From Jilunia laotingensis (GTDB taxonomy: Bacteria > Bacteroidota > Bacteroidia > Bacteroidales > Bacteroidaceae): 64,000 nucleotides of DNA. Of this stretch, positions 1 to 64,000 are shown piece after piece; the stretch's first letter is position 1, and every line of letters starts with the position of its first letter. Location of the stretch: the NCBI RefSeq assembly GCF_014385165.1, contig NZ_JACRTF010000001.1, forward strand, positions 3,534,001-3,598,000. The letters are read 5' to 3'. The notes under the pieces are model-generated. The model ran no database searches. It saw nothing but the letters and a program-made list of their open reading frames with translations, and was not told where the DNA came from. The translations under genes were made by a program, and so were the position numbers.

Positions 1-2
1 GC

Positions 3-209
3 AGAAGGGATCGAACAAATAATGTAAATCAATTACTTCGCTCCAGTCGTAAAAAAGATTTTATAGAAAAATTGATACCTCTTGTAAAAGAAGAGGAAGA
101 CACCGAAGGATTTGGAAATATGGCAAAGGTAGTAAATATAATGCCTGACGACAATTATCCATATTTCAATACTTTGATTAGATTTCAATATGCATTATTA
201 AACAAATAA
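3..209 (+). CDS. C-terminal end of a CRISPR effector protein (Cas8-like or Cas5-like), partial
   Basis: An open frame enters from the left edge and ends at a TAA at 207-209, 11 bases before the cas7-like start. Only about 68 C-terminal residues are visible. They are charged and helical in look and end in a hydrophobic stretch (LIRFQYALLNK). No motif identifies the family. Its position directly upstream of a cas7-like gene, in the same direction and at operon spacing, is what suggests a Cascade subunit: the large subunit Cas8 is most likely and Cas5 possible. The assignment is by context only. Confidence 0.45.
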   Translation, partial: RRDRTNNVNQLLRSSRKKDFIEKLIPLVKEEEDTEGFGNMAKVVNIMPDDNYPYFNTLIRFQYALLNK

Positions 210-220
210 ATATTATAACA

Positions 221-1282
221 ATGAAACCATACATTTATTTAAGAGGACTGCGTCATGTAGATTTATCCGTATTTTGTGTAGACGGTGGACAAAAGTCGTA
301 TTGGGACCCTGTTTTTAATACAAGAGTGCCTTATTCAAGTGGACAGCAAGTGAAAAGAAGCATTCTGGATGCCATAAGTTGCGAATTGCAGTCGGAGCCA
401 TCTTCTGTAACTTTTGTATTTGATGTGAATAATAAAGGAGCTTTGGGAGAAGGAGAAGTGCTATCGCTTTGCGATCCGCAATATTTCGATCAGCTTTTGG
501 GTGGTTGGATGAGAGCTGCTAAAGGTGGTAGCGAACGCACGCTTAAACGGAGAAGCCCACTTTCCATTTCTGCTATGCGTCCATTACATCCATTGCTGGG
601 TGGACGATTTAATGAAAATGTAACTTTTGACCGTAGTGATAAACCTGAAGTTCATAAAGTTATTGTTCGTGATGCATCTGGTAAACCTATGTCGGAAGAG
701 CAAATCGGAGCCTTATTAGCCGGGACGGATCGAAGCTTGTACCGTAAATGGATTCCTGAAAACGGAAGAGCAACCGGATTGTTCATATATGACGTGGCAA
801 TTGATTTGCGTACACTTTTTGCAGTTTCAGTAAATCAGATGGAACCGGAGTTGTCAAAAGAAAAAATTGAAGAACTCAAAGAAAAAGGTTGGATATCTTC
901 TCAAAATGCATTTGGAGAATGTCTCATTATGCCAAAGTCTGATAGAGAGAAAGTTATTCCTGCTATTGCGAAAGCATTGATCAATTGGAAAATTTCCAGT
1001 AATCAGGCACGAACCTTCAGTTTGATGGAAACATTAGCAGTTGCCATAAGTGATAATGCCAATACTTTGGCGGGTGCAATTCGGGCAAAGCTGATAGCTG
1101 TCGATTCTGATAAGAAGATAGCAAAACCCTTGGTTGACGAGACTGCCGGTGCAGATTTGTTTATAGCATTGCCCTGTTCAGGCTACATGATTACTGAAAC
1201 AGAATCGGCTGATGCATTACATGAAGCGGAAGACAGACTTATTGAGTTGATGCTATCATTTGATTACGAAAATCAAAAATAA
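221..1282 (+). CDS. cas7: Cas7-like Cascade backbone protein (DevR/Cas7 superfamily)
   Basis: A 353-residue protein beginning at ATG 221, 11 bases after the preceding stop. Near residues 38-52 it carries VPYSSGQQVKRSILDAI, which resembles the conserved P-x-S-G-Q-x(2)-R/K segment of DevR/Cas7 backbone subunits. Family knowledge: Cas7 multimerises along the crRNA and forms the body of the type I effector. The start of the protein (YIYLRGLRHVDLSVFCVDGG) does not look like the I-C protein Csd2 or the I-B protein Csh2, so the subtype cannot be read from it. The neighbours cas4-cas1-cas2 and the array support a type I locus. A strong hairpin follows the stop, separating it from cas4. Confidence 0.72.
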   Translation: MKPYIYLRGLRHVDLSVFCVDGGQKSYWDPVFNTRVPYSSGQQVKRSILDAISCELQSEPSSVTFVFDVNNKGALGEGEVLSLCDPQYFDQLLGGWMRAAKGGSERTLKRRSPLSISAMRPLHPLLGGRFNENVTFDRSDKPEVHKVIVRDASGKPMSEEQIGALLAGTDRSLYRKWIPENGRATGLFIYDVAIDLRTLFAVSVNQMEPELSKEKIEELKEKGWISSQNAFGECLIMPKSDREKVIPAIAKALINWKISSNQARTFSLMETLAVAISDNANTLAGAIRAKLIAVDSDKKIAKPLVDETAGADLFIALPCSGYMITETESADALHEAEDRLIELMLSFDYENQK

Positions 1283-1289
1283 AACAGTT

Positions 1290-1325
1290 CAGGCAGAATA
1301 AGTTATGTATATTCTGCCTGATTCT
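1290..1325 (+). terminator. Hairpin with T-rich tail between cas7 and cas4
   Basis: CAGGCAGAATA at 1290-1300 pairs perfectly with TATTCTGCCTG at 1310-1320 across a 9-base loop and is followed by ATTCTTTTT. This is the form of an intrinsic terminator or attenuator and lies in the 59-base gap between the cas7-like gene and cas4. It would lower transcription of the adaptation genes relative to the effector genes. Confidence 0.65.
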
Positions 1326-1341
1326 TTTTAAATTTAATATT

Positions 1342-1854
1342 ATGAATCTCACAGGTACTCATTTTAATTATTATCAAGTTTGCAAGCGTAAGTTATGGCT
1401 TTTTGCAAACGGTATCAATATGGAATATACATCTGATCTTGTATATGAAGGAAAACTGATTCACGAAGAATCTTATCCGCAACGCTCTTCAAAATATGAA
1501 GAAGTGGAATTGGATGGAGTCAAAGTCGATTATTATGATACTTTACATAAAATAATTCATGAGATAAAGAAATCGGATAAGGTGGAGGCTGCTCACGAAT
1601 TACAGTTGAAATATTATATGTATGTTTTTGAAAAGAATGGCATTGAAGGAATTTCGGGAGTGTTAGAATATCCTGTGTTGAGAAAAAAAGATAGCGTGAT
1701 TTTAAGTGATATAGATCGGGAAATGATTCGGGAAATAGAATTCGATATACAACGGGTCGTTGAATCCATGACTTGTCCGCCAATAGAGAAAAAACGAATA
1801 TGCAAGAATTGTAGTTATTTTGATTTTTGTTTTAGTGGGGAGGAAGAAATATGA
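1342..1854 (+). CDS. cas4: Cas4 RecB-like exonuclease of the adaptation module
   Basis: A 170-residue protein. The N-terminal ITGTHFNYYQ-type sequence (here LTGTHFNYYQVCKRKLWLF) contains the first cysteine of the iron-sulfur site. The remaining cysteines cluster at the C-terminus (CPPIEKKRICKNCSYFDFC), and the RecB-type nuclease signature EIKKSDK lies near residue 73. Family knowledge: Cas4 trims and orients prespacers and checks the PAM for Cas1-Cas2. The length matches stand-alone Cas4. Its stop overlaps the cas1 start by four bases (ATGA), so the two are translationally coupled. Confidence 0.93.
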   Translation: MNLTGTHFNYYQVCKRKLWLFANGINMEYTSDLVYEGKLIHEESYPQRSSKYEEVELDGVKVDYYDTLHKIIHEIKKSDKVEAAHELQLKYYMYVFEKNGIEGISGVLEYPVLRKKDSVILSDIDREMIREIEFDIQRVVESMTCPPIEKKRICKNCSYFDFCFSGEEEI

Positions 1855-2867
1855 AGAAAACTTATTATTTATTCAATCCGGGACAACTTGAACGTAAAGA
1901 CAATACTTTAAAATTCACACCAGTTGCTGAGGATGGCAGTGGTGAGGAATGTGCCGGTCAATCTCGTTATTTACCAGTTGAGGACGTAAATGAATTTTAT
2001 GTATTTGGTTCATTACGTGCTAATAGTTCTTTGTTTAATTTCCTTGGACAAAAAGATATTGCAGTACATTTTTTTGACTATTATGAGAATTATACAGGTT
2101 CATTTATGCCTAAAGATTCTTTACTTTCTGGACGGATGTTGCTTGCTCAAACATCCGCTTATCAAAATAAAAAGAAAAGGCTGTTTATAGCTCAGAAATT
2201 TATAGAAGCAGCGGCATATAATATGTTAAAGAATCTTCAGTATTATAACCGTAGGGGGAAAGATATGGAAGATATGATGGAATTAATAAAAAATTATGCT
2301 TCCAAACTTTCTGAAACAACATCTGTACAAGAATTAATGGGTAGAGAAGGCATGATCCGCCAAACTTATTATGATGCATTTAATTTAATACTGAATGATT
2401 ATGAGATGGGGAATCGTACGAAACAACTACCTCAGAATGAAGTGAATGCTTTGATTTCTTTTGGAAATATGATGTGTTATACCTTGTGTCTACGGGCTAT
2501 TCATCAGACACAATTAAATCCTACAATTAGCTTTTTGCATACACCCGGAGAGAGACGTTATTCGTTAGCACTTGATATTGCAGAAGTTTTTAAGCCTGTT
2601 ATCATTGACCGGGTGATTTTTAAAGTTTTGAATAGAAAAGAGATCCAAGAAAAACATTTTGATACAAAATTGAATCGTTGTTTGCTCAATCAAAATGGGA
2701 AGAAGATATTTGTAAAAGCCATTGAAGATAAACTTACTGAAACTATCAAACATCGTACTTTGAACCGTAATGTGAGTTTTCGTCATTTGGTAAAACTTGA
2801 ATGCTATAAATTGGCAAAACATGTATTGGAAATTGAAGAATACAAACCTTTTAAAATGTATTGGTGA
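1851..2867 (+). CDS. cas1: Cas1 integrase, type I-B-like
   Basis: A 338-residue Cas1 of usual length. The N-terminal half is beta-rich (YYLFNPGQLERKDNTLKF). The helical C-terminal half carries the metal-binding positions: a glutamate in MGREGMIRQTYYDAFN near residue 165, and His and Asp in SFLHTPGERRYSLALDIAEVF near residues 232-245. Family knowledge: with Cas2 it inserts new spacers at the leader end of the array. The sequence style (LFNPGQL at the start, KMYW at the end) is that of I-B/HMARI-type Cas1 proteins. It overlaps cas4 by four bases and cas2 by one. Confidence 0.95.
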   Translation: MKKTYYLFNPGQLERKDNTLKFTPVAEDGSGEECAGQSRYLPVEDVNEFYVFGSLRANSSLFNFLGQKDIAVHFFDYYENYTGSFMPKDSLLSGRMLLAQTSAYQNKKKRLFIAQKFIEAAAYNMLKNLQYYNRRGKDMEDMMELIKNYASKLSETTSVQELMGREGMIRQTYYDAFNLILNDYEMGNRTKQLPQNEVNALISFGNMMCYTLCLRAIHQTQLNPTISFLHTPGERRYSLALDIAEVFKPVIIDRVIFKVLNRKEIQEKHFDTKLNRCLLNQNGKKIFVKAIEDKLTETIKHRTLNRNVSFRHLVKLECYKLAKHVLEIEEYKPFKMYW

Positions 2868-3130
2868 TGTATGTTATTTTAGTCTATGATTTTGGAGAAA
2901 AACGGGTTGCTAAGATGTTGAAGCTTTGTCGTAAGTATTTGAATTGGATACAAAATTCCGTTTTGGAAGGAGAAATATCCGAAGTCCGCTTAAAAGAGTT
3001 ACTTATACTTGCCAAAGGGTTTATGAAAGAAGATGAAGATAGCATTATAATTTTTAAAGGTTCCAAACAATATTCTTTTGAAAAAGAAATTGTTGGAAAA
3101 GAGCGATGCCGTATAGATAATTTTTTGTAA
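2867..3130 (+). CDS. cas2: Cas2 adaptation subunit
   Basis: An 87-residue protein starting MYVILVYDFGEKRVAKMLK, the first beta strand of the Cas2 ferredoxin fold with its conserved aspartate (VYDF). The start chosen is ATG 2867, which shares its A with the cas1 stop (TGATG); an in-frame TTG six bases upstream is less likely. Family knowledge: Cas2 forms the dimer that bridges two Cas1 dimers. The C-terminus (IVGKERCRIDNFL) is typical. The CRISPR leader begins directly after the stop. Confidence 0.93.
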   Translation: MYVILVYDFGEKRVAKMLKLCRKYLNWIQNSVLEGEISEVRLKELLILAKGFMKEDEDSIIIFKGSKQYSFEKEIVGKERCRIDNFL

Positions 3131-3344
3131 TTTAGTTGTCGTTGAGTATAAAGGGTATCCTTTACTGATATTCATATACTGCACTTTGTTCTTTGAAATC
3201 CTGATATTTAATAAAATAGCTATTGTGTCGATGCCCGATACTTTTTATATAATTGACCATCGACATATTTTTATGTTATAAAGTGGAATTTGAGGAGTTG
3301 CTAATGTGTTTGATATTAGAAATTTATGATTTTATTTGAGAAGA
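3131..3344 (+). promoter_or_regulatory. CRISPR leader
   Basis: 214 AT-rich bases between cas2 and the first repeat. The repeats end in the I-B-like ATTGAAAT 3' handle and decay on the far side, so the leader is on this side and the array is transcribed rightwards. The leader contains a perfect 8-base inverted repeat, TGTCGATG (3226-3233) and CATCGACA (3258-3265), separated by 24 bases. No clear TAnnTTTG box was found. Confidence 0.6.
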
Positions 3345-4080
3345 GTGTTAATTGTACCGTTTGGAATTGAAATCCGTGTAGGTGGTGTAGTTGTAATCCG
3401 TTATCACCCTGTGTTAATTGTACCGTTTGGAATTGAAATTGACCAAAGTAAGCGAATAGCAATAGGAAGGCGAAAGTGTTAATTGTACCGTTTGGAATTG
3501 AAATCTCTATAAATACTCTTACTTTCTTCATAATCGTTTGTGTTAATTGTACCGTTTGGAATTGAAATTTGTTCCTCGTTCTCCTTTTGTTCATCGTTCG
3601 AAGCGTGTTAATTGTACCGTTTGGAATTGAAATTGGAATGGCAACTCTTTAAGAGTGTACAAGGATAGTGTTAATTGTACCGTTTGGAATTGAAATGAGG
3701 TAGCCCTTCCGTACGCGTCGACGGTGAGTTTGTGTTAATTGTACCGTTTGGAATTGAAATAGGTGGTGGGCTTGTCGGAGGTTATCTTGTTCCAGTGTTA
3801 ATTGTACCGTTTGGAATTGAAATTATGTGGGGTCTACTCCATATATGGCTCATACATAGTGTTAATTGTACCGTTTGGAATTGAAATGTGAGACGATGTA
3901 ACCTCTTTACCTTCCCCTTTTGTGTTAATTGTACCGCTTGTGTAATTTAAATTGAAGGGATCAGTCCGATATCGGTTTTACTAAGCCTCTTAATTGTATC
4001 ATTTGTGGAGTTGAAACTTCCTAAGACGGGAGAAAAGCAGTGTAATATCACAGTATTAATTATATTTTTGGAATATACAT
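3345..4080 (+). CRISPR. CRISPR array, 9 identical plus 3 decayed repeats
   Basis: A 29-base repeat, beginning GTGTTAATTGTACCG and ending TTTGGAATTGAAAT, starts at 3345, 3411, 3476, 3540, 3605, 3668, 3732, 3795 and 3859. All nine copies are identical. Spacers are 34-37 bases and all different. Three degenerate copies continue the register: about 3922-3952, 3987-4017 and 4053-4080, separated by 34- and 35-base spacers. The first two decayed copies carry an extra TG in the middle (TTGTGGAGTTGAAA-type). The terminal ATTGAAA handle is typical of type I-B repeats. An open frame on the minus strand across the array is an artefact of the repeat. Confidence 0.97.
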
Positions 4081-4117
4081 AAATAAAATAGCCTTATTTT
4101 ATAACCAGTTTTTATTG

Positions 4118-4125
4118 TACCTTTG
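4118..4125 (+). promoter_or_regulatory. -7 promoter box for the MATE gene
   Basis: TACCTTTG fits the Bacteroidetes -7 consensus TAnnTTTG and lies 26 bases before the ATG at 4152, just after the last decayed CRISPR repeat. No clear -33 TTTG was identified. Confidence 0.5.
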
Positions 4126-4151
4126 CAAGCATTTTTAATTGACGATTGATT

Positions 4152-5510
4152 ATGGTAAATAAATATGAAGCACGGTTGAGTACAGAACGTATGCTACCGC
4201 TTGTTTTCAAAATGGCGCTTCCGGCAGTAGCGGCCCAGTTTGTAAACTTGCTTTATAATATGGTGGATCGTATTTATATCGGGCATATACCTGGTATTGG
4301 AACGGAGGCTTTGGCAGGGGTTGGTGTGACTACTTCAATTATAATTCTGATTTCTTCTTTTTCTGCTATTGTAGGTGGTGGTGGCGCACCTTTGGCTGCC
4401 ATAGCTTTGGGACAGGGAGATCGGGTACGGGCAGGTAAAATATTAGGGAATGGTTTCATTTTACTAATTTTATTCACCATTTTCACTTCACTTACGGTGT
4501 ATCTCTTTATGGAACCTATCCTGATCTTTACGGGTGCCTCTGAACGTACATTAATCTATGCAGTCGATTATCTTTCCATTTATCTGATCGGCACAATTTT
4601 TGTAGAAATAACCACCGGACTAAATACTTTCATCAATTCTCAAGGGCGTCCAGCGATTGCGATGTGTTCCGTTCTGATTGGTGCAGTATTGAACATTGCT
4701 CTTGACCCTATTTTTATTTTTGGGTTGAATATGGGAGTAAAAGGAGCAGCATTAGCAACCATACTTTCTCAAGCTTGCAGTGCTTTGTGGGTATTGGCAT
4801 TCCTTTTCTCCCGGCGCGCCTCTTTACCATTGGAGAGGAAGTATATGAAATTAGACAGGAGAGTGGTGATTTCAATGTTCGCTTTAGGTGCTTCTCCTTT
4901 TATTATGTCCAGTACGGAAAGTCTGGTGGGTTTTGTTTTGAATGGCAACTTGAAAATGTTTGGAGATATCTATGTCAGTGCATTGACCATTTTACAAAGT
5001 GCTATGCAATTTGGAAGTGTACCATTAGTCGGATTTGCACAAGGATTCGTTCCGATAGTAAGCTATAATTATGGGCAGGGTGATAAACAGCGTGTGAAAG
5101 ATTGTTTCCGTATCGTGGTGACAGTCATGTTCTCATTCAATTTATTACTGATGTTGTTTATGATTCTATTTCCATCTACGGTCGCTTCGGCTTTTACCAG
5201 CGATACCCAACTGATTGATACAGTCAGATGGGCAATGCCTGTATTCTTAGGTGGAATGACTATCTTTGGTTTGCAGCGAGCCTGTCAAAATATGTTTGTG
5301 GCTTTGGGACAGGCTAAGATCTCCATTTTTATCGCATTATTGAGAAAAGTAATACTATTAATTCCGTTAGCGTTTATATTGCCCTATTTTATGGGAGTAG
5401 CTGGGGTGTATGCAGCCGAAGCTATTTCCGATGCGGCTGCAGCCATTTGTTGCACATTGCTGTTTCTATGGCAATTCCCTAAAATACTGCGAAGGATGCA
5501 ACGGTCTTAA
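4152..5510 (+). CDS. MATE-family multidrug/Na+ antiporter
   Basis: A 452-residue polytopic membrane protein. It opens with the MATE N-terminus (TERMLPLVFKMALPAVAAQF) and has about 12 hydrophobic segments, with GRPAIAMCSVLIGAVLNIALDPIFIF around residue 170 and VPLVGFAQGFVPIVSYNYGQG near residue 300, both typical of the DinF/NorM-like branch. Family knowledge: such proteins export cationic drugs or toxins in exchange for Na+ or H+ across the inner membrane. The start is taken as ATG 4152; a TTG six bases upstream is in frame but less likely. It stands alone with its own promoter. The substrate cannot be told. Confidence 0.9.
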   Translation: MVNKYEARLSTERMLPLVFKMALPAVAAQFVNLLYNMVDRIYIGHIPGIGTEALAGVGVTTSIIILISSFSAIVGGGGAPLAAIALGQGDRVRAGKILGNGFILLILFTIFTSLTVYLFMEPILIFTGASERTLIYAVDYLSIYLIGTIFVEITTGLNTFINSQGRPAIAMCSVLIGAVLNIALDPIFIFGLNMGVKGAALATILSQACSALWVLAFLFSRRASLPLERKYMKLDRRVVISMFALGASPFIMSSTESLVGFVLNGNLKMFGDIYVSALTILQSAMQFGSVPLVGFAQGFVPIVSYNYGQGDKQRVKDCFRIVVTVMFSFNLLLMLFMILFPSTVASAFTSDTQLIDTVRWAMPVFLGGMTIFGLQRACQNMFVALGQAKISIFIALLRKVILLIPLAFILPYFMGVAGVYAAEAISDAAAAICCTLLFLWQFPKILRRMQRS

Positions 5511-5545
5511 ATGTTCAATCCAAGAGAAACCATTTCACTATCTCA

Positions 5546-7183
5546 TTAGCTTTTTGCCTTAAAGACAGGTTCTGCTTTTTGTATTTCTGATTCATACCCG
5601 AACCAGAATCCTTGTTCTTCATCTTGATGCATCGGTAAATAACATAACCTTAAAGATTCCTTATATTCTCCATAGATGATAGTCCAATTTTTGGGAGGAA
5701 GTTGTCTTTTTGTTTTTACTTTTTCTGCTGGGATCTTTTTTAAAGACATTCCGGCTTCTATCCATGCAATACTTACCTTTGTTTGATAGTCCGGATAATT
5801 TTTCTTACAGAAATCATATAATATCATCCCTCTTCTTTCCAGACTTAAAGGCTGGTCTATCAATCCTATATTTATTAGATGATTCAGGAAGTCAGACAAG
5901 AAGTGCTTGTTTTCCAGCATTAGTGTTCTTGTGATCGATTGCCAGGCCGGAGTGTTGTAATAACCATCCAATAATCTTGAAAGAAAGCGTGCTGTTTGCA
6001 ATCCATCTACTGTGATTTCTCTGGTTTGCAATACTTCGTAAGGCGGAAGGGGAGAATACCGGATACCAAGCTCTTCCGCTCTTCTCCGCATCTCTGTACC
6101 GGGGAGTAATTTTAATGATTCCAACTGTATTTCACCAGCTCCATATTCGGCTAATGTATGTACGTCATCAAATATTTCAGGCAGATGATACAGTGGTAAT
6201 CCCGCTATGAGATCGGCATGTGTCACTGTATTGTTCAACGAGCATAGGTATTTCAGGCCATTCAATGCGTCAGCCAACCGTCCTATTCTTCGGCTTTTTT
6301 CCAGTACCGCTTCTTTTAAGCTCTGAATGCCAGCTTCCAGATGAAGTAGTCCTTTGGGCAGGCGTGCCAATTCCTGTTTCAATTCATCGGAGAGCAGTGC
6401 CGGATGTATCTCCAGATGAAAACAGATGTCGGGAGAAAATTCAAGGAAAAGATTGAGTAACTCTTTGGCTCGTTTATTATTATAGTTGAAAGTCCGGTCG
6501 AGTACACGGACATTTTTGATACCTTTCCGGTGAATTAGGATCAAACGTTCACGGATAGTATCTATAGATAAAGTTCGTACCGGCTTTTCACCACCACTCA
6601 CGCAAAATGCACAGGTATTAAAACAACCTCGCGTTGTTTCCAGTTGCACGAATGGTTTGCTCCAGTTGAAGAAACAGCTCTTTTCCGGAGCCTTGAGATG
6701 GGCAAAATCCATGACACGTGCAATGCCATTGTCTTGATAATTATGAGATTGATCTAGATAACAAAGCCCGGTGATGGTATTCCATTTTCTTGAATCGTCC
6801 CAAATTTCTATCCATTTAGGAAAAACTTCTTCGCCTTCTCCGCGAAAGACGCAGTTAACAAAGCTGTTTTTCCGTAGAAAGGCTTCGTTATCACCAAGAA
6901 ATTCCGGTCCGCCCAATGCAATGCAGCAATCTGGAAGCAATGTTTTGGCTCTTGATAGAATATGTAATAACTGTTCATGATTGAAAAGCCAGTTTGTAGC
7001 AGCGATAATATTCGGTTGATGGTGATAAATGCTGTTCGTCACCATTCCGATGTTTTCATTGATCGTAGCCGATACGATTTCCCATTCGATAGATTCGTTT
7101 GTTGCTGTCTGGGCATGTAAAGCCGGGAGTGCCAGTGAAGAATGTGCATAAGAGCTATTTAAATCGAGCCAAAGAATTTTCAT
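5546..7183 (-). CDS. B12-binding-domain radical SAM protein (DUF4080 type)
   Basis: A 545-residue protein. Residues 1-150 look like a cobalamin-binding Rossmann domain (MKILWLDLNSSYAHSSLALP, then GGPEFLGDNEAFLRKN). The radical SAM motif follows near residue 195 (TTRGCFNTCAFC, Cys-x3-Cys-x2-Cys), with a TIM-barrel region containing HADLIAGLPLY, and a C-terminal DUF4080-like domain. Family knowledge: these enzymes couple a [4Fe-4S]/SAM radical to a cobalamin domain, often for methylation or tRNA modification, but the substrate of this group is unknown. The start is set at the ATG at 7183, where homology-like sequence begins; a longer in-frame extension to 7306 reads as non-coding. Confidence 0.85.
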   Translation of the reverse strand: MKILWLDLNSSYAHSSLALPALHAQTATNESIEWEIVSATINENIGMVTNSIYHHQPNIIAATNWLFNHEQLLHILSRAKTLLPDCCIALGGPEFLGDNEAFLRKNSFVNCVFRGEGEEVFPKWIEIWDDSRKWNTITGLCYLDQSHNYQDNGIARVMDFAHLKAPEKSCFFNWSKPFVQLETTRGCFNTCAFCVSGGEKPVRTLSIDTIRERLILIHRKGIKNVRVLDRTFNYNNKRAKELLNLFLEFSPDICFHLEIHPALLSDELKQELARLPKGLLHLEAGIQSLKEAVLEKSRRIGRLADALNGLKYLCSLNNTVTHADLIAGLPLYHLPEIFDDVHTLAEYGAGEIQLESLKLLPGTEMRRRAEELGIRYSPLPPYEVLQTREITVDGLQTARFLSRLLDGYYNTPAWQSITRTLMLENKHFLSDFLNHLINIGLIDQPLSLERRGMILYDFCKKNYPDYQTKVSIAWIEAGMSLKKIPAEKVKTKRQLPPKNWTIIYGEYKESLRLCYLPMHQDEEQGFWFGYESEIQKAEPVFKAKS

Positions 7184-7468
7184 AAAAGAAGTTCTGCATT
7201 TAATGGGGCAAAGGTATGAAGAATTTGCGAGATTTTGGCAGGAATCACTACTTATCCGTTGCCTTTTTAGGCAGATAAATGTCAGATATAGCTTTAATTT
7301 TTTCACTCCAAACCGTAACCATCACCGCAAAGAACTCTGTGTGTGTCAACAAAGATGCGCATATTTTCCTGTTATCAGGCATCTCATTGAAAGCCGTTAA
7401 ATCCGAAGTAATTTTTTCCTATCGGAATAATCCGCATGGTCAGTTGTCCTATACCCGGATCTCGTTGG

Positions 7469-7585
7469 CTAACGGAGTATCTCAACTGGAGGTGTACTCG
7501 GCAAATCCGTTTGAGGTTTACCTGCAAAACCGTCCGTCACGGCTAACATAAGCCATGCAAAGAGAAATGAAAGTTTTGTTTTCGT
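7469..7585 (-). pseudogene. Remnant of a secreted protein gene with lost start codon
   Basis: On the minus strand a signal-peptide-like stretch (KTKLSFLFAWLMLAVTDGFA followed by GKPQTDLPSTPPVEIL) is open for 38 codons. It begins with ACG where an ATG would be expected and runs into TAG at 7469. Further stops and frame changes follow down to the radical SAM gene. It lies just downstream of a type 1 regulatory element with a weakened -7 box. I read it as the decayed first gene of a former operon; the original product is not recognisable. A 90-codon plus-strand frame over the same DNA (7279-7551) has no recognisable features. Confidence 0.4.
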
Positions 7586-7615
7586 ATCTGTTATTTTTAA
7601 GTTATTCCTTTGCTG

Positions 7616-7682
7616 CAAAGGCAAAAGTAAAGCCCCGCAACGTCTTTGTTGCGAGGCTCAATTTGTTTTGTCAGGAAGTTCA
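7616..7682 (-). promoter_or_regulatory. Type 1 regulatory element E1 with orphan promoter
   Basis: Read on the minus strand: distal block TGAACTTCCTGACAAA, 7 bases, core GAGCCTCGCAACAAAG (7644-7659), 20 bases, then TGCCTTTG (7616-7623) in place of the usual TAnnTTTG. Spacing is identical to elements E2, E3 and E4. The same DNA can fold (GCCtCGCAAC with GTTGCGgGGC, followed by TTTACTTTT) and may also terminate transcription of the aldo/keto reductase gene that ends at 7727. Confidence 0.6.
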
Positions 7683-7726
7683 CTCCCTTTTTTGATTATT
7701 CAGTACCGGACTGAATGTGACTTGCT

Positions 7727-8743
7727 TCACTTATCTGTTCCTTCACTCCATTGTTTACCGAAACTCGTCTGTTCCGTTTCCACACATCCGCGATGTCCGT
7801 ACACCTTACATTCATCCAACGCTGATTGTAACTGTCGAAATTCATCATCGGAAAGAGTGACATTCCAAGCCCCTAGATTCTCCAGAATTCTTTCCTGATT
7901 CTTGGAACCGGGAATAGGTACGACATTGGGATATTTATGGAGCATCCACGCAAGTGATATCTGGGCGTTGGTAGCATTTTTCTCCACGGTGAACCGATGC
8001 AGCAAATCGAGTATGGGCTGGTTGCCCTCGATATTCTCTTTTGATAATTGGGGAACGAATTTCCGCACGTCATCGAAGCCGAACCACTCCTGTGACGTTA
8101 CCTTGCCTGAAAGGAATCCGCTTGCAATCGGTGAGAACGGTACGACTCCAATTCCTTTTTCAAGACATACCGGAAAAATCTCCGTTTCGCAATCGCGTTC
8201 CACCATCGAATAGATGTTCTGGACGGCAGACAAAGGAGTAATCTCATGCGCAGCTCGTATCTGGTCGGCCGATACTTGCGACAGTCCCCAACCACGTATC
8301 AGTCCCTCCTTAACAAGACGTCCCATGACGGTTGCCACATCCTCAAGCCGGACCGTCTCATTGATGCGATGCAGGTAATACAGATCGATATAATCCGTGC
8401 GAAGTCTGTTCATGGAATCTTCAAGATGCCGGTGTACTTCCCGGTAGAGATTCGTCTCGTCCGGTTTCGAAAGTTCACCAATATGAAATTTGGTGGCGAG
8501 TACCACCTCCTTACGGAACGGTTCCACAGCCTTACCCACCAACTCCTCGTTATGTCCAGCGTAGAATTGTTCTTTGCCATAGGCTTCCGCTGTATCAAAA
8601 TGCGTGCAGCCGTAGTCGTATGCCTTGCGGATGGCTTCTATGGCATACGTTTCGGGCGGTACTTGTCCATAACCGTGGCTGAATCCCATACATCCCATTC
8701 CTATCGGAGATACTTCCAATTGTCCTAATTTCCTTTTATCCAT
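7727..8743 (-). CDS. Aldo/keto reductase (AKR1), cytoplasmic
   Basis: A 338-residue NADPH-dependent aldo/keto reductase. The AKR tetrad is visible: Asp and Tyr in FDTAEAYG near residues 50-57, Lys in LATKFHIGE near residue 84, and His in LYYLHRINE near residue 125. The cofactor loop VPIPGSKNQERILENL is near residue 270. There is no signal peptide. Family knowledge: AKRs reduce aldehydes and ketones to alcohols. It is the last gene downstream of a type 2 element and two gene remnants (8781-9001). The usual YhdN/IolS-type C-terminus is present, though the final residues (TEQTSFGKQWSEGTDK) look extended. The substrate is unknown. Confidence 0.9.
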   Translation of the reverse strand: MDKRKLGQLEVSPIGMGCMGFSHGYGQVPPETYAIEAIRKAYDYGCTHFDTAEAYGKEQFYAGHNEELVGKAVEPFRKEVVLATKFHIGELSKPDETNLYREVHRHLEDSMNRLRTDYIDLYYLHRINETVRLEDVATVMGRLVKEGLIRGWGLSQVSADQIRAAHEITPLSAVQNIYSMVERDCETEIFPVCLEKGIGVVPFSPIASGFLSGKVTSQEWFGFDDVRKFVPQLSKENIEGNQPILDLLHRFTVEKNATNAQISLAWMLHKYPNVVPIPGSKNQERILENLGAWNVTLSDDEFRQLQSALDECKVYGHRGCVETEQTSFGKQWSEGTDK

Positions 8744-8780
8744 ATTGTTGTTTTTAGAGTAAGATTATTATTGAATTACT

Positions 8781-8900
8781 TTATTTCCTTATTTTTAACC
8801 ACTTCCTATAAGTCAGCATCCGCCAGCTCCATTCCAGAAGTCCGAGGCGGAAACAGGAAAGCCATAGGGCACTGAATACCATCTGGACAAGAAAGATCAT
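8781..8900 (-). pseudogene. C-terminal fragment of a DUF418 membrane protein
   Basis: On the minus strand, 39 codons ending at TAA 8781-8783 read MIFLVQMVFSALWLSCFRLG then LLEWSWRMLTYRKWLKIRK. The FGxLEWxWRxLTY pattern is the characteristic C-terminus of DUF418 family inner-membrane proteins, which are normally several hundred residues long. Everything upstream of this is missing and replaced by the start of a different gene. The first ATG overlaps the stop of that fragment. Confidence 0.7.
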
Positions 8901-9001
8901 TCATCCGTACTCAGTTGTTCGACCATCGGGCAGTCGATGCGGCCATCGACCGAAGTCATCATGTGACTGATTGTATATGGTCTCGTATTCTTGGTTTTTA
9001 T
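8897..9001 (-). pseudogene. N-terminal fragment of a RibD-like/dihydrofolate-reductase-family gene
   Basis: On the minus strand the frame reads RPYTISHMMTSVDGRIDCPM then VEQLSTDE and stops at 8897. RPYxIxHMMxSxDGRID is the typical N-terminus of the RibD C-terminal/DHFR-like reductase family, normally about 200 residues. Only 34 codons survive, and the expected start codon is ATA. It follows a good -7 box at 9010-9017, so the promoter remains while the gene has been cut. It joins directly to the DUF418 C-terminal fragment. Confidence 0.65.
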
Positions 9002-9009
9002 TTATAATA

Positions 9010-9065
9010 CAAAAGTAAGGTAGCTTCTCCGTTCTGCCGGTAGACAAATTACGGATTATACTACC
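9010..9065 (-). promoter_or_regulatory. Type 2 regulatory element C and promoter
   Basis: Minus strand: TACTTTTG (9010-9017) preceded at exactly 18 bases by the type 2 core, which on the plus strand reads GCCGGTAGACAAATTACGG followed by ATTATACTACC. GGTAG and CTACC form an inverted repeat. It would drive the RibD remnant, the DUF418 remnant and AKR1. It matches the elements at 17165 and 21657 in sequence and spacing. Confidence 0.55.
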
Positions 9066-9080
9066 TTATTTACTGATTCT

Positions 9081-10241
9081 TTATCGGCCTACCTGACGTT
9101 GCTGTTCGGCATTGTACCGGTCTCCCACAACGGGAATGGCAGCCACAGCGTCCTCCAGTTCTTTCCACTCCCCGGAGCCGATGTTGAAGTCGAGTGTGTG
9201 CAGGTTCTCCTCCAGATGTGACAATTTTGTCGTTCCCGGAATCGGTACGATCCACGGTGCCTTTTGGAGTAGCCAGCCAAGAGCCACCTGTGCCGAGGTC
9301 ATACCTCGTGTACGCCCGAAAGCTTGCAGTGCATTTACAATGCGGGTATTCGCACGCATCGCTTCCGGCTGGAAGCGCGGCAAGGTCTGGCGGTTGTCGT
9401 TGTTCACATCGAAAACCGTATATTCGTTGATACAACCTCCCAAAAAGCCACGGTTGATCGGACTGTACGGTACAAAGCCGATACCCAACTCTTGACATAC
9501 ATCAAGAACACCATTCTCTTCCACCAGACGGTGCATCAGATGGTACTCGCTTTGGATAGCTGTCAACGGGCAAACAGCGTGGGCTTTACGGATTGTTTCG
9601 GCACTGACCTCGCACATACCCCAGCGTTGCACTTTACCTTCCTTGATCAAGTCGGCAATGGTAGCCGCTACCTCCTCGGCCGGAGTATTCGGGTCGGCAC
9701 GGTGCTGGTAGAACATCGGCAGTGAATCGAGTCTTAATCGGTGAAGCGACTCCTCGCAGTAGCGACGGATAGTTGCCGGACGGCTGTCCTGACGACCGGT
9801 TCCTTTGCCGTTGATCACTTCATGCCCGAATTTGGTAGTCACGTTGATCCGACCTTTGAACTCGGACAGCGCTTCTCCTGCCAGGTTCTCATTGGTCAAC
9901 GGTCCATAAATGATAGCTGTGTCGAAGAGCGTTACTCCACGCTCTACCGCTTCATGCAACAGGCGGATACATTGTTTTTTATCGGGATGTTGACTGCGGT
10001 TGTAAGTCATGCCCATCACACCGAAACCGAGAGCCGACACCTCAAAGGCCGCCTTACCCGTACCCAATACACGATGTCCCTTAATACGGGTATCGGTATT
10101 GATACCTGATATTTCTGCTTGCCCTGTTTCCGAAGCGAATGCTTTGCTCAATCCCGAAGGCATGGCCATTGCGGCTCCTGCCAATGCAGCCGTTTTGAGA
10201 AATCCACGACGGCTGATATCCATTTTATTGTTTTCTTCCAT
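9081..10241 (-). CDS. Aldo/keto reductase with Tat signal (AKR2), exported
   Basis: A 386-residue protein. Residues 8-38 are a twin-arginine signal (ISRRGFLKTAALAGAAMAM then SGLSKAFASE). The reductase domain follows: Asp/Tyr in FDTAIIYGPLTNE, Lys in VTTKFGHE, His in MFYQHRADPNTP, and the cofactor loop IVPIPGTTKLSHLEENL. Inference: NADPH is bound in the cytoplasm and the folded enzyme is exported by Tat. It is the second gene after the SDR (25-base gap), both under element E2. It is a paralogue of the exported AKR at 20488-21639. The electron source in the periplasm is an open question. Confidence 0.9.
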   Translation of the reverse strand: MEENNKMDISRRGFLKTAALAGAAMAMPSGLSKAFASETGQAEISGINTDTRIKGHRVLGTGKAAFEVSALGFGVMGMTYNRSQHPDKKQCIRLLHEAVERGVTLFDTAIIYGPLTNENLAGEALSEFKGRINVTTKFGHEVINGKGTGRQDSRPATIRRYCEESLHRLRLDSLPMFYQHRADPNTPAEEVAATIADLIKEGKVQRWGMCEVSAETIRKAHAVCPLTAIQSEYHLMHRLVEENGVLDVCQELGIGFVPYSPINRGFLGGCINEYTVFDVNNDNRQTLPRFQPEAMRANTRIVNALQAFGRTRGMTSAQVALGWLLQKAPWIVPIPGTTKLSHLEENLHTLDFNIGSGEWKELEDAVAAIPVVGDRYNAEQQRQVGR

Positions 10242-10266
10242 GATTTTATGTTTTATGAATTATAAC

Positions 10267-11019
10267 TTAATGAATGGAAAATGCCCCGTCCACTAAAAGG
10301 GCGTGCCCGTCTACGAAACTTGCCTGCGGTGAGCAAAGCCACAATACGGCATTGGCTATCTCTTCCGGTTTACCGAGCCTTCCGGCAGGAATATCGCGGA
10401 CCAGTTCCTTTTCCAGATCAGGATTACGCCGTATCAGTTCTTCAGCCATAGGTGTTCGGATCACACCCGGACAGACGGCATTGATACGGATTCCTTTTGC
10501 CGAGTAGTCGATGGCAGCCGTGCGGGTCAGACCGATCACCGCATGTTTACAGGCGATATAGGCCGCTTGTCCGGGGAACCCCGTAACACCACCTTGCGAC
10601 GAGGTATTGACAATAGCGCCACTACCTTGTTTCAGCATCTGGATAATCTCGTAACGCATACAGTTCCATACACCTTTCAGATCGACAGCTACCGTGCGAT
10701 CGAATTCCTCGTCGGTAATCTCGGTCATTGGTCGTTGCGGGGTCTGTATCCCGGCATTGTTCAATGCAGCGTCCAGCCTGCCGTAAGTTGCAACGATCCA
10801 GTCGATCATCTCCTTTACAGCCTGCGTGTCGGACACGTCGCAGCGATATGCCACGGCTCTATACCCTTCTGAAACCAACTTCTCGACTTGTTCTTTCGGC
10901 TCATTGATGTCCACCAATACTACGGTTGCCCCCGCTTTTGCAAATGCTTCGGCCGAGGCCAGCCCGATACCTGCCGCTGCCCCCGTTACCATTACTACTT
11001 TTCCTTTTATTGTTTCCAT
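10267..11019 (-). CDS. Short-chain dehydrogenase/reductase (SDR)
   Basis: A 250-residue classical SDR. The nucleotide motif TGAAAGIG is near residue 12, LVDINEP near residue 35 places an Asp at the end of beta-2 (NAD preference), NNAG is near residue 88, and the catalytic Ser is in NTSSQGG with Tyr and Lys in YIACK near residues 140-156. Family knowledge: NAD(P)-dependent oxidation or reduction of alcohols/ketones. It is the first gene of a two-gene operon with AKR2. Its promoter at 11046-11053 carries the type 1 element. The substrate cannot be told. Confidence 0.9.
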   Translation of the reverse strand: METIKGKVVMVTGAAAGIGLASAEAFAKAGATVVLVDINEPKEQVEKLVSEGYRAVAYRCDVSDTQAVKEMIDWIVATYGRLDAALNNAGIQTPQRPMTEITDEEFDRTVAVDLKGVWNCMRYEIIQMLKQGSGAIVNTSSQGGVTGFPGQAAYIACKHAVIGLTRTAAIDYSAKGIRINAVCPGVIRTPMAEELIRRNPDLEKELVRDIPAGRLGKPEEIANAVLWLCSPQASFVDGHALLVDGAFSIH

Positions 11020-11045
11020 GATTCTTTTGTTTTAATGTTCTGATG

Positions 11046-11112
11046 CAAAGTTACGAAGAGAGTCCCGCAACAACTTTGCTGCGAGGCTCAACGTTCTTTG
11101 TCAGGAAGTTCA
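11046..11112 (-). promoter_or_regulatory. Type 1 regulatory element E2 and promoter of the SDR-AKR2 operon
   Basis: Minus strand: TGAACTTCCTGACAAA, 7 bases, GAGCCTCGCAGCAAAG (11074-11089), 20 bases, TAACTTTG (11046-11053). The start codon of the SDR is 26 bases downstream. The two CAAA half-sites are 22 bases apart, the usual spacing for an AraC-type dimer. Confidence 0.7.
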
Positions 11113-11152
11113 TTTTGTTAAAAAAGGAACGGGATGTATTTTATGGATTATT

Positions 11153-12217
11153 TCAATAGGTTATGGGACTACCGATGATACCATAGATTACATGCAGGCT
11201 GCTGTCCTTTGTTGCTGCCTGTTCGATTGTGCGGACTGGTTCGTCCCATGCGTGACGGGAGAGTGAATATTTGCTGTTGTGTACCGGCAGGACTTTAGCC
11301 GCATCCAGTTCGTGAATCTCAACCGGAAGCTGTTCGGGCATCGTATGGATATACCGCCAGTCTTCGTTGTATTGCCCGTTTTCGAGGATGGCAAGGTCGA
11401 TATGCGGAAACCGTTTGCCGATTTCCGAGAAATGGGCACCGTAGCCGCTGTCACCACCGATATAGACCATAGAATGCCCTTCGAGCATGAATGAAGCCCA
11501 CAGCGAGGGATTCTGCCGAAGGAACCGGCCTGAAAAATGGCGGGCAGGCAAACACGTGATCCGAAAGCCGGGTTCGGAGGTATAGACTTCATTCCAGTCC
11601 ATTTCGACAATCTTCTCTGCGGAATATCCCCAGTATTCGAGATGTTCTCCCACACCGAGCGGACAGATGACTTTATCCACCTTGTCGCGTATCGCTTTTA
11701 CAGTCCCGTAATCGAGGTGGTCGTAATGGTCGTGCGTGATGATAAGGTAATCCACCTCTGGGATGTCTTCCGGTGAGTAAATGTCCGTCCCCTTGAAAGG
11801 CTTCATCATAAGAGAGGCCGGGAAACCCGTCGTCAAAACCGGATCGACCAATATTTTCTTACCGCTGTTAATCAGCAGGTAAGACGAGTGGCCGAACCAT
11901 ACGACGGCATTTTTCGACAGGTCCAACTGTCTCAGGTCGGTCTTAACCGTACGGATGCTTTCGGACGGAACAAGATTGTCCGGTTTCTTTTCCGTCAAGT
12001 TGTCCCACATGATCCGCCACCGACTTTTATTGGTGGTCATAAACGGAGTCGGTTCCTGGTTTACGAATTGCCCCTCCTTGTAGTTCGGAGAACGTTTGAT
12101 CCGTACCAATCGTTCTCCACGAGGAGTACGGCCGAAAGCCGGATGGTTCAGAGCGATAATGACGGTAAGAACCAATACTACAAAAATGGATATACATATA
12201 ATCATTTTCTGTTTCAT
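11153..12217 (-). CDS. MBL-fold metallo-hydrolase (UlaG/NAPE-PLD-like), membrane-anchored
   Basis: A 354-residue protein with an N-terminal hydrophobic segment (MKQKMIICISIFVVLVLTVI), so probably anchored to or exported across the inner membrane. The metallo-beta-lactamase signature HDHYDH is near residue 165, VWFGHSSYLLI near residue 107 and GGDSGYG near residue 255. Family knowledge: the nearest relatives include the lactonase UlaG and N-acyl-PE phospholipase D. It is the fourth gene of the E3-driven unit, after cupin, flavodoxin and the chimeric pseudogene. Confidence 0.85.
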   Translation of the reverse strand: MKQKMIICISIFVVLVLTVIIALNHPAFGRTPRGERLVRIKRSPNYKEGQFVNQEPTPFMTTNKSRWRIMWDNLTEKKPDNLVPSESIRTVKTDLRQLDLSKNAVVWFGHSSYLLINSGKKILVDPVLTTGFPASLMMKPFKGTDIYSPEDIPEVDYLIITHDHYDHLDYGTVKAIRDKVDKVICPLGVGEHLEYWGYSAEKIVEMDWNEVYTSEPGFRITCLPARHFSGRFLRQNPSLWASFMLEGHSMVYIGGDSGYGAHFSEIGKRFPHIDLAILENGQYNEDWRYIHTMPEQLPVEIHELDAAKVLPVHNSKYSLSRHAWDEPVRTIEQAATKDSSLHVIYGIIGSPITY

Positions 12218-12221
12218 CCAA

Positions 12222-12727
12222 TCATGGTTTTATCTTACGAATAAATTTGGCGGGATTGCCCGCGACAAGGGTATTTGGCTCCACATCGTGCGTGATAACA
12301 CTGCCGGCTCCGACCACAGCATTCTCACTGATGGTAACTCCGGGCAGGATGGTGCCCCGGCTCCAATCCATACCTTCCGGCAGATATGTACCGGCTTGCA
12401 GGTAATCACATGACGATTCTCTGGATCGTGGTTATTTGAGATAAGCTGGACGTAAGATAACATCAATCTGTTTCTCCTTGCATATTCTCTGTCCGTCGAG
12501 TACGCTCGGATTGTATTTGGGTTGGGTTCGATGCCCCCCAATTCGTGGATTTCAAAATCCTTGAGTAGTTCCTTCACCTTGTCATAAAGTCCGAGGCGTT
12601 TGATGCTTCTCCCACCGTAGGCAAGAAGGACTTTATTTCCGATGGGGCGCATTACTTCGGGTAGTCTGTTGATAATACCTTTCCCGAAAATCAAACGGGT
12701 CGGGGTATGATATTTGGAATTTTCCAT
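12222..12727 (-). pseudogene. Chimeric scar: alcohol dehydrogenase N-terminus joined to acetyltransferase C-terminus
   Basis: The first about 70 codons (MENSKYHTPTRLIFGKGI...VLLAYGGRSIKRLGLYDKVK...GIEPNPN) are the N-terminus of an iron-containing (BDH/YqhD-like) alcohol dehydrogenase. After EPNPN the sequence changes to a left-handed-beta-helix acetyltransferase (VQLISNNHDPENRHV, KVWIGAGA). The frame then breaks at a one-base deletion; in the shifted frame the true C-terminus reads on (TILPGVTISENAVVGAGS, AGNPAKFIRKIKP) to a TGA at 12222-12224. Neither half can be functional. It sits in frame within the operon, starting 11 bases after the flavodoxin stop. Confidence 0.85.
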
Positions 12728-12738
12728 ATCTGTCGTTT

Positions 12739-13311
12739 TTAGAGTTTTTCAATAATCTGCTTCGACCATCCGGTGACGTTTGCCGTACCACCGTTGAACA
12801 GTCGGCCTTCTTCCCATTCGATTTTGGGGTAGAGCCTCTTGAGTTGTTTCACGCTACCCGTGATTGAACTGCCACCTGAAGTGGCAAACGGAATAACGGT
12901 TTTACCCGCGAAATCATATTTCTCAAGGAACGTATTGACCGGACGCGGACACAAGTCCCACCATATCGGATAACCGAGGAACACCACGTCGTAATCTTTC
13001 AGGTCAATCGTTTCTCCACCTAACGCAGGACGTGATTTTTCGTCTGCCATCTCCACCGAACTGCGACTCGCCTTGTCGTTCCAGTCAAGATCTGCCGAAG
13101 TGTAGGCCGTAGCCGGAGTAATCCGGTAAAGTTTACCGCCAGTCTCTTTTGCAATAGCGGTTGCCACTTTCTCTGTGGTCCCCGTGCAGGAGAAATAGGC
13201 TACAAGGATTTTCTTGTCGGATTGCCTGTCGGTATCCGCTGTCTGTTTTTGTGCTTTCGACGAGCAACTGAAAGTAAGTAGGCTCATAAGTATCAATACT
13301 ATCTGTTTCAT
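12739..13311 (-). CDS. Lipid-anchored flavodoxin
   Basis: A 190-residue protein with a lipoprotein signal (MKQIVLILMSLLTFSCSS, lipobox TFSC) followed by a flavodoxin domain. The FMN phosphate loop reads SCTGTTEKVA near residue 43, and GYPIWWDLCPRPVNTF near residue 110 and FATSGGSSITGS near residue 140 are the usual loops of the flavodoxin_4 family. Its start lies one base after the cupin stop, so the two are cotranscribed from E3. Export of a flavodoxin is notable because FMN is normally cytoplasmic; a related domain occurs in the lipoprotein at 15875-16921. Confidence 0.88.
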   Translation of the reverse strand: MKQIVLILMSLLTFSCSSKAQKQTADTDRQSDKKILVAYFSCTGTTEKVATAIAKETGGKLYRITPATAYTSADLDWNDKASRSSVEMADEKSRPALGGETIDLKDYDVVFLGYPIWWDLCPRPVNTFLEKYDFAGKTVIPFATSGGSSITGSVKQLKRLYPKIEWEEGRLFNGGTANVTGWSKQIIEKL

Positions 13312-13312
13312 G

Positions 13313-14146
13313 TCATTTTAATTTAGAATATTCTTCATCACCGACAGGTTCCAGCCACTCGGTACTGTTATTCTCACCGGGCACTTCGATGGCCAGATGC
13401 GAGAACCAGCTGTTGGGAGCTGCCCCGTGCCAATGTTTCACGCCTGCCGGAATATTGATAGTATCTCCGGGACGCAATTCCACCGGCTCTTTGCCCCATT
13501 CCTGGTAGTAGCCGCGACCGCCCACGCATACGAGTGTCTGACCACCGCCTTTTGTAGCCTTGTGTACGTGCCAGTTGTTGCGGCAGCCCGGCTCGAAGGT
13601 CACATTTACCACGGGGACTCCGTTCGTTACCACGGGAGCCGTGTAACTTTGACCGATGAAATACTTGACATAGGCATCGTTGGGTTTCCCCACGGGGAAA
13701 ATGATGGTTTGCGCGTACGCTTCGAGCGAACCTGCCGCTACGCTGTCTGCATTACCGTCGGTCCAAACCTCTTTTGCCATACGGAAAGCTGCCCACGCTT
13801 TCGGCCAGCCCGCGTAGAATGCGGCATGGGTGAGTATTTCGGCTATCTCGGTTTGAGTCACTCCGTTCTTTTTCGCTGATTCGAGATGGTACTTGAACGA
13901 GGAATCGGTCAGTCCCTGCGACATCAGGGCCACCACGGTTACAATGGAGCGGTCGCGGAGCGAAAGCAGATTGTTCCGGCTCCACACTTCCCCGAAAAGA
14001 ATATCATCATTCAAACGTGCAAATTCGGGGGCAAATTCTCCGAGCGCGTCGCGTCCGGCAGTCTGTTGGATTTTTACTTGTGATTTTGCCATGATCGGAA
14101 AAATTAAAATCAATAATAAAGCTAATGATGCTACTTTTGTTTTCAT
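13313..14146 (-). CDS. Exported carboxymuconolactone-decarboxylase/cupin fusion
   Basis: A 277-residue protein: signal peptide (MKTKVASLALLLILIFPIMA), CMD/AhpD-like helical domain (residues 40-130, with LRDRSIVTVVALMSQGLTD and ILTHAAFYAGWPKAWAAF), then a C-terminal cupin (residues 165-260). The cupin metal ligands are visible in FEPGCRNNWHVHKATKGGGQ and GVKHWHGAAP. The CMD domain lacks the AhpD CxxC pair, with TH at that place. Family knowledge: CMD-cupin proteins are often cotranscribed with aldo/keto reductases. First gene of the E3 unit; paralogue of the protein at 18645-19469. Substrate unknown. Confidence 0.9.
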   Translation of the reverse strand: MKTKVASLALLLILIFPIMAKSQVKIQQTAGRDALGEFAPEFARLNDDILFGEVWSRNNLLSLRDRSIVTVVALMSQGLTDSSFKYHLESAKKNGVTQTEIAEILTHAAFYAGWPKAWAAFRMAKEVWTDGNADSVAAGSLEAYAQTIIFPVGKPNDAYVKYFIGQSYTAPVVTNGVPVVNVTFEPGCRNNWHVHKATKGGGQTLVCVGGRGYYQEWGKEPVELRPGDTINIPAGVKHWHGAAPNSWFSHLAIEVPGENNSTEWLEPVGDEEYSKLK

Positions 14147-14207
14147 ACGATATGATTTTTAGTTCGACATTTCCAAGACAATCAACAGGTTTTTCCTGTT
14201 TCCGATA

Positions 14208-14274
14208 CAAAAGTACAGGCATTATTTCACAACAGCTTTGCTGCAAGGCTCAAACTGTTTTGTCCTGAAGTTCA
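14208..14274 (-). promoter_or_regulatory. Type 1 regulatory element E3 and promoter of the cupin-flavodoxin operon
   Basis: Minus strand: TGAACTTCAGGACAAA, 7 bases, GAGCCTTGCAGCAAAG (14236-14251), 20 bases, TACTTTTG (14208-14215). The cupin start codon lies 62 bases further on. It is placed between the AraC gene and the operon, as expected for a local regulator. Confidence 0.7.
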
Positions 14275-14276
14275 TC

Positions 14277-15089
14277 TTACCATGAAGGAGCGACACCATA
14301 AGCCTCCTTGTATATCTTGGAGAAATGTGACAGATTCTTGAAGCCCACATCGAAACAGGCTTCTGTCACTTTCTTTTTGCCTGATTTTATCAGACCGTGT
14401 GCAGCCTCCAAACGACGTTTGATAATCCACTTTTGCGGTGTCAGGTTGCTTACTTTGGCAAAGTCCCGCTTGAAGGTAGCCAGGCTGCGTCCCGTGTAAC
14501 TGGCAATCTCCTCCAGAGAAAGATCACACATGTAGTTCTCGTTCAGATAGTCGAGAATGTCGATTTTCCACGGCTCCACGAAGTCAAACAACGAGGCATA
14601 GAGATTCCGGTCGGTATTGAGCAATACATATATCCCTTCTACCATTTTCAACTTCAGTACGTCTTCGGACGGTTTTTCGCCTGCATCGAAATAGGGAATG
14701 ACGGATTCGAACAGCGAACGGATATCCGGTCGGTTACTTGGCAGTACCCGCAGGCTTACCTTCTCGCGTTCGGAATCAGTCGGAATTTGTTGCCGGTTAA
14801 GTGTCTGGTAAAATTCTCTTAGAAACGGTCTTGAGAACTTCAATACGATAGAACGGTAAGGCTTTCCGTTCTCAACCTTTTTCTGTAACCACATTCGGTT
14901 ATCGCGCCGCATGAAAGCACAATCCCCCGGATGCAACACGGTTTTCTTTCCACGTTCTTCTATTTCCAGTTTGCCGGAGCATAAATAAATAAGTGTATGC
15001 TCCCTGTTTTCGTGGGCACATTCCCTGTCATCGGAGAAATAACTTGCTATAAGCATGTTCGAGCAATCGAATACATCTAATCGTTCCAT
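14277..15089 (-). CDS. AraC-family transcriptional regulator 1
   Basis: About 270 residues with an N-terminal cupin-like sensor (TLIYLCSGKLEIEERGKKTVL, LHPGDCAFMRRDNRMWL) and the two C-terminal AraC helix-turn-helices (LEEIASYTGRSLATFKRDF; VTEACFDVGFKNLSHFSKIY). The start is set at the ATG at 15089 (MERLDVFDCSNM). An upstream in-frame ATG at 15113 lies inside its own -7 box (15111-15118) and cannot be transcribed. It is flanked by type 1 elements E3 and E4, so I infer that it controls the E-type promoters and itself. Confidence 0.9.
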   Translation of the reverse strand: MERLDVFDCSNMLIASYFSDDRECAHENREHTLIYLCSGKLEIEERGKKTVLHPGDCAFMRRDNRMWLQKKVENGKPYRSIVLKFSRPFLREFYQTLNRQQIPTDSEREKVSLRVLPSNRPDIRSLFESVIPYFDAGEKPSEDVLKLKMVEGIYVLLNTDRNLYASLFDFVEPWKIDILDYLNENYMCDLSLEEIASYTGRSLATFKRDFAKVSNLTPQKWIIKRRLEAAHGLIKSGKKKVTEACFDVGFKNLSHFSKIYKEAYGVAPSW

Positions 15090-15110
15090 ATTGTCAGTCT
15101 TTAATTTTCG

Positions 15111-15154
15111 CAAATATAATGCATTCCAACCACAGAATCTTTGTTGTAAGGCTC
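15111..15154 (-). promoter_or_regulatory. Type 1 element E4 and promoter of AraC regulator 1
   Basis: Minus strand: GAGCCTTACAACAAAG (15139-15154), 20 bases, TATATTTG (15111-15118). Core and spacing match E1-E3, but the distal TGAACTTC-block is absent, replaced by TTTTCCAAA, so only one good half-site is present. This fits weaker autoregulation. Confidence 0.6.
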
Positions 15155-15307
15155 AAATTTGGAAAACGGATAAAATATTTTTGTACACCTAATCTTGTAT
15201 GGAAGCAGTTGCCTTACTGTTTACAGTACAACACATTACGGTTTCAACGGACCATAATAGTAAGATGCCGTGGCACCACCATTGATCAGAAAATCCGAAA
15301 TAATACA

Positions 15308-15871
15308 TCAGCGTAACCTTTTTATAAATTTAGCTGGGACACCGCCTACGACTGTATTTGCTTCCACATCTCTTGTTACAACCGCTCCGGCTCCGACAAC
15401 AGCATTGTCACCGATTGTTACACCTTGCAAGATTGTTGCATTGGAACCTATCCATACATTCCTGCCAAGAACGATAGGTGCGGGATAAGTCGTCTGGCGG
15501 TCTTTCGGAACCAAGCCATGATTAAGTGTGGCAAAAACCACATTATGCCCGATCTGGCATCCGTCACCGATTATCATTCCGCCATGGTCCTGAAAATGGC
15601 AACAGGCATTGATGAAGACTCCCTCACCGACGGTAATGTTCTTGCCGAAATCGGTATAGAACGGTGGAAATACCCGAATTGATTCCGGCACCTTGTAACC
15701 GAACAGTTCTGAGAGCAATCCGCGTACTTCGTCGGGTGTGTGGTATGCTGTATTCAACCGGAAAGTGATACGTCTGGCCTCATTACTCATATCGTCCATG
15801 AAACGGTGTATCTCCTCCGTATTGAGTGCTTTACGCGTTTTTACATATTCTTTGAATTTATCCGTTTCCAT
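15308..15871 (-). CDS. Sugar O-acetyltransferase (LacA/maltose acetyltransferase family)
   Basis: A 187-residue hexapeptide-repeat acetyltransferase. A helical N-terminal region (RITFRLNTAYHTPDEVRGLL) is followed by left-handed beta-helix turns (GKNITVGEGVFINACCHF, VWIGSNATILQGVTIGDNAV). The catalytic His is in FATLNHGLVPKDR near residue 120, and the terminal VVGGVPAKFIKRL motif is typical. Family knowledge: transfers acetyl from acetyl-CoA to a sugar hydroxyl. It is the last gene of the tautomerase-flavodoxin unit, three bases after the preceding stop. It is an intact counterpart of the fragment in the chimera at 12222-12727. Confidence 0.88.
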   Translation of the reverse strand: METDKFKEYVKTRKALNTEEIHRFMDDMSNEARRITFRLNTAYHTPDEVRGLLSELFGYKVPESIRVFPPFYTDFGKNITVGEGVFINACCHFQDHGGMIIGDGCQIGHNVVFATLNHGLVPKDRQTTYPAPIVLGRNVWIGSNATILQGVTIGDNAVVGAGAVVTRDVEANTVVGGVPAKFIKRLR

Positions 15872-15874
15872 CTC

Positions 15875-16921
15875 TTATCTCCTTTCTATTTTCACGGGTA
15901 TATCCCCAGTTACACTTAACACTTCGATACCGTTTCCGTCAATACGACCGATTTTAATCAGGTCGCGACTATGTGACCAGCTCTTACAGAAAATCGCTAC
16001 ATTGCCCCACGGTGCATAGATAGCTATATCACCGGGCGTAGGAGTACAGCCCCGAGTGACGCCTTCGGTCGTTAGAGCCGGATCTGGATAGAAAATCTTC
16101 TCTGTCGTGTTGTTATAATCGTTCAGTGTTATCTCAAGAGGCAGGCGCGAGAGAAAATCCCGTGCGGTGGCATTGTCTTCCATCGTAGCGGTGATGGTGC
16201 GGTCACCGACTGTAATGTTTACGTTCAATGAAGATACATCGGGAGTTTCGGGTTCTTCCCGTCCGGCTCCAATCCCGTCGAGCCATTCTGTAACACGATT
16301 TTCCATTTGAGAGAGGGTTGAAGAGGTTAGTAATAAAGTCTGGTTGATTACGGTTGCATCTGGACAAAGGCTACGGGCTTCGCTGGCCGAAGTCGATATT
16401 CCGCTACTGCCGCTCGTGGCGAACAAGGCGATTCGTTTGCCGGTGAGTTTCGAGGCGTGTTCATGCAGAAACGTCTGCATTGGTGTCGCCATACTGCCGT
16501 ACCAAATAGGATAGCCGACGAAGACTATGTCATAATTATCAAAGTTTTCCAGCGTTGTTTTAATAGCCGGATAATTACCTTGCTGGATAGCGGCCAACTC
16601 TTCCTGCGAGCGTTCCAACATGGCATTGTAGTCATCTTCGTAAGGCGTTTGCGGCTCGACTTCCAATATATCGCAGTCGAGTGTTGTCTGAATCTGCCGT
16701 GCCACCCGTTCGGTGTTGTTCGTGCGCGAAGCATACAGTACCAAATAGCAGCCGTTACCACCGGGTGTCGGTGTATTGGGTTCATTGTTATCGCCTCCCG
16801 GCTGTTCGGGAATTTCCGGTTGTTCGGGGCTGAACGGCTCATCATCGGAACCGCTGCAGGTTACCATCGACAGGACGGTCAACAGTAACAAGAGAATCAA
16901 TAATAACTTTTTCATATTCAT
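15875..16921 (-). CDS. Lipoprotein with flavodoxin and cyclophilin-like domains
   Basis: A 348-residue protein: lipoprotein signal (LLLILLLLLTVLSMVTCSGS), a proline/asparagine-rich linker, a flavodoxin domain (residues 58-215: YASRTNNTERVARQIQ, GYPIWYGSMATPMQTFL, FATSGSSGISTSASE) and a C-terminal cyclophilin-like domain (residues 230-345: NVNITVGDRTITATMEDNAT, then PTPGDIAIYAPWGNVAIF). This fusion is found in several gut Bacteroidetes; its role is unknown. The start overlaps the tautomerase stop by four bases (ATGA), so it belongs to the same transcript. Confidence 0.87.
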   Translation of the reverse strand: MNMKKLLLILLLLLTVLSMVTCSGSDDEPFSPEQPEIPEQPGGDNNEPNTPTPGGNGCYLVLYASRTNNTERVARQIQTTLDCDILEVEPQTPYEDDYNAMLERSQEELAAIQQGNYPAIKTTLENFDNYDIVFVGYPIWYGSMATPMQTFLHEHASKLTGKRIALFATSGSSGISTSASEARSLCPDATVINQTLLLTSSTLSQMENRVTEWLDGIGAGREEPETPDVSSLNVNITVGDRTITATMEDNATARDFLSRLPLEITLNDYNNTTEKIFYPDPALTTEGVTRGCTPTPGDIAIYAPWGNVAIFCKSWSHSRDLIKIGRIDGNGIEVLSVTGDIPVKIERR

Positions 16922-17130
16922 TTCTTATTTGGATCTATAATGATTGTTCCTGCCGGAATGCGCTGCATTGAATTTTCCCAGTCTTTCATCTCCACATCTT
17001 CGACGGATACGGATACGAATTTGGCGTCGATTCCGAGGGTTTCAATCAATGTGTTGCACAAATTCTCGGCTAATTTTTGTTTTGTTTCCCAGTCTCTGCC
17101 GGGTAACATGGTTACTGCAATGTGTGGCAT
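16918..17130 (-). CDS. 4-oxalocrotonate tautomerase family protein
   Basis: A 70-residue protein beginning Met-Pro, so that after Met removal Pro1 is the catalytic base of the tautomerase fold (PHIAVTMLPGRDWETKQKLA). The C-terminus (RIPAGTIIIDPNKK) is shortened but typical. Family knowledge: members act on enols or unsaturated acids and are often linked to aromatic or electrophile metabolism. It is first in an operon with the flavodoxin-cyclophilin lipoprotein and the acetyltransferase, and carries a type 2 promoter element upstream. Confidence 0.85.
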   Translation of the reverse strand: MPHIAVTMLPGRDWETKQKLAENLCNTLIETLGIDAKFVSVSVEDVEMKDWENSMQRIPAGTIIIDPNKK

Positions 17131-17164
17131 AATCTTTTGTTTTTATTTGTTTATCTCTTTGATG

Positions 17165-17236
17165 CAAAAATAGACAGTCTCCGTCACACGCTTTGTAGAT
17201 AATTCCTCGGTATTTATACCCGAATTACGGATTATG
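17165..17236 (-). promoter_or_regulatory. Type 2 regulatory element A and promoter of the tautomerase operon
   Basis: Minus strand: -7 box TATTTTTG (17165-17172). Exactly 18 bases upstream begins the core, which on the plus strand reads CTTTGTAGATAATTCC and TCGGTATTTATACCCG. A further ATTACGGATTAT follows at 17224-17235. Sequence and spacing match elements B and C. Confidence 0.65.
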
Positions 17237-17328
17237 CTTTTTTAAAGGCAGAATCATCCCCGAAAAAACGAAAACTCCCGTAATCGTTTGAATTATGGGA
17301 GTATAAAAGTAATTTATAAGTATATTTA

Positions 17329-18180
17329 TCATGTCGGGCACTTGATACTATAGAGCCGCTGCACCTCTTCCGGAGTGTGTAGGTCGAGAATCGTGTTGCA
17401 TCCCGTATTCATGGAAGCGATTGCGGCCATATCCTCCGACGTCAGTATGAAATCCTTGATGTTGAAATTCTCTTCCATCCGCTGCCGATGTACTGATTTG
17501 GGAATGGCGATAACTCCTCGCTGTAAGTGCCAGCGCAGTACGACCTGTGCCACCGATTTATCGTATTTGCGACCGATGCCGGTCAGAATGTCGTCCGTGA
17601 ACAATCCGTTCCGTCCTTCGGCCAAAGGCCCCCATGCTTCTGCTTGTACGCCCAGTTCCTGCATGATCCGTATCGCTTCGGTTTGCGGAGTATAAGGATG
17701 CCCCTCTATCTGATTGACCGCTGGAATAACATTCGTGTTATAGTATAAATCCAGCAGTCTGTCCGGCTCGAAATTGCATACCCCGATAGCCCGTACACGA
17801 CCTTGTATATAGAGTTCTTCCAGAGCCCGCCATGCTCCGTAATAGTCACCGAAGGGCATATGGATCAAATATAGGTCGAGGTAATTCAACTCTAAACGGG
17901 CGAGCGAAGCATCGAATGCCCGCAATGTCCGTTCGTAACTCATTTCCGAAATCCATGCTTTGGTCGTGATGAACAGCTCCTCACGTAGAATACCACTTTT
18001 CCGAATAGCCGCACCGACCGCTCGTTCGTTACCATAGACCGAAGCAGTGTCGATAAGTCGGTATCCGATGGCAAGTGCATCAGTAACAACGCTTTCACAT
18101 TCGGAAGCATTGGGTATCTGAAAAACACCGAATCCCTGTACCGGCATCTTGATTCCATTATTTAATACTTTAAAATTCAT
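17329..18180 (-). CDS. Aldo/keto reductase (AKR4), 2,5-diketogluconate-reductase type
   Basis: A 283-residue cytoplasmic AKR of the single-domain DkgA-like branch, distinct from the other three here. It begins LNNGIKMPVQGFGVFQIP, with the tetrad in LIDTASVYGNE (Asp, Tyr), ITTKAWISE (Lys) and LIHMPFGDY (His). The cofactor segment is VIAIPKSVHRQRMEENF. It is the last gene of the element-B operon, starting just behind a DUF418 pseudogene. Family members reduce keto-sugars, methylglyoxal and similar carbonyls; the substrate here is not known. Confidence 0.9.
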   Translation of the reverse strand: MNFKVLNNGIKMPVQGFGVFQIPNASECESVVTDALAIGYRLIDTASVYGNERAVGAAIRKSGILREELFITTKAWISEMSYERTLRAFDASLARLELNYLDLYLIHMPFGDYYGAWRALEELYIQGRVRAIGVCNFEPDRLLDLYYNTNVIPAVNQIEGHPYTPQTEAIRIMQELGVQAEAWGPLAEGRNGLFTDDILTGIGRKYDKSVAQVVLRWHLQRGVIAIPKSVHRQRMEENFNIKDFILTSEDMAAIASMNTGCNTILDLHTPEEVQRLYSIKCPT

Positions 18181-18183
18181 ACT

Positions 18184-18640
18184 TTATAAATTCTTTTTTA
18201 ATAGATTCAATCTTTTGTTGTAAACCAGCATACGCCAGATCTATTCCAATAACCCGAACTGACCGTACAAAAACACCTTGTATCAGAAATCGGAAAACAT
18301 CATCGTAACTATCCGCGTCCCTTAGCCAGATTCCGAAATTATCATCCGTTATTCCATAAAGTCCGCAGTAATATTGTTGCCACCGAACTACCGCTTCCGA
18401 CAGGTTGATGCCACCTATTACAGTCAAGACATCTACGACTACGGGAAAAACGATAAATACGGCAGAAAGCCACAATAGTTTTTTGTCGGAGAGTTTCAGG
18501 AATAAGGGCAGCAACATTCCCAAAAGAGCATACAAAAGCAGGATGTCACCGCTCCAAATAAACATCAGATGTAAGAATCCGATCAGAGCAGCACGAACAT
18601 CCGGTGATAAAAAACACGAAAGTCGTTTGGATTGACAGAA
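18184..18640 (-). pseudogene. Decayed DUF418 membrane protein gene
   Basis: Minus strand. The piece NPNDFRVFYHRMFVLL is in one frame. After a frameshift come IGFLHLMFIWSGDILLLYAL and LLPLFLKLSDKKLLWLSAV, typical of DUF418 N-terminal and middle parts. Near 18280 the sequence jumps to the C-terminus in another frame (FLYGQFGLLE, then TAG where TGG is expected, then IWRMLVYNKRL), ending at TAA 18184-18186. The true N-terminus and the middle third are missing. It lies between cupin 2 and AKR4. This is a second, independent DUF418 remnant in the cluster. Confidence 0.75.
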
Positions 18641-18644
18641 GTCA

Positions 18645-19469
18645 TTATTTATTCTGTTCGAGCTTGTCGTACTCCTCGTCCGTGACCGGTTCGAACCATT
18701 CGTTGGATGTTTTTTCTCCCGGAACCTCGAAAGCCAGATGCGCAAACCAACTGTCGGCTGCCGCTCCGTGCCAGTGTTTCACGTTAGCTGGAATATGGAT
18801 GACCGTACCGGGCAGAATCTCTACTGCTGGCTTGCCTTCTTCCTGATACCAACCTCGTCCGGCTATACCGATAAGCATCTGTCCACCGCCTTTTGTTGCT
18901 TTGTGGATATGCCAGTTATTACGGCAGCGAGGCTCGAATGTGACGTTTGCTATCGACACTTGATCGCCCGAAACGGGTGCGAGGTAACTGTTGCCGATGA
19001 AGTATTGGGCGTATGCTGCATTCGCTTCGCCGATAGGGAAAATCATCTCACGCTGGAAAGCAGCTTTGGCATCTTCACTGGCAGTATCTTCCGCCCATAC
19101 GCCTTTGGCGAGGTTGAATGCCGCCCAAGCCTTCGGCCAACCCGCGTAGAATCCGATATGAGTAATGATTTCAGCGATCTCGGTACGGCTAATACCGTTC
19201 TTCTTTGCTGTCTGGAGGTGGAACACGAGCGAATTATCCGTGATACCCTGACTGATAAGGGAGGTAATCGTTACTAAACTACGGTCACGCAGACCGAGTT
19301 TATCAGTGCGGCTCCATACTTCGCCGAAGAGAACATCGTCATTGAGTTCCGCAAATTTGGGTGCGAACTCACCGAGTTGGGTGCGTCCTGCCGTTTGTAC
19401 TATCTTTTCTTGTGCCATAACATTGAGTGTTAAAATGCTGAATATTGAAATTAAAAGAATCTTGTTCAT
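18645..19469 (-). CDS. Exported CMD/cupin fusion, paralogue of 13313-14146
   Basis: A 274-residue protein: signal peptide (MNKILLISIFSILTLNVMA), CMD domain (LRDRSLVTITSLISQGITD, IITHIGFYAGWPKAWAAF) and cupin domain with ligands in FEPRCRNNWHIHKATKGGGQ and NVKHWHGAAADSW. It is nearly collinear with the protein at 13313-14146 over the full length. Third gene of the element-B operon (AKR3, flavin reductase-ABM, cupin, DUF418 remnant, AKR4). Function is inferred to be periplasmic; the substrate is unknown. Confidence 0.9.
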   Translation of the reverse strand: MNKILLISIFSILTLNVMAQEKIVQTAGRTQLGEFAPKFAELNDDVLFGEVWSRTDKLGLRDRSLVTITSLISQGITDNSLVFHLQTAKKNGISRTEIAEIITHIGFYAGWPKAWAAFNLAKGVWAEDTASEDAKAAFQREMIFPIGEANAAYAQYFIGNSYLAPVSGDQVSIANVTFEPRCRNNWHIHKATKGGGQMLIGIAGRGWYQEEGKPAVEILPGTVIHIPANVKHWHGAAADSWFAHLAFEVPGEKTSNEWFEPVTDEEYDKLEQNK

Positions 19470-19480
19470 AGTTGTTTTAT

Positions 19481-20476
19481 TTATTGCATGAAGTTATTGA
19501 GTCTGTTAGCTGGATTGAGCGGTGTCTGGTCGGACAATGTTAAGGATTTGACCATGTGCAGTGTTCCCTGCTTGTACTTCTGAAAGTGTTCCGAAGCAAT
19601 ATGCTCCTCGTATGCCTTACGGCTTACATACGTTTCGAGAATCGTTACCTTGCAGGGATTCTCCTTTTCGCTGACCGCATACATCGTCAGCACGCCCGGT
19701 TCGATACGTAGGGAAATTTCGCCCACCTCGGTCGCATATTTTATATACTCATCGAGATATTGCGGATAAACCTCTATTTTCGATAACCGCACGATACCGT
19801 CAGCCGTCATCGGCTTTTTGGCGCACATACCCGGCTGCTTATCCAGATTCAGACATTTGCCGATGATCTCGCCCGTAGCAAGGTAAGAGTAGGTCGGGAA
19901 TTCGAACAAGACAGGTTTCAGTTTCGTATAGTCGAGCTTCCCATCACTGTCGAGTACGTTGGAAGCAGCGTATGTATTGACTATCGTGCAAATGAAATTG
20001 TCGAAACCGTCGGTTTCATAAATCTCCACCACTTCACACTCCATCGTCAGCGGTGATGCGTCTATGACGGGAGTACCGTTCTCTCCGATATGGTAGGCAA
20101 ATACCTCTGACTTATCGACCGTTGCTCCGCTAACACTTCCTACATAATCAGCTTTCGGTAACATCTCACGGCTCACGAGATTGACGGAAAGTCGTTTTGA
20201 TTTCTTAATACCTTGATTGGTATAATGACTTTTACTCATGCTGACCAGTATCCGGTCATGGCCGATAACTCCCGTGTGTCCTACGACGAGCCAGTTTACT
20301 TTTCCTCCGACCTCCGCCCCGACAACCGTCATCGGTTTGGGATAGAGTGCCAACAGATTTCCGAGATTTTTCTTGTTCGTTTCCATAATATCGGGTTTTG
20401 TAGTGTTTTCTTTCACGGCAGTGCTGCACGACAACATGACAAGCAGTGACAGAATACCTAAAATAGTTTTTACCAT
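19481..20476 (-). CDS. Lipoprotein: flavin reductase domain fused to antibiotic-biosynthesis monooxygenase (ABM) domain
   Basis: A 331-residue protein. A lipoprotein signal (MVKTILGILSLLVMLSCST) is followed by a flavin-reductase-like split-barrel domain (residues 40-220: LGNLLALYPKPMTVVGAEV, VSMSKSHYTNQGIKKSK, KLKPVLFEFPTYSYLATGE). The C-terminal dimeric ferredoxin-like ABM domain covers about residues 230-320 (RLSKIEVYPQYLDEYIKYAT, CKVTILETYVSRKAYEEHI). ABM domains typically act as quinol or hydroxy-aromatic monooxygenases. The pairing on one lipid-anchored chain suggests flavin-dependent redox work on an aromatic or quinone at the envelope. Second gene of the element-B operon. Confidence 0.83.
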   Translation of the reverse strand: MVKTILGILSLLVMLSCSTAVKENTTKPDIMETNKKNLGNLLALYPKPMTVVGAEVGGKVNWLVVGHTGVIGHDRILVSMSKSHYTNQGIKKSKRLSVNLVSREMLPKADYVGSVSGATVDKSEVFAYHIGENGTPVIDASPLTMECEVVEIYETDGFDNFICTIVNTYAASNVLDSDGKLDYTKLKPVLFEFPTYSYLATGEIIGKCLNLDKQPGMCAKKPMTADGIVRLSKIEVYPQYLDEYIKYATEVGEISLRIEPGVLTMYAVSEKENPCKVTILETYVSRKAYEEHIASEHFQKYKQGTLHMVKSLTLSDQTPLNPANRLNNFMQ

Positions 20477-20487
20477 GATTGATTTCT

Positions 20488-21642
<1,155 letters not shown>

Positions 21643-21656
21643 TCATTTTCTGATTG

Positions 21657-21770
21657 CAAATTTACCGCGATTGAATAAGCCGGCTTGTATACGATTTACG
21701 GATATTTATACCCGAATCCTCGATTCTGCAATAGAGCTGTATGTAATTCCAATCAAATGAATTACTTTTG
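21657..21770. promoter_or_regulatory. Divergent promoter region with type 2 element B
   Basis: Minus strand: TAAATTTG (21657-21664), 18 bases, core reading on the plus strand GCTTGTATACGATTTACGG and ATATTTATACCCGAATCC (from 21683). Plus strand: TACTTTTG at 21763-21770 for AraC regulator 2. The shared 100 bases let one regulator control both directions. The element closely matches element A over about 30 bases without gaps. Confidence 0.65.
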
Positions 21771-21795
21771 CTTGAAAGAAATTAAATAAAGGCTT

Positions 21796-22692
21796 ATGGA
21801 AGAAGTTATAAGACTCGATGAGGTAGATAAATACAACAAACTGTTCGGACTCGAAACACGACATCCGTTAGTGAGTGTAGTCGATTTGTCGAAGGCAACG
21901 CAGTGGCCGGAACACTTTAAAATTAACTACGGTGTATATGCCCTTTATCTAAAGGATACCTACTGCGGGAATATCATGTACGGGCGTCAGAGTTACGACT
22001 ATCAGGACGGTACGATAGTCAGTTTCGCCCCCGGTCAGGTTACGGAGACAGAGATGCTGAAAAATGTCCAGCCAAATGCCCATGGCATTTTATTCCATCC
22101 CGATCTGATTCGGGGTACGGCACTCGGTCAAGAGATTAAGAACTACTCGTTTTTCTCTTATGAAACCCGGGAGGCGTTGCATCTTTCGGAAGAAGAACGT
22201 GAAACCGTAATGGACTGTCTGCATAAAATAGAGGCGGAGTTAAAGCATAGTATCGACAAACACAGCCGTCGGTTGATTTGCGCCAATATCGGACTGTTGC
22301 TTGACTACTGTATGCGCTTCTACGAGCGACAGTTCACCACACGAGAAGAGGTAAACAAAGACATTGTCGTTCGTTTCGAGCGACTGTTGGACGAATATTT
22401 CGATAGCGAAGCCCCGATACGTGAAGGATTACCGACCGTCAAGTATTTTGCCGATAAGGTGTTTCTGTCTGCGAATTATTTTGGAGATATGATCAGGAAA
22501 CAGACGGGGCAGACCGCCTCCGAATATATCACAAATAAACTGATCGAGCGGGTTAAAGAAGCCCTGCTTGGCACGGACAAGACAACGAGTGAGATTGCAT
22601 ACGGGCTGGGATTCCAATATCCGCAGCATCTAAGCCGGATGTTCAAACGGGTAACGGGTTATACGCCCAATGAATTTCGCGCTCAGAATTAG
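21796..22692 (+). CDS. AraC-family transcriptional regulator 2
   Basis: A 298-residue regulator. The N-terminal cupin sensor (INYGVYALYLKDTYCGNIMY, DGTIVSFAPGQVTETE) is joined by a helical linker to two HTH motifs (VKYFADKVFLSANYFGDMIR; TSEIAYGLGFQYPQHLSRMF) and the family C-terminus TGYTPNEFRAQN. It is divergent from AKR3, with element B between them, so it is the likely regulator of the type 2 promoters. A second AraC gene follows 17 bases downstream. Confidence 0.9.
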   Translation: MEEVIRLDEVDKYNKLFGLETRHPLVSVVDLSKATQWPEHFKINYGVYALYLKDTYCGNIMYGRQSYDYQDGTIVSFAPGQVTETEMLKNVQPNAHGILFHPDLIRGTALGQEIKNYSFFSYETREALHLSEEERETVMDCLHKIEAELKHSIDKHSRRLICANIGLLLDYCMRFYERQFTTREEVNKDIVVRFERLLDEYFDSEAPIREGLPTVKYFADKVFLSANYFGDMIRKQTGQTASEYITNKLIERVKEALLGTDKTTSEIAYGLGFQYPQHLSRMFKRVTGYTPNEFRAQN

Positions 22693-22709
22693 GCTTTATA
22701 TAAAGAACG

Positions 22710-23540
22710 ATGAACGAGTTGCAATTTCCCGGACTTTATATTGATGACACTGTCGACCCTCATGCGATTCTTCCGTACTTGTGTCGGTCGGGATACTATT
22801 GTCTGATATTGACGGACTCACTTGCTGAAGTCTGTACAAAGTATGGCCGACTGCATTACGACTACTGTGATGGAACGCTCATCGGTTATCATCCGGATAC
22901 CGTTTGCACGGAAATTCCTGCCTCTTGCCTATGGACGGTTGCATTTCATCCCGATCTATTCAAGAGAAGAATACTTGAAAAAAAGATTGAAGAATACACG
23001 TTCTTTTCGTATGCACCCAAAGAAGCGTTGCATATATCCCTGAAAGAGAAACATATACTCACTTCGTGTATCGATGATATTCGCAGGGAGCTTCATCATG
23101 GTGCAGATTCCTACACACAGATTATTCTGATACGGCATATCACTCGTTTGTTAGACTATACTACTCGTTTTTATGAGCGGCAGTTCATTGTCCGTGAATT
23201 GAACAATGAACTGCTGATACGACAATACGAAAAAATTGTCAAACAGTATATTGGAGATGGAAAACTTGCACAAGAGGCACTTACATCCGCCTATTGTGCC
23301 GGAAAACTTCATTTATCAGAAGCCTATTTCAAAGACCTGCTTGAACAGCAACTCGGACATACGCACAACTGCCATATCCAACTTCAACGTATTGAAATAG
23401 CAAAGGAGAGACTACACTTTTCCGACGAATCTCTTTCTCAAATAGTGCATGAACTCGGATTTCCTTCAGTGCAATATTTCTGTTTTCTTTTCAAGAAAAT
23501 AACGGGGGTAAACCCAAATGATTATAGATGCTTTAATTAA
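22710..23540 (+). CDS. AraC-family transcriptional regulator 3
   Basis: A 276-residue divergent paralogue of regulator 2, in the same operon. The sensor domain aligns in pattern (GYYCLILTDSLAEVCTKYG, DGTLIGYHPDTVCTE), as does the motif EYTFFSYAPKEALHIS. The first HTH (SAYCAGKLHLSEAYFKDLL) is less conserved; the second (LSQIVHELGFPSVQYFCFLF) and the C-terminus VNPNDYRCFN are normal. It may bind a different ligand or act with regulator 2. No terminator is evident before the convergent PAP2 gene. Confidence 0.85.
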   Translation: MNELQFPGLYIDDTVDPHAILPYLCRSGYYCLILTDSLAEVCTKYGRLHYDYCDGTLIGYHPDTVCTEIPASCLWTVAFHPDLFKRRILEKKIEEYTFFSYAPKEALHISLKEKHILTSCIDDIRRELHHGADSYTQIILIRHITRLLDYTTRFYERQFIVRELNNELLIRQYEKIVKQYIGDGKLAQEALTSAYCAGKLHLSEAYFKDLLEQQLGHTHNCHIQLQRIEIAKERLHFSDESLSQIVHELGFPSVQYFCFLFKKITGVNPNDYRCFN

Positions 23541-23569
23541 ACAAAGTATCATATTTTCTCTCTATACAT

Positions 23570-24829
23570 TTATAACGTAATCATAAACGATGACCCCAAT
23601 GTAAGCATATTCATATATTCGATACTATTCCTACTGTGTGACGGAAGCAAATTATAGTCGAGGAAAAAACGGATACCGTAATGTTCTTTTGCCTTGAATG
23701 TCAATGAAACCCCGCTTCCCAGAGAGAAACCGCCTCTTGCGGAATTTGTCCGGTCTGTCAGTTTCAGTTGGGGATAATACACATAGCCGCCCAAAAGTTT
23801 ACTGCCTACCAACCAGCGTGAAGACAACGGATAGGAAAAATAGCTTCCTCCGCAAACCGAAATCGCATCGAAAGTATTACTCTCTGCTTGGTCTTTATTG
23901 ACTATTATCGAGGTATTGGAAACGGTAAACCGTCCTCCGGCACCGATATACGGATTGAAAAAATATGCACCCTCCATACCGGCCGCACTGCCTGATGACG
24001 TACTGAACTCTGTTTGTTCATCGATGTCATAACCGCTCAACGGGATATTCAAACCGAGATACAGACTCACAAAGGAAGGTTTATCCAGCCGTTCAAACAT
24101 ATCCTCATTTGTAAACCGGTTCATTCCCTTTTCTTTGAATATCAGGTCTGCAAGGTAATAACCAATCTCTGTTGAAAGTATGCCTATGCCTGCACCGGTC
24201 AGTACGTCACTCAGCCAATGCTTGTTGTTTGCCATTCGCATAAGGCCGGTTGCGGTAGCCATGCCATATGCCCCGACACCAACCCACGGACTTTTATGTC
24301 CATATTCCTTATTGAACATGGTGGCGGTCATAAATGCCGTGGCGGTATGTCCGGAAGGAAAGGAGTGCTTGTTTGAGCCGTCCGGACGCTCGACATGGGT
24401 TGTACGTTTCAAAGTGTTCACCGTACTTCCCATAAGAATAGCAGAAAAAGCATCGGAGACAAGCATCCTGCCCCATGAGCTGCGGCTTTGCACACCGGCG
24501 GCCTTCATGCCGAGCATTATTGCGGCAGGGGCATACTGCATATAATCGTCCGCATGGCGGCTGAACCGGGGCAGATAATCATTACGCAGGCTCCGGAAAT
24601 GGTCGTCCTCACTTTTTACAATCAGACCTCCGACAACCAGCGGAACGCCAATGTATGTCATCTGATAGAAACGGGACGATGAGAACCTGTCAAGTCTTCT
24701 ACTGAAATTGTTTGTTACAGAGATACATAAACTATCTTTCTTTTCAGCAATTAGGTTATTTGCCGGATTTTGAGCCGACAAGAGGGCAAAGCTGTAAATA
24801 CTAACGATACACAGTACTATCTTTTTCAT
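23570..24829 (-). CDS. PAP2-family phosphatase with C-terminal outer-membrane-type domain
   Basis: A 419-residue protein with a signal peptide (MKKIVLCIVSIYSFALLSAQ). PAP2 motifs follow: KRTTHVERPDGSNKHSFPSGH near residues 150-170 (KxxxxxxRP and PSGH) and RMANNKHWLSDVLTGAGIG near residue 210 (catalytic His and Asp; the usual SR is MRM). From about residue 255 the sequence turns into alternating beta strands (VSLYLGLNIPLSGYDI, GIRFFLDYNLLPSH), suggesting a barrel or barrel-like domain. Family knowledge: PAP2 enzymes remove phosphate from lipid A, undecaprenyl-PP or phosphatidic acid. Its promoter carries the same direct repeat as the RND operon. Confidence 0.85.
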   Translation of the reverse strand: MKKIVLCIVSIYSFALLSAQNPANNLIAEKKDSLCISVTNNFSRRLDRFSSSRFYQMTYIGVPLVVGGLIVKSEDDHFRSLRNDYLPRFSRHADDYMQYAPAAIMLGMKAAGVQSRSSWGRMLVSDAFSAILMGSTVNTLKRTTHVERPDGSNKHSFPSGHTATAFMTATMFNKEYGHKSPWVGVGAYGMATATGLMRMANNKHWLSDVLTGAGIGILSTEIGYYLADLIFKEKGMNRFTNEDMFERLDKPSFVSLYLGLNIPLSGYDIDEQTEFSTSSGSAAGMEGAYFFNPYIGAGGRFTVSNTSIIVNKDQAESNTFDAISVCGGSYFSYPLSSRWLVGSKLLGGYVYYPQLKLTDRTNSARGGFSLGSGVSLTFKAKEHYGIRFFLDYNLLPSHSRNSIEYMNMLTLGSSFMITL

Positions 24830-24857
24830 GCAACCATAATCTTTTGAATTACGGCAG

Positions 24858-24892
24858 TAAAGATATCAGGCGATTTTGGGGAAAGTTTGAAG
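24858..24892 (-). promoter_or_regulatory. Promoter and OmpR-type direct repeat for the PAP2 gene
   Basis: Minus strand: CTTCAAACTTTCCCCAAAA (24874-24892), with two CAAA half-sites 11 bases apart, then 8 bases, then TATCTTTA (24858-24865) close to the -7 consensus. The same design with the same 8-base distance precedes the outer-membrane efflux gene at 32306. Confidence 0.6.
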
Positions 24893-24894
24893 AT

Positions 24895-25956
24895 TTACTG
24901 GAATATTACCATAAACTGATGTTTTCCATCAGTATAGACATATGAAATCTTCCAGCCGTGATAATCGCATACGGCCTTGACGATGGAAAGTCCGAGACCG
25001 TTACCCGTCGTTTTTTCTGACGGGCGATAGAAACGGTTGAATATCTGATTCTCATCCAGTGCCGCGTCGTTGGACGTATTGGATACCGTCAGCCGGTCGT
25101 TCAACAAGGATACGGTTATTTCCCCACCGGTCTTATTGTGGCGTACAGCATTCACGACGAGGTTGTTCACCATGCTTTCCAAGAGGGAACGGTTGGCCTT
25201 TATCGGCAAAGAGGCTACTGAAAAATTTTGCTTCAAGACCAATCCTCCGGAGAGGCTTTCGAGATAGGGCTGAAGGTCTTTTATCACCGTTATGACATCG
25301 ACGGACTCCGTACGGCTGAACTGGTTATTCTCCATCTTGGCCAGTAAGAGCAGATTACGGTTCAGATGCGATAAACGGCTATTCATTTGGTATAAATCCT
25401 GTATAATGGCGGCTTGCCGTTCGGTTATCTCCGGCTGTTGGAGCAACAGGTCGAGTTTGCTTTGGAATACTGCCAATGGCGTTTGTAGCTCATGTGAGGC
25501 GTTTTCTGTGAACTCTTTCTGTAACCGGTAACTGTGAAGACTGTCCGTCATCAGCCTTTGCAAGGCGACATTCAGTCTTGTAAATTCTTTGGTGTCACTC
25601 TCTGCCAATGGCGGGCATACGTCGTTTTCCAGCTTAAAGCGCTCGATCGCTTCCAGTGTTTTGTCGAACGGTTGCCATAGCCGGCCGGAGATAAAACGCA
25701 TCGTCAGTACGATAGCCACGCCCAATACGGTAACGATAAGTGCAAACTGTATCATGATACCGTGCAGGATGTCCTCTTCGAGGTCGAGGGCCGGAACCGG
25801 CTTCCCTTGCTGTACGGCTTCGATAATATCTATCATGTCCTCGGCATAGAAGCTCTTGGTCAGCCAATAAAACAGAGGGGTTGCCAGCAACAGGAGTATT
25901 GCCACGCAGACAATGAACTGCGTGAGCGATTTGTACATCAGACTCTTCTTTTTCAT
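24895..25956 (-). CDS. Sensor histidine kinase
   Basis: About 353 residues: two membrane segments (residues about 12-32 and 70-95) framing a short periplasmic loop, a HAMP-like region, and the kinase core. The H-box is NASHELQTPLAVFQSKLDLL near residue 155, the N-box NNLVVNAVRHN near 270, and the G-box GNGLGLSIVKAVCDYHG near 325. The start is placed at the ATG at 25956, which overlaps the regulator stop as ATGA; an ATG 12 bases earlier is also in frame. It is paired with the response regulator upstream. The short sensor loop gives no ligand clue. Confidence 0.92.
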   Translation of the reverse strand: MKKKSLMYKSLTQFIVCVAILLLLATPLFYWLTKSFYAEDMIDIIEAVQQGKPVPALDLEEDILHGIMIQFALIVTVLGVAIVLTMRFISGRLWQPFDKTLEAIERFKLENDVCPPLAESDTKEFTRLNVALQRLMTDSLHSYRLQKEFTENASHELQTPLAVFQSKLDLLLQQPEITERQAAIIQDLYQMNSRLSHLNRNLLLLAKMENNQFSRTESVDVITVIKDLQPYLESLSGGLVLKQNFSVASLPIKANRSLLESMVNNLVVNAVRHNKTGGEITVSLLNDRLTVSNTSNDAALDENQIFNRFYRPSEKTTGNGLGLSIVKAVCDYHGWKISYVYTDGKHQFMVIFQ

Positions 25957-26630
25957 AATTCTGTCCATTTATAGCCCGTTCCATATACATTCTTAATGCA
26001 ATCCTTACATCCCGCAGCGGCAAGTTTCGCCTTTAGGTTCTTGATGTGGGTATAGACAAAATCGTGATTGTCCATCATGTCTGCCATCTCTCCACTGAGA
26101 TGTTCGGCCATGGCACTCTTCGATATGACACGGTCTTTATTGCCGATAAAAAACAACAACAACTCGTATTCCGATTTGGTAAATTCTATCGGTGTGTCAT
26201 TCACCACGGCCGACTTGTTCAGCAAGTCGATTCGAATACCATTGCTTTCCAGTATATTGTTTGCTGCAAACTCCTTGCGACGGATAATGGCATAGATGCG
26301 CATACTAAGTTCGGGCAGGTGAAAAGGCTTAGCAAGGTAGTCGTCTGCACCTATTTCCAATCCTTTCACTTTATCGCCCAGCGAATCTTTGGCCGATACG
26401 ATAATCACGCCTACTGGGTTGCGTTGCTTCCGGATGTCACGCAAGATGTCGAGGCCGTTACCACCGGGCAACATCAGGTCGAGCAGCACGCAATCGTACT
26501 CATACATATTTACTTTCATTTTGGCATCAGCATAGGTGAAAGCCTGCTCGCACAGATATTTTTCACTACTGAGGTAGGCAACGATGCTATCCGAAAGACT
26601 TCGTTCATCTTCTATAATCAATATCTTCAT
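25953..26630 (-). CDS. OmpR-family response regulator
   Basis: A 225-residue regulator. The receiver domain has the acidic pair in IIEDERSL, the phosphorylation Asp in VLLDLMLPGGNG near residue 52, and the Lys in LAKPFHLPELS near residue 101. The winged-helix output domain covers residues 125-225 (TKSEYELLLFFIGNKDRVIS, YTHIKNLKAKL, VYGTGYKW). Family knowledge: binds direct repeats near promoters. I infer that its targets are the matching repeats upstream of the RND operon and the PAP2 gene. It is encoded directly behind an EamA gene remnant. Confidence 0.93.
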   Translation of the reverse strand: MKILIIEDERSLSDSIVAYLSSEKYLCEQAFTYADAKMKVNMYEYDCVLLDLMLPGGNGLDILRDIRKQRNPVGVIIVSAKDSLGDKVKGLEIGADDYLAKPFHLPELSMRIYAIIRRKEFAANNILESNGIRIDLLNKSAVVNDTPIEFTKSEYELLLFFIGNKDRVISKSAMAEHLSGEMADMMDNHDFVYTHIKNLKAKLAAAGCKDCIKNVYGTGYKWTEL

Positions 26631-26636
26631 ACTCTC

Positions 26637-26927
26637 TTACTTTATTAACATTACAATACTACCGCCTGTAATCAGCAATGCTCCGATAATAATCCGCAGA
26701 CTGTGGCAGTATCGAACCGAATTAAGGAATATCCATGTATGTCCGCTGATACCTTTCACCTCGGCCGTATAGTTTCCGGCAAAGCCGATTCCCCAAGTGA
26801 TAAACAAGATGACTGATGTCCGGATGGCTGTAGCTAAATCCGAATTGATATCTTTTACCCCGATTTTGGCGAACACAGCCGTCAGTACGGCAAAGAGGGC
26901 AGAAAGTAAAGCATAATATTTCCACAT
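26637..26927 (-). pseudogene. EamA/DMT transporter gene with internal deletion
   Basis: The first about 65 codons (MWKYYALLSALFAVLTAVFA, KIGVKDINSDLATAIRTSVI) are the N-terminus of a single-unit EamA (DMT) transporter of about 140 residues. The last about 17 codons (IIGALLITGGSIVMLIK) are its C-terminus. The middle two membrane segments are missing, replaced by SVRYCHSLR, so only 96 codons remain in frame. It is most likely inactive, but still translated ahead of the two-component genes and may matter only for their expression. Confidence 0.75.
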
Positions 26928-26943
26928 AAATTTCTATTTATTG

Positions 26944-26951
26944 CAAAATTA
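26944..26951 (-). promoter_or_regulatory. -7 box for the EamA remnant/two-component operon
   Basis: TAATTTTG on the minus strand, 16 bases before the start codon of the EamA remnant. It is the only TAnnTTTG box between the pump gene stop and this operon, so it probably drives the response regulator and kinase. Confidence 0.5.
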
Positions 26952-26967
26952 GTGATTTACAGCCATT

Positions 26968-29900
26968 TTATTTGCTCTTTTTATAAATTAATAGCATGAT
27001 GCTTGGCAATACTAACAGAAGCAAGGGCAAGCCTACGATAAATCCGCCAATGACGGCTACCGCCAACGGTTGCTGCATCTGTGCGCCGAGGCCGATACCG
27101 AGAGCCAATGGCATCAGGGCGAGTACGGCACCGATAGCCGTCATCAGTTTGGGGCGGATACGCAGGGCGATGGCGTAGTCCACAGCTTCGGATACATTGC
27201 CGCCCGTGCAGCGATTCATCCGGTACTGCCATACGGTGAAGATGGCATTCTCCGCAATGATGCCCACCACCATGATGATACCCGTATAGCTACTTACGTT
27301 AAGCGGAACGCTTGTCAGCCACAAAGCAAAAAGACATCCACAAATGCCCAATACGGAGATGCCTAGCACGGTGAGCGATATACACCATTCACGGAAAAGG
27401 AACATCAACACGGTGAACACCATCAACACGGCAAGCGAAAGAATCATCATTAGTTCACGAAACGACTGTTGCTGTTCGGAATAGGCTCCTCCGTAGGAGA
27501 TGCTGTAGCCTGCCGGCAAGTGAAGTTGTGTATCAAGAGACGCTTGTAAGTCTGCTATCGTACTGCCCAAATCCCGGTTATCCAATCGGGCGGTAAGGGT
27601 GATATTGCTCTTCAAGTCCTCACGACGCTGCTCTATCTCTCCCGGAATGACACGGACGTTGCAGAAGAACCCGAGTGGACGGGTGCTGCCGTCAGGCAGG
27701 AATATGGGCTGCTGTTCCAGCCATTCGGGAGAGTTGTCCTCGAAGTCCGTGAAACGGAGCAGGATGCGACGCATCTGCTCACCGTCCTGAACGGAACCTA
27801 TTTGCAGTCCGCCTGTCATGGCTGCCTGTGCAGGGTTCGGCTCTATCATATTGGCAGGCTGGCAAAGGGGAACGCCACCCGTATGTGCCGTAAGCTGTTC
27901 TTGGAAATCAGTCAACGAAATGCCGAATTGCGAAAGACGTTCCTGATTTGGGGTGAAGACCAGCGAGGCTCCAGCGGGTATCAATCCGTTATCAATATCC
28001 ACGATGCCCGGTACGACTTCCATGATTTTCTCTGCCTGTGCCGCTACCTTCTGTAATGTTTCATAATCGTTTCCGAATATCTTCACTTCGATAGGCTGTG
28101 CGGTACTCATCAAATCTCCCAAAAGGTCGGCAATCCGTTGTCCGAATCCGATAGTCATTAACGGAACGGCTTGCGATATTTGTTGGCGTAGGTCGCTGAT
28201 GACTTCAGGGGTACTCGTTTTCCGGTCCGTTTTCAGTTGAATCAGATAGTCGCCAAAATTACTCGGTCGTGTCTTGAAGGACATGCCGAGCGCTGTACGG
28301 CGCGAGTAAGTCTCTACATCGGGATGTGCCATGATAATACGTTCTATCTGCCGGCAGAGACGGTCGGTCTCCTCGATGTCCGTTCCTGCGGGAGAATGAT
28401 AGTCAAGAACAATGGTTCCCTCATCCAAATCGGGAAGAAAACCCGAGGAGAGACGGGAAGAAGCATACCAGCCGCCCAGCCCTAAGAGCAGGACGAACCC
28501 AGCGGCAAACAACGGCTTGCGATAGATGACGGTCAGGAAATGAACCTTCCGGATGGAGTTCTCTTCAAGCGTTTTCACATCCAAGTCTTTCGGGCGCAGT
28601 TGTTTCTTATAGCCGATGACGAGGTGCAGCACGGGAAGCAGCAGCCATGTGACGAGAAACGAGGCGACAAGCGTAAGTTGCATCGTATCGGACAACTCTT
28701 TGAAAAAACTTCCTGCCAGTCCACTCATCAGTCGGAACGGGAAATGGATGACGATCGTTGCAAGAGAGGAAGCCACCATAGCGGGGAAAAGATTACGGAT
28801 GGCATGGCGCACGACAGTGAAGCGATCCATACCGGGGCTTTCTTCATGTTCCCGATAAATCTGTTCGATAACGACAATGGCATCGTCGATAATCAATCCA
28901 ACTGAAGCCGCCATCGCACCGAGCGACATGACATTGATGGTAATTCCTGCCAGATAACAGAGCAAGATACTGAAAGCTACCGTAACGGGAATGGTCAGCA
29001 TGACCACCAGACTCGACCGCCAAGAACGGAGAAATAACACCATCACGATGATGGCGAGAAACAATCCTTCGTAGATGGTTTTCAGTACGCTGTGGATGCT
29101 TTCGCCTACGAAAGCACTCTGATTGTAATAAGGTTTCAGTTCATAGCCTGCCGGAAGCTGCTGCCTTATCTCGTCCACCTTGTTTTCCACCTGCTTCGCA
29201 AAATCAATCAGATTCACTCCCGGCTGCTTCACCAAGTCAACAAGTACGGCATCGTTACCGTCGGCATTGATTTTCAGAAACTCTTGCTGTTCCTGTATAT
29301 CGACTGCCGCTATATCGTCCAGACGGACAATCCGCTTGCCGTCGTTGCGGATAATCACATTCCGCAGTTCTTCCATGTCGTTGATACGTGTATCGGTCAG
29401 CGTCAGATACAGGCGGTTATAGTCCGCCACATTGCCGTTTCCCAATACATAATTCGTCTGTGCGAAAGCGGTCTTTATCTGTGCGGGAGTAATACCGAGC
29501 GCTGTCATCTTTGTAGCGTCGGGCTTCACGACGAACTCCTTCGCCTTGCCACCGCGTACCACTACATTGCTGATACCGTCCACTTGCGAGAACATGGGGC
29601 GTACCACAAGGTTGCCTACATCGCGCAAGGCAATGCGGCTGTGCGTCTTGCTCTCCAACGTGAATCCATAGACCGGAAACAACGACTGGTTCATTGCCTC
29701 GGTGGAGATGACCGTACCGTCAGGCAGAAAACCTTTTATCTCATTGATACGGCTCTCCAACTGGGTTTTCAAGGCATAGATATCCAGTCCCCATTTGAAG
29801 TAAACATCTATCACACAACTGCCCCGGCTGGTACTGCTCTTGACAACCGTCGTGCCCTGCACTTTCTTCACCGCGCTTTCCAACGGCTTGGTAACGGTAA

Positions 29901-30090
29901 TCATCATGCGGTCTACGGGCTGTTGTCCGGCATCGGCTATCACGGTGATGCGGGGGAACAACACTTCGGGAAACAGGTTGGTCTGCATTTGTGTATAACA
30001 CCACGCTCCTGCAAGCAGCAAAAGTAGTCCTACGAACAGGATAGGGCGGTTGTATAGCTGATGGAGACTTCTTTTCTGTATCGTGTTCAT
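26968..30090 (-). CDS. RND efflux pump inner-membrane transporter
   Basis: A 1040-residue RND permease of full length: 12 membrane segments, two large periplasmic loops, MQTNLFPEVLFPRITVIADA near the start, the proton-relay aspartates in GLIIDDAIVVIEQIY near residue 405, and FFKELSDTMQLTLVASFLVT in the middle. The pair of Asp in TM4 suggests proton-driven export of organic compounds rather than a CusA-type metal site, although overall style is between HME and HAE groups. It overlaps the adaptor gene by four bases. Third gene of the operon: outer-membrane factor, adaptor, pump. Confidence 0.95.
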   Translation of the reverse strand: MNTIQKRSLHQLYNRPILFVGLLLLLAGAWCYTQMQTNLFPEVLFPRITVIADAGQQPVDRMMITVTKPLESAVKKVQGTTVVKSSTSRGSCVIDVYFKWGLDIYALKTQLESRINEIKGFLPDGTVISTEAMNQSLFPVYGFTLESKTHSRIALRDVGNLVVRPMFSQVDGISNVVVRGGKAKEFVVKPDATKMTALGITPAQIKTAFAQTNYVLGNGNVADYNRLYLTLTDTRINDMEELRNVIIRNDGKRIVRLDDIAAVDIQEQQEFLKINADGNDAVLVDLVKQPGVNLIDFAKQVENKVDEIRQQLPAGYELKPYYNQSAFVGESIHSVLKTIYEGLFLAIIVMVLFLRSWRSSLVVMLTIPVTVAFSILLCYLAGITINVMSLGAMAASVGLIIDDAIVVIEQIYREHEESPGMDRFTVVRHAIRNLFPAMVASSLATIVIHFPFRLMSGLAGSFFKELSDTMQLTLVASFLVTWLLLPVLHLVIGYKKQLRPKDLDVKTLEENSIRKVHFLTVIYRKPLFAAGFVLLLGLGGWYASSRLSSGFLPDLDEGTIVLDYHSPAGTDIEETDRLCRQIERIIMAHPDVETYSRRTALGMSFKTRPSNFGDYLIQLKTDRKTSTPEVISDLRQQISQAVPLMTIGFGQRIADLLGDLMSTAQPIEVKIFGNDYETLQKVAAQAEKIMEVVPGIVDIDNGLIPAGASLVFTPNQERLSQFGISLTDFQEQLTAHTGGVPLCQPANMIEPNPAQAAMTGGLQIGSVQDGEQMRRILLRFTDFEDNSPEWLEQQPIFLPDGSTRPLGFFCNVRVIPGEIEQRREDLKSNITLTARLDNRDLGSTIADLQASLDTQLHLPAGYSISYGGAYSEQQQSFRELMMILSLAVLMVFTVLMFLFREWCISLTVLGISVLGICGCLFALWLTSVPLNVSSYTGIIMVVGIIAENAIFTVWQYRMNRCTGGNVSEAVDYAIALRIRPKLMTAIGAVLALMPLALGIGLGAQMQQPLAVAVIGGFIVGLPLLLLVLPSIMLLIYKKSK

Positions 30091-30992
30091 AAGGCAGCCT
30101 TCTCTTGTGTAACAACAACTTTTGCTCCCTCTTCCAAACCGTACCCTCCTGTAAGGATAATGAGGTCCTGCGGTGACAAGGTAGTCGATTTAATCTCGAT
30201 TTCCGAAACGTTGCTGTTGCCAATCTCTACAGGTACTCTGACAGCTGTACTGTCGTCAGCAAGTTTCATCACCCAATGTTCCGTGAGCGTTTCGTCACTT
30301 TGTACGGCACTTTTAGAAAGTATCATACCTTTAGACGATGCATTGTTTTCTGCAAATATAGCCTTGAGATTCATACCCTCTGGCAGGAAAGGCGCCTTTG
30401 CCCGTGCAATTACCCGTTCCGATTGCGATACCGTATTCATTGTTGCCAGCGGAGCATGGACAGTTGCCGCCAGCCGGGTTCCGTCGGGCAGTTCCAGCAT
30501 ACATTTGCTTCCGCTGTACGCATACCGTTGCTGTTCATAAGGAACATTAATCTCGAACACGAGGCTTTCGACTTCGGCAACGGAGCAAAGCACGGTGCCT
30601 TCGGTTACATAACTTCCCGATTGCTGCTGCACGTCGAGGACAATACCGTCACGTTCCGCCTTTATGGGAATGACAGCATGGTTGCCATTTCCCAAAGCGT
30701 GTTGTTCTTTGCTCTCTATCCGGTAAAGTATATCTCCGGCTTTCACCCTTGAACCGGGTTGTATGAGAACCTCCGTGATGAATGCCGGAATCGGTGAACC
30801 GACCACTGACTTATTCTGATACACCGTAGTGGCAGACAATATGATTTCCTTCTCGATTTTGCCAAAAGCCACATGAGTCAGTGTGACTGCTGTTCCGGGC
30901 TTTTCTTCCTGTATATTTCCGTTCGATGCGTTTCTTTGTCCGCATCCGCTAAGGCTTACTATAAGCGACAATAAGACTATCTGATATTTCAT
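30087..30992 (-). CDS. RND periplasmic adaptor (membrane fusion) lipoprotein
   Basis: A 301-residue protein with lipobox LSGC (residues about 14-17). A barrel-sandwich hybrid flanks a very short hairpin (IPAFITEVLIQPGSRVKAGD before and IVLDVQQQSGSYVTEGTVL after), followed by beta-barrel and membrane-proximal parts. It is shorter than most AcrA-like adaptors because the alpha-helical hairpin is almost absent. It links the permease to the outer-membrane factor and lies 18 bases after it. Confidence 0.9.
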   Translation of the reverse strand: MKYQIVLLSLIVSLSGCGQRNASNGNIQEEKPGTAVTLTHVAFGKIEKEIILSATTVYQNKSVVGSPIPAFITEVLIQPGSRVKAGDILYRIESKEQHALGNGNHAVIPIKAERDGIVLDVQQQSGSYVTEGTVLCSVAEVESLVFEINVPYEQQRYAYSGSKCMLELPDGTRLAATVHAPLATMNTVSQSERVIARAKAPFLPEGMNLKAIFAENNASSKGMILSKSAVQSDETLTEHWVMKLADDSTAVRVPVEIGNSNVSEIEIKSTTLSPQDLIILTGGYGLEEGAKVVVTQEKAAL

Positions 30993-31010
30993 GACTGTGA
31001 TGATTTGATA

Positions 31011-32306
31011 TTACCAATTCCAATAGTTATAGGCGGCTATGACCAGCTGTTTGTTCGTCCGTAGCAACAAGCGGTCTTTCTCCGTCTGAATCTTGTTGCG
31101 TAATACAGTGATATAATCCAATACGGATGCCTGTCCGGCATCCATCTCCCTGCCATAATCGAACAATACGGATTCGTATTCCGCAAGCTGATTTTCCAAA
31201 GCCCTCTCTCTCTCATTATATCTGCCCAACTCGGAGAGACATTGCTTGATTCTCATGTTCCGTTGATATTCGGAGTTTTCTTTGTAAGTCCGTATGGTGT
31301 TCTGTTGCCAGCTGGCCTGATGTTCTTTCCAACGCTTCTGCCTGCCATCGAATATCGTCCACGAGAATGTAAGTCCTGCACTCCACCCGAAGTGGCGATA
31401 CCATCCGGCGAAGTCTCCGACCTGAAGACCACCGTTTACGAACAGGTTGAGCTTGGGCTTGTATTGAAGGTTGAAGGAGCGCAGGGAGGCTGCCGTATTC
31501 AGGCTGTCCAGCCGGTATTGTTCGGTGAAGAGGCTCGGTTCCCCGTCATTACGTAACCGAACGGGAAGGTTTATATCCGACAATGTCACATCGGTTGTAT
31601 CACCGATACCACAAAGCAGATTCAAATCCATCAGATGAGTATGGTAAGACTGACGGGCAGCGGCATGCAATTCGACATTAGCCTCCCTTTCAATCATCAG
31701 CAAGTTCAAATCCGACTGTTTGGACAAGCCGTTTTTGACTAACTTTTGAATGATCTCCATTCGGTGGGCGATGACCGTTCCGATAGAATCCGTAAAGTCT
31801 ATCTGTGCCTTGTCGAGCAGGCAGAGCAGATATTGTTCTGTGACGGAACGCTCTAGCTGGTGTTCTTCCATACGGATACGGTTATTCGTCCTGTCCGCAT
31901 TAATCTGTGCCTGCTTTTGCGCTGTCTTGTATGAACTTCCGCCTAAAAGGGGTTGCGTCCAAGTCGCTCCGGCATGGAACGAGCCGCTGCTTTCTCCCAG
32001 ATCGTAACCATAGTAATCCGTGGCAGACCGTTCATTCCATTTGAAAGTAGTTCGACCACCGTCTTTCGAGATAATCGGCACAAATAGGTAATCACCGTTC
32101 AGTTCGACCCGGGAGTGTGTGTACATGGCTTTTAGCCGTTCGAGTTCTGCCCGCTCTATTTCCGTCTGATTCCGGTAATCCTTTATCAACGGACTATTTT
32201 TTTTAGCGGTCTCTATATAATAGCGTAAAGACCTGTTTTCTTCTTCCTGCCCATACAAATGCAGGTTGATAATGCCAAATGAAAGTAACAATAATAACTT
32301 ATTCAT
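31011..32306 (-). CDS. TolC-family outer-membrane efflux protein
   Basis: About 431 residues: signal peptide (MNKLLLLLSFGIINLHLYGQ) and the helical/beta repeat of outer-membrane factors (IETAKKNSPLIKDYRNQTEI; GWSAGLTFSWTIFDGRQKRW; LAEYESVLFDYGREMDAGQA). The start is placed at ATG 32306. Longer in-frame starts at 32318 and 32342 run into the -7 box at 32327-32334, so they precede transcription start or leave no leader. First gene of the pump operon. Confidence 0.92.
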   Translation of the reverse strand: MNKLLLLLSFGIINLHLYGQEEENRSLRYYIETAKKNSPLIKDYRNQTEIERAELERLKAMYTHSRVELNGDYLFVPIISKDGGRTTFKWNERSATDYYGYDLGESSGSFHAGATWTQPLLGGSSYKTAQKQAQINADRTNNRIRMEEHQLERSVTEQYLLCLLDKAQIDFTDSIGTVIAHRMEIIQKLVKNGLSKQSDLNLLMIEREANVELHAAARQSYHTHLMDLNLLCGIGDTTDVTLSDINLPVRLRNDGEPSLFTEQYRLDSLNTAASLRSFNLQYKPKLNLFVNGGLQVGDFAGWYRHFGWSAGLTFSWTIFDGRQKRWKEHQASWQQNTIRTYKENSEYQRNMRIKQCLSELGRYNERERALENQLAEYESVLFDYGREMDAGQASVLDYITVLRNKIQTEKDRLLLRTNKQLVIAAYNYWNW

Positions 32307-32326
32307 ATCCAATCTCATTTTTCTGG

Positions 32327-32361
32327 CAAAAGTAAAAGGCAACTTTGGGGAAATTTTGGGG
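32327..32361 (-). promoter_or_regulatory. Promoter and OmpR-type direct repeat of the RND operon
   Basis: Minus strand: CCCCAAAATTTCCCCAAAG (32343-32361), two CCCCAAA half-sites 11 bases apart, then 8 bases, then the perfect -7 box TACTTTTG (32327-32334). The same arrangement and distances occur upstream of the PAP2 gene. Confidence 0.7.
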
Positions 32362-32498
32362 ATATCAATATCCTATTAGTAATATATGCCAAATAAGGAT
32401 TGATTCATAGTTCGATAACCAATGCTTTATAATGAAGTAATATGAATCTTTTTGTAATCGAACAAATATCTTGAATACTCATCAAAGGTAGAAAAAAG

Positions 32499-32540
32499 TA
32501 CTCTCTTTTTACAAAGAGTAGATTAAAAAGCTTATATTTG
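32499..32540 (+). promoter_or_regulatory. Promoter of the small lipoprotein pair with inverted repeat
   Basis: TATATTTG at 32533-32540 fits the -7 consensus, 32 bases before the ATG at 32572. Just upstream, TACTCT and AGAGTA (32499-32520) form an inverted repeat that covers the expected -33 region and could be an operator. Confidence 0.5.
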
Positions 32541-32571
32541 CCACCATGTATTAACTAAACACTTAGAAAAT

Positions 32572-32997
32572 ATGAGAAGATTAAACCATGTGAATTTTAT
32601 ATTGTTATTGGTGCTAACGCTTGGTTTGGGAGCTTGTGGAGACGATGTATACTATACTGATGATTTTTTACGTAATAGCGATGAGAAGCTATGCAGCGCA
32701 AGAGCATGGTCGGAAAGTTATATTACGGATGAAAATATGAAATGTGTCCATCAATTGAAATTTACTATCGATAAGAGCGGACAAGAGGTGTTTAATTACT
32801 ATCGTACCGGTGAATCGCGTCCAGCCCGTGTCGAAACGTTCAATTTCAGCTGGGAGTGGATAGATCAAACAATGGAAGGATTGAGACTAGACCGTGGCGC
32901 AGGTGAAATACTTTATTTTGATAACGTTTGGGTACGTGAGAATTATCTTTCGGGTAGTCTGGACGGAGTGCAGGTAACGTTTGTAAAAGAGAAATAA
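32572..32997 (+). CDS. Small lipoprotein, family unknown (copy 1)
   Basis: A 141-residue protein with lipobox LGACG near residue 20. The mature part has a beta-rich pattern with FNFSWEWIDQTMEGLRLDRG and EILYFDNVWVRENYLSGSLD. The same order (FxFxWxW, LxLDxG, YxDNVxVxxxYxxG) appears in the next gene, so the two are tandem paralogues in one operon. The pattern resembles small lipocalin-like proteins of Bacteroidetes, but I do not recognise a named family. Surface or periplasmic location is inferred from the lipobox. Confidence 0.8.
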   Translation: MRRLNHVNFILLLVLTLGLGACGDDVYYTDDFLRNSDEKLCSARAWSESYITDENMKCVHQLKFTIDKSGQEVFNYYRTGESRPARVETFNFSWEWIDQTMEGLRLDRGAGEILYFDNVWVRENYLSGSLDGVQVTFVKEK

Positions 32998-33001
32998 AGA
33001 T

Positions 33002-33433
33002 ATGAAAGTTTTAGATCCAAAGTTCATGGTCAAGACTCCCGTAAAGCTTTTGTTGCTTTTGGTTGTATCGGCTCTTGCTTTTTCATCGTGTGAGGATGAA
33101 GACTCGGTTGAAAATGCTATGATAGGCCGTGTATGGGCGGGAGATGTGGGGCTGAATGCAGACAATATGGCACCTTTATATAGTGTGTTTGAATTTGGTG
33201 CTGATGGGTTTGGGACTGAATCACAATATTATCAATCGAATGATTTCCCTTATAAACAATTTCGTTTTCAGTGGTATTGGGAGAGTGGGTATGATCGTAA
33301 TCTTGTATTGGATTATGGAAATTTCGGTATCTCGTATATGGATAACGTATATATCAGCGGCTTTTATATGACGGGAATTTTCTATTTTGATAGTCAGTCG
33401 GAAGGTTTTGAGTTTAGTCTGGAAATGCAGTAG
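33002..33433 (+). CDS. Small lipoprotein, family unknown (copy 2)
   Basis: A 143-residue lipoprotein with lipobox FSSC near residue 30. The mature part shows FRFQWYWESGYDRNLVLDYG and ISYMDNVYISGFYMTGIFYF, the same framework as copy 1 four bases upstream. Sequence identity outside this framework is low, so the duplication is old. It is followed by a strong bidirectional terminator. Function unknown. Confidence 0.8.
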   Translation: MKVLDPKFMVKTPVKLLLLLVVSALAFSSCEDEDSVENAMIGRVWAGDVGLNADNMAPLYSVFEFGADGFGTESQYYQSNDFPYKQFRFQWYWESGYDRNLVLDYGNFGISYMDNVYISGFYMTGIFYFDSQSEGFEFSLEMQ

Positions 33434-33457
33434 GATATACCGGATACTACTTTATGA

Positions 33458-33504
33458 TATATGAAATGCCCCGTGACATATATTGTCATGGGGCATTTCA
33501 TATA
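33458..33504. terminator. Bidirectional terminator
   Basis: A 21-base stem, TATATGAAATGCCCCGTGACA (33458-33478) with its complement at 33484-33504, with one G-T mismatch and a 5-base loop. It separates the convergent lipoprotein pair and pseudouridine synthase gene. Confidence 0.85.
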
Positions 33505-33528
33505 TTGGCATTTCTTTTACAAATATAT

Positions 33529-34455
33529 CTATTGCTTCAGAAAGAGCTTTTTGAAATTTGCTGGATAAGGTGTTTCAAACTCCATCAATTCATTCGTGAT
33601 GGGATGATAGAAACATAGTTTGAAGGCGTGTAGAGCCAGACGCCCGATAGGGTTAGGCGTATCCTCTCCGCCATAACGTCCGTCACCGATTATCGGATGA
33701 CCTAAGTCCTGCATATGTACGCGAATCTGGTTCTTACGTCCTGTTTCCAGGTCGAGTTCCATCAATGAATAGCCGTTAGCCCGTTTGATCGTATGGTAGT
33801 GGGTGATGGATTTCGATCCGCCGTCATCAAATTTACTGGAACTTACATAGAGTGTACGATCCGTCAGCCATGACACCATCGTGCCATTGTCTTTTTCCAT
33901 TTCCCCTGTTACCACTGCCACATAACGCCGGTCGGTAACGATGTCATGCCATTTGTCGCGCAGTGTTTTTTGCGTCTTTTCGTCCTTGGCAAACATCATC
34001 AAGCCTGAAGTATCTCTGTCGAGGCGGTGTACAATATGCACCCGTTTTTGTTTTGCCGAGCGTTGCACATATTCATTCAGGATGGAATAGGCAGTGCGTT
34101 CCTTCTGCCGATCCGTATTTACGGAAAGTAATCCTTCTTTTTTCTCTACGACAATGATATAGGGATCTTCATAAACGATTTTCAGTAAACGGTTGCTGAA
34201 CTCTTTCCGTCCTTTGTCCTTACTGATTTCAACCTTCATTCCCGGTTTTAAAGGGAAATTGAATTGGGTGGTAATCACCTTGTCTACGTAAACGACCCGC
34301 TTACTCAGCAATGATTTCAACTTTGTCCGGCTGGCATCAGGCATTTTGGCCGCAAGGAACTCCATTAGTTCCATCGGTTCCTTTACCTGATATCCTGTAT
34401 ATTGCGCTTTGGCTTTCTCAGCCACAGTCCTCCTGGGTTTCTTTTCTTTAGCCAT
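33529..34455 (-). CDS. RluA-family pseudouridine synthase
   Basis: A 308-residue enzyme: N-terminal S4 RNA-binding domain (residues 25-75, SRTKLKSLLSKRVVYVDKVI) and catalytic domain with the RluA motif VHRLDRDTSGLMMFAKD near residue 145 (Asp is the nucleophile) and GRKNQIRVHMQDLGHPIIGD near residue 240. Family knowledge: isomerises uridine in 23S rRNA or tRNA (RluC/RluD-like). It starts 13 bases after the methyltransferase stop, so both RNA-modification genes share a transcript. The exact target base is unknown. Confidence 0.92.
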   Translation of the reverse strand: MAKEKKPRRTVAEKAKAQYTGYQVKEPMELMEFLAAKMPDASRTKLKSLLSKRVVYVDKVITTQFNFPLKPGMKVEISKDKGRKEFSNRLLKIVYEDPYIIVVEKKEGLLSVNTDRQKERTAYSILNEYVQRSAKQKRVHIVHRLDRDTSGLMMFAKDEKTQKTLRDKWHDIVTDRRYVAVVTGEMEKDNGTMVSWLTDRTLYVSSSKFDDGGSKSITHYHTIKRANGYSLMELDLETGRKNQIRVHMQDLGHPIIGDGRYGGEDTPNPIGRLALHAFKLCFYHPITNELMEFETPYPANFKKLFLKQ

Positions 34456-34468
34456 ATCTATATTCTTT

Positions 34469-35887
34469 TTATCTCAGTTCAAGCAATACTACATTCTCCA
34501 CGTGGTGCGTATGGGGAAACATATCTACCGGTTGTACGGCTTTTACCCTGTATTTCGTATCGAGTAGCTGCAAGTCGCGTGCCTGTGTGGCGGGGTTGCA
34601 ACTTACATAAACGATACGTTTCGGTTCTGCAAACAAGATTACGTCTACTACATCCTGATGCATCCCAGCGCGTGGTGGATCGGTAATGATAACATCCGGA
34701 CGACCGTATTGGTTGATAAAATCCTGAGTTAATATATCCTTCATGTCTCCTGCAAAGAACAAAGTATTATCGATACCATTGATCTCAGCGTTTACTTTGG
34801 CATCTTCAATGGCTTCCGGTACATATTCGATACCTATGACCTGACGTGCCTGTGCGGCTACGAAGTTTGCGATGGTTCCCGTACCGGTATAAAGATCGTA
34901 CACGAGTTCGTTCCCCGTCAGTCCTGCAAATTGTCGGGCAATTTTATATAGATTGTATGCTTGCTCAGAGTTTGTCTGATAGAATGATTTAGGGCCTATC
35001 TTAAATTTCAGTCCTTCCATCTTCTCGAAGATGTGGTCGGTGCCTTTAAACACTTGTACGTCCAGGTCATTGATCGTATCGTTGCACTTATTATTTATAA
35101 TGTATAAGAGAGAAGTTATCTCCGGGAAAGTGTCCGCCACATATTGCAGTAATTGCTTAAAGAGAACCATTTCTTGTTCCTCTACGATTTTGCAGATGAG
35201 TATGACCATCAATTCGCCCGTAGAAGACGTGCGGACAATCATGTTACGGAGCATTCCCTCCTGTGTGCGCAGGTTGATGAACGAATAATTATGTTCGTAA
35301 GCATAGTCGCGTATCGCATTCCTGATCCGGTTGGATATGTCATCCTGCAACCAGCATTTCTCAATTGCCAGCACTTTGTCGAAAGCACCGGGGATATGAA
35401 ACCCTACTGCGTTCATCTGGTCGTATTTCACATCCTGTTTCACCTCTTCGGCTGTCAGCCAACGCTTATTGGAAAAAGTAAACTCAAGTTTGTTCCGGTA
35501 GAACTCTGTTTTAGCCGAACCCAGGATAGGGGAGGTTTCAGGAAGTTCTATTTTACCGATACGTTTCAGATTGTCTTCCACTTGTTTCTGTTTATGCCTG
35601 ATTTGTTCGGCATAGGGTAATACCTGCCATTTGCATCCCCCGCATACACCGTAATGTTGGCAGAAAGGAACGGCACGCAGCGGAGATAGTTCATGAAACT
35701 TCACCGCTTCAGCCTCGGCATACTTGTTTTTTTTACGCTTGATTTGCAGGTCTACGACATCCCCCGGTACAACATAAGGAACAAAAACTACCAGGTCGTT
35801 TACTTTTGCGATGGCTTTTCCCTCGGCAGCCACATCCGTAATTGTTACCTTCTCCAGTAGGGGAAGCTCTTTTCTCTTTCTTGCCAC
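34469..35887 (-). CDS. rlmD: 23S rRNA (uracil-5-)-methyltransferase, RumA/RlmD type
   Basis: A 472-residue enzyme. An N-terminal TRAM domain (EKVTITDVAAEGKAIAKVND) is followed by the [4Fe-4S] cysteine cluster CQHYGVCGGC near residue 77, with the fourth Cys later (KCWL). The SAM-binding part has DLYTGTGTIANF near residue 325, the catalytic region DPPRAGM near residue 405, and the nucleophilic Cys in VYVSCNPATQARDL near residue 430. Family knowledge: forms m5U in 23S rRNA; whether the site is 1939 or 747 cannot be told from sequence alone. First gene of the two-gene unit, promoter at 35916-35923. Confidence 0.92.
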   Translation of the reverse strand: MARKRKELPLLEKVTITDVAAEGKAIAKVNDLVVFVPYVVPGDVVDLQIKRKKNKYAEAEAVKFHELSPLRAVPFCQHYGVCGGCKWQVLPYAEQIRHKQKQVEDNLKRIGKIELPETSPILGSAKTEFYRNKLEFTFSNKRWLTAEEVKQDVKYDQMNAVGFHIPGAFDKVLAIEKCWLQDDISNRIRNAIRDYAYEHNYSFINLRTQEGMLRNMIVRTSSTGELMVILICKIVEEQEMVLFKQLLQYVADTFPEITSLLYIINNKCNDTINDLDVQVFKGTDHIFEKMEGLKFKIGPKSFYQTNSEQAYNLYKIARQFAGLTGNELVYDLYTGTGTIANFVAAQARQVIGIEYVPEAIEDAKVNAEINGIDNTLFFAGDMKDILTQDFINQYGRPDVIITDPPRAGMHQDVVDVILFAEPKRIVYVSCNPATQARDLQLLDTKYRVKAVQPVDMFPHTHHVENVVLLELR

Positions 35888-35915
35888 TTTTACACCAGTC
35901 TAATAAATTATTTTG

Positions 35916-35923
35916 CAAAAGTA
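35916..35923 (-). promoter_or_regulatory. -7 box for the rRNA modification operon
   Basis: TACTTTTG on the minus strand, 28 bases before the methyltransferase ATG; a perfect -7 consensus. Confidence 0.6.
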
Positions 35924-36037
35924 GGCATTTTTTCGTAAATTCTCCCTATCCCGTGAAATAATAAAGATTGCAATGTCGAAATTGCATTTTAATAGAAAGT
36001 TTTTTCAATAAAAGTTTTCAGTTTATCTAAATATACT

Positions 36038-36045
36038 TAGATTTG
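36038..36045 (+). promoter_or_regulatory. -7 box for ppdK
   Basis: TAGATTTG fits the -7 consensus and lies 42 bases before the ppdK start in an otherwise AT-rich intergenic stretch. Confidence 0.55.
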
Positions 36046-36087
36046 CGCACAGAAAAGAATCACAATAGACAACTTTAAATTCATATT

Positions 36088-38808
36088 ATGGACAAAAAAA
36101 GAGTTTATACCTTTGGTAACGGCCAGGCAGAAGGCAAGGCCGATATGAGAAACTTGTTAGGTGGTAAAGGTGCCAACCTTGCCGAAATGAACCTGATCGG
36201 GGTTCCGGTTCCTCCCGGATTTACAATTACAACAGAAGTTTGTACTGAATATTACGAATTAGGACAAGATAAAGTAGTTGCTCTCTTAAAAGATGAAGTA
36301 GAAAAAGCCATTGCAAATATTGAAGTGCTTATGAAATCGAAATTCGGCGACGTAGAAAATCCGTTGCTTGTTTCGGTTCGTTCAGGTGCGCGTGCTTCTA
36401 TGCCTGGTATGATGGATACGATCCTCAATCTGGGCTTGAATGACGAAGTTGTAGAAGGCTTGACCCGTAAGACTGGAAATGCACGTTTTGCATGGGATTC
36501 CTACCGTCGTTTTGTACAGATGTACGGTGATGTTGTGTTAGGCATGAAACCGGTCAACAAAGAAGATGTAGATCCGTTTGAAGCTATCATCGAAGATGTT
36601 AAACATGCCAAAGGCGTGAAGCTGGATAATGAACTTGAAGTAGAAGATCTCAAGGAACTGGTGAAACGTTTCAAAGCTGCCGTTAAAGAACAAACAGGCA
36701 AAGATTTCCCGACTTGTGCTTACGAACAGCTTTGGGGTGCCATCTGTGCCGTATTCAATTCATGGATGAACGAACGTGCCATCCTTTATCGTAAGATGGA
36801 AGGAATTCCCGACGAATGGGGAACGGCCGTGAGCGTACAAGCGATGGTGTTCGGTAATATGGGAGAGACATCAGCAACTGGTGTTTGCTTTTCTCGCGAT
36901 GCAGCTACCGGTGAAGACCTTTTCAATGGCGAATATCTGATCAATGCACAAGGAGAAGACGTTGTAGCAGGTATCCGTACTCCGCAGCAGATTACCAAAA
37001 TCGGTTCTCAGAGATGGGCTAAATTGGCAAATATCACTGAAGAGGTCCGTGCATCTCAATATCCTTCCATGGAAGAGGCTATGCCTGAGATTTACAAACA
37101 ATTGGATGCTCTCCAGACAAAACTGGAAGATCATTACCGCGATATGCAGGACATGGAATTCACCGTACAGGAAGGTAAGCTTTGGTTCCTCCAGACACGT
37201 AACGGAAAACGTACTGGTGCAGCAATGGTGAAGATCGCCATGGACTTGCTTCATCAGGGAATGATCGATGAGAAGACCGCTCTTTCACGTGTTGAACCTA
37301 ATAAATTGGACGAACTTCTTCATCCTGTATTTGATAAGACCGCTTTGGCACAAGCCAAAGTTCTGACACGTGGTCTTCCTGCATCTCCGGGTGCCGCTAC
37401 CGGTCAGATCGTTTTCTTTGCCGATGATGCCGCTACTTGGGCAGCTGCCGGTAAAAAAGTAGTAATGGTACGTATTGAAACTTCACCGGAAGACTTGGCA
37501 GGTATGGCTGTGGCACAAGGTATTCTTACCGCTCGTGGCGGTATGACCTCTCACGCTGCCGTTGTTGCCCGTGGTATGGGTAAGTGCTGTGTGTCCGGTG
37601 CTGGTGCGTTGAATATCGATTATAAGGCTCGTACAGTCGAAGTGGACGGTGTTCTTTTGCATGAAGGAGATTATATTTCATTGAATGGTAGTACAGGTGT
37701 GGTGTATCAGGGAAAAGTAGAGACGAAAGCTGCCGAATTGTCCGGTGACTTTGCCGAACTGATGCAAATTGCCGACAAATATACAAGATTGCAGGTGCGC
37801 ACCAATGCTGATACCCCGCATGATGCTAAAGTAGCCCGTGATTTCGGAGCCGTTGGGATCGGTCTTTGCCGTACGGAACATATGTTCTTTGAAGGCGAAA
37901 AGATCAAGGCAATGCGTGAAATGATCTTGGCAGAAGATGCCGAAGGCCGTCGCAAAGCTTTGGCTAAGATCTTGCCTTATCAGCAAGCCGACTTCAAAGG
38001 TATATTCAAGGCTATGGAAGGCTGCCCCGTGACGGTTCGTCTGCTCGATCCTCCTTTGCATGAGTTCGTTCCTCACGATCAGAAAGGTCAGCAGGAAATG
38101 GCGGATGCCATGGGCGTTAGCTTGCAATACATCAAACAACGTGTAGAATCACTTTGCGAACATAATCCGATGTTGGGCCATCGTGGCTGCCGTTTGGGAA
38201 ATACCTATCCCGAAATCACACAGATGCAGACTCGTGCCATCCTCGGTGCAGCTCTTGAGTTGAAGAAAGAGGGCATTGAAACTCATCCGGAGATAATGGT
38301 ACCACTGACAGGTATTCTTTATGAGTTCAAGCAGCAAGAAGACGTAATCCGTGCCGAAGCAGAAAAATTGTTTGAAGAGGTAGGCGATCGTATTGATTTC
38401 AAAGTAGGTACAATGATTGAAATACCTCGCGCTGCGTTGACAGCCGACCGCATTGCTTCTTCTGCAGAGTTCTTCTCATTCGGAACCAATGACTTGACCC
38501 AGATGACGTTCGGTTATTCTCGTGATGACATTGCTTCCTTCCTTCCTGTATACTTGGAAAAGAAGATTCTGAAAGTAGACCCGTTCCAGGTTCTCGACCA
38601 GAATGGTGTAGGACAGTTGGTTCGTATGGCAACGGAAAAAGGACGTAAAGTTCGTCCGGACCTGAAATGCGGTATCTGTGGTGAACATGGTGGTGAACCG
38701 TCTTCAGTGAAATTCTGTCACCGCGTAGGTTTGAATTATGTGAGCTGTTCTCCGTTCCGTGTGCCCATTGCACGTTTGGCTGCCGCTCAAGCTGCGATAG
38801 AAGAATAA
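36088..38808 (+). CDS. ppdK: Pyruvate, phosphate dikinase
   Basis: A 906-residue enzyme of the expected length. The N-terminal ATP-grasp part has RNLLGGKGANLAEMNLIGVP and VSVRSGARASMPGMMDTILN; the phospho-histidine domain GGMTSHAAVVARGMGK is near residue 470 (the His after TS); the C-terminal PEP/pyruvate barrel contains CGICGEHGG near residue 870. Reaction: interconverts pyruvate + ATP + Pi and PEP + AMP + PPi. In anaerobic Bacteroidales it works in PPi-linked glycolysis/gluconeogenesis. Monocistronic, with its own promoter and a strong terminator. Confidence 0.98.
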   Translation: MDKKRVYTFGNGQAEGKADMRNLLGGKGANLAEMNLIGVPVPPGFTITTEVCTEYYELGQDKVVALLKDEVEKAIANIEVLMKSKFGDVENPLLVSVRSGARASMPGMMDTILNLGLNDEVVEGLTRKTGNARFAWDSYRRFVQMYGDVVLGMKPVNKEDVDPFEAIIEDVKHAKGVKLDNELEVEDLKELVKRFKAAVKEQTGKDFPTCAYEQLWGAICAVFNSWMNERAILYRKMEGIPDEWGTAVSVQAMVFGNMGETSATGVCFSRDAATGEDLFNGEYLINAQGEDVVAGIRTPQQITKIGSQRWAKLANITEEVRASQYPSMEEAMPEIYKQLDALQTKLEDHYRDMQDMEFTVQEGKLWFLQTRNGKRTGAAMVKIAMDLLHQGMIDEKTALSRVEPNKLDELLHPVFDKTALAQAKVLTRGLPASPGAATGQIVFFADDAATWAAAGKKVVMVRIETSPEDLAGMAVAQGILTARGGMTSHAAVVARGMGKCCVSGAGALNIDYKARTVEVDGVLLHEGDYISLNGSTGVVYQGKVETKAAELSGDFAELMQIADKYTRLQVRTNADTPHDAKVARDFGAVGIGLCRTEHMFFEGEKIKAMREMILAEDAEGRRKALAKILPYQQADFKGIFKAMEGCPVTVRLLDPPLHEFVPHDQKGQQEMADAMGVSLQYIKQRVESLCEHNPMLGHRGCRLGNTYPEITQMQTRAILGAALELKKEGIETHPEIMVPLTGILYEFKQQEDVIRAEAEKLFEEVGDRIDFKVGTMIEIPRAALTADRIASSAEFFSFGTNDLTQMTFGYSRDDIASFLPVYLEKKILKVDPFQVLDQNGVGQLVRMATEKGRKVRPDLKCGICGEHGGEPSSVKFCHRVGLNYVSCSPFRVPIARLAAAQAAIEE

Positions 38809-38836
38809 AAGACGCTAAGTTTTGAATGTGAGAGAT

Positions 38837-38883
38837 GTAGGCGATGGACCCTTTATTAAGGGAATGTCGCCTACTTTTTTTCT
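38837..38883 (+). terminator. Terminator after ppdK
   Basis: GTAGGCGA (38837-38844) pairs with TCGCCTAC (38867-38874), with an inner CCCTT/AAGGG stem, followed by a run of T. Confidence 0.88.
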
Positions 38884-38949
38884 TTTGTGTGCGACTGGTT
38901 CGTTTTATAAAAAACTAACTAAAAAATTGTATAGTTAAAAGTTCTGTTT

Positions 38950-38957
38950 TACCTTTG
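38950..38957 (+). promoter_or_regulatory. -7 box for the outer-membrane protein gene
   Basis: TACCTTTG, a perfect -7 consensus, 68 bases before the ATG at 39026, leaving a leader of about 60 bases with no obvious structure. Confidence 0.55.
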
Positions 38958-39025
38958 CGCCCCGAAATAAAAGATAAAATATTAGGTAAGCCTAAGTTTT
39001 GTTTAACTTAAAAATCAAAAGAAAA

Positions 39026-39544
39026 ATGAAGAAGATTTTAGTAGCTTTATTTGTTATTTTTGCATCTTTATCTGTTAATGCACAGGACCTTTATATGGGC
39101 GGTACATTTAATTTGTGGCGGGATTATGATGCCAATAGGACAAGTTTCAGAGTAGAACCTGAAATTGGATATAATTTGAATAAACAGTGGGCTTTGGGTT
39201 TGAATTTTACGTATGCTCATGAGTACAATAAGGGACTTAAAGCAAATAGTGTAGCTATTGCGCCTTACGCTCGCTATTCATTTTATGAGAATAAAATTGT
39301 CAGATTGTTTATTGACGGAGGTTTGGGCTTTGCTACCACACGCATCAAGGAAGTAGACGATTCGGTGAATGGTTATGAAATCGGGTTCAAGCCGGGTATT
39401 GCTTTGAAATTAAACACACATTTTTCTCTTATTGCAAAATGTGGCTTTATCGGTTTCAGAGATGATTATGTAGTAGGCGGAGACGGACTCGGTATCAACT
39501 TACGTAGTGAAGATCTGAGTTTTGGCTTTCATTATGAATTTTGA
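39026..39544 (+). CDS. Small outer-membrane beta-barrel protein
   Basis: About 172 residues: signal peptide (MKKILVALFVIFASLSVNAQ) and alternating amphipathic strands (LGLNFTYAHEYNKG, LFIDGGLGFATTRIKEVD, LNTHFSLIAKCGFIGFRD) ending in the aromatic FGFHYEF expected of barrel proteins for BAM recognition. The size suggests an eight-stranded barrel of the OmpW/OprF-like kind. The start is the ATG at 39026; an upstream in-frame TTG at 38999 is not supported. Specific role unknown. Confidence 0.85.
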   Translation: MKKILVALFVIFASLSVNAQDLYMGGTFNLWRDYDANRTSFRVEPEIGYNLNKQWALGLNFTYAHEYNKGLKANSVAIAPYARYSFYENKIVRLFIDGGLGFATTRIKEVDDSVNGYEIGFKPGIALKLNTHFSLIAKCGFIGFRDDYVVGGDGLGINLRSEDLSFGFHYEF

Positions 39545-39612
39545 TTATAATTTCCGAGAACTTTGGAGGGTATGCTCCCATAAAGCTATGATATTATAAA
39601 CCCCTTTCAACG

Positions 39613-39655
39613 AACAACGCCCTTGCTACACAGTAATCGGAGCAAGGGCGTTGTT
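39613..39655. terminator. Bidirectional terminator
   Basis: AACAACGCCCTTGCT (39613-39627) and AGCAAGGGCGTTGTT (39641-39655) form a perfect 15-base stem with a 13-base loop between the convergent outer-membrane protein gene and the thiamine operon. Confidence 0.88.
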
Positions 39656-39708
39656 GCATTCTATCGGTTATCCGTTCTATCCTTTATTTGCAAATTGTTT
39701 GAATCTTG

Positions 39709-40317
39709 TCAGTCTGCCAGTTTCTTTAATTTCTTGAAATGCTCGATTACCGCCAGATAATCCCGGTCTGCACAAGCATCGAACTTATTCCAGACATCTC
39801 CAAGGACTACCGCCCCGCCAAAACCGAAATCTTTGATTTCTATGATGTTCTCTTCGTTTATACCACCGAGTGCCATCACTTTGCAGTCGATAATCTTATC
39901 TTTCTGCGCTTGGCGAAGTTCTTCGGCTGTATAGGTGGAATAATAGTTTACTTTCGAAATGCTGTCATAGATGGGACTCATAAAGACATAATCATAGAAG
40001 TGTTTTTTATTCTTTACCTCTTCTGCCGAATGGCACGAACAACTGACATGACCAGCGTAATCATGCGGCTCTTTAGGGTTTCGGCTGTTCAGGTGAATCC
40101 CCATCAGGTTGAATTCCTCTTTCAGGTAGAAGTGTTCGTGCGTTACGATGCGCCGGTGAAATTTTTCCGGTATTAAGGTTAGGAGACGTTCGGAATACAT
40201 AGCCGGTGTTTCCGGCTTTCTAAGATGTAGAATGTCCAATCCCTCCTCGAACAGAGCAGTTATTATTTTGTCTTCTTCAACGAAGAAGGTGGGGGTAGTA
40301 ACTACAATAAGTTTCAT
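39709..40317 (-). CDS. ThiE/TenI-like protein (thiamine phosphate synthase superfamily)
   Basis: A 202-residue TIM-barrel protein (LIVVTTPTFFVEEDKIITAL, LHLRKPETPAMYSERLL, FMSPIYDSISKVNYYSTY, VMALGGINEENIIEIKDFGF). It diverges from the ThiE at 45102-45719 and lacks the full pyrophosphate-loop pattern, so a TenI-type thiazole tautomerase or second synthase is possible. Last gene of the thi region, 61 bases after thiF, with a -7 box of its own in the gap. In Bacteroidales a second ThiE-like gene after thiF is a common arrangement. Confidence 0.82.
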   Translation of the reverse strand: MKLIVVTTPTFFVEEDKIITALFEEGLDILHLRKPETPAMYSERLLTLIPEKFHRRIVTHEHFYLKEEFNLMGIHLNSRNPKEPHDYAGHVSCSCHSAEEVKNKKHFYDYVFMSPIYDSISKVNYYSTYTAEELRQAQKDKIIDCKVMALGGINEENIIEIKDFGFGGAVVLGDVWNKFDACADRDYLAVIEHFKKLKKLAD

Positions 40318-40343
40318 TTCTTTTGTTAAACAGTTATGTTTAG

Positions 40344-40351
40344 CAAAGTTA
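40344..40351 (-). promoter_or_regulatory. Internal -7 box before the TenI-like gene
   Basis: TAACTTTG on the minus strand within the 61-base gap between thiF and the TenI-like gene, 27 bases before its start. It may allow expression independent of the riboswitch. Confidence 0.45.
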
Positions 40352-40378
40352 GTAATTAACTATATCAGAAACCAACCT

Positions 40379-41071
40379 TTATAGTGAAAATATGTTAGAT
40401 TGCCAGGTTCGAAGGTCAATTGTCCATAGTTTGCCTGCTAAAACCTCTCCGAAACCACAAATAATTTTTAAAACTTCCGTTGCCTGAACACTTCCGGTGA
40501 TGGCAGGCGTTACTCCCATTACCCCTTTTGAAGGAGGGGGCAACCGCAACATTTCCTCTTCGTCCGGATAGAGGTCACGGTAATTCTTAGGATTGTCTCC
40601 ATAGTTGAATACCGAAACTTGTCCTTCAAACCCGCTGATAGCTCCGTATACATACGGCTTTCCCAGTGCCATGCAACTATCATTGATGAGGTATCGCGTT
40701 ACAAAGTTATCACAACCGTCAACGATTATGTCGTAGGCATTTATAAGTTCCTGTGCATTTTCTTTACTTAGTCTCCCCGGGCAAGAGTTAATTTTTATTT
40801 CGCTATTGAGTGCCGTCAGACGCATGGCTGCACACACGGCTTTAAAGTCTCCCAACTCCTCCTCGCTGTAGAGTACCTGTCGTTGAAGGTTGCTGATGCT
40901 CACCACGTCATCATCTACCAGCCCGATTGTTCCTACCCCCGCACCAGCCAGATAAAGGGCGATGGGAGAACCTAATCCTCCCACGCCCACTATCAGCACT
41001 TTCGCTGCTTTCAACTTTTCCTGTCCTTCTTCGCCTATTTCGGGAAGAAGGATTTGTCTGTCATATCTCAT
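40379..41071 (-). CDS. thiF: ThiF/HesA-type adenylyltransferase for ThiS
   Basis: A 230-residue E1-like enzyme: RYDRQILLPEIGEEGQEKL at the start, ATP-binding VLIVGVGGLGSPIALYLAGA near residue 26, and DGCDNFVTRYLINDSC near residue 116. Role: adenylates the C-terminal Gly-Gly of ThiS before sulfur transfer. The paired CxxC zinc motifs of E. coli ThiF/MoeB are not visible; the corresponding loop reads NYRDLYPDEEEMLRLPPPSK. It lies 20 bases after thiH in the thi operon. Confidence 0.9.
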   Translation of the reverse strand: MRYDRQILLPEIGEEGQEKLKAAKVLIVGVGGLGSPIALYLAGAGVGTIGLVDDDVVSISNLQRQVLYSEEELGDFKAVCAAMRLTALNSEIKINSCPGRLSKENAQELINAYDIIVDGCDNFVTRYLINDSCMALGKPYVYGAISGFEGQVSVFNYGDNPKNYRDLYPDEEEMLRLPPPSKGVMGVTPAITGSVQATEVLKIICGFGEVLAGKLWTIDLRTWQSNIFSL

Positions 41072-41090
41072 AAAAACAGCTATTGATATG

Positions 41091-42209
41091 TCAATTAAAA
41101 TCGAAAGACTGATCCCAGTCTTTCCATACCGGTTCGCGTCCCAACCTTCTCAAATCATGTTCTACCTCCACAGCTTTGCGCTCATCGCTGACATGAAATT
41201 GTTCCAGTGTTTGCGGATAACTGTAGTAACCTCCCGGTTCGGTTTTGCTTTCTGCGCTCATGGTAGTCACACCCAGGGTTGCCATGTGATTGCGGAATTC
41301 TGCACTCTCACGGGTGGAATAGGAGATGTCTACATCATGGTCGAAGATGCGCATGGCAAATGTCAATTGAGCCAGTTCCCGGTCGTTTACCACTACGTTG
41401 GGCTGGAACCCACCGTTTTCCGAAGGCCGCATACGTGGGAAGTTGACGCTGTATTTTGTCTTCCAGTAGTGCTTTTGCAGATAGCGGAGGTGATAAGCCA
41501 TCATCGTCACATCCGTTCGCCATTCCTCCAAGCCGATCAGTACACCCATTCCTATTCTATGAACGCCTGCCTGTCCCATACGGTCGAATCCGTTGACACG
41601 CCACTCGAATTTCGATTTCATTCCCCGCGGATGGTAAATGTTGTAATTCGCCTTGTTGTATGTCTCCTGGAAACAGATTACTCCGTTAAGCCCGTGATGG
41701 GTCAGTAGTTCATATTCTTCGGCTTTGAGCGGCATTACTTCTATTTGCAGATTGCTGAAATACGGCTTTGCCAGATCCAGTGCGCGGGCGATGTAAGGAA
41801 CCCCTGCGGCAGCCGGGTTCTCACCCGTTACGAGAAGGAGATTCTCAAATGGAGCCAGTCGTTTGATAGCTTTGTATTCATTCACCATCTCCTCTTCGGT
41901 CAGGATGGTTCGTTTCATCGGGTTACTGATGTGGAAACCGCAGTAAACGCACGAGTTGGTACATGAATTGGTAAGGTAAAGGGGTACGAACATGGAAATT
42001 GTTTTCCCGAAACGTTCCATGGTATATTTTTGGCTGAGGCGTGCCATGACCTCCAGATAGGGGGCGGCAGCCGGTGAGATAAGTGCCATGAAGTCGTTTA
42101 CGTCGCAATGCTCCTTTCCCAATGCCCGACGTACGTCAGCGTCAGTTTTCGAATAGATGGCTTTGGTGGTATTCCCCCACGATATTTTTTCTAATTCGTC
42201 TGAAAACAT
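41091..42209 (-). CDS. thiH: 2-iminoacetate synthase (tyrosine lyase)
   Basis: A 372-residue radical SAM enzyme with the cluster motif in YLTNSCTNSCVYCGFHISNP near residue 85 (Cys-x3-Cys-x2-Cys) and the C-terminal ThiH domain (EFRNHMATLGVTTMSAESKT, PGGYYSYPQTLEQFHVSDER). Reaction: splits tyrosine to dehydroglycine (2-iminoacetate) and p-cresol for the thiazole ring. Presence of thiH rather than thiO fits an anaerobe. It is separated from thiC by the four-helix-bundle cassette. Confidence 0.96.
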   Translation of the reverse strand: MFSDELEKISWGNTTKAIYSKTDADVRRALGKEHCDVNDFMALISPAAAPYLEVMARLSQKYTMERFGKTISMFVPLYLTNSCTNSCVYCGFHISNPMKRTILTEEEMVNEYKAIKRLAPFENLLLVTGENPAAAGVPYIARALDLAKPYFSNLQIEVMPLKAEEYELLTHHGLNGVICFQETYNKANYNIYHPRGMKSKFEWRVNGFDRMGQAGVHRIGMGVLIGLEEWRTDVTMMAYHLRYLQKHYWKTKYSVNFPRMRPSENGGFQPNVVVNDRELAQLTFAMRIFDHDVDISYSTRESAEFRNHMATLGVTTMSAESKTEPGGYYSYPQTLEQFHVSDERKAVEVEHDLRRLGREPVWKDWDQSFDFN

Positions 42210-42216
42210 TTGGTTT

Positions 42217-44320
<2,104 letters not shown>

Positions 44321-45097
44321 TTATAAGTTTAAAAATGCGGTTAGTGGAGAACTGGCTTCTGCAATCAGGTTGTCGGCTTGCACCCCCAGTCCGGCTTCGT
44401 ATGCCATACGTCCGGCTTCCACAGATAGTTTGAATGCTTTAGCCATTTCTACCGGATCGCCTGCCACAGCAATTGCCGTGTTTACCAGACAAGCGGATGC
44501 GCCCAGCTCCATTGCTTCAGCGGCATGACTGGGCGAGCCGATACCGGCATCCACAACAACCGGGATACCGGCTTGCTCGATGATGATTTTCAGGAATTCC
44601 TTTGTTTGAAGTCCTTTATTGGTTCCGATAGGGGCACCCAAGGGCATTACGGTTGCCGCGCCCGCCTCTTCCAGCCGTTTGCAAAGAACCGGATCGGCTT
44701 GGCAATAAGGGAGTACCACAAAACCCAGTTTTACGAGTTCCTCCGTAGCTTTTAGTGTCTCGATGGAGTCGGGGAGAAGGTAACGCGGGTCGGGGTGGAT
44801 CTCCAGTTTCAGCCAGTTTGTTCCGAATGCTTCACGTGCCATTTGTGCAGCGAATACGGCTTCTTCCGCATTTCTCACTCCCGATGTGTTAGGCAGTAAT
44901 TGGATGTGCGGATGGATGATATGTTTCAGCATGTCATCTTCCTTGTTTTCCATATCGATCCGTTTCATTGCCACTGTCACCATTTCTGTGCCCGATGCCA
45001 GAATCGATTGTTCCATCAAGTCGTTTGAGTTGAATTTACCTGTACCCAGGAAAAGGCGGGAATTGAATTCACGTCCCGCGATGATAAGTTTGTCCAT
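44321..45097 (-). CDS. thiG: Thiazole synthase
   Basis: A 258-residue TIM-barrel enzyme: [20 protein letters not shown] at the start, the Schiff-base Lys region [20 protein letters not shown] near residue 95, and [20 protein letters not shown] near residue 180. Joins 1-deoxyxylulose 5-phosphate, ThiS thiocarboxylate and dehydroglycine into the thiazole. It starts four bases after the thiE stop. Confidence 0.97.
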
Positions 45098-45101
45098 ACT
45101 A

Positions 45102-45719
45102 TTAGTTGTTATTCAAAATTCTTCTTGTTTCCGCCACCGGATTCTCTGCGTTCAGTATCGTCCCTGAAAGGGCAATGCCGTTCACGCCTGTTTCCAGAAT
45201 GGCGGGAATATCTTCGTAGGTGATTCCTCCGATGGCCACTACCGGCAGTTTTATCCCGGCTTTCTCCATGTCCGATAGAATAGATGCATAGCCTTCCAGT
45301 CCCAGTACCGGGCTTAGGTTTTTCTTTGTCGTGGTAAACCGGAATGGGCCTATGCCTACATAGTCGGCTCCTGCCCGGTAGTGCATCTCTACATCTTCGA
45401 AAGTGTTGGCGGTGCCACCTATGATGAAAGCTTCCCCCAGCAGTTGCCGGGCTTCTGCCACGGGCATGTCTGTTTTACCGAGATGAACCCCGTCTACTTC
45501 CAGTTTTTTAGCCAATTCCACGTGATCGTCCAAGACCAGGATGGCTTCATGATCCCGGCACATCGGTTTCAGTTGCAAGGCTACCGCTTCCACTTCGTCC
45601 AAGGGGGCCTCCTTCATGCGAAGCTGTATCCATTTGCATCCCCCTTCAAGCGCCATTCGTGCCGATTCCAGATAAGAGTATTTATCTGTTTGATGAGTTA
45701 TGAATTGCAGACTGATCAT
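45102..45719 (-). CDS. thiE: Thiamine-phosphate synthase
   Basis: About 205 residues: [76 protein letters not shown] and [20 protein letters not shown] match ThiE throughout. Couples HMP-PP and thiazole phosphate. The start is set at ATG 45719, preceded by GGAGG nine bases upstream, just after the thiS stop; an in-frame TTG 18 bases earlier lies in thiS. Confidence 0.95.
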
Positions 45720-45724
45720 AGCAA

Positions 45725-45925
45725 TTATCCTCCGCAAGCAGCTTTGATTATTACCAGACGGTCATTTTCGTGCAACAGGAATTCATCCCATTCCGTACGT
45801 GGGATCATCTTATTGTTCACTGCGATGGCAATGCCGTTCGAAGGAAGTTCCAGTTGCCCGGCCAGTTTTGTGATAGTGGAAGAAGCGTCTGTTTCCACCT
45901 CTTTGTTGTTAACTTGTACTTTCAT
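45725..45925 (-). CDS. thiS: Sulfur carrier protein ThiS
   Basis: A 66-residue ubiquitin-like protein (MKVQVNNKEVETDASSTITK) with the GIAIAVNNKMIPRTEWD loop and the required C-terminal Gly-Gly (IIKAACGG). The start is the ATG at 45925; upstream in-frame sequence to 46000 belongs to the riboswitch leader. First gene of the thi operon. Confidence 0.93.
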   Translation of the reverse strand: MKVQVNNKEVETDASSTITKLAGQLELPSNGIAIAVNNKMIPRTEWDEFLLHENDRLVIIKAACGG

Positions 45926-46002
45926 TGCTATAAAATTAGTATCCGTATGAAAGTAAATACAAAGAGTGTGCTTGGTGATGGAAGGCGAAAAAAGTAACAC
46001 AA

Positions 46003-46082
46003 TCCCTACGTCAGTGCTAACTGCATCAGGTTCCAGGGTATAATCTCAGCCCGTCTCGTCTTTCGGGCACCCCTTTGTCTTT
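46003..46082 (-). promoter_or_regulatory. TPP riboswitch (THI element)
   Basis: On the minus strand the conserved THI-box blocks occur in order: GGGGTGCCC, GGGCTGAGATTATACCC, GAACCTGATGCAGTTAG, CACTGACGTAGGGA. It lies about 80 bases upstream of thiS. No clear terminator hairpin follows, so control may be at translation initiation. Confidence 0.96.
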
Positions 46083-46089
46083 ACAGTGG

Positions 46090-46097
46090 CAAAGTAA
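46090..46097 (-). promoter_or_regulatory. -7 box of the thi operon
   Basis: TTACTTTG on the minus strand, one mismatch from the consensus, lies about 8 bases upstream of the riboswitch start, as expected if transcription begins at the riboswitch edge. Confidence 0.5.
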
Positions 46098-46150
46098 ATG
46101 AAAAAGAAGCAGAAAAAAGAAGAATGAGGGATTATTTTTTATAAATGTGG

Positions 46151-46186
46151 AAAAAAAGAAGCCGCTTTCCCTAACGAAGCGGCTTC
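46151..46186 (-). terminator. Terminator of the flavodoxin gene
   Basis: Minus strand: GAAGCCGCTT, 9-base loop, AAGCGGCTTC followed by seven T. Perfect 10-base stem (46158-46167 with 46177-46186). Confidence 0.88.
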
Positions 46187-46315
46187 CTCACTAAAAAAGA
46201 CATACAAACAAAGCTAACACGTACAAAAACTATGCTAAATGGCTATTTTATCTCTTCTGTTTTTCTACAATATTGTTCGAATAGCGGGCGGATGCCCTAT
46301 CCCGGTAGGAACATT

Positions 46316-46828
46316 CTATTTCCCATCAAGCTCTTTTTTCAGCCTTCCCACCCATTGAGTGATTCGCTCTTCTGTCTTATTGTCTTCGTTCACCTCGTCG
46401 AGAGGCAGTCCTATGAATTTCCCGTTGATTACCGATACGGACGAATCGAAGGTATAGCCCGCTGTGTCCGTCGCTCCTATAAAGGTGCAACCTGTATCTT
46501 TCAGGTCTTCATATAAGATTCCGATACCGTCACAGAATGTGTCACTGTAAGAATCCGAATCTCCGCAACCGAACAAAGCAATAAACTTATGTGACAGATC
46601 TGCTTGTTTCAACACCTTCACGCCATCGTACCAGTCGTCCTGTAATTCACCGGCACCCCAGGTAGAAGTTCCCATGACCAGCACATCACATTCTTTTATG
46701 AATGCTTCGTTCAGTTTGGATGCTTCGTGAACCTCTTCTTTGGGTACGTTTAGCTTATCTGCAATCCGGTAGGCTATATCCTCTGTGGTTCCGGTTGTGG
46801 AACCGTAAATTACACCAATTTTATTCAT
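46316..46828 (-). CDS. fldA: Flavodoxin (FldA type)
   Basis: About 170 residues of a long-chain flavodoxin. The FMN phosphate loop IYGSTTGTTEDIA is near residue 6, TSTWGAGELQDDW near residue 57 and FGCGDSDSYSDTFCDGIG near residue 88. Cytoplasmic electron carrier for radical SAM and other reductases, a good fit with ThiC and ThiH nearby. The start is the ATG at 46828 with GGAG upstream; a longer frame to 46858 would overlap the -7 box at 46856-46863. Confidence 0.93.
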   Translation of the reverse strand: MNKIGVIYGSTTGTTEDIAYRIADKLNVPKEEVHEASKLNEAFIKECDVLVMGTSTWGAGELQDDWYDGVKVLKQADLSHKFIALFGCGDSDSYSDTFCDGIGILYEDLKDTGCTFIGATDTAGYTFDSSVSVINGKFIGLPLDEVNEDNKTEERITQWVGRLKKELDGK

Positions 46829-46855
46829 TTTCCAACTCCTTTTTTTGTGATGATG

Positions 46856-46863
46856 CAAAGATA
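46856..46863 (-). promoter_or_regulatory. -7 box of the flavodoxin gene
   Basis: TATCTTTG on the minus strand, 27 bases before the ATG at 46828; perfect -7 consensus. Confidence 0.6.
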
Positions 46864-46885
46864 GGGCAGTCGTATGAAAAGAAAA

Positions 46886-46935
46886 ATCCCCATTTATAAT
46901 GGAATCTTTTATGAAATCTCATAATAAATGGGGAT
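46886..46935 (-). terminator. Terminator after the DnaB-like gene
   Basis: ATCCCCATTTAT (46886-46897) pairs with ATAAATGGGGAT (46924-46935). On the minus strand the stem is followed by TTTTTCTTTTC. The 26-base loop is long. Confidence 0.6.
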
Positions 46936-47005
46936 GCCAGCGGACAGTGTTCCGCCTTTGCCTATATATTGAGATTCTGTTTGATAGATAGGAGAGGGCA
47001 CCCTT

Positions 47006-48394
47006 TTATTTTTGCCTCAGTACCCATTCCATCGGTGGCGTATAATCGGATATCACCGTCATGTCGGAACTATGGCCGAAATAGACACTCTTCGTCTCTC
47101 CGTTACGATGCTTGGCAACAATCGCCACGCCCAGGTGGTCCGTGGGGAAGCCACTGTCCTTGTCTGTACTCAATCCAGCTTGTGCGGGGCGGTAGAGCAA
47201 TATGACGATGTCCGCATCCTGTTCTATCGAGCCGCTTTCCCTTAAATCCGCCAATGCCGGCTTCTTGAAAGGGCGTGTTTCCGATTCGCGGTTCAATTGG
47301 CTTAATAACACTACCGGGATGCTTAACTCTTTTGCCAGCATTTTAGCCTTTCGTGCAGCCTGTGCCACTTCCTGTTCCCGGTTCCTGTTCTCTTTCTCAT
47401 GTTTCATTTCGCTCAACTGCAAGTAGTCGATGAAGATGACATCGCATTTTCCTTTGCTGTGCAACATTCTGGCGCTCGCCCGGATATAGTCCATGCTCAT
47501 TCTGGCACTGTCGTCTATGTACAGTGGCAATCGTGACAGTTTGTTGGCTGTGGCGCGTGCCTGTATCATCTCCTCTTCGCTGATCAGGCCGCTTCTCCAT
47601 TGAGTGGCGTTCAGGCGGCATTCCGACAAAATCCAGCGATCGCCCAACCTCTCGCCTTGCATTTCGATGCTGTAGAACACTGCATTGTGACCTGCTTGTG
47701 CAGCGGCTTTTGCCATATTTAGCCCGAAAGCGGTCTTTCCAACGGACGGGCGTGCCCCGATCAGTATCAAATCGTTGTTTTGAAGCCCTGATGTCAGTTT
47801 GTCCAGATCTGCTAGCCCGGTAGGAATGCCGGTCAGCCCGTTGCGGTTGTTTTGTTGTCGTTGCTCCGCTTCCCTCAAAGTGTCCGCCATGAGTGACGAC
47901 ATCGGTCGTAACTGCTGTTTCCATCCGCAGTCATTCTCTATGCCATCTATCAGGGCGTGGATGTCCGACAGCACTTCTTCCGTGTCGAAAGTCTCGTCCG
48001 CGGCTTTCGACAGCGCTTTGTGGAGTCCTGTTATCAGTTCCCGTTTCAGGTATTTGTCTTTCAGAATCATTGCGTGGGTTTCGAGGTGCGCGCTGCTTGC
48101 CACTTTCGAGGAAAGCCAGGTGATGTTATACGCACCGCCTATCTCCTGTAGTTTTCCCTGTTTTTGCAATTCTTCTTTTACGGTGAGGATGTCGACCTTC
48201 TTTCCTTCGTGGAACATTGCTTCGATAGAAGCATAGATCGTTTCCAGTTTCGGGTCGTAAAACATTTCCGGGCGGAGGTAGCCGATCACCAAGCTTATCG
48301 CTCTGCTCTCCACTAACAATGCACCGATCACTGCCTCTTCCAGTTCTTTCTCCTGTGGCAGCGGAGTGTTTCTTGAATTTTCCATGTCTTTCAT
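47006..48394 (-). CDS. dnaB: DnaB-like replicative helicase
   Basis: A 462-residue protein with the DnaB N-terminal domain (PLPQEKELEEAVIGALLVES) and RecA-like core: Walker A GARPSVGKTAFGLNMAKAA near residue 215, Walker B VIFIDYLQLSE near 325, and SQLNRESETRPFKKPALADL near 370. It is somewhat short for a main Bacteroidales DnaB. It starts three bases after a putative helicase-loader gene, an arrangement typical of phage or integrative-element replication modules. Whether it is the main cellular helicase cannot be decided from this window. Confidence 0.85.
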   Translation of the reverse strand: MKDMENSRNTPLPQEKELEEAVIGALLVESRAISLVIGYLRPEMFYDPKLETIYASIEAMFHEGKKVDILTVKEELQKQGKLQEIGGAYNITWLSSKVASSAHLETHAMILKDKYLKRELITGLHKALSKAADETFDTEEVLSDIHALIDGIENDCGWKQQLRPMSSLMADTLREAEQRQQNNRNGLTGIPTGLADLDKLTSGLQNNDLILIGARPSVGKTAFGLNMAKAAAQAGHNAVFYSIEMQGERLGDRWILSECRLNATQWRSGLISEEEMIQARATANKLSRLPLYIDDSARMSMDYIRASARMLHSKGKCDVIFIDYLQLSEMKHEKENRNREQEVAQAARKAKMLAKELSIPVVLLSQLNRESETRPFKKPALADLRESGSIEQDADIVILLYRPAQAGLSTDKDSGFPTDHLGVAIVAKHRNGETKSVYFGHSSDMTVISDYTPPMEWVLRQK

Positions 48395-48397
48395 AAA

Positions 48398-49024
48398 TTA
48401 GTCGATGTATTCATTTTTATAAGCCTTGTCTGCCAGATACGTAGCTGCTTGCTTGCAATAATTTGTATTCTTGAGGCTGGCATAGTAAATTTCTATCTGG
48501 CTGATGGCAAGCTGCTTTTCCGTAGCCAGTAGCTTTTTCCACTCCCTCCGGGCACGGCCGATGTTGACCTTGTTGGTGTGCGTGATTTCGTGGAAGGTTA
48601 TCCAGAACCGATTGAATTCCAAGTCTTCCTCCTCTTTCGGTACCGGTTTTCTCCATTCGTTTCCTGTCCATACTTCGTACTCTTTGATCCGTAGGTGAGT
48701 GGTCACTTCGTTGGGAATGGATTCGATCAACCCCATCCGTTTCAGTTTGTTGAAAAAGTACGTTGTTTTTCCTTTTTTCCATCCGAACAACTGTCCCCAC
48801 GACTCCAAGCTTCTCATGGATTCCCCTCTGTGGCATAGCATCGTTTTCTCTTTTACGCGGAAAGTTTCATCTTTGTAATTTGTCCGGCTGAGTAAGATTA
48901 GGAATGCTTCCAGTTCGGTTGCTTGTGACTTTTTATGAAGAAGAAAAATCTCCATCAAATGTTTCGGTAACATGATGTACCCTTTGCTTGTTGCTTCTGA
49001 CAGCAGCTCTTTAGCGTTTTTCAT
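48398..49024 (-). CDS. Putative helicase loader/replication protein (DnaD-like layout)
   Basis: A 208-residue protein. The first half looks like a winged-helix domain (KSQATELEAFLILLSRTNYK, SLESWGQLFGWKKGKTTYFF, KLKRMGLIESIPNE). The C-terminal part (IEIYYASLKNTNYCKQAATY, then LADKAYKNEYID) resembles the YLxxxxFxxE helix used by DnaD/DnaT-like loaders to contact helicase. Context, directly upstream of the DnaB-like gene, supports a loader role. No named family was recognised with certainty. Confidence 0.55.
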   Translation of the reverse strand: MKNAKELLSEATSKGYIMLPKHLMEIFLLHKKSQATELEAFLILLSRTNYKDETFRVKEKTMLCHRGESMRSLESWGQLFGWKKGKTTYFFNKLKRMGLIESIPNEVTTHLRIKEYEVWTGNEWRKPVPKEEEDLEFNRFWITFHEITHTNKVNIGRARREWKKLLATEKQLAISQIEIYYASLKNTNYCKQAATYLADKAYKNEYID

Positions 49025-49109
49025 CTTTATTGATTTATTTTATTCCCAAAGGTAGTAAGCCTTATTGACGGCATCAAATATTTGATGTCAGTTTTGCTCT
49101 TTTTGCCAT

Positions 49110-49376
49110 CTATTGCCATTTTTCCCTGAATTTAGCCAATTCATCGGGCATTTTCCAGTGTTCCACAATGATAATCAGTTGCGCGGCAGTCAGGTGCTTT
49201 TCATTCGGGTTGTACTCCGCATCGAGCAATTCCTTCCAGAGCTGTGGGGTGGTCGCAATCTTTTTACGGAAAGCGGCCACAGCCGTACGGGGGTCATGGT
49301 ATTGGGGAAAATAGGCTATTGCAACATCTTTAACACAAGGACAGCCGTCTAAATTGAGTGTCTTTTTTATTTTCAT
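49110..49376 (-). CDS. DUF4248-like protein (copy 1)
   Basis: An 88-residue protein (KIKKTLNLDGCPCVKDVAIA, YFPQYHDPRTAVAAFRKKIA, LTAAQLIIIVEHWKMPDELA) with the DUF4248 pattern of a YFP motif, a central alanine/arginine helix and a Q-I/L-I-x-x-x-G/W-x-P end, though divergent. Function unknown; family members sit beside replication, HU and amidase genes in Bacteroidales, as here. Good promoter box at 49417-49424. Confidence 0.6.
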   Translation of the reverse strand: MKIKKTLNLDGCPCVKDVAIAYFPQYHDPRTAVAAFRKKIATTPQLWKELLDAEYNPNEKHLTAAQLIIIVEHWKMPDELAKFREKWQ

Positions 49377-49416
49377 TATGCAAGGTTTTAAATTGACATG
49401 AACGTCATATCACTGG

Positions 49417-49424
49417 CAAAAGTA
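49417..49424 (-). promoter_or_regulatory. -7 box for DUF4248 copy 1 and the helicase genes
   Basis: TACTTTTG on the minus strand, 41 bases before the start. A short imperfect palindrome ATGACGTTCAT lies between it and the gene. Confidence 0.5.
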
Positions 49425-49565
49425 TACTAAAAAAATAAACAAAACAATGATTTAAAATTATGTATTGGTAAAACAAAATAGATGTGTTATTATTTTTAGT
49501 AATGATTTTCAGGGTTTTCATGAACATGAACTTGTTGCGTTTTGTTTGATAAAATTATTTTAATT

Positions 49566-50486
49566 ATGGAGAAAGATTTTTTTATTTTTGTTTCTACACT
49601 TGCAGAAAGATTGAAAGGAATACGTGATTACCGTACAGCGGATGCTTATATGAGTACCTCGCGAAGTGTGGCTCGCTTTGCGGGGGGCCAGATGGGCATG
49701 CCGGCACTTTTCCGTGAGTCTTTGATTAAAGACTATGAGTATTATTTATGGCAGTCGGGATGTAGCCGCAATACGATATCGTTTTATATGCGAATGTTAC
49801 AGTCCATTTATAACCAGGCTGTAAAGGCGGGGCATGTTCCTCGGGAGGAATCTCTGTTTGCCGGTGTGTTCAAAGGGCGTGACGATACGCGTAAACGGGC
49901 AGTCGATTTCGATGTCCTTGCCCGGCTCCGTGGTGCCGACCTGAGCCTATATCGCTCTTTACAGGCTTGCCGCGATTATTTTCTCTTGAGCTTTTATCTT
50001 TGCGGCATTCCTTTTGTCGATCTCGCCTTTCTGCGACGTGCCGATTATGTCCGCGGGACGATCAGTTACCGCCGGCGGAAGACGAATACTCAGATCGTGA
50101 CCTCAGTTACCCCGCTGGCTGCCGAAATCTTGGAACGTTATGGCAGTAAAGACGAATTGTCTTTCTATTTGATGCCGATCTTAAAAAAGAAGGATGGAAA
50201 CGACTGGAAGGCTTATCAAAGTGCTTTGCGCCTTTATAACAAGAATCTGAAAAGCCTTTCGGCACTTTTGAAGCTCGATGTCCCTCTCACTTCCTACGTG
50301 CCCCGCCATACTTGGGCCACACTTGCCCGTCAGGTAGGGGTCCCGGTGACTTATATCAGTTCCATCTTGGGGCATAGTTCGGAAGAGATGACTCATATTT
50401 ATCTCGATTCCATCGACGGACATATCCTTGCCGAAGCTAATCGCAGGGTGATGGATGCTTTTGGGAAATATATGAAGGTGAAATAA
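49566..50486 (+). CDS. Tyrosine site-specific recombinase
   Basis: About 306 residues: SAM-like N-terminal domain (residues 1-95, LRGIRDYRTADAY-type start, CSRNTISFYMRMLQSIYNQA) and catalytic domain. Visible active-site residues: Arg in FVDLAFLRRADYVRG, Lys in YRRRKTNTQ, Arg-His in YVPRHTWATLARQVGVPVTY, GHSS, and Tyr in MTHIYLDSI. The first His of HxxRH is Tyr here, a form common among Bacteroidetes invertase-type integrases. ATG 49566 is preferred over an in-frame TTG at 49542. Such enzymes invert or integrate DNA; palindromic repeats lie at 50488 and 53888. Confidence 0.9.
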   Translation: MEKDFFIFVSTLAERLKGIRDYRTADAYMSTSRSVARFAGGQMGMPALFRESLIKDYEYYLWQSGCSRNTISFYMRMLQSIYNQAVKAGHVPREESLFAGVFKGRDDTRKRAVDFDVLARLRGADLSLYRSLQACRDYFLLSFYLCGIPFVDLAFLRRADYVRGTISYRRRKTNTQIVTSVTPLAAEILERYGSKDELSFYLMPILKKKDGNDWKAYQSALRLYNKNLKSLSALLKLDVPLTSYVPRHTWATLARQVGVPVTYISSILGHSSEEMTHIYLDSIDGHILAEANRRVMDAFGKYMKVK

Positions 50487-50487
50487 A

Positions 50488-50522
50488 AAAAGTTCCGTCA
50501 CTGCCACAGTGACGGAACTTTT
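50488..50522. repeat. Palindrome/terminator copy 1 after the recombinase
   Basis: AAAAGTTCCGTCACTG, loop CCA, CAGTGACGGAACTTTT: a perfect 16-base stem. It would end the recombinase transcript in the plus direction. The same 14-base stem with loop TGG, that is in inverted orientation, occurs at 53888-53920. Confidence 0.85.
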
Positions 50523-50992
50523 GTGCAAATATATGCATCTTTTTGAATAACTTCCAAAAAAAATGATAATAATTTTGTTTTTAGTTATCAGTAAGGTCTA
50601 TGTTATCAAGTTTATGTCCGGTTCATGATGTCAAATAAATAAAATATGCAGTGAAGTATTTATTATTTATTTATCCGGCCTTTATAGGAAAGCATGATTT
50701 TATGATTTCGATTTTAGCGTAGACAATCTATAAATCCAGGCCTGTTTTTTTGCTCTGTAGAGGCGGAATTATCCTCGGAGGATATTCACTTTTTCTCCGG
50801 GGATTGTTCATCTTGATCATCGAAAATGCACATGTCTTTATTTTAATATATATTTTATTGGTTCAAACTACCGTTCAAACTCTTTTTTGGGTTTCCTTCT
50901 TATTGTTTGGTATATAGACCGTTACAAAGGTGTTGACCGTTCAAAGTACCGTTCAAGTTTTTTAGGCCGTTTTTGGCGTGTTTAATCCCCTT
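50523..50992. repeat. Non-coding stretch with CCGTTCAAA direct repeats
   Basis: About 470 bases without a gene. Five copies of a motif close to CCGTTCAAA lie at about 50860 (GGTTCAAACTA), 50871, 50919 (with an inserted A), 50937 and 50949, all on the plus strand. An ATCCTC/GAGGAT palindrome lies at 50771-50783. The repeats could be iterons or operator sites of the neighbouring replication or recombination genes. Confidence 0.55.
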
Positions 50993-51220
50993 TTAAGGCT
51001 CTCCCAAATAGCGGGTGATGAGCCTCACTTGTAAGGGTGGATAAGAGTGATCGCGTTTGTTTTCTCCGGCTTCTGCAAGTGCCGAAGAGAGCTGTTTATT
51101 CCTTCTTATCCATTGACGGAGTTTCCTCATGGCAGAAACAAGCGGCATATCGGGGTTATAAAGATGCGCCAATTCTGCTTTGCTATAAGTTCTGATAATA
51201 AATTTGTGTTCTTCTTCCAT
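50993..51220 (-). CDS. DUF4248 protein (copy 2)
   Basis: A 75-residue protein with a clear DUF4248 pattern: FIIRTYSKAELAHLYNPDMP, AMRKLRQWIRRNKQLSSALA and the end PPLQVRLITRYLGEP. Family function is unknown. It stands alone on the minus strand between the repeat stretch and the Rpn gene, with a near-consensus -7 box (TACTTTTA, 51248-51255) upstream. Confidence 0.8.
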   Translation of the reverse strand: MEEEHKFIIRTYSKAELAHLYNPDMPLVSAMRKLRQWIRRNKQLSSALAEAGENKRDHSYPPLQVRLITRYLGEP

Positions 51221-51400
51221 AATGATATGTTATAAATGATTACTGTATAAAAGTACAAAAAAAGAAGAATATATACAAGCGTTTTATCGAATATTATTTG
51301 ACTAAATATTTTAATTTCAGTGGGTTAGTTTTGGATTCAAAAGAGAACTATCTTCTTGTTTTTTTTAGCTGCTTCTTTTCTTTTTTTAATTTGAAAAGTT

Positions 51401-51408
51401 TATCTTTG
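51401..51408 (+). promoter_or_regulatory. -7 box for the Rpn-type gene
   Basis: TATCTTTG, perfect consensus, 18 bases before the ATG at 51427. Confidence 0.55.
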
Positions 51409-51426
51409 TAGCAAAATAGTTGGATT

Positions 51427-52296
51427 ATGAGAAGATTTATCAATCCGTTCACCGATTACGGATTTAAGTTAATTTTCGGCAGGGAAGTTTCAAAAGAGTT
51501 ATTGATCGAGTTTTTGAATGATCTGCTTGAAGGTGAGCGGGTCATAATAGATCTTACTTTTCTAAATAATGAGCAATTGCCCGATTATCCGGAGGGACGT
51601 GGAATTATTTACGATGTGTATTGCACCACAAATACGGGTGAGAAAGTGATCGTAGAGATGCAAAATCGTTCTCAAAGTAATTTTAAGGAACGTTCTTTGT
51701 ATTACATGTCAAGAGCCATTGTTAATCAGGGATTGGTCGGGAATAATTGGATGTTTGATGTGAAAGCGGTTTATGGGATCTTTTTTATGAATTTTTTGTT
51801 GGAAGAAAACATAAAGCTGCGTATTGATGTTATCTTGTCTGATCGTGAAACAGGAGAATTGTTCTCTGATAAGTTTAGGCAAATATTTATTGCTTTACCT
51901 TGTTTCAAAAAGACGGAAGAAGAGTGTGAGACAAATTTTGAACGTTGGATTTATGTGTTAAACAATATGGAAACATTGAACCGAATGCCATTTAAAGCGA
52001 GGAAGGCCGTTTTCGAAAAACTGGAGGAAATAGCTGACGTAGGGGCTCTTTCTGAGAAAGAGAGGGAATTGTATGACAATAGCGTAAAGGTTTATCGTGA
52101 CTATTTGGTGACAATGGATGCTGCTAAGAGGGAAGGACGAGCTGAAGGAATTACTGAAGGACGTAAAGAAGGCATTACCGAAGGACGTGAACTGGCTCAA
52201 ATAGAAATAGCCCGTAATTTGAAAGCGAAGGGGTTAGATCCGGCTTTTATAGCCGAGACAACTTCACTCGGCCTGGAGGAAATTCAGAAATTATAG
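51427..52296 (+). CDS. Rpn family recombination-promoting nuclease (PD-(D/E)XK transposase-like)
   Basis: A 289-residue protein starting INPFTDYGFKLIFGRE, typical of the family. The nuclease core shows Asp in IIYDVYCTTNTGEK and ExQ in VIVEMQNRSQSNFKER near residues 60-85. The C-terminus contains a short repeat (EGRAEGITEGRKEGITEGRE), also family-typical, that forms a flexible charged helix. Family knowledge: Rpn proteins are endonucleases that raise recombination and may act in phage defence. It has its own promoter and a strong terminator. Confidence 0.9.
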   Translation: MRRFINPFTDYGFKLIFGREVSKELLIEFLNDLLEGERVIIDLTFLNNEQLPDYPEGRGIIYDVYCTTNTGEKVIVEMQNRSQSNFKERSLYYMSRAIVNQGLVGNNWMFDVKAVYGIFFMNFLLEENIKLRIDVILSDRETGELFSDKFRQIFIALPCFKKTEEECETNFERWIYVLNNMETLNRMPFKARKAVFEKLEEIADVGALSEKERELYDNSVKVYRDYLVTMDAAKREGRAEGITEGRKEGITEGRELAQIEIARNLKAKGLDPAFIAETTSLGLEEIQKL

Positions 52297-52322
52297 TTTA
52301 TACTTCGTTTTATTATAGTCTT

Positions 52323-52357
52323 AGAGCTGTCCGGAATTGATCCGGACAGCTCTTTTT
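52323..52357 (+). terminator. Terminator after the Rpn-type gene
   Basis: AGAGCTGTCCGGA (52323-52335), loop ATTGA, TCCGGACAGCTCT (52341-52353), then TTTT: a perfect 13-base stem. Confidence 0.92.
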
Positions 52358-52472
52358 ATATCTCTACGGGACTCCCGGCCGATAATTTTACTGAAAGATT
52401 CTTTTCTGTATAAACAGAGAAATTGTTTTGATTTTCCTTTTAAGATTTTTATAAATACAAATGCTCTCCTGG

Positions 52473-52517
52473 ACGACATGCGATGGTCATTCCTCCGATC
52501 GGCATGTCGTATCTTTG
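52473..52517 (+). promoter_or_regulatory. HU gene promoter with inverted-repeat operator
   Basis: ACGACATGC (52473-52481) and GCATGTCGT (52502-52510) form a perfect 9-base inverted repeat that ends on the first base of the -7 box TATCTTTG (52510-52517). The -33 region lies inside the repeat, so a bound protein would block the promoter. The rest of 52297-52598 holds no convincing gene. Confidence 0.6.
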
Positions 52518-52598
52518 TTATATCAAAACAATGGGAACCGGTTCTGTTGGATGAGTGCCATAAAACGATGTAGAATTTAATTAAGAAAGGAATTTGTT

Positions 52599-53069
52599 AT
52601 GACTGTTATTTTTAAGAAAGTGAAGCGTAAAAACATGCGTAATCCCGAAGCCAGCGAGCTTTATCATCCCCAATTGTTGACTTTGGGACAAACGGTCAAT
52701 TTGAATGCTATTGCTCATACGATGAAGGAAAGCAGTTCTTTATCCAAGGGAGATATTCTGAGCGTATTGTCAAACTTTGTGGAAGCAATGCGTACGGCTT
52801 TGTATAACGGGCATTCCGTCAATATTCAGGACTTTGGGGTTTTCAGCCTGTCCGCACGGACAGCAGGTACGGAAACCGAAAAGGAGTGTACGGTAAAGAA
52901 TATTAAAAACGTACGGATCAATTTTCGTCCTTCAGTGACGGTACGTCCCGATCTGGCCGCTACACGTGCGGGCGATAGAATAGAGTTCATCGATTTGCAG
53001 ACCTATCTGGAACGTTTGAAACAGTCAGCCGATGATGAAGGTGATCACGGAGAAGATCCGACCGTGTGA
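52599..53069 (+). CDS. HU-like DNA-binding protein (HU-HIG family)
   Basis: A 156-residue protein: an HU/IHF fold (residues 1-125) of the extended Bacteroidetes type, with LNAIAHTMKESSSLSKGDIL, LSNFVEAMRTALYNGHSVNI and DFGVFSLSARTAGTETEKEC, followed by a charged acidic tail (DDEGDHGEDPTV). Binds and bends DNA; often encoded next to a small peptidoglycan amidase, as here. It starts an operon with the coiled-coil protein and the amidase. Confidence 0.9.
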   Translation: MTVIFKKVKRKNMRNPEASELYHPQLLTLGQTVNLNAIAHTMKESSSLSKGDILSVLSNFVEAMRTALYNGHSVNIQDFGVFSLSARTAGTETEKECTVKNIKNVRINFRPSVTVRPDLAATRAGDRIEFIDLQTYLERLKQSADDEGDHGEDPTV

Positions 53070-53123
53070 TGTGAAAGGCAGTAATTTATCCGTATTTTAT
53101 AATTAGCTAAATTTGCTATTGGT

Positions 53124-53390
53124 ATGTTGGAAAAAATCATGGAGTGCCTGACCGCACTCCTGCCTTTCCTTCGAAAAAAAGGAACGGCAAAAGAAGTGAA
53201 AGAATTTAGTGATCTCGTGACCGGGCAGTATGCTTTCCTGATGGAACAATTGGAGAAGGTTTTAAAAGATTATTTCGAGTTGAGTGCGAAGATTAAGGAG
53301 ATGCATTCGGAAGTTATTCTATTGAAAGAACAACTGGCGGAGTCTCTTTCATTGCAGTGTAAAAACAGAGAGTGTGGAGGCAGGCGGTGA
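53124..53390 (+). CDS. Small coiled-coil protein, unknown
   Basis: An 88-residue protein with a hydrophobic N-terminal helix (MLEKIMECLTALLPFLRK) and a long heptad-rich region (FLMEQLEKVLKDYFELSAKI, EVILLKEQLAESLSLQ) ending in Cys and Arg residues. It could form a coiled coil, perhaps at the membrane. No family recognised. Its stop TGA shares its A with the amidase start, so translation is coupled. Confidence 0.7.
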   Translation: MLEKIMECLTALLPFLRKKGTAKEVKEFSDLVTGQYAFLMEQLEKVLKDYFELSAKIKEMHSEVILLKEQLAESLSLQCKNRECGGRR

Positions 53391-53839
53391 TGAGAACGGT
53401 CGATCTGATAGTTGTCCATTGTTCGGCAACGCGCGAGGACAAAACGTTTACTGAACGTGACCTGGATGCATGTCACCGGCAAAGGGGGATGGATGGCACG
53501 GGATATCATTTTTATGTTCGTAAAAATGGTGACATTAAGACGACAAGAGATTTGGATAGGATCGGAGCGCATGTGAGAGGATTCAACCGTAACTCTATCG
53601 GGATATGTTATGAAGGGGGACTTGATTGCCATGGGAATCCCAAAGATACGCGCACCGAGTGGCAGAAACACTCCATTCGGGTATTGGTAAAGGCATTGTT
53701 GAGGGAATATCCGGGAGCTAAAGTGTGCGGACATCGTGATTTGTCTCCCGACTTGAACCGTGACGGGGTGATCGAACCGGAAGAGTGGATCAAGCAATGC
53801 CCCTGTTTCGATGCCCGTGAAATCTTGTCGGAGCCTTAG
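53390..53839 (+). CDS. N-acetylmuramoyl-L-alanine amidase (Amidase_2)
   Basis: A 149-residue amidase with zinc ligands and active site in IVVHCSATREDKTFTERDLD (first His), GYHFYVRKNGDIKTTRDLDR, and VCGHRDLSPDLNRDGVIEPE with the later C (WIKQCPCFD). There is no signal peptide. The start is set at ATG 53390, overlapping the previous stop; an in-frame start 18 bases upstream is inside the coiled-coil gene. Family knowledge: cleaves the peptide stem from MurNAc; small signal-less forms in Bacteroidales resemble phage lysins. Confidence 0.92.
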   Translation: MRTVDLIVVHCSATREDKTFTERDLDACHRQRGMDGTGYHFYVRKNGDIKTTRDLDRIGAHVRGFNRNSIGICYEGGLDCHGNPKDTRTEWQKHSIRVLVKALLREYPGAKVCGHRDLSPDLNRDGVIEPEEWIKQCPCFDAREILSEP

Positions 53840-53887
53840 TCTTGGTAGACTTGTTTTTCATGCAATGTAATGGATGTTGGACTGACG

Positions 53888-53920
53888 AAAAAGTTCCGTC
53901 ACTGTGGCAGTGACGGAACT
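53888..53920. repeat. Palindrome copy 2 after the amidase, inverted relative to copy 1
   Basis: AAAAAGTTCCGTCACTG, loop TGG, CAGTGACGGAACT. The stem is the same as at 50488-50522 but the loop is the reverse complement, and the T-run expected of a terminator is on the minus strand (AGTTCC...TTTTTC), where no gene ends. Confidence 0.8.
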
Positions 53921-53940
53921 GAAATTTACATATATCCTAA

Positions 53941-53976
53941 CAATACACTTTCCATGGTGCATTGTCGATTAATTTG
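53941..53976 (+). promoter_or_regulatory. Likely promoter of the fimbrial operon
   Basis: TTAATTTG (53969-53976), one mismatch from the -7 consensus, 30 bases before the ATG at 54007. An imperfect inverted repeat, CAATACAC and GTGCATTG (53941-53964), sits just upstream. Confidence 0.45.
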
Positions 53977-54006
53977 CATGAATAGAATTCAGACAAACAA
54001 AAAACT

Positions 54007-55308
54007 ATGAACAATTTCAGCGTGCAGGTCTATAAAACTGCAATTTCTTTTTTGTGTTGGACTTTGTTTTCCTCTACTCTTTTGCCGGCACAGGATTTGT
54101 CCGGCATGAATGGAAGGCTGGGATATCCTGTCGGCAAATCTTTTGTTATCTATGATTTCGGACAGAACACCAGTGAGATAGAGAATCTGCATACTTGCAT
54201 AACGAAAACATTGAGTGATACTTCGGTGCATGTCCGAGAGATAGAAATCGTGGGATACAGTTCACCGGAAGGCGATTATACACGGAATAGTAATTTGGCA
54301 AGCGAACGCGCTGAGATCTTGCACAAATACCTGCTTCCTTTTTTCCCGGATATAGAGTTTAGAGTTACCAGCGTTCCCGAAGATTGGGAAGGACTGGTGG
54401 ATGCCTTGACGCAAACTGGGAATAGTGCTACGGAAACGGTTCGTGCCTTTGCGTCAGCGGATTTGACACCGGAGCAGAAAGAACGCAGATTGAAAAAACT
54501 GCCTCGGTGTGTCTATCAGGATTTAAGCCAAAACTATTTTCCATTGCTTCGGAGAGCCAGCATTACAATTTACTATGAGCAACTGTCCGTTTCCTCCCAT
54601 TCCTCTATGCTTTCGGAAGCGGAAGAAAAAGAGATATATCTTCGCACGCAATATACTAACCAGGCATATCGGAATGCCCAGTTCCATCATCGGAATATAC
54701 AGAATTCGGCTCTTACCGACCGCTATGGTACTACCTACGGTAATAAGTCTGAAAGAAGAGTCCATCACCGTTCGGTCTTATGGCAGGATTTTACCCCGGT
54801 GATCGCTGTCGGTACAAATCTGCTGCAATGGACAGGTTTCCGTCCCGACTTTACCCATACCACTTTTGTCCCCAACCTCTATGTGGAATATTATTTTCTG
54901 AAACGCTGGTCGGTGAAGGGTGCTTTTTCCTACTGCAATTGGTCATATGGCGATAATAAGCGTTTTCAGGGTATCTCTTCCTACAGTATCGAACCTCGTT
55001 TTTGGTTACGAGGTGATGGAAATTTCCGTGGCTTTTTCTTTGGTGTCTATGGGCAGTTCGGTGACTATAATGATGAACAGGAGATTGAAAGTTATACCGG
55101 AAGATACCACAGCGAAGGGCTTTCTGCCGGATATCTCCTGCCGCTTTATAAAGGACTGGCCATTGAACTCAGCCTTCGGGGAGGTTACCGTTATTCTTCC
55201 GTAAAGCGATATCAAGCTGGTGAAGAGTGCAATAGCCTTTGCCGCGAATACGATAAACATGACTTTACAGTAACAGGCAGCAACATCAGTTTGCTCTACC
55301 GTTTTTGA
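54007..55308 (+). CDS. DUF3575-type outer-membrane protein with OmpA-like segment, fimbrial cluster
   Basis: A 433-residue protein: signal peptide (ISFLCWTLFSSTLLPAQD), OmpA-like segment near residues 75-115 (VGYSSPEGDYTRNSNLASER, AEILHKYL), a linker, then a beta-barrel region from residue 260 (VGTNLLQWTGFRPDFTHTTF, RFWLRGDGNFRGFFFGVYGQ) ending in ISLLYRF. DUF3575/DUF3868 proteins are encoded at the head of FimA/Mfa clusters and are thought to help assembly or anchoring at the outer membrane. First gene of the fimbrial operon. Confidence 0.85.
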   Translation: MNNFSVQVYKTAISFLCWTLFSSTLLPAQDLSGMNGRLGYPVGKSFVIYDFGQNTSEIENLHTCITKTLSDTSVHVREIEIVGYSSPEGDYTRNSNLASERAEILHKYLLPFFPDIEFRVTSVPEDWEGLVDALTQTGNSATETVRAFASADLTPEQKERRLKKLPRCVYQDLSQNYFPLLRRASITIYYEQLSVSSHSSMLSEAEEKEIYLRTQYTNQAYRNAQFHHRNIQNSALTDRYGTTYGNKSERRVHHRSVLWQDFTPVIAVGTNLLQWTGFRPDFTHTTFVPNLYVEYYFLKRWSVKGAFSYCNWSYGDNKRFQGISSYSIEPRFWLRGDGNFRGFFFGVYGQFGDYNDEQEIESYTGRYHSEGLSAGYLLPLYKGLAIELSLRGGYRYSSVKRYQAGEECNSLCREYDKHDFTVTGSNISLLYRF

Positions 55309-55340
55309 TTCATCGAATAATTTACAAAAAGACAAGATAA

Positions 55341-55847
55341 ATGAGAAAGCTATTTTTATGTTTGGTTGTACTGATGTTGCAGGCCGTTTATATCGTTGCC
55401 CACTCACAGTCGGCCCCGTCGCACGGGTCGTTGTTTCGTTTCATAATTAATCGGGGAGAAGTGTTTTCCGCCAATGCTCCCGGAGAGTTGACCGAACTGA
55501 CCCTTTCGGGGTATTTTTATACCAATGATCTCTGGGAAGGACAACTTACCCCGTTTAAGAGTGCCAACTCGGTGACTCTCACGGGTAAAGCCGTTATCAA
55601 TGAGTATAGCGCACATTTGCAAACGAAGGTGGTCTCTTCCCTTTCGTTGCCTTCCGTAGTTTCGCCTACGGGCATGTTCCTCACTTTGGTGGTTGACGGT
55701 GTGCCGATGTCGGTTCAGCTGCCGTACGTCAATGAGAGTGATAGCTGGGTTGCCGGTTTCATTTATACCTATAGTGTGACGGTCGAAGGCCGTGGATTGA
55801 CTATTTCGGGGGTGACCTGTAGCGCTTTGACTGAAAATAATTATTAA
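55341..55847 (+). CDS. Fimbrillin C-terminal-like secreted protein
   Basis: A 168-residue protein with a signal peptide (LFLCLVVLMLQAVYIVAHSQ). The mature part is beta-rich and ends with a segment like the C-terminal strands of fimbrillins (WVAGFIYTYSVTVEGRGLTI, then SGVTC). No lipobox. It is about half the size of an ordinary fimbrillin and seems to carry a single domain. The place between the DUF3575 gene and the fimbrillin suggests an assembly or accessory role. Family not recognised with certainty. Confidence 0.65.
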   Translation: MRKLFLCLVVLMLQAVYIVAHSQSAPSHGSLFRFIINRGEVFSANAPGELTELTLSGYFYTNDLWEGQLTPFKSANSVTLTGKAVINEYSAHLQTKVVSSLSLPSVVSPTGMFLTLVVDGVPMSVQLPYVNESDSWVAGFIYTYSVTVEGRGLTISGVTCSALTENNY

Positions 55848-55864
55848 CTAATTGATAGATTGAG

Positions 55865-57022
55865 ATGAAAAACTATTTTGGACTTTTGTTTGCCGCATTG
55901 TTTGGATTGGCAAGCTGTACGATGACCACGGAGGGTGAAGATCCTTATGTTAGTGGCAATTATGTTCAGGACGTATTTGTAAGATTTGAAAATGTGGAAC
56001 AGGATGTGCCGGATACACGTGCCGATGAAGCCGGAAAAACCAGTACGGATAAAGTATCCTTCGGCAGCGGCTACCTTTTCTTCGTGACTAGCCAAGAAAA
56101 TATAAAACTATGTTACCGCATTTCGCCCAAGGGGGGAACGTCTACTAACCTCGATCAACTGGTCATCAATGTGGATGATTTTTGGGGAAAAGCTTCCGGT
56201 GCTTCGGGCTATCCTTTTCAAAATGTATCGGGAGAGGTGACAAAGGTGTATATAATAGGTAACATGCCCGATGCGGTAGCGGAAGCGACTGTCCGTGCGA
56301 AGACCACATTGACAGAGTTGAAAAAGATTGCCGTGCCACTGCCCGGACAGAACAATATTAATTATGTGACGATGGACGGCATTGGGGCGCTTACGAATTC
56401 TTCCGATGGTAATGCAACCCATAAAGATGTAAGTATAACACTCAACCCATTGTGCGCGCGCATAGAAATAGCCAAGATTACTGCAACAGGTGCTGTGACT
56501 GATTTTAAACTACGGGCTATTTATGTCTCTCATTTTTATAGCAAAATGGCGTTGAATGAAACAAATGATCCGGCCACACAGCTATTGTTCATACTGGCTG
56601 GAGGCGGAGCGGACTATGACAAGGACTATAAATTGATGAGTGATGTGGCAGCGGGCACTGATGTGTTGGCTGCTACGAAATCAAAGGTTGCCGCTGCTGC
56701 GAAGGGAGTATGGGGATATCAATTCTTCCCGGGTAAGAATGCCAACCGTGTTCCTCCGCGTGTGATAATAAAACTGACAGATATTGTTTCAAGCATAGGG
56801 ACTTATGGAAATCCGCAGTATCTCAACGTACGTGGATTCAAGACCACTTCCGATCCGAACGCACCAGCGATGGCATTGTCAAGAGGAAAGGTTTATAAAA
56901 TTGATGATTTGCAATTCAAGGAAAACGATCTGTCGAGTGTTCCTAACCCTGCCGATATCACCCTTACGGTGAAGGTCAGTGTAACGCCTTGGGTAGTCAC
57001 AATTGTTAAACCGGTGATGTAA
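55865..57022 (+). CDS. FimA/Mfa1-family fimbrillin (probable major stalk subunit)
   Basis: A 385-residue lipoprotein precursor (lipobox LASC near residue 18) with the FimA/Mfa1 two-domain layout. The N-terminal part contains an Arg (PDTRADEAGKTST near residue 50) that could be the gingipain-like cleavage site before polymerisation. Then VYIIGNMPDAVAEA, a cis-type alanine-rich middle, and a C-terminal half with GKVYKIDDLQF and VTPWVV. Family knowledge: type V pili of Bacteroidales assemble by strand exchange after proteolysis. Second to last steps depend on the FimB-like gene that follows. Confidence 0.85.
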   Translation: MKNYFGLLFAALFGLASCTMTTEGEDPYVSGNYVQDVFVRFENVEQDVPDTRADEAGKTSTDKVSFGSGYLFFVTSQENIKLCYRISPKGGTSTNLDQLVINVDDFWGKASGASGYPFQNVSGEVTKVYIIGNMPDAVAEATVRAKTTLTELKKIAVPLPGQNNINYVTMDGIGALTNSSDGNATHKDVSITLNPLCARIEIAKITATGAVTDFKLRAIYVSHFYSKMALNETNDPATQLLFILAGGGADYDKDYKLMSDVAAGTDVLAATKSKVAAAAKGVWGYQFFPGKNANRVPPRVIIKLTDIVSSIGTYGNPQYLNVRGFKTTSDPNAPAMALSRGKVYKIDDLQFKENDLSSVPNPADITLTVKVSVTPWVVTIVKPVM

Positions 57023-57033
57023 TATCTACAACG

Positions 57034-57921
57034 ATGAGAAAACTCTTTTATCTTCTCAATTTATGCTTCCTTTATCTTTGCAGTGGGTGTACCACTACAG
57101 AGATGGGAGGATGTAAAAATGCGATTGTCGTTTTTAAATATATGGGCGATGGAAATTCCGATATTTTTAGTGACTTCATAGCCAATGTGACCTATTTTGT
57201 TTACGATGCTGATGGTATACAGGTGGCTTCAGGGCGTATGGAACCGGCTGATCTTTCTCTAAATCGGGGATTTCAGCTCCGGCTTGGAGAAGGAGATTAC
57301 GAGGTGGTCTGCTGGGGCAATCTGGAACATTATTGCCAGGCTGTGGATACAGAGAAGAAAGATGAGGCTCACGTATTGAACATTGCCCATTCATCGGGGA
57401 GAGAGGCGCAAACGGGCGATCCTTTATATTATGGTAAAACCTCTTTTCGTGTAGCCGATGCCGAGGGGAAAACTACGGCAACGATCACTTTCCATTCAGC
57501 CCATATCACGATTTGGGCATATACGAAAGGCGTTACAGACTATGACGAGGGGGGAGTAAACCGTCCTCCGGTATTTCACATCGGAGGATTCGATTCTCGC
57601 TATGATTTTGAATGTAACTGTGGAGGAATGCCTTTGAGCTTTTATCCGGAAGCTGTTTATAAGAAAGAGTATATGGTCAGCATGGCACGTTGTGAAGTCC
57701 CAAGGTTCAATGAACATACTACTTCTTTGCTTAAAGTATATAAACAAAGTGACTATAAACTACTGGAAGTGGTTCAACTGGAAAAATTTATAGCAGATAA
57801 TAGTATTGAAATCTCCGGTAAAGAAGAGGTTACTATTCCTATCTTATTCGATTTTCAGGGATTGGGAGTGGAAGTAAGAATACCTTCGTGGGAGGAGATC
57901 GGAGTGAAACCGGAGTGGTAG
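57034..57921 (+). CDS. FimB/Mfa2-family fimbrial anchor lipoprotein
   Basis: A 295-residue lipoprotein (lipobox CSGC near residue 18) with FimB/Mfa2 features: VTYFVYDADGIQVASGRMEP, LGEGDYEVVCWGNLEHYC and the later HIGGFDSRYDFECNCGGMPL. Family knowledge: the anchor stays lipidated in the outer membrane and limits fimbrial length. It starts 11 bases after the fimbrillin. Confidence 0.87.
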   Translation: MRKLFYLLNLCFLYLCSGCTTTEMGGCKNAIVVFKYMGDGNSDIFSDFIANVTYFVYDADGIQVASGRMEPADLSLNRGFQLRLGEGDYEVVCWGNLEHYCQAVDTEKKDEAHVLNIAHSSGREAQTGDPLYYGKTSFRVADAEGKTTATITFHSAHITIWAYTKGVTDYDEGGVNRPPVFHIGGFDSRYDFECNCGGMPLSFYPEAVYKKEYMVSMARCEVPRFNEHTTSLLKVYKQSDYKLLEVVQLEKFIADNSIEISGKEEVTIPILFDFQGLGVEVRIPSWEEIGVKPEW

Positions 57922-57996
57922 GAGAGGATATTGAGATTTAAGAAGTAAGAATTAAGAAGGAAAAAGTGAAAGAGGAGAATTGAGAGAGGGAATTGG

Positions 57997-59007
57997 ATGA
58001 CCATGAATAAAAAGGTGATATTGATATACATATTGTCGGCTTGTATTGCATTCCTTATTTTTATAATGGGAGTGGTCGTCACTTTGTTGTTTGGAAGTTG
58101 CACGGAACAGTCTTTGGTGTATGATATTTCGGATAATGAGGCAACTGTGTTGGTGGAGATTGCTACAGACCATGATTCGGAAAGAATAGCCGAGTACGAC
58201 AGGGACAATACGAGGGGTGATGATCTCATTGAAGAATACAAAATAACAAACGCGGTGGTTCTGGTTTATAATTCAAATAAATTATTCGAGAAAAGTGGGA
58301 CATTGAATGCTGACGGTGAGTTGAAACTGACATTGAGGGAAGGTAAAAAATATATTTATGTAGTAGCCAATCCGGGTACTTCGTTGAAGGGCCGGTTGAC
58401 GGCTTCACCTACCTATACGCAGCTTAATGATATGGTTTCTCTGACCGAAGATTACAATAATGGGAATTTTCCTACACAAGGATTGTTGATGACGGGCAGT
58501 CTTGAAAAGGCGGTTTTAACAGGTCAGGAAAATAAGGTAACCGTTCCGTTGACTATCCGTACAGCTCGTGTGGATTTGTATATAAATAAAGGGAGTGCCG
58601 CGGTAGGAAACATCCTTGTTGAATCTGCAGATTTGGTAAATGCGCGTACTACAGGATACCTTTTTCAAAACAATAATGTAGAAACCAGGGCGGTCATTCC
58701 TTTTTCAAAACTCAATACCTTGCTTCAAGACGTGATGACAGAAGGAATGTTGGTGGGGACGCAGTATACATATCCGGTTGTAGGCGTCACTGATATTGCA
58801 TTACTTATTAAAGTGACCCATTTTGAAGCTTTGGCGAACGGAGAGATGTATATTGTACGTTTGAATGATTTGAACACTAACTCCGCCATCACTTTGAAAC
58901 CGGGTTATCACTATAAAGTAATGATTACTTTTTTTAGAGATGAAACCGGTTCGATTGACATTTCAAAATATATATATAAAGAAAACTTTTTTGTAATTGG
59001 AGGATAG
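57997..59007 (+). CDS. Fimbrillin-family accessory subunit
   Basis: A 336-residue protein with a hydrophobic N-terminus (LSACIAFLIFIMGVVVTLLF) and lipobox GSC near residue 31. The mature part is fimbrillin-like: VLVYNSNKLFEKSGTLNADG, YIYVVANPGTSLKGRLTASP, FPTQGLLMTGSLEKAVL and TLKPGYHYKVMITF. An Arg in RDNTRGDDL near residue 71 may be the processing site. It is likely an adaptor between stalk and tip (FimC/FimE-like role, inference). Seven bases precede the tip gene. Confidence 0.78.
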   Translation: MTMNKKVILIYILSACIAFLIFIMGVVVTLLFGSCTEQSLVYDISDNEATVLVEIATDHDSERIAEYDRDNTRGDDLIEEYKITNAVVLVYNSNKLFEKSGTLNADGELKLTLREGKKYIYVVANPGTSLKGRLTASPTYTQLNDMVSLTEDYNNGNFPTQGLLMTGSLEKAVLTGQENKVTVPLTIRTARVDLYINKGSAAVGNILVESADLVNARTTGYLFQNNNVETRAVIPFSKLNTLLQDVMTEGMLVGTQYTYPVVGVTDIALLIKVTHFEALANGEMYIVRLNDLNTNSAITLKPGYHYKVMITFFRDETGSIDISKYIYKENFFVIGG

Positions 59008-59013
59008 CAGTAG

Positions 59014-61344
59014 ATGTTTAAAGTAATGAAACAGATCAGATTTATACTTTACGGGTTGTTCGTGGCTTTTTTTTGTGCATGTACAGAGAATCGGATTGAA
59101 TCTTCCTTGGTGACCGGTGATCAGGAAGGGGAGCTTGAAGAGGTTTCGTTGACATTGAAAAGTTTGCCCATAAAGGTGATTGGAGAGGAATATGAATCGG
59201 AGATGCAGGGAAAAGACACTCGCCAAGATGATAACAGTGATGTGAAAGAGAGTGCAATCGATAATATATGGGTGTTTCAATATACTTCGGAAGGAATTTT
59301 GTTGGCTTCTCCACACTATTATTCAACGACTTCATCCTCCGGGAGAGGTGTGCCTATGGAAGTCATGCTTCGTCCGGCAGTCAATTGTCAGATTTATATA
59401 GTTGCCAATACTAATAATTTACTTTGGGCGAAGGATATGAAAATCGGGAGTAGCTTAAGTAATTTGACTTCCAGTACTTTCACGCGGTCAACGGAAAATG
59501 ATATGTATGGAGGTACTTACAAGAATTTGCTGATGGTGGGACACGCATCAGGCAAGACCGTGATTGCAGGAAAGAGCAATGATTTGGGACAGATTTCTTT
59601 AAGTAGGATGGTCGCTAAAATTTCATTCCAGTTCGTAATGGATACTTCCGTGGAGGACAAATTAAGAATAACTAAGGTCACTATCAATAATGTGCCCAGT
59701 GTATTGAGAGTTGGGGAGGTTACTGCGTCTCCATATCCTACGACTTTGACTCCTTGCTCGATGTCGGATGTCAATTCTCCTTCAACATCCATGATATACA
59801 CTTGGTATGTACCCGAGAACTGGCAGGGTACTACAGGAAATAATGATGAAAAGAAGAAAAATGACTGGGCTCCTGCAAATGCTATCTATATTCGTTTGCA
59901 CGTAGATTCTGATGTTGATGGGAGTAGCTATGTCTATACGATTTATCCAGGTGAAAACACGGTTAATGATTTCAATATCAAACGGAACTGCTTTTATTGG
60001 GCGACATTGCGTGTCGTATCATTCGCGACGGATAATCGGGTGATGGCAGCTCCTGCCAACTGTTTTGTGGTGACTCCAAAATCCAGTATCGTATTCGATC
60101 CTTATGACCGTACGGAAAACGGGGGCGGATGGAAGTATTCGGACTATGTGAACAAAAGTGTGGTCTCGAAGAAAATAGCTTCCGTGCGCGTGTTGTGGCA
60201 AACAGCCTTTGCTATCGGTAATAATGCTTCCGGCAATCTGGTTTATCTGAAAAATGATAAAATCTATGTGACGGCCGGCCCATTGAACGGCAATGCTGTG
60301 ATTGCGGGATATAACAGCTCCGATGTCATTGTCTGGTCATGGCATATTTGGGTAAACAGTAGCGCACCGGTACAGGTTTCTAATGCAGTATTGTATAATA
60401 CGTATGAGTGGAACAGTAATGCGATTATATCTAATAAGCGTGTACGGGGGAGGAGCTTTATGTCATGTAACTTGGGGGCGATCAGTGCGGGCAAAGGAGA
60501 TGGAGGGGCAATAGGGACTTATTATCAATGGGGAAGAAAAGATCCATTTCCGCCCAATAAACTATTGACAAAAGGTGATGCTCATTATCAAGCTTATAGT
60601 TCCACGTATGTTGTAGCTGTGTATGATAACGATACCCGTTCGATTGAAATGTCTTCTTCTATTGGTACGGGTGAAGTCTTCAATGCTGTAAGAACGAGTT
60701 CGGATATTGGAACTATTTCGTATTCAATAAAACATCCAACCACTTTTATTGCTTCAGCTAAGACTCCCGGTATGTGGGATAATAACGGAGGAAGTAATGA
60801 GACTCCTACGCATGATACTGCTAATTATATAAATGAAGGTGATTGGTACTGGGGACATAATGACAGGCTGTGGGGAGGGATTCCTTTTAGTGAGGCTTCT
60901 GTAAATTATAAAAATATAGTTGCTAATAACGGTGCGGAGAAAAAATCTATTTTCGATCCTTGTCCCTCGGGCTGGATGTTACCACCGAGTGATGCATGGA
61001 TGGGATTTACGGTTGATGGCCTAAACCATGAAGGTGATAATGCTTTGAATTATGCGAATTACGGGACAGAAGTCGTAGATAATGCACTTGCACTTTATAT
61101 GCAATATTTTAAATCAGGGCCAACTTCTCTGTTTCCTTTCTGTGGTTGGAGGAACGGTGACGGCAGTTGTTATGTTGTGGGATATTGCGGTGGATATTAT
61201 ACATCTGCAGCTTCTTATAACTATGCGTCATCAATTTTTCATATACATCCTAACTTGGTTCATCCTTATGATTATGGTTATGGATACAGCCGTCGCGCTT
61301 GCGCCTATCCCATACGATGTGTACGTGAAGTAAAAGGCTCATAA
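59014..61344 (+). CDS. Large fimbrial tip protein with FISUMP-like C-terminal domain
   Basis: A 776-residue lipoprotein precursor (lipobox FCAC near residue 21). N-terminal part like DUF4906/FimD tip proteins (NIWVFQYTSEGILLASPHYY, VNCQIYIVANTNNLLWAKDM, and GENTVNDFNIKRNCFYWATL). From about residue 480 the C-terminal part has RSFMSCNLGAISAGKGDGGA, YYQWGRKDPFPP, DPCPSGWMLPPSDAW and CAYPIRCV, the pattern of the FISUMP/C-type-lectin-like domain. I infer an adhesin carried at the fimbrial tip. Last gene of the operon. Confidence 0.8.
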   Translation: MFKVMKQIRFILYGLFVAFFCACTENRIESSLVTGDQEGELEEVSLTLKSLPIKVIGEEYESEMQGKDTRQDDNSDVKESAIDNIWVFQYTSEGILLASPHYYSTTSSSGRGVPMEVMLRPAVNCQIYIVANTNNLLWAKDMKIGSSLSNLTSSTFTRSTENDMYGGTYKNLLMVGHASGKTVIAGKSNDLGQISLSRMVAKISFQFVMDTSVEDKLRITKVTINNVPSVLRVGEVTASPYPTTLTPCSMSDVNSPSTSMIYTWYVPENWQGTTGNNDEKKKNDWAPANAIYIRLHVDSDVDGSSYVYTIYPGENTVNDFNIKRNCFYWATLRVVSFATDNRVMAAPANCFVVTPKSSIVFDPYDRTENGGGWKYSDYVNKSVVSKKIASVRVLWQTAFAIGNNASGNLVYLKNDKIYVTAGPLNGNAVIAGYNSSDVIVWSWHIWVNSSAPVQVSNAVLYNTYEWNSNAIISNKRVRGRSFMSCNLGAISAGKGDGGAIGTYYQWGRKDPFPPNKLLTKGDAHYQAYSSTYVVAVYDNDTRSIEMSSSIGTGEVFNAVRTSSDIGTISYSIKHPTTFIASAKTPGMWDNNGGSNETPTHDTANYINEGDWYWGHNDRLWGGIPFSEASVNYKNIVANNGAEKKSIFDPCPSGWMLPPSDAWMGFTVDGLNHEGDNALNYANYGTEVVDNALALYMQYFKSGPTSLFPFCGWRNGDGSCYVVGYCGGYYTSAASYNYASSIFHIHPNLVHPYDYGYGYSRRACAYPIRCVREVKGS

Positions 61345-61479
61345 AATTAGCTGAAGAAATATCCGGTTGCTGTTCGTGATGAATGGAATCGGATATTATT
61401 TGTTTGTGCTGTAGGAGGGTCACAGTACGTGTACTTTGGTATTAATAACAAAATAATATTCTAATTTCTTCTAAACTGA

Positions 61480-61511
61480 TTTGCAAAGCAAGGTTGTTTT
61501 TTCTATTTTTG
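61480..61511 (+). promoter_or_regulatory. Complete -33/-7 promoter
   Basis: TTTG (61480-61483), 20 bases, TATTTTTG (61504-61511): the best full Bacteroidetes promoter in the window, 55 bases before the ATG at 61567. GCGGCCCCTTAGCGAGGGG follows at the expected transcription start and can form a small hairpin. Confidence 0.7.
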
Positions 61512-61566
61512 CGGCCCCTTAGCGAGGGGAGTTTTTAAATATATATTCTTAATATAAAAACAGACG

Positions 61567-63630
61567 ATGAAAAATTTATTTTCCACCAGCCTGTTAATGC
61601 TGGTCTTCAGCTCTATTCTATTGTTGAGTTGTACAGATAACGAGTTAGTACCTGGAAATTCTGACCCTTTTGAACCGGAGAAAGATGTAGAGTTTCCATT
61701 TAAATTTTCTGAAATAGACTACACTACGGATAACACTTACTATCTGCTCAATGATAACGAACCTTCCGAGATTTATTTCAATCAGGCCGAACGTAGTTTT
61801 AAGGTAAACGAACCTTTACAGATTTCAATGACAGACGATCACTATTTTCAATTCCGTTTCTATTGTCCACGAGCCATTACGGATCTGATTGTCTGGGCAA
61901 GGATAGAGGGCTATGATGAGGAGTTCAGATTTGCAGAGTTTTCTAAAATTATGCCTTTGCAACAGTTTCGCATCCATATCCCTTTTGCTACCGAGGATAT
62001 TACGGCATATACCCGTAGTGGGAAACGTATTAAGATCATGCGCAATCCTCATTTGAGTAGCACCAATATCTCTTTCGAGATAGAATGTAACAATCCGGTC
62101 TATAAGATGATGACTGGGGTGAAGCCCAGATGGAAAATCTACTTCGGTAACTACCAAGGTGGTAACTGGTTGTCCATGAAACCTGTTCATACCCGTGAAG
62201 CGGTCGCTATGGCTTTGAATATGGCAGCGATGTATTCCACAACGGAGTTTGAACAACAACTGGAAGAGAAGCGGGGAACATTTATAGAAAGTGGTAATAA
62301 AGTGGATATAGACGAGTTGAAACGGCGTATCATGAATCTTTCCGGTTTGCGGTTCGGCCTTGTGGACGGTAACGTCACCGGACTGGGAGGTGGCGAGACA
62401 TTTGGTCTTGTAGAGTATGCCTACCTGACAATGTATGCGGATGATTCCGGTCCGGTCACAACCCCTTTTCACGAACTGGCCCATTGCTTGGGCTACAGCC
62501 ACAACGGGAACATGACTTATGGGGATGGATGGACACCGTTCTGTCAGGAGTTGTTTGTCGAGTTGGGAAGGCAAAAGAAACTGCCTGTCTATTCAAGACG
62601 TTTTTTGCATTCCAGAAAGACATTGGGCGGTAATCCTTATGCTACATCGCGTTTCCCTTTTGAGAATGATCCGGAGTTGGATGCTTTGGACGGTGGACTT
62701 TCTCCGCTAAAAGGAGAGTCGGACACCGGTGGTAATGATGGTACGGAACTGTCTCTGAAACTGGATTACACGGCTGTTCCTGGGGCTACGGCTTCTACTT
62801 TTATTCCCAAAGATGTATATGTTTACGGTAATGAAATGTATGTTGCCAATGAAGCGAACGGGAACTTCAGTATCGAGGTGTTTGAAATATCGAATGAGAA
62901 TGTGAAGCATATACATACCATTAAAGAATGGCAGGGGAAAGAGGGGATGGAAACATTTGCTAAGGCTCCTAATGGGATCGTACGGGCTAACGGTAAACTT
63001 TATGTAACCCATGAGGGCAACCGTACGGAAATATTCGATGCATCCACTTACCAGTTCATCAATCATATCGGCAACGGAAATTGGGGAACCGGTGGCAACC
63101 AGACCGTGCATGCCTATGATGTGACTGTGGCTCGCGGGCTTGTCTTGATTCGTGATAAACGTTATGTCGATGTGGTCGAGGAATCGATGGTACAGTCCGG
63201 AAATACGATGTATGTGTACGCCCGTTCGGAAAATCTTGACGAGAGAAACGGAACATTCGGAATGGCGGTTGACGAGCAAAACGGACTGCTTTATGTCACG
63301 CACTGGAGTAGCAAACGGATTGATGTTTTGAATTTGGCTGACGTACGGGAAGGAGTGACTTGGAAACGCTCATCGAACTTTTCGTATAAGAACAGTCCAT
63401 ATTCCTTGGATTTCTATGAAGGAGATCTGTTCGTGAGTTCCAACGGTGCCGAGAAATTCTGCAAGGTGAATCCCCGAACCGGAGAGATCATAAAGGATTA
63501 TACAACAGTTGGAGAGATAACATTGAGTTCGCCTGAGAAATTCTGTATCAGACGGAATACATTGTTCATTGTGGAACGTGCCGCTGGCCGGCAATGTGTA
63601 TATGCAATCCCGATGAGCCGCTTGAAGTAA
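61567..63630 (+). CDS. Lipoprotein with zinc-metalloprotease and beta-propeller-like domains
   Basis: A 687-residue lipoprotein (lipobox LLSC near residue 22). Residues about 40-200 are beta-rich (ITDLIVWARIEGYDEEFRFA). A metzincin-like zinc site HELAHCLGYSH lies near residues 302-312, with a Met downstream (NMTYGDGW). From about residue 410 come repeats of propeller type (DVYVYGNEMYVANEANGNFS, GLLYVTHWSSKRIDVLNLAD, GDLFVSSNGAEKFCKVNPRT). Probably a surface protein that binds and cuts a host or matrix protein (inference). No family name is certain. A second propeller-like lipoprotein follows. Confidence 0.8.
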   Translation: MKNLFSTSLLMLVFSSILLLSCTDNELVPGNSDPFEPEKDVEFPFKFSEIDYTTDNTYYLLNDNEPSEIYFNQAERSFKVNEPLQISMTDDHYFQFRFYCPRAITDLIVWARIEGYDEEFRFAEFSKIMPLQQFRIHIPFATEDITAYTRSGKRIKIMRNPHLSSTNISFEIECNNPVYKMMTGVKPRWKIYFGNYQGGNWLSMKPVHTREAVAMALNMAAMYSTTEFEQQLEEKRGTFIESGNKVDIDELKRRIMNLSGLRFGLVDGNVTGLGGGETFGLVEYAYLTMYADDSGPVTTPFHELAHCLGYSHNGNMTYGDGWTPFCQELFVELGRQKKLPVYSRRFLHSRKTLGGNPYATSRFPFENDPELDALDGGLSPLKGESDTGGNDGTELSLKLDYTAVPGATASTFIPKDVYVYGNEMYVANEANGNFSIEVFEISNENVKHIHTIKEWQGKEGMETFAKAPNGIVRANGKLYVTHEGNRTEIFDASTYQFINHIGNGNWGTGGNQTVHAYDVTVARGLVLIRDKRYVDVVEESMVQSGNTMYVYARSENLDERNGTFGMAVDEQNGLLYVTHWSSKRIDVLNLADVREGVTWKRSSNFSYKNSPYSLDFYEGDLFVSSNGAEKFCKVNPRTGEIIKDYTTVGEITLSSPEKFCIRRNTLFIVERAAGRQCVYAIPMSRLK

Positions 63631-63662
63631 TTAGAAGTAGAACTATAAAATCAGAAGTAATT

Positions 63663-64000
63663 ATGAAAATATATATATGGATGTTGATCGTGTTGGGTGG
63701 AGTCATGCTATCTCAGTGCAGCAGTGACAATTTTGAAACGGAACTGACTAACTCTTTTGCCGGTGATAATTCCGATGGGAAAGAAGATGATAAGTATACG
63801 AGTTATTGGTATTATTCTTATGAAGCCGTCCAGTTGCTTACTGCGGAAACACTGGGGCTGAAGGAGGAATTTAACCCTTTTACGACAACCCATCTGGGAG
63901 ATACGCTTTTTGTAGCCAATCTTGTTGATAACAGCTTGTTGCTTATTGACTTGAGGACTAATCAAGTGATGCGGACGTTGCGAACATGGGACTTCAACGG
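63663..64000 (+). CDS. Propeller-like lipoprotein, partial at the right edge
   Basis: The ATG at 63663, 32 bases after the preceding stop, opens a frame that runs off the window. Residues 1-19 are a lipoprotein signal (MKIYIWMLIVLGGVMLSQCS, lipobox LSQC). A low-complexity acidic linker (DNSDGKEDDKY) is followed by a strand pattern (GDTLFVANLVDNSLLLIDLR, TNQVMRTL) like the first blade of an NHL/YncE-type propeller and like the C-terminal part of the protein before it. It is probably cotranscribed with that gene. Confidence 0.75.
   Translation, partial: MKIYIWMLIVLGGVMLSQCSSDNFETELTNSFAGDNSDGKEDDKYTSYWYYSYEAVQLLTAETLGLKEEFNPFTTTHLGDTLFVANLVDNSLLLIDLRTNQVMRTLRTWDFN

Follow-up and report, generated by a model that had tools for sequence, protein, structure and literature searches.

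The window, the whole 64,000-nucleotide stretch of Jilunia laotingensis DNA that was analyzed, carries on its minus strand an AraC-family regulator gene and a compact set of reductase genes that, judged from sequence, probably serves aldehyde detoxification. The genes of the cluster are as follows.

14277..15089, minus strand: AraC-family regulator, 270 aa, ExsA_N/cupin-type sensor domain plus HTH_18 (Pfam PF22200, PF12833, PF00165 above cut-off)
13313..14146, minus strand: CMD-cupin fusion protein, first gene of its operon (Pfam PF02627, PF07883)
12739..13311, minus strand: flavodoxin (Pfam PF12682; NCBIfam PRK07116 above cut-off)
11153..12217, minus strand: metallo-beta-lactamase-fold hydrolase, last gene ahead of the site at 11046 (Pfam PF12706)
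10267..11019, minus strand: SDR oxidoreductase (Pfam PF13561)
9081..10241, minus strand: aldo-keto reductase AKR2, with TAT signal (Pfam PF00248, PF10518)
7727..8743, minus strand: aldo-keto reductase AKR1, the gene in front of an orphan site (Pfam PF00248)

The protein encoded at 14277-15089 combines a helix-turn-helix domain with an N-terminal sensor/dimerization domain, as is characteristic of the AraC/XylS family. Its C-terminal double helix-turn-helix scores 65.1 bits as HTH_18 and 45.5 bits as HTH_AraC (cut-offs 33.6 and 26.6), and its N-terminus matches ExsA_N at 53.5 bits (cut-off 27) and Cupin_2 below threshold; the solved structures closest to it by sequence match the DNA-binding half only. 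Of yqhD the window holds an N-terminal fragment, and a 1.2-kb yqhD-like frame lies within the cluster at one related locus (L001).

A Tandem Box at Fixed Promoter Phase

A sequence-only reading of this DNA had described a core standing exactly 20 nt upstream of the -7 box at four minus-strand promoters. Scanning of the window bears this out: the core, GAGCCTYRCARCAAAG, has four exact minus-strand matches (7644-7659, 11074-11089, 14236-14251, and 15139-15154), and TAnnTTTG follows ...CAAAG after 20 nt at 4/4. The -7 box, taken to be shared by all four, is a perfect match in three and differs by one base at 7616-7623. The same reading saw an identical two-block element; the upstream block is indeed present at sites 7616, 11046, and 14208 (and absent at 15111), but the two blocks prove to be direct repeats of one 17-bp box, TGARCYTYRCARCAAAG, with an exact 22-bp pitch. 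Between the end of the near box and TAnnTTTG lie exactly 20 nt, and this box occupies the place expected for the -33 TTTG. This single-box repeat, the single box at the araC promoter, and the terminator-like hairpins described below, including those at 7616 and 11046, go beyond the earlier description. The sites are arranged as follows.

15139..15155, minus strand: single box of the araC gene's own promoter (PWM 27 bits; 22 bp upstream scores -58)
15111..15118, minus strand: -7 box TATATTTG of the araC promoter, 20 nt after the box
14258..14274, minus strand: distal box, CMD-cupin/flavodoxin promoter (19 bits; araC stop codon 2 nt away)
14236..14252, minus strand: proximal box, CMD-cupin/flavodoxin operon (26 bits)
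14208..14215, minus strand: -7 box TACTTTTG of the CMD-cupin/flavodoxin promoter, 20 nt after the box
11096..11112, minus strand: distal box, SDR-AKR2 promoter (19 bits; 22 bp from the proximal box)
11074..11090, minus strand: proximal box, SDR-AKR2 promoter, doubling as a hairpin 5' arm (27 bits)
11046..11053, minus strand: -7 box TAACTTTG of the SDR-AKR2 promoter, 20 nt after the box
7666..7682, minus strand: distal box, orphan site (18 bits; 22 bp from the proximal box)
7644..7660, minus strand: proximal box, orphan site, doubling as the 5' arm of a 12-bp hairpin (27 bits)
7616..7623, minus strand: -7 box of the orphan site, one mismatch to TAnnTTTG

With three mismatches allowed, the core scan yields two extra matches in the window (25805 and 41651), for a total of six that is not rare by itself (shuffle mean 2.49; at least six in 5/100 shuffles). 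A matrix scan of the whole window finds a single additional box above 13 bits, a 14-bit match on the plus strand at 6750 that lies within a radical SAM frame and has no -7 box.

We surveyed 80 loci of AraC relatives plus the window (1,154,628 bases). Boxes above 15 bits number 203, compared with 5 in one first-order Markov resample, the matrix having been trained on these same sequences. All same-strand box pairs no more than 60 bp apart (62/62) have the 22-bp pitch, and an exact TAnnTTTG follows 153 proximal boxes at 20 nt in 111 cases, at 19 nt in 2, at 21 nt in 2, and elsewhere within 40 nt in 4. Among sites whose -7 box deviates by at most one base, two boxes are found at 67/74 target promoters and one box at 53/55 of the araC genes' own promoters. 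The operator occurs in many Bacteroidales and in one Chryseobacterium.

Bacteroidetes sigma-ABfr promoters are described as having a -7 TAnnTTTG and a TTTG near -33 (PMC7366714). At the sites studied here, the -33 TTTG is missing from all 138 distinct sequences tested (0/138), as expected if an activator substitutes for the -33 element. The layout, direct-repeat tandem sites with the near one at a fixed phase beside the core promoter, is that of class-II activation; site position, fixed phase, and the missing -33 TTTG fit a class-II-type activator, as had been proposed from the phase alone.

The Probable Regulator of the Tandem-Box Promoters

Random placement of the core across genomes, the outcome set against the original proposal, was rejected by genome scans. 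In 18 locus-bearing genomes, 20 of the 22 exact copies lie at the araC locus, as do 34/40 matches to the suggested search pattern of core, 20 nt, and TAnnTTTG (up to two mismatches). Five of the six off-locus matches were examined, at four places: one lies at a TAT-signal AKR (L113), one at Maa with an adjoining araC remnant (L114), one at a 335-aa gene next to a truncated araC (L111), and two overlapping matches lie on a stretch that also carries CMD, flavodoxin, and AKR1 genes and an AraC relative (L116). Among 99 genomes of one genus, sites with at most one mismatch and a -7 box are found in 21/55 that have an AraC relative and 0/44 that lack one (Fisher p = 6e-7, genomes being treated as independent). 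At 22/25 loci recovered by pattern search, a relative of AraC, AKR, Maa, CMD, yqhD, or SDR lies within about 1.5 kb, a count that is uncontrolled for the chance-neighbor rate and includes 3 loci that qualify solely through relatives of 26-29% identity.

Box spacing, locus specificity, and this co-occurrence indicate that the AraC protein at 14277-15089, the candidate put forward by the sequence-only reading, is very probably the regulator. Two more AraC proteins are encoded in the window (21796-22692 and 22710-23540), and the boxes might belong to another regulator, with the 14277-15089 protein a mere bystander. We regard this as very improbable, given that the box follows this protein's family across genera, stands in the araC promoter and directly after the araC stop codon, and is absent (at one mismatch or fewer, with a -7 box) from the 44 genus members without an AraC relative.

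Terminator-Like Hairpins within Target Promoters

In roughly half of the target promoters, the near box doubles as the 5' arm of a GC-rich hairpin, and the spacer ahead of the -7 box is taken up by the 3' arm and the T-run, an arrangement resembling an intrinsic terminator of the preceding gene. Two such hairpins lie in the window.

7630..7659, minus strand: 12-bp hairpin with 6-nt loop, then TACTTTTG, about 67 nt past AKR1 (-20.8 kcal/mol, z = -4.4, 0/200 shuffles as low)
11060..11089, minus strand: hairpin of 12 pairs with one mismatch, then TCTTCGT (-16.8 kcal/mol, z = -2.6, 3/200 shuffles as low)

Neither 14208 nor 15111 has one: the proximal box at 14208 lacks a strong hairpin (-6.2 kcal/mol, z = +0.6), and the araC box at 15139..15155 lacks any (fold z = +1.1). 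Sequence features of an intrinsic terminator are thus present at 7616, partly present at 11046, and absent at 14208 and 15111. A simple terminator scan of the window returned 17 sites (shuffle mean 11.9), with the 12-pair hairpin at 7630..7659 as its top row; the one at 11060..11089, which occupies most of the spacer and has a weak T-run, was missed, and one of the two window hairpins was therefore flagged. The orphan site at 7616 has no operon downstream, while the corresponding site at a related locus (L004) is followed by a frame that resembles flavodoxin (34 bits against the one in the window). The orphan site is most plausibly a promoter whose operon has been lost while its hairpin stays in place.

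Among 87 distinct target sequences, a set that leaves out sites containing N and those whose -7 box lies at a distance other than 20 nt (e.g., L045 and L057), 42 form a type A and 8 a type B hairpin; in the 70 that were not hand-picked the counts are 30 and 8. The remaining 37/87, site 14208 among them, form neither, and the hairpin is hence not essential. None occurs in 51 distinct sequences of araC own promoters (0/51). Folds with dG <= -13 are found in 47/87 targets (37/70 of those not hand-picked), compared with 11/331 other intergenic TAnnTTTG sites and 0/51 own sites. Type A has 12-bp arms and type B 8-bp arms, both with 6-nt loops and both followed by T. The spacer end of type A is T-rich, with short, interrupted T-runs; type B uses different columns, followed by a run of T, and is restricted to a single AraC clade. 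On the AraC tree, loci that are related tend to have the same hairpin type.

In 23/57 sites that follow araC, the opening TGA of the element is the araC stop codon itself, which leaves no space ahead for a separate terminator. Of the target sites that have the end of a co-directional gene no more than 150 nt away, 35/60 carry a hairpin, against 6/14 of the others, a comparison that is confounded and rests on crude ORF calls; no clean link to a co-directional upstream gene was obtained. Several of the "others" look mis-called. Own-promoter sites with such a gene end have no hairpin (0/14). A role as leader or attenuator of the downstream gene is ruled out, since the hairpin lies upstream of the -7 box and is absent from the downstream transcript.

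Stem positions pair in register in 71% of cases, compared with 22-46% when the register is slid by up to 6 columns. Double-change cells number 60 (shuffle mean 31.6; 0/500 shuffles reach 60), but these shuffles disregard relatedness: own sites likewise exceed most of theirs (16/500 reach their double-change cells), as does the register slid by -3 (1/500 reach). Six stem pairs show a double change, about the shuffle mean of 5.6. The covariation signal is partly due to relatedness.

Comparison with Known Systems

The cluster resembles the YqhC regulon of Escherichia coli (yqhD, dkgA/yqhE) in that an AraC-family activator has genes for aldehyde and aldo-keto reductases beside it. The yqhD promoter, bound by YqhC, is switched on by glyoxal and furfural (PMC5297802). 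Of the YqhC-type content, a yqhD-type alcohol dehydrogenase plus aldo-keto reductase genes, the window has the AKR genes and the yqhD fragment; its repertoire is wider (SDR, flavodoxin, CMD-cupin, and, in relatives, Maa), with Bacteroidetes-type promoters and tandem target boxes. Whereas the N-terminal domain of YqhC is of the AraC-N type (PMC8262776), that of the window regulator is of the ExsA_N/cupin type. Orthology with YqhC was rejected, the N-terminal half having matched ExsA_N and sub-threshold Cupin_2 only. No YqhC model was among the NCBIfam matches of the protein, in a library whose coverage of YqhC is unconfirmed.

In the I1-I2 operator of E. coli araBAD, two 17-bp direct-repeat half-sites stand at a 21-bp pitch, the near one abutting the upstream promoter hexamer. 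The present operator shares with it direct-repeat 17-bp half-sites about two helical turns apart and a layout suited to class-II activation, and differs in its 22-bp pitch, its -33/-7 promoter, and a near half-site that is also a hairpin arm. The hairpins, for their part, resemble intrinsic (Rho-independent) terminators in their GC-rich stem, short loop, T-run, and position closely after a gene end; unlike these, they lie wholly within the next promoter and have a putative activator box as 5' arm. In vitro, after letting go of its RNA at an intrinsic terminator, polymerase is able to slide along and start again from a promoter close by (PMC6978380); in that work, terminator and promoter are described as separate elements on designed E. 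coli templates, whereas here the terminator would sit within the promoter. Neither a tandem-box operator of this kind nor a natural operator-terminator was found among the literature matches listed (titles and abstract openings, with few subscription journals covered).

A Model for the Regulon

We consider it reasonably likely that an AraC regulon with tandem boxes, in which the near box doubles as a terminator arm, jointly explains these features. Two AraC subunits would bind head-to-tail to the pair of 17-bp boxes with its 22-bp pitch; the near box would replace the -33 element, and the bound regulator would recruit RNA polymerase, in class-II geometry, to an otherwise weak promoter. At araC, the one box at the same phase would probably give weaker autoregulation. 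The targets are AKR, SDR, flavodoxin, and CMD-cupin genes, joined in relatives by a YqhD-like enzyme; as these are reductases and redox proteins, a reactive aldehyde or some other electrophile is the most likely inducer, and conserved cysteines C24 and C57 may be what senses it. Transcription of the upstream gene would copy the near box into RNA, where it could pair with the 3' arm encoded between box and -7; the GC-rich hairpin and its U-run would then end the upstream transcript within the next promoter, ahead of the start site there. In roughly half of the target promoters, one stretch of DNA would thus be the operator of one gene and the terminator of its neighbor.

Other readings of the hairpin can be weighed against the same data. 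The spacer arm is similar to bases 1-12 of the box, more than one binding arrangement is available to AraC proteins, and a position between box and -7 would suit repression, all of which would accord with a plain AraC operator in which the arm is a third, reverse-oriented box for repression or looping with no role in RNA. Scored as a box, however, the 3' arm has a median of -8.1 bits and a maximum of 10.2 (0/42 above 13), its last five columns, in the place of the near-invariant CAAA, score -14, and the type B arm lies at a different register that overlaps the box itself; the third box was rejected on the median score, and we hold this reading to be improbable. A site for some other DNA-binding protein, such as a dimeric repressor, or a DNA structure would also yield the covariation of a perfect inverted repeat, as dyad symmetry without RNA. 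It would have to accommodate two geometries, one of them confined to a single AraC clade, each followed by T, and stems built from other letters (e.g., L011 at 11494 and L068 at 4166), which makes it an unlikely, if slightly more serious, competitor.

We likewise give little credence to the hairpins being functionless by-products of an element with a chance inverted repeat that was duplicated between operons, although promoters within one locus are alike, hairpin type tends to follow the AraC tree, and relatedness accounts for part of the covariation. The share of targets at dG <= -13 (54%, against 3% of other intergenic TAnnTTTG sites), the survival of pairing through two-sided changes, and the retention of 12/12 pairs at the orphan site despite operon loss all speak against it.

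A stronger form of the model, in which operator and terminator functions are coupled in a dual-code element, draws on the near box being letter for letter the 5' arm of a terminator that would lie between the -33 and -7 positions; we think it rather doubtful. Polymerase ending the upstream transcript would halt atop the next -7 box, where it might be reused if the regulator were bound and might occlude the promoter if not, and the bound regulator may alter how often the upstream transcript ends in the spacer. The state of the next operon would in that case be dictated directly by how the regulator or the upstream operon is expressed.

The exact, portable operator defined here (box, 22-bp pitch, and 20-nt spacing) for an AraC regulon of many Bacteroidales and one Chryseobacterium opens the likely aldehyde or redox response of these bacteria to direct testing. 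Should transcription terminate at the hairpins, they would offer a clear case of a DNA segment selected twice, as protein site and as RNA structure, and would show how tightly packed co-directional operons can be insulated even though hardly any DNA is left over between stop codon and operator.

A Tandem Box at Fixed Phase

The core GAGCCTYRCARCAAAG occurs exactly four times in the window, always on the minus strand, and each copy stands 20 nt ahead of a -7 box, as the sequence-only reading had proposed; this box is an exact TAnnTTTG at 11046, 14208, and 15111 and carries one mismatch at 7616-7623. The features concerned, with sites named by the position of the -7 box, are:

14277-15089, minus strand: AraC-family regulator (AraC), the proposed activator
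15111, minus strand: araC's own promoter
14208, minus strand: promoter site following araC
11046, minus strand: promoter site; hairpin with one mismatch in the stem (-16.8, z -2.6)
7616, minus strand: orphan site; its hairpin, with 12 bp in the stem (-20.8 kcal/mol, z -4.4), heads the output of the terminator scan

Six matches to the core are found in the window at up to three mismatches, a total reached or exceeded in 5 of 100 shuffles; this total is not what lies beyond chance, but the exact cores and the phase they keep do. The upstream block described at three of the four sites is borne out by the window sequence. Its description as two CAAA half-sites 22 bp apart has the spacing right but falls short, because a complete 17-bp box is repeated: upstream block and core are one box occurring twice (TGAACTTCCTGACAAA and TGAGCCTCGCAACAAA) at a pitch of 22 bp. 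The element and the araC stop codon are 2 nt apart in the window.

A weight matrix (consensus TGAGCYTYRCARCAAA) was trained on the window and 80 related loci, the same sequences that were scanned. These loci, the best 80 of 120 confirmed in one scan with the AraC protein as query, span Bacteroides, Parabacteroides, Alistipes, Rikenella, Butyricimonas, Barnesiella, Muribaculaceae, uncultured Bacteroidales, others, and one Chryseobacterium. Boxes above 15 bits number 203 in 1,154,628 bases, versus 5 in one Markov resample. All 62 same-strand box pairs within 60 bp have the 22-bp pitch, and an exact TAnnTTTG follows 111 of 153 proximal boxes (>13 bits) at 20 nt; it occurs twice at 19 nt, twice at 21 nt, and four times elsewhere within 40 nt. 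Where the -7 box has no more than one mismatch, a single box is present in 53 of 55 araC own promoters and two boxes (upstream box >8 bits) in 67 of 74 other promoters. At -33, all 138 distinct sites lack TTTG. At 23 of 57 post-araC sites, araC itself ends on the TGA with which the element opens. The Chryseobacterium araC promoter (L069, 7916) has two boxes, an exception to the single-box rule, and those of three Barnesiella loci (L026, L029, and L066, ~7934) carry AGAGCCTCACAGCAAAG, with the box's first base changed.

A Hairpin in the Spacer

When folded together, the proximal box and spacer of many target promoters (those of genes other than araC) yield a strong hairpin. In type A, GAGCCTCGCARC pairs with GYTGCGAGGCTC across a 6-nt gap, followed by a T-rich spacer end; in type B, AGCCTCGC pairs with GCGAGGCT, the gap is again 6 nt, and a run of T usually comes next. 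Calling at least 10 of 12 pairs as A and at least 7 of 8 as B, we counted 42 A and 8 B among 87 distinct target sequences, with 37 of neither type (30 A and 8 B of 70 without 17 hand-picked sequences); neither type was found at own-promoter sites. When each site was compared with 100 shuffled spacers, p <= 0.01 was reached by 27 of 61 post-araC sites, 11 of 11 sites after other co-directional genes, and 3 of 9 others, as well as by 0 of 55 own sites and 1 of 17 boxes without a promoter. A dG of -13 or lower is seen at 47 of 87 targets versus 11 of 331 other TAnnTTTG sites outside open frames of at least 100 aa.

The hairpin does not simply track co-directional neighbors: where such a neighbor lies within 150 nt, it is present at 35 of 60 targets and at none of 14 own promoters, and of the 14 remaining target sites 6 have it. 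The box matrix does not recognize the 3' arm. The stem covaries: pairing is 71% in register versus 22-46% when slid, and double-change cells number 60 versus a shuffle mean of 31.6 (all 87 sequences, pairing unfiltered). This covariation signal is not clean. Pairs showing any double change number 6, versus 5.6 in shuffles; a register slid by -3 also exceeds all but a very few shuffles (1 of 500 equals or passes it), as, mildly, does the own-promoter set (16 of 500). Part of the signal is thus due to relatedness. On a quick AraC tree with many weak branches, the types are clustered (12 changes among three states on 53 labeled rows; shuffled mean, 22.6), and all B rows fall, along with hairpin-less rows, within one well-supported clade. 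We read this as selection for a predicted terminator built from the operator, since a separate one would often find no space between stop codon and element. Counting against it are the 37 target sequences of neither type and the lack of a simple link to co-directional neighbors. This reading we consider fairly probable; coupling between the two functions would be speculation, and is rather unlikely.

Folding gave no strong hairpin at 14208 or 15111. With hairpins at 7616 and 11046 and none at 14208, araC may be read through into the CMD-cupin operon here, whereas the MBL-fold hydrolase and AKR1 ends would be closed. No operon is evident after the orphan site, either in the window or in genome G097 (L146, to its end ~650 bp on); a related locus, L004, has a flavodoxin-like frame at the place following the equivalent site. 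We read 7616 as a putative promoter that lost its operon and kept its hairpin. In L001 (B. salyersiae DSM 18765), the site equivalent to 7616 retains its distal box and the leader further on, but in place of the proximal box and hairpin it has ~147 bp (~15373-15519) whose ends are inverted, which may be a small mobile element. Past the orphan site, a B12-binding radical SAM protein (DUF4080 type; 5546-7306, minus strand) shows nothing tying it to the predicted regulon.

Association of the Box with AraC

The core is not scattered at random: of 22 exact 16-base copies in 18 whole genomes selected for holding the locus, 20 are at the araC locus (reversed-pattern control, 0). One of the others adjoins a truncated araC (G005:C60, L111); the second, G014:C39:121492-121507, has no match in the search for core plus -7 box. 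That search, with spacing and at most two mismatches, gave 40 matches in 17 of the 18 genomes, 34 of them at the locus (control, 1). Five of the six off-locus matches, those other than G006:C6, were looked at, in four places: beside AKR2 (L113), Maa adjoining an araC remnant (L114), a 335-aa gene (L111), and, for two overlapping matches, CMD-, flavodoxin-, and AKR1-like genes with an AraC relative ~3.5 kb away on the same contig (L116).

An AraC relative at E <= 1e-40 is present in 55 of 99 genomes from the genus of G001, a set in which four of the 18 genomes, G001 among them, recur. Sites with at most one mismatch occur in 21 of these 55 versus 0 of the 44 without, and with at most two in 26 versus 2 (reversed-pattern control present in 5 of 99); the tandem pattern occurs in 21 versus 0 (control, 0 of 99). 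In the 34 genomes with a relative and no site at one mismatch, many relatives are merely 35-45% identical. A strong orthologue is listed in 15 genomes, 13 of which have a site at up to two mismatches; G072 and G098 have none. Of 25 new loci from the pattern search (L121-L145), 22 by raw count have an AraC, AKR, Maa, CMD, yqhD, or SDR relative within ~1.5 kb, at only 26-29% identity in L131, L135, and L145; L125, L129, and L141 have none. We therefore regard the predicted regulon of this AraC as well supported.

Six loci (L121, L124, L133, L134, L137, and L140, ~1500-1545) hold a more distant AraC group, 42-45% identical, with a closely similar box, TGAGCCTCACARCAAn, after the gene and again an 11- to 12-pair spacer hairpin; L133 and L140 are the same there. 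The AraC proteins of L001-L006 are 91-97% identical across Bacteroides, Parabacteroides, Rikenella, Alistipes, and Butyricimonas. These genera do not separate on the tree, which suggests transfer of the locus from one family to another.

Gene Content and Likely Signal

The start of a minus-strand frame at 12230-12727 matches a small part of the N-terminus of a yqhD-type alcohol dehydrogenase (Fe-ADH, residues 9-72); the same place in L001 holds a yqhD-like frame of 1.2 kb, so the window copy is truncated. A second, similar minus-strand set at 15308-23540 (Maa, flavodoxin, AKR, CMD-cupin, and flavin-reductase/ABM genes) adjoins two tandem plus-strand AraC genes (21796-22692 and 22710-23540). 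It contains no box above 13 bits and is therefore probably a separate regulon.

The operon products are CMD-cupin, flavodoxin, MBL-fold hydrolase, SDR, and two AKRs. This content is like that of the Escherichia coli YqhC regulon, described as responding to glyoxal and furfural (PMC5297802), although the window AraC has a different N-terminal domain. Cysteines are kept in the aligned regulators at C24 (71 of 74), C57 (72 of 74), and C245 (70 of 74), the first two located in the sensor half. Given the YqhC-like content and the conserved C24 and C57, an electrophile or redox signal is plausible for the predicted regulon.
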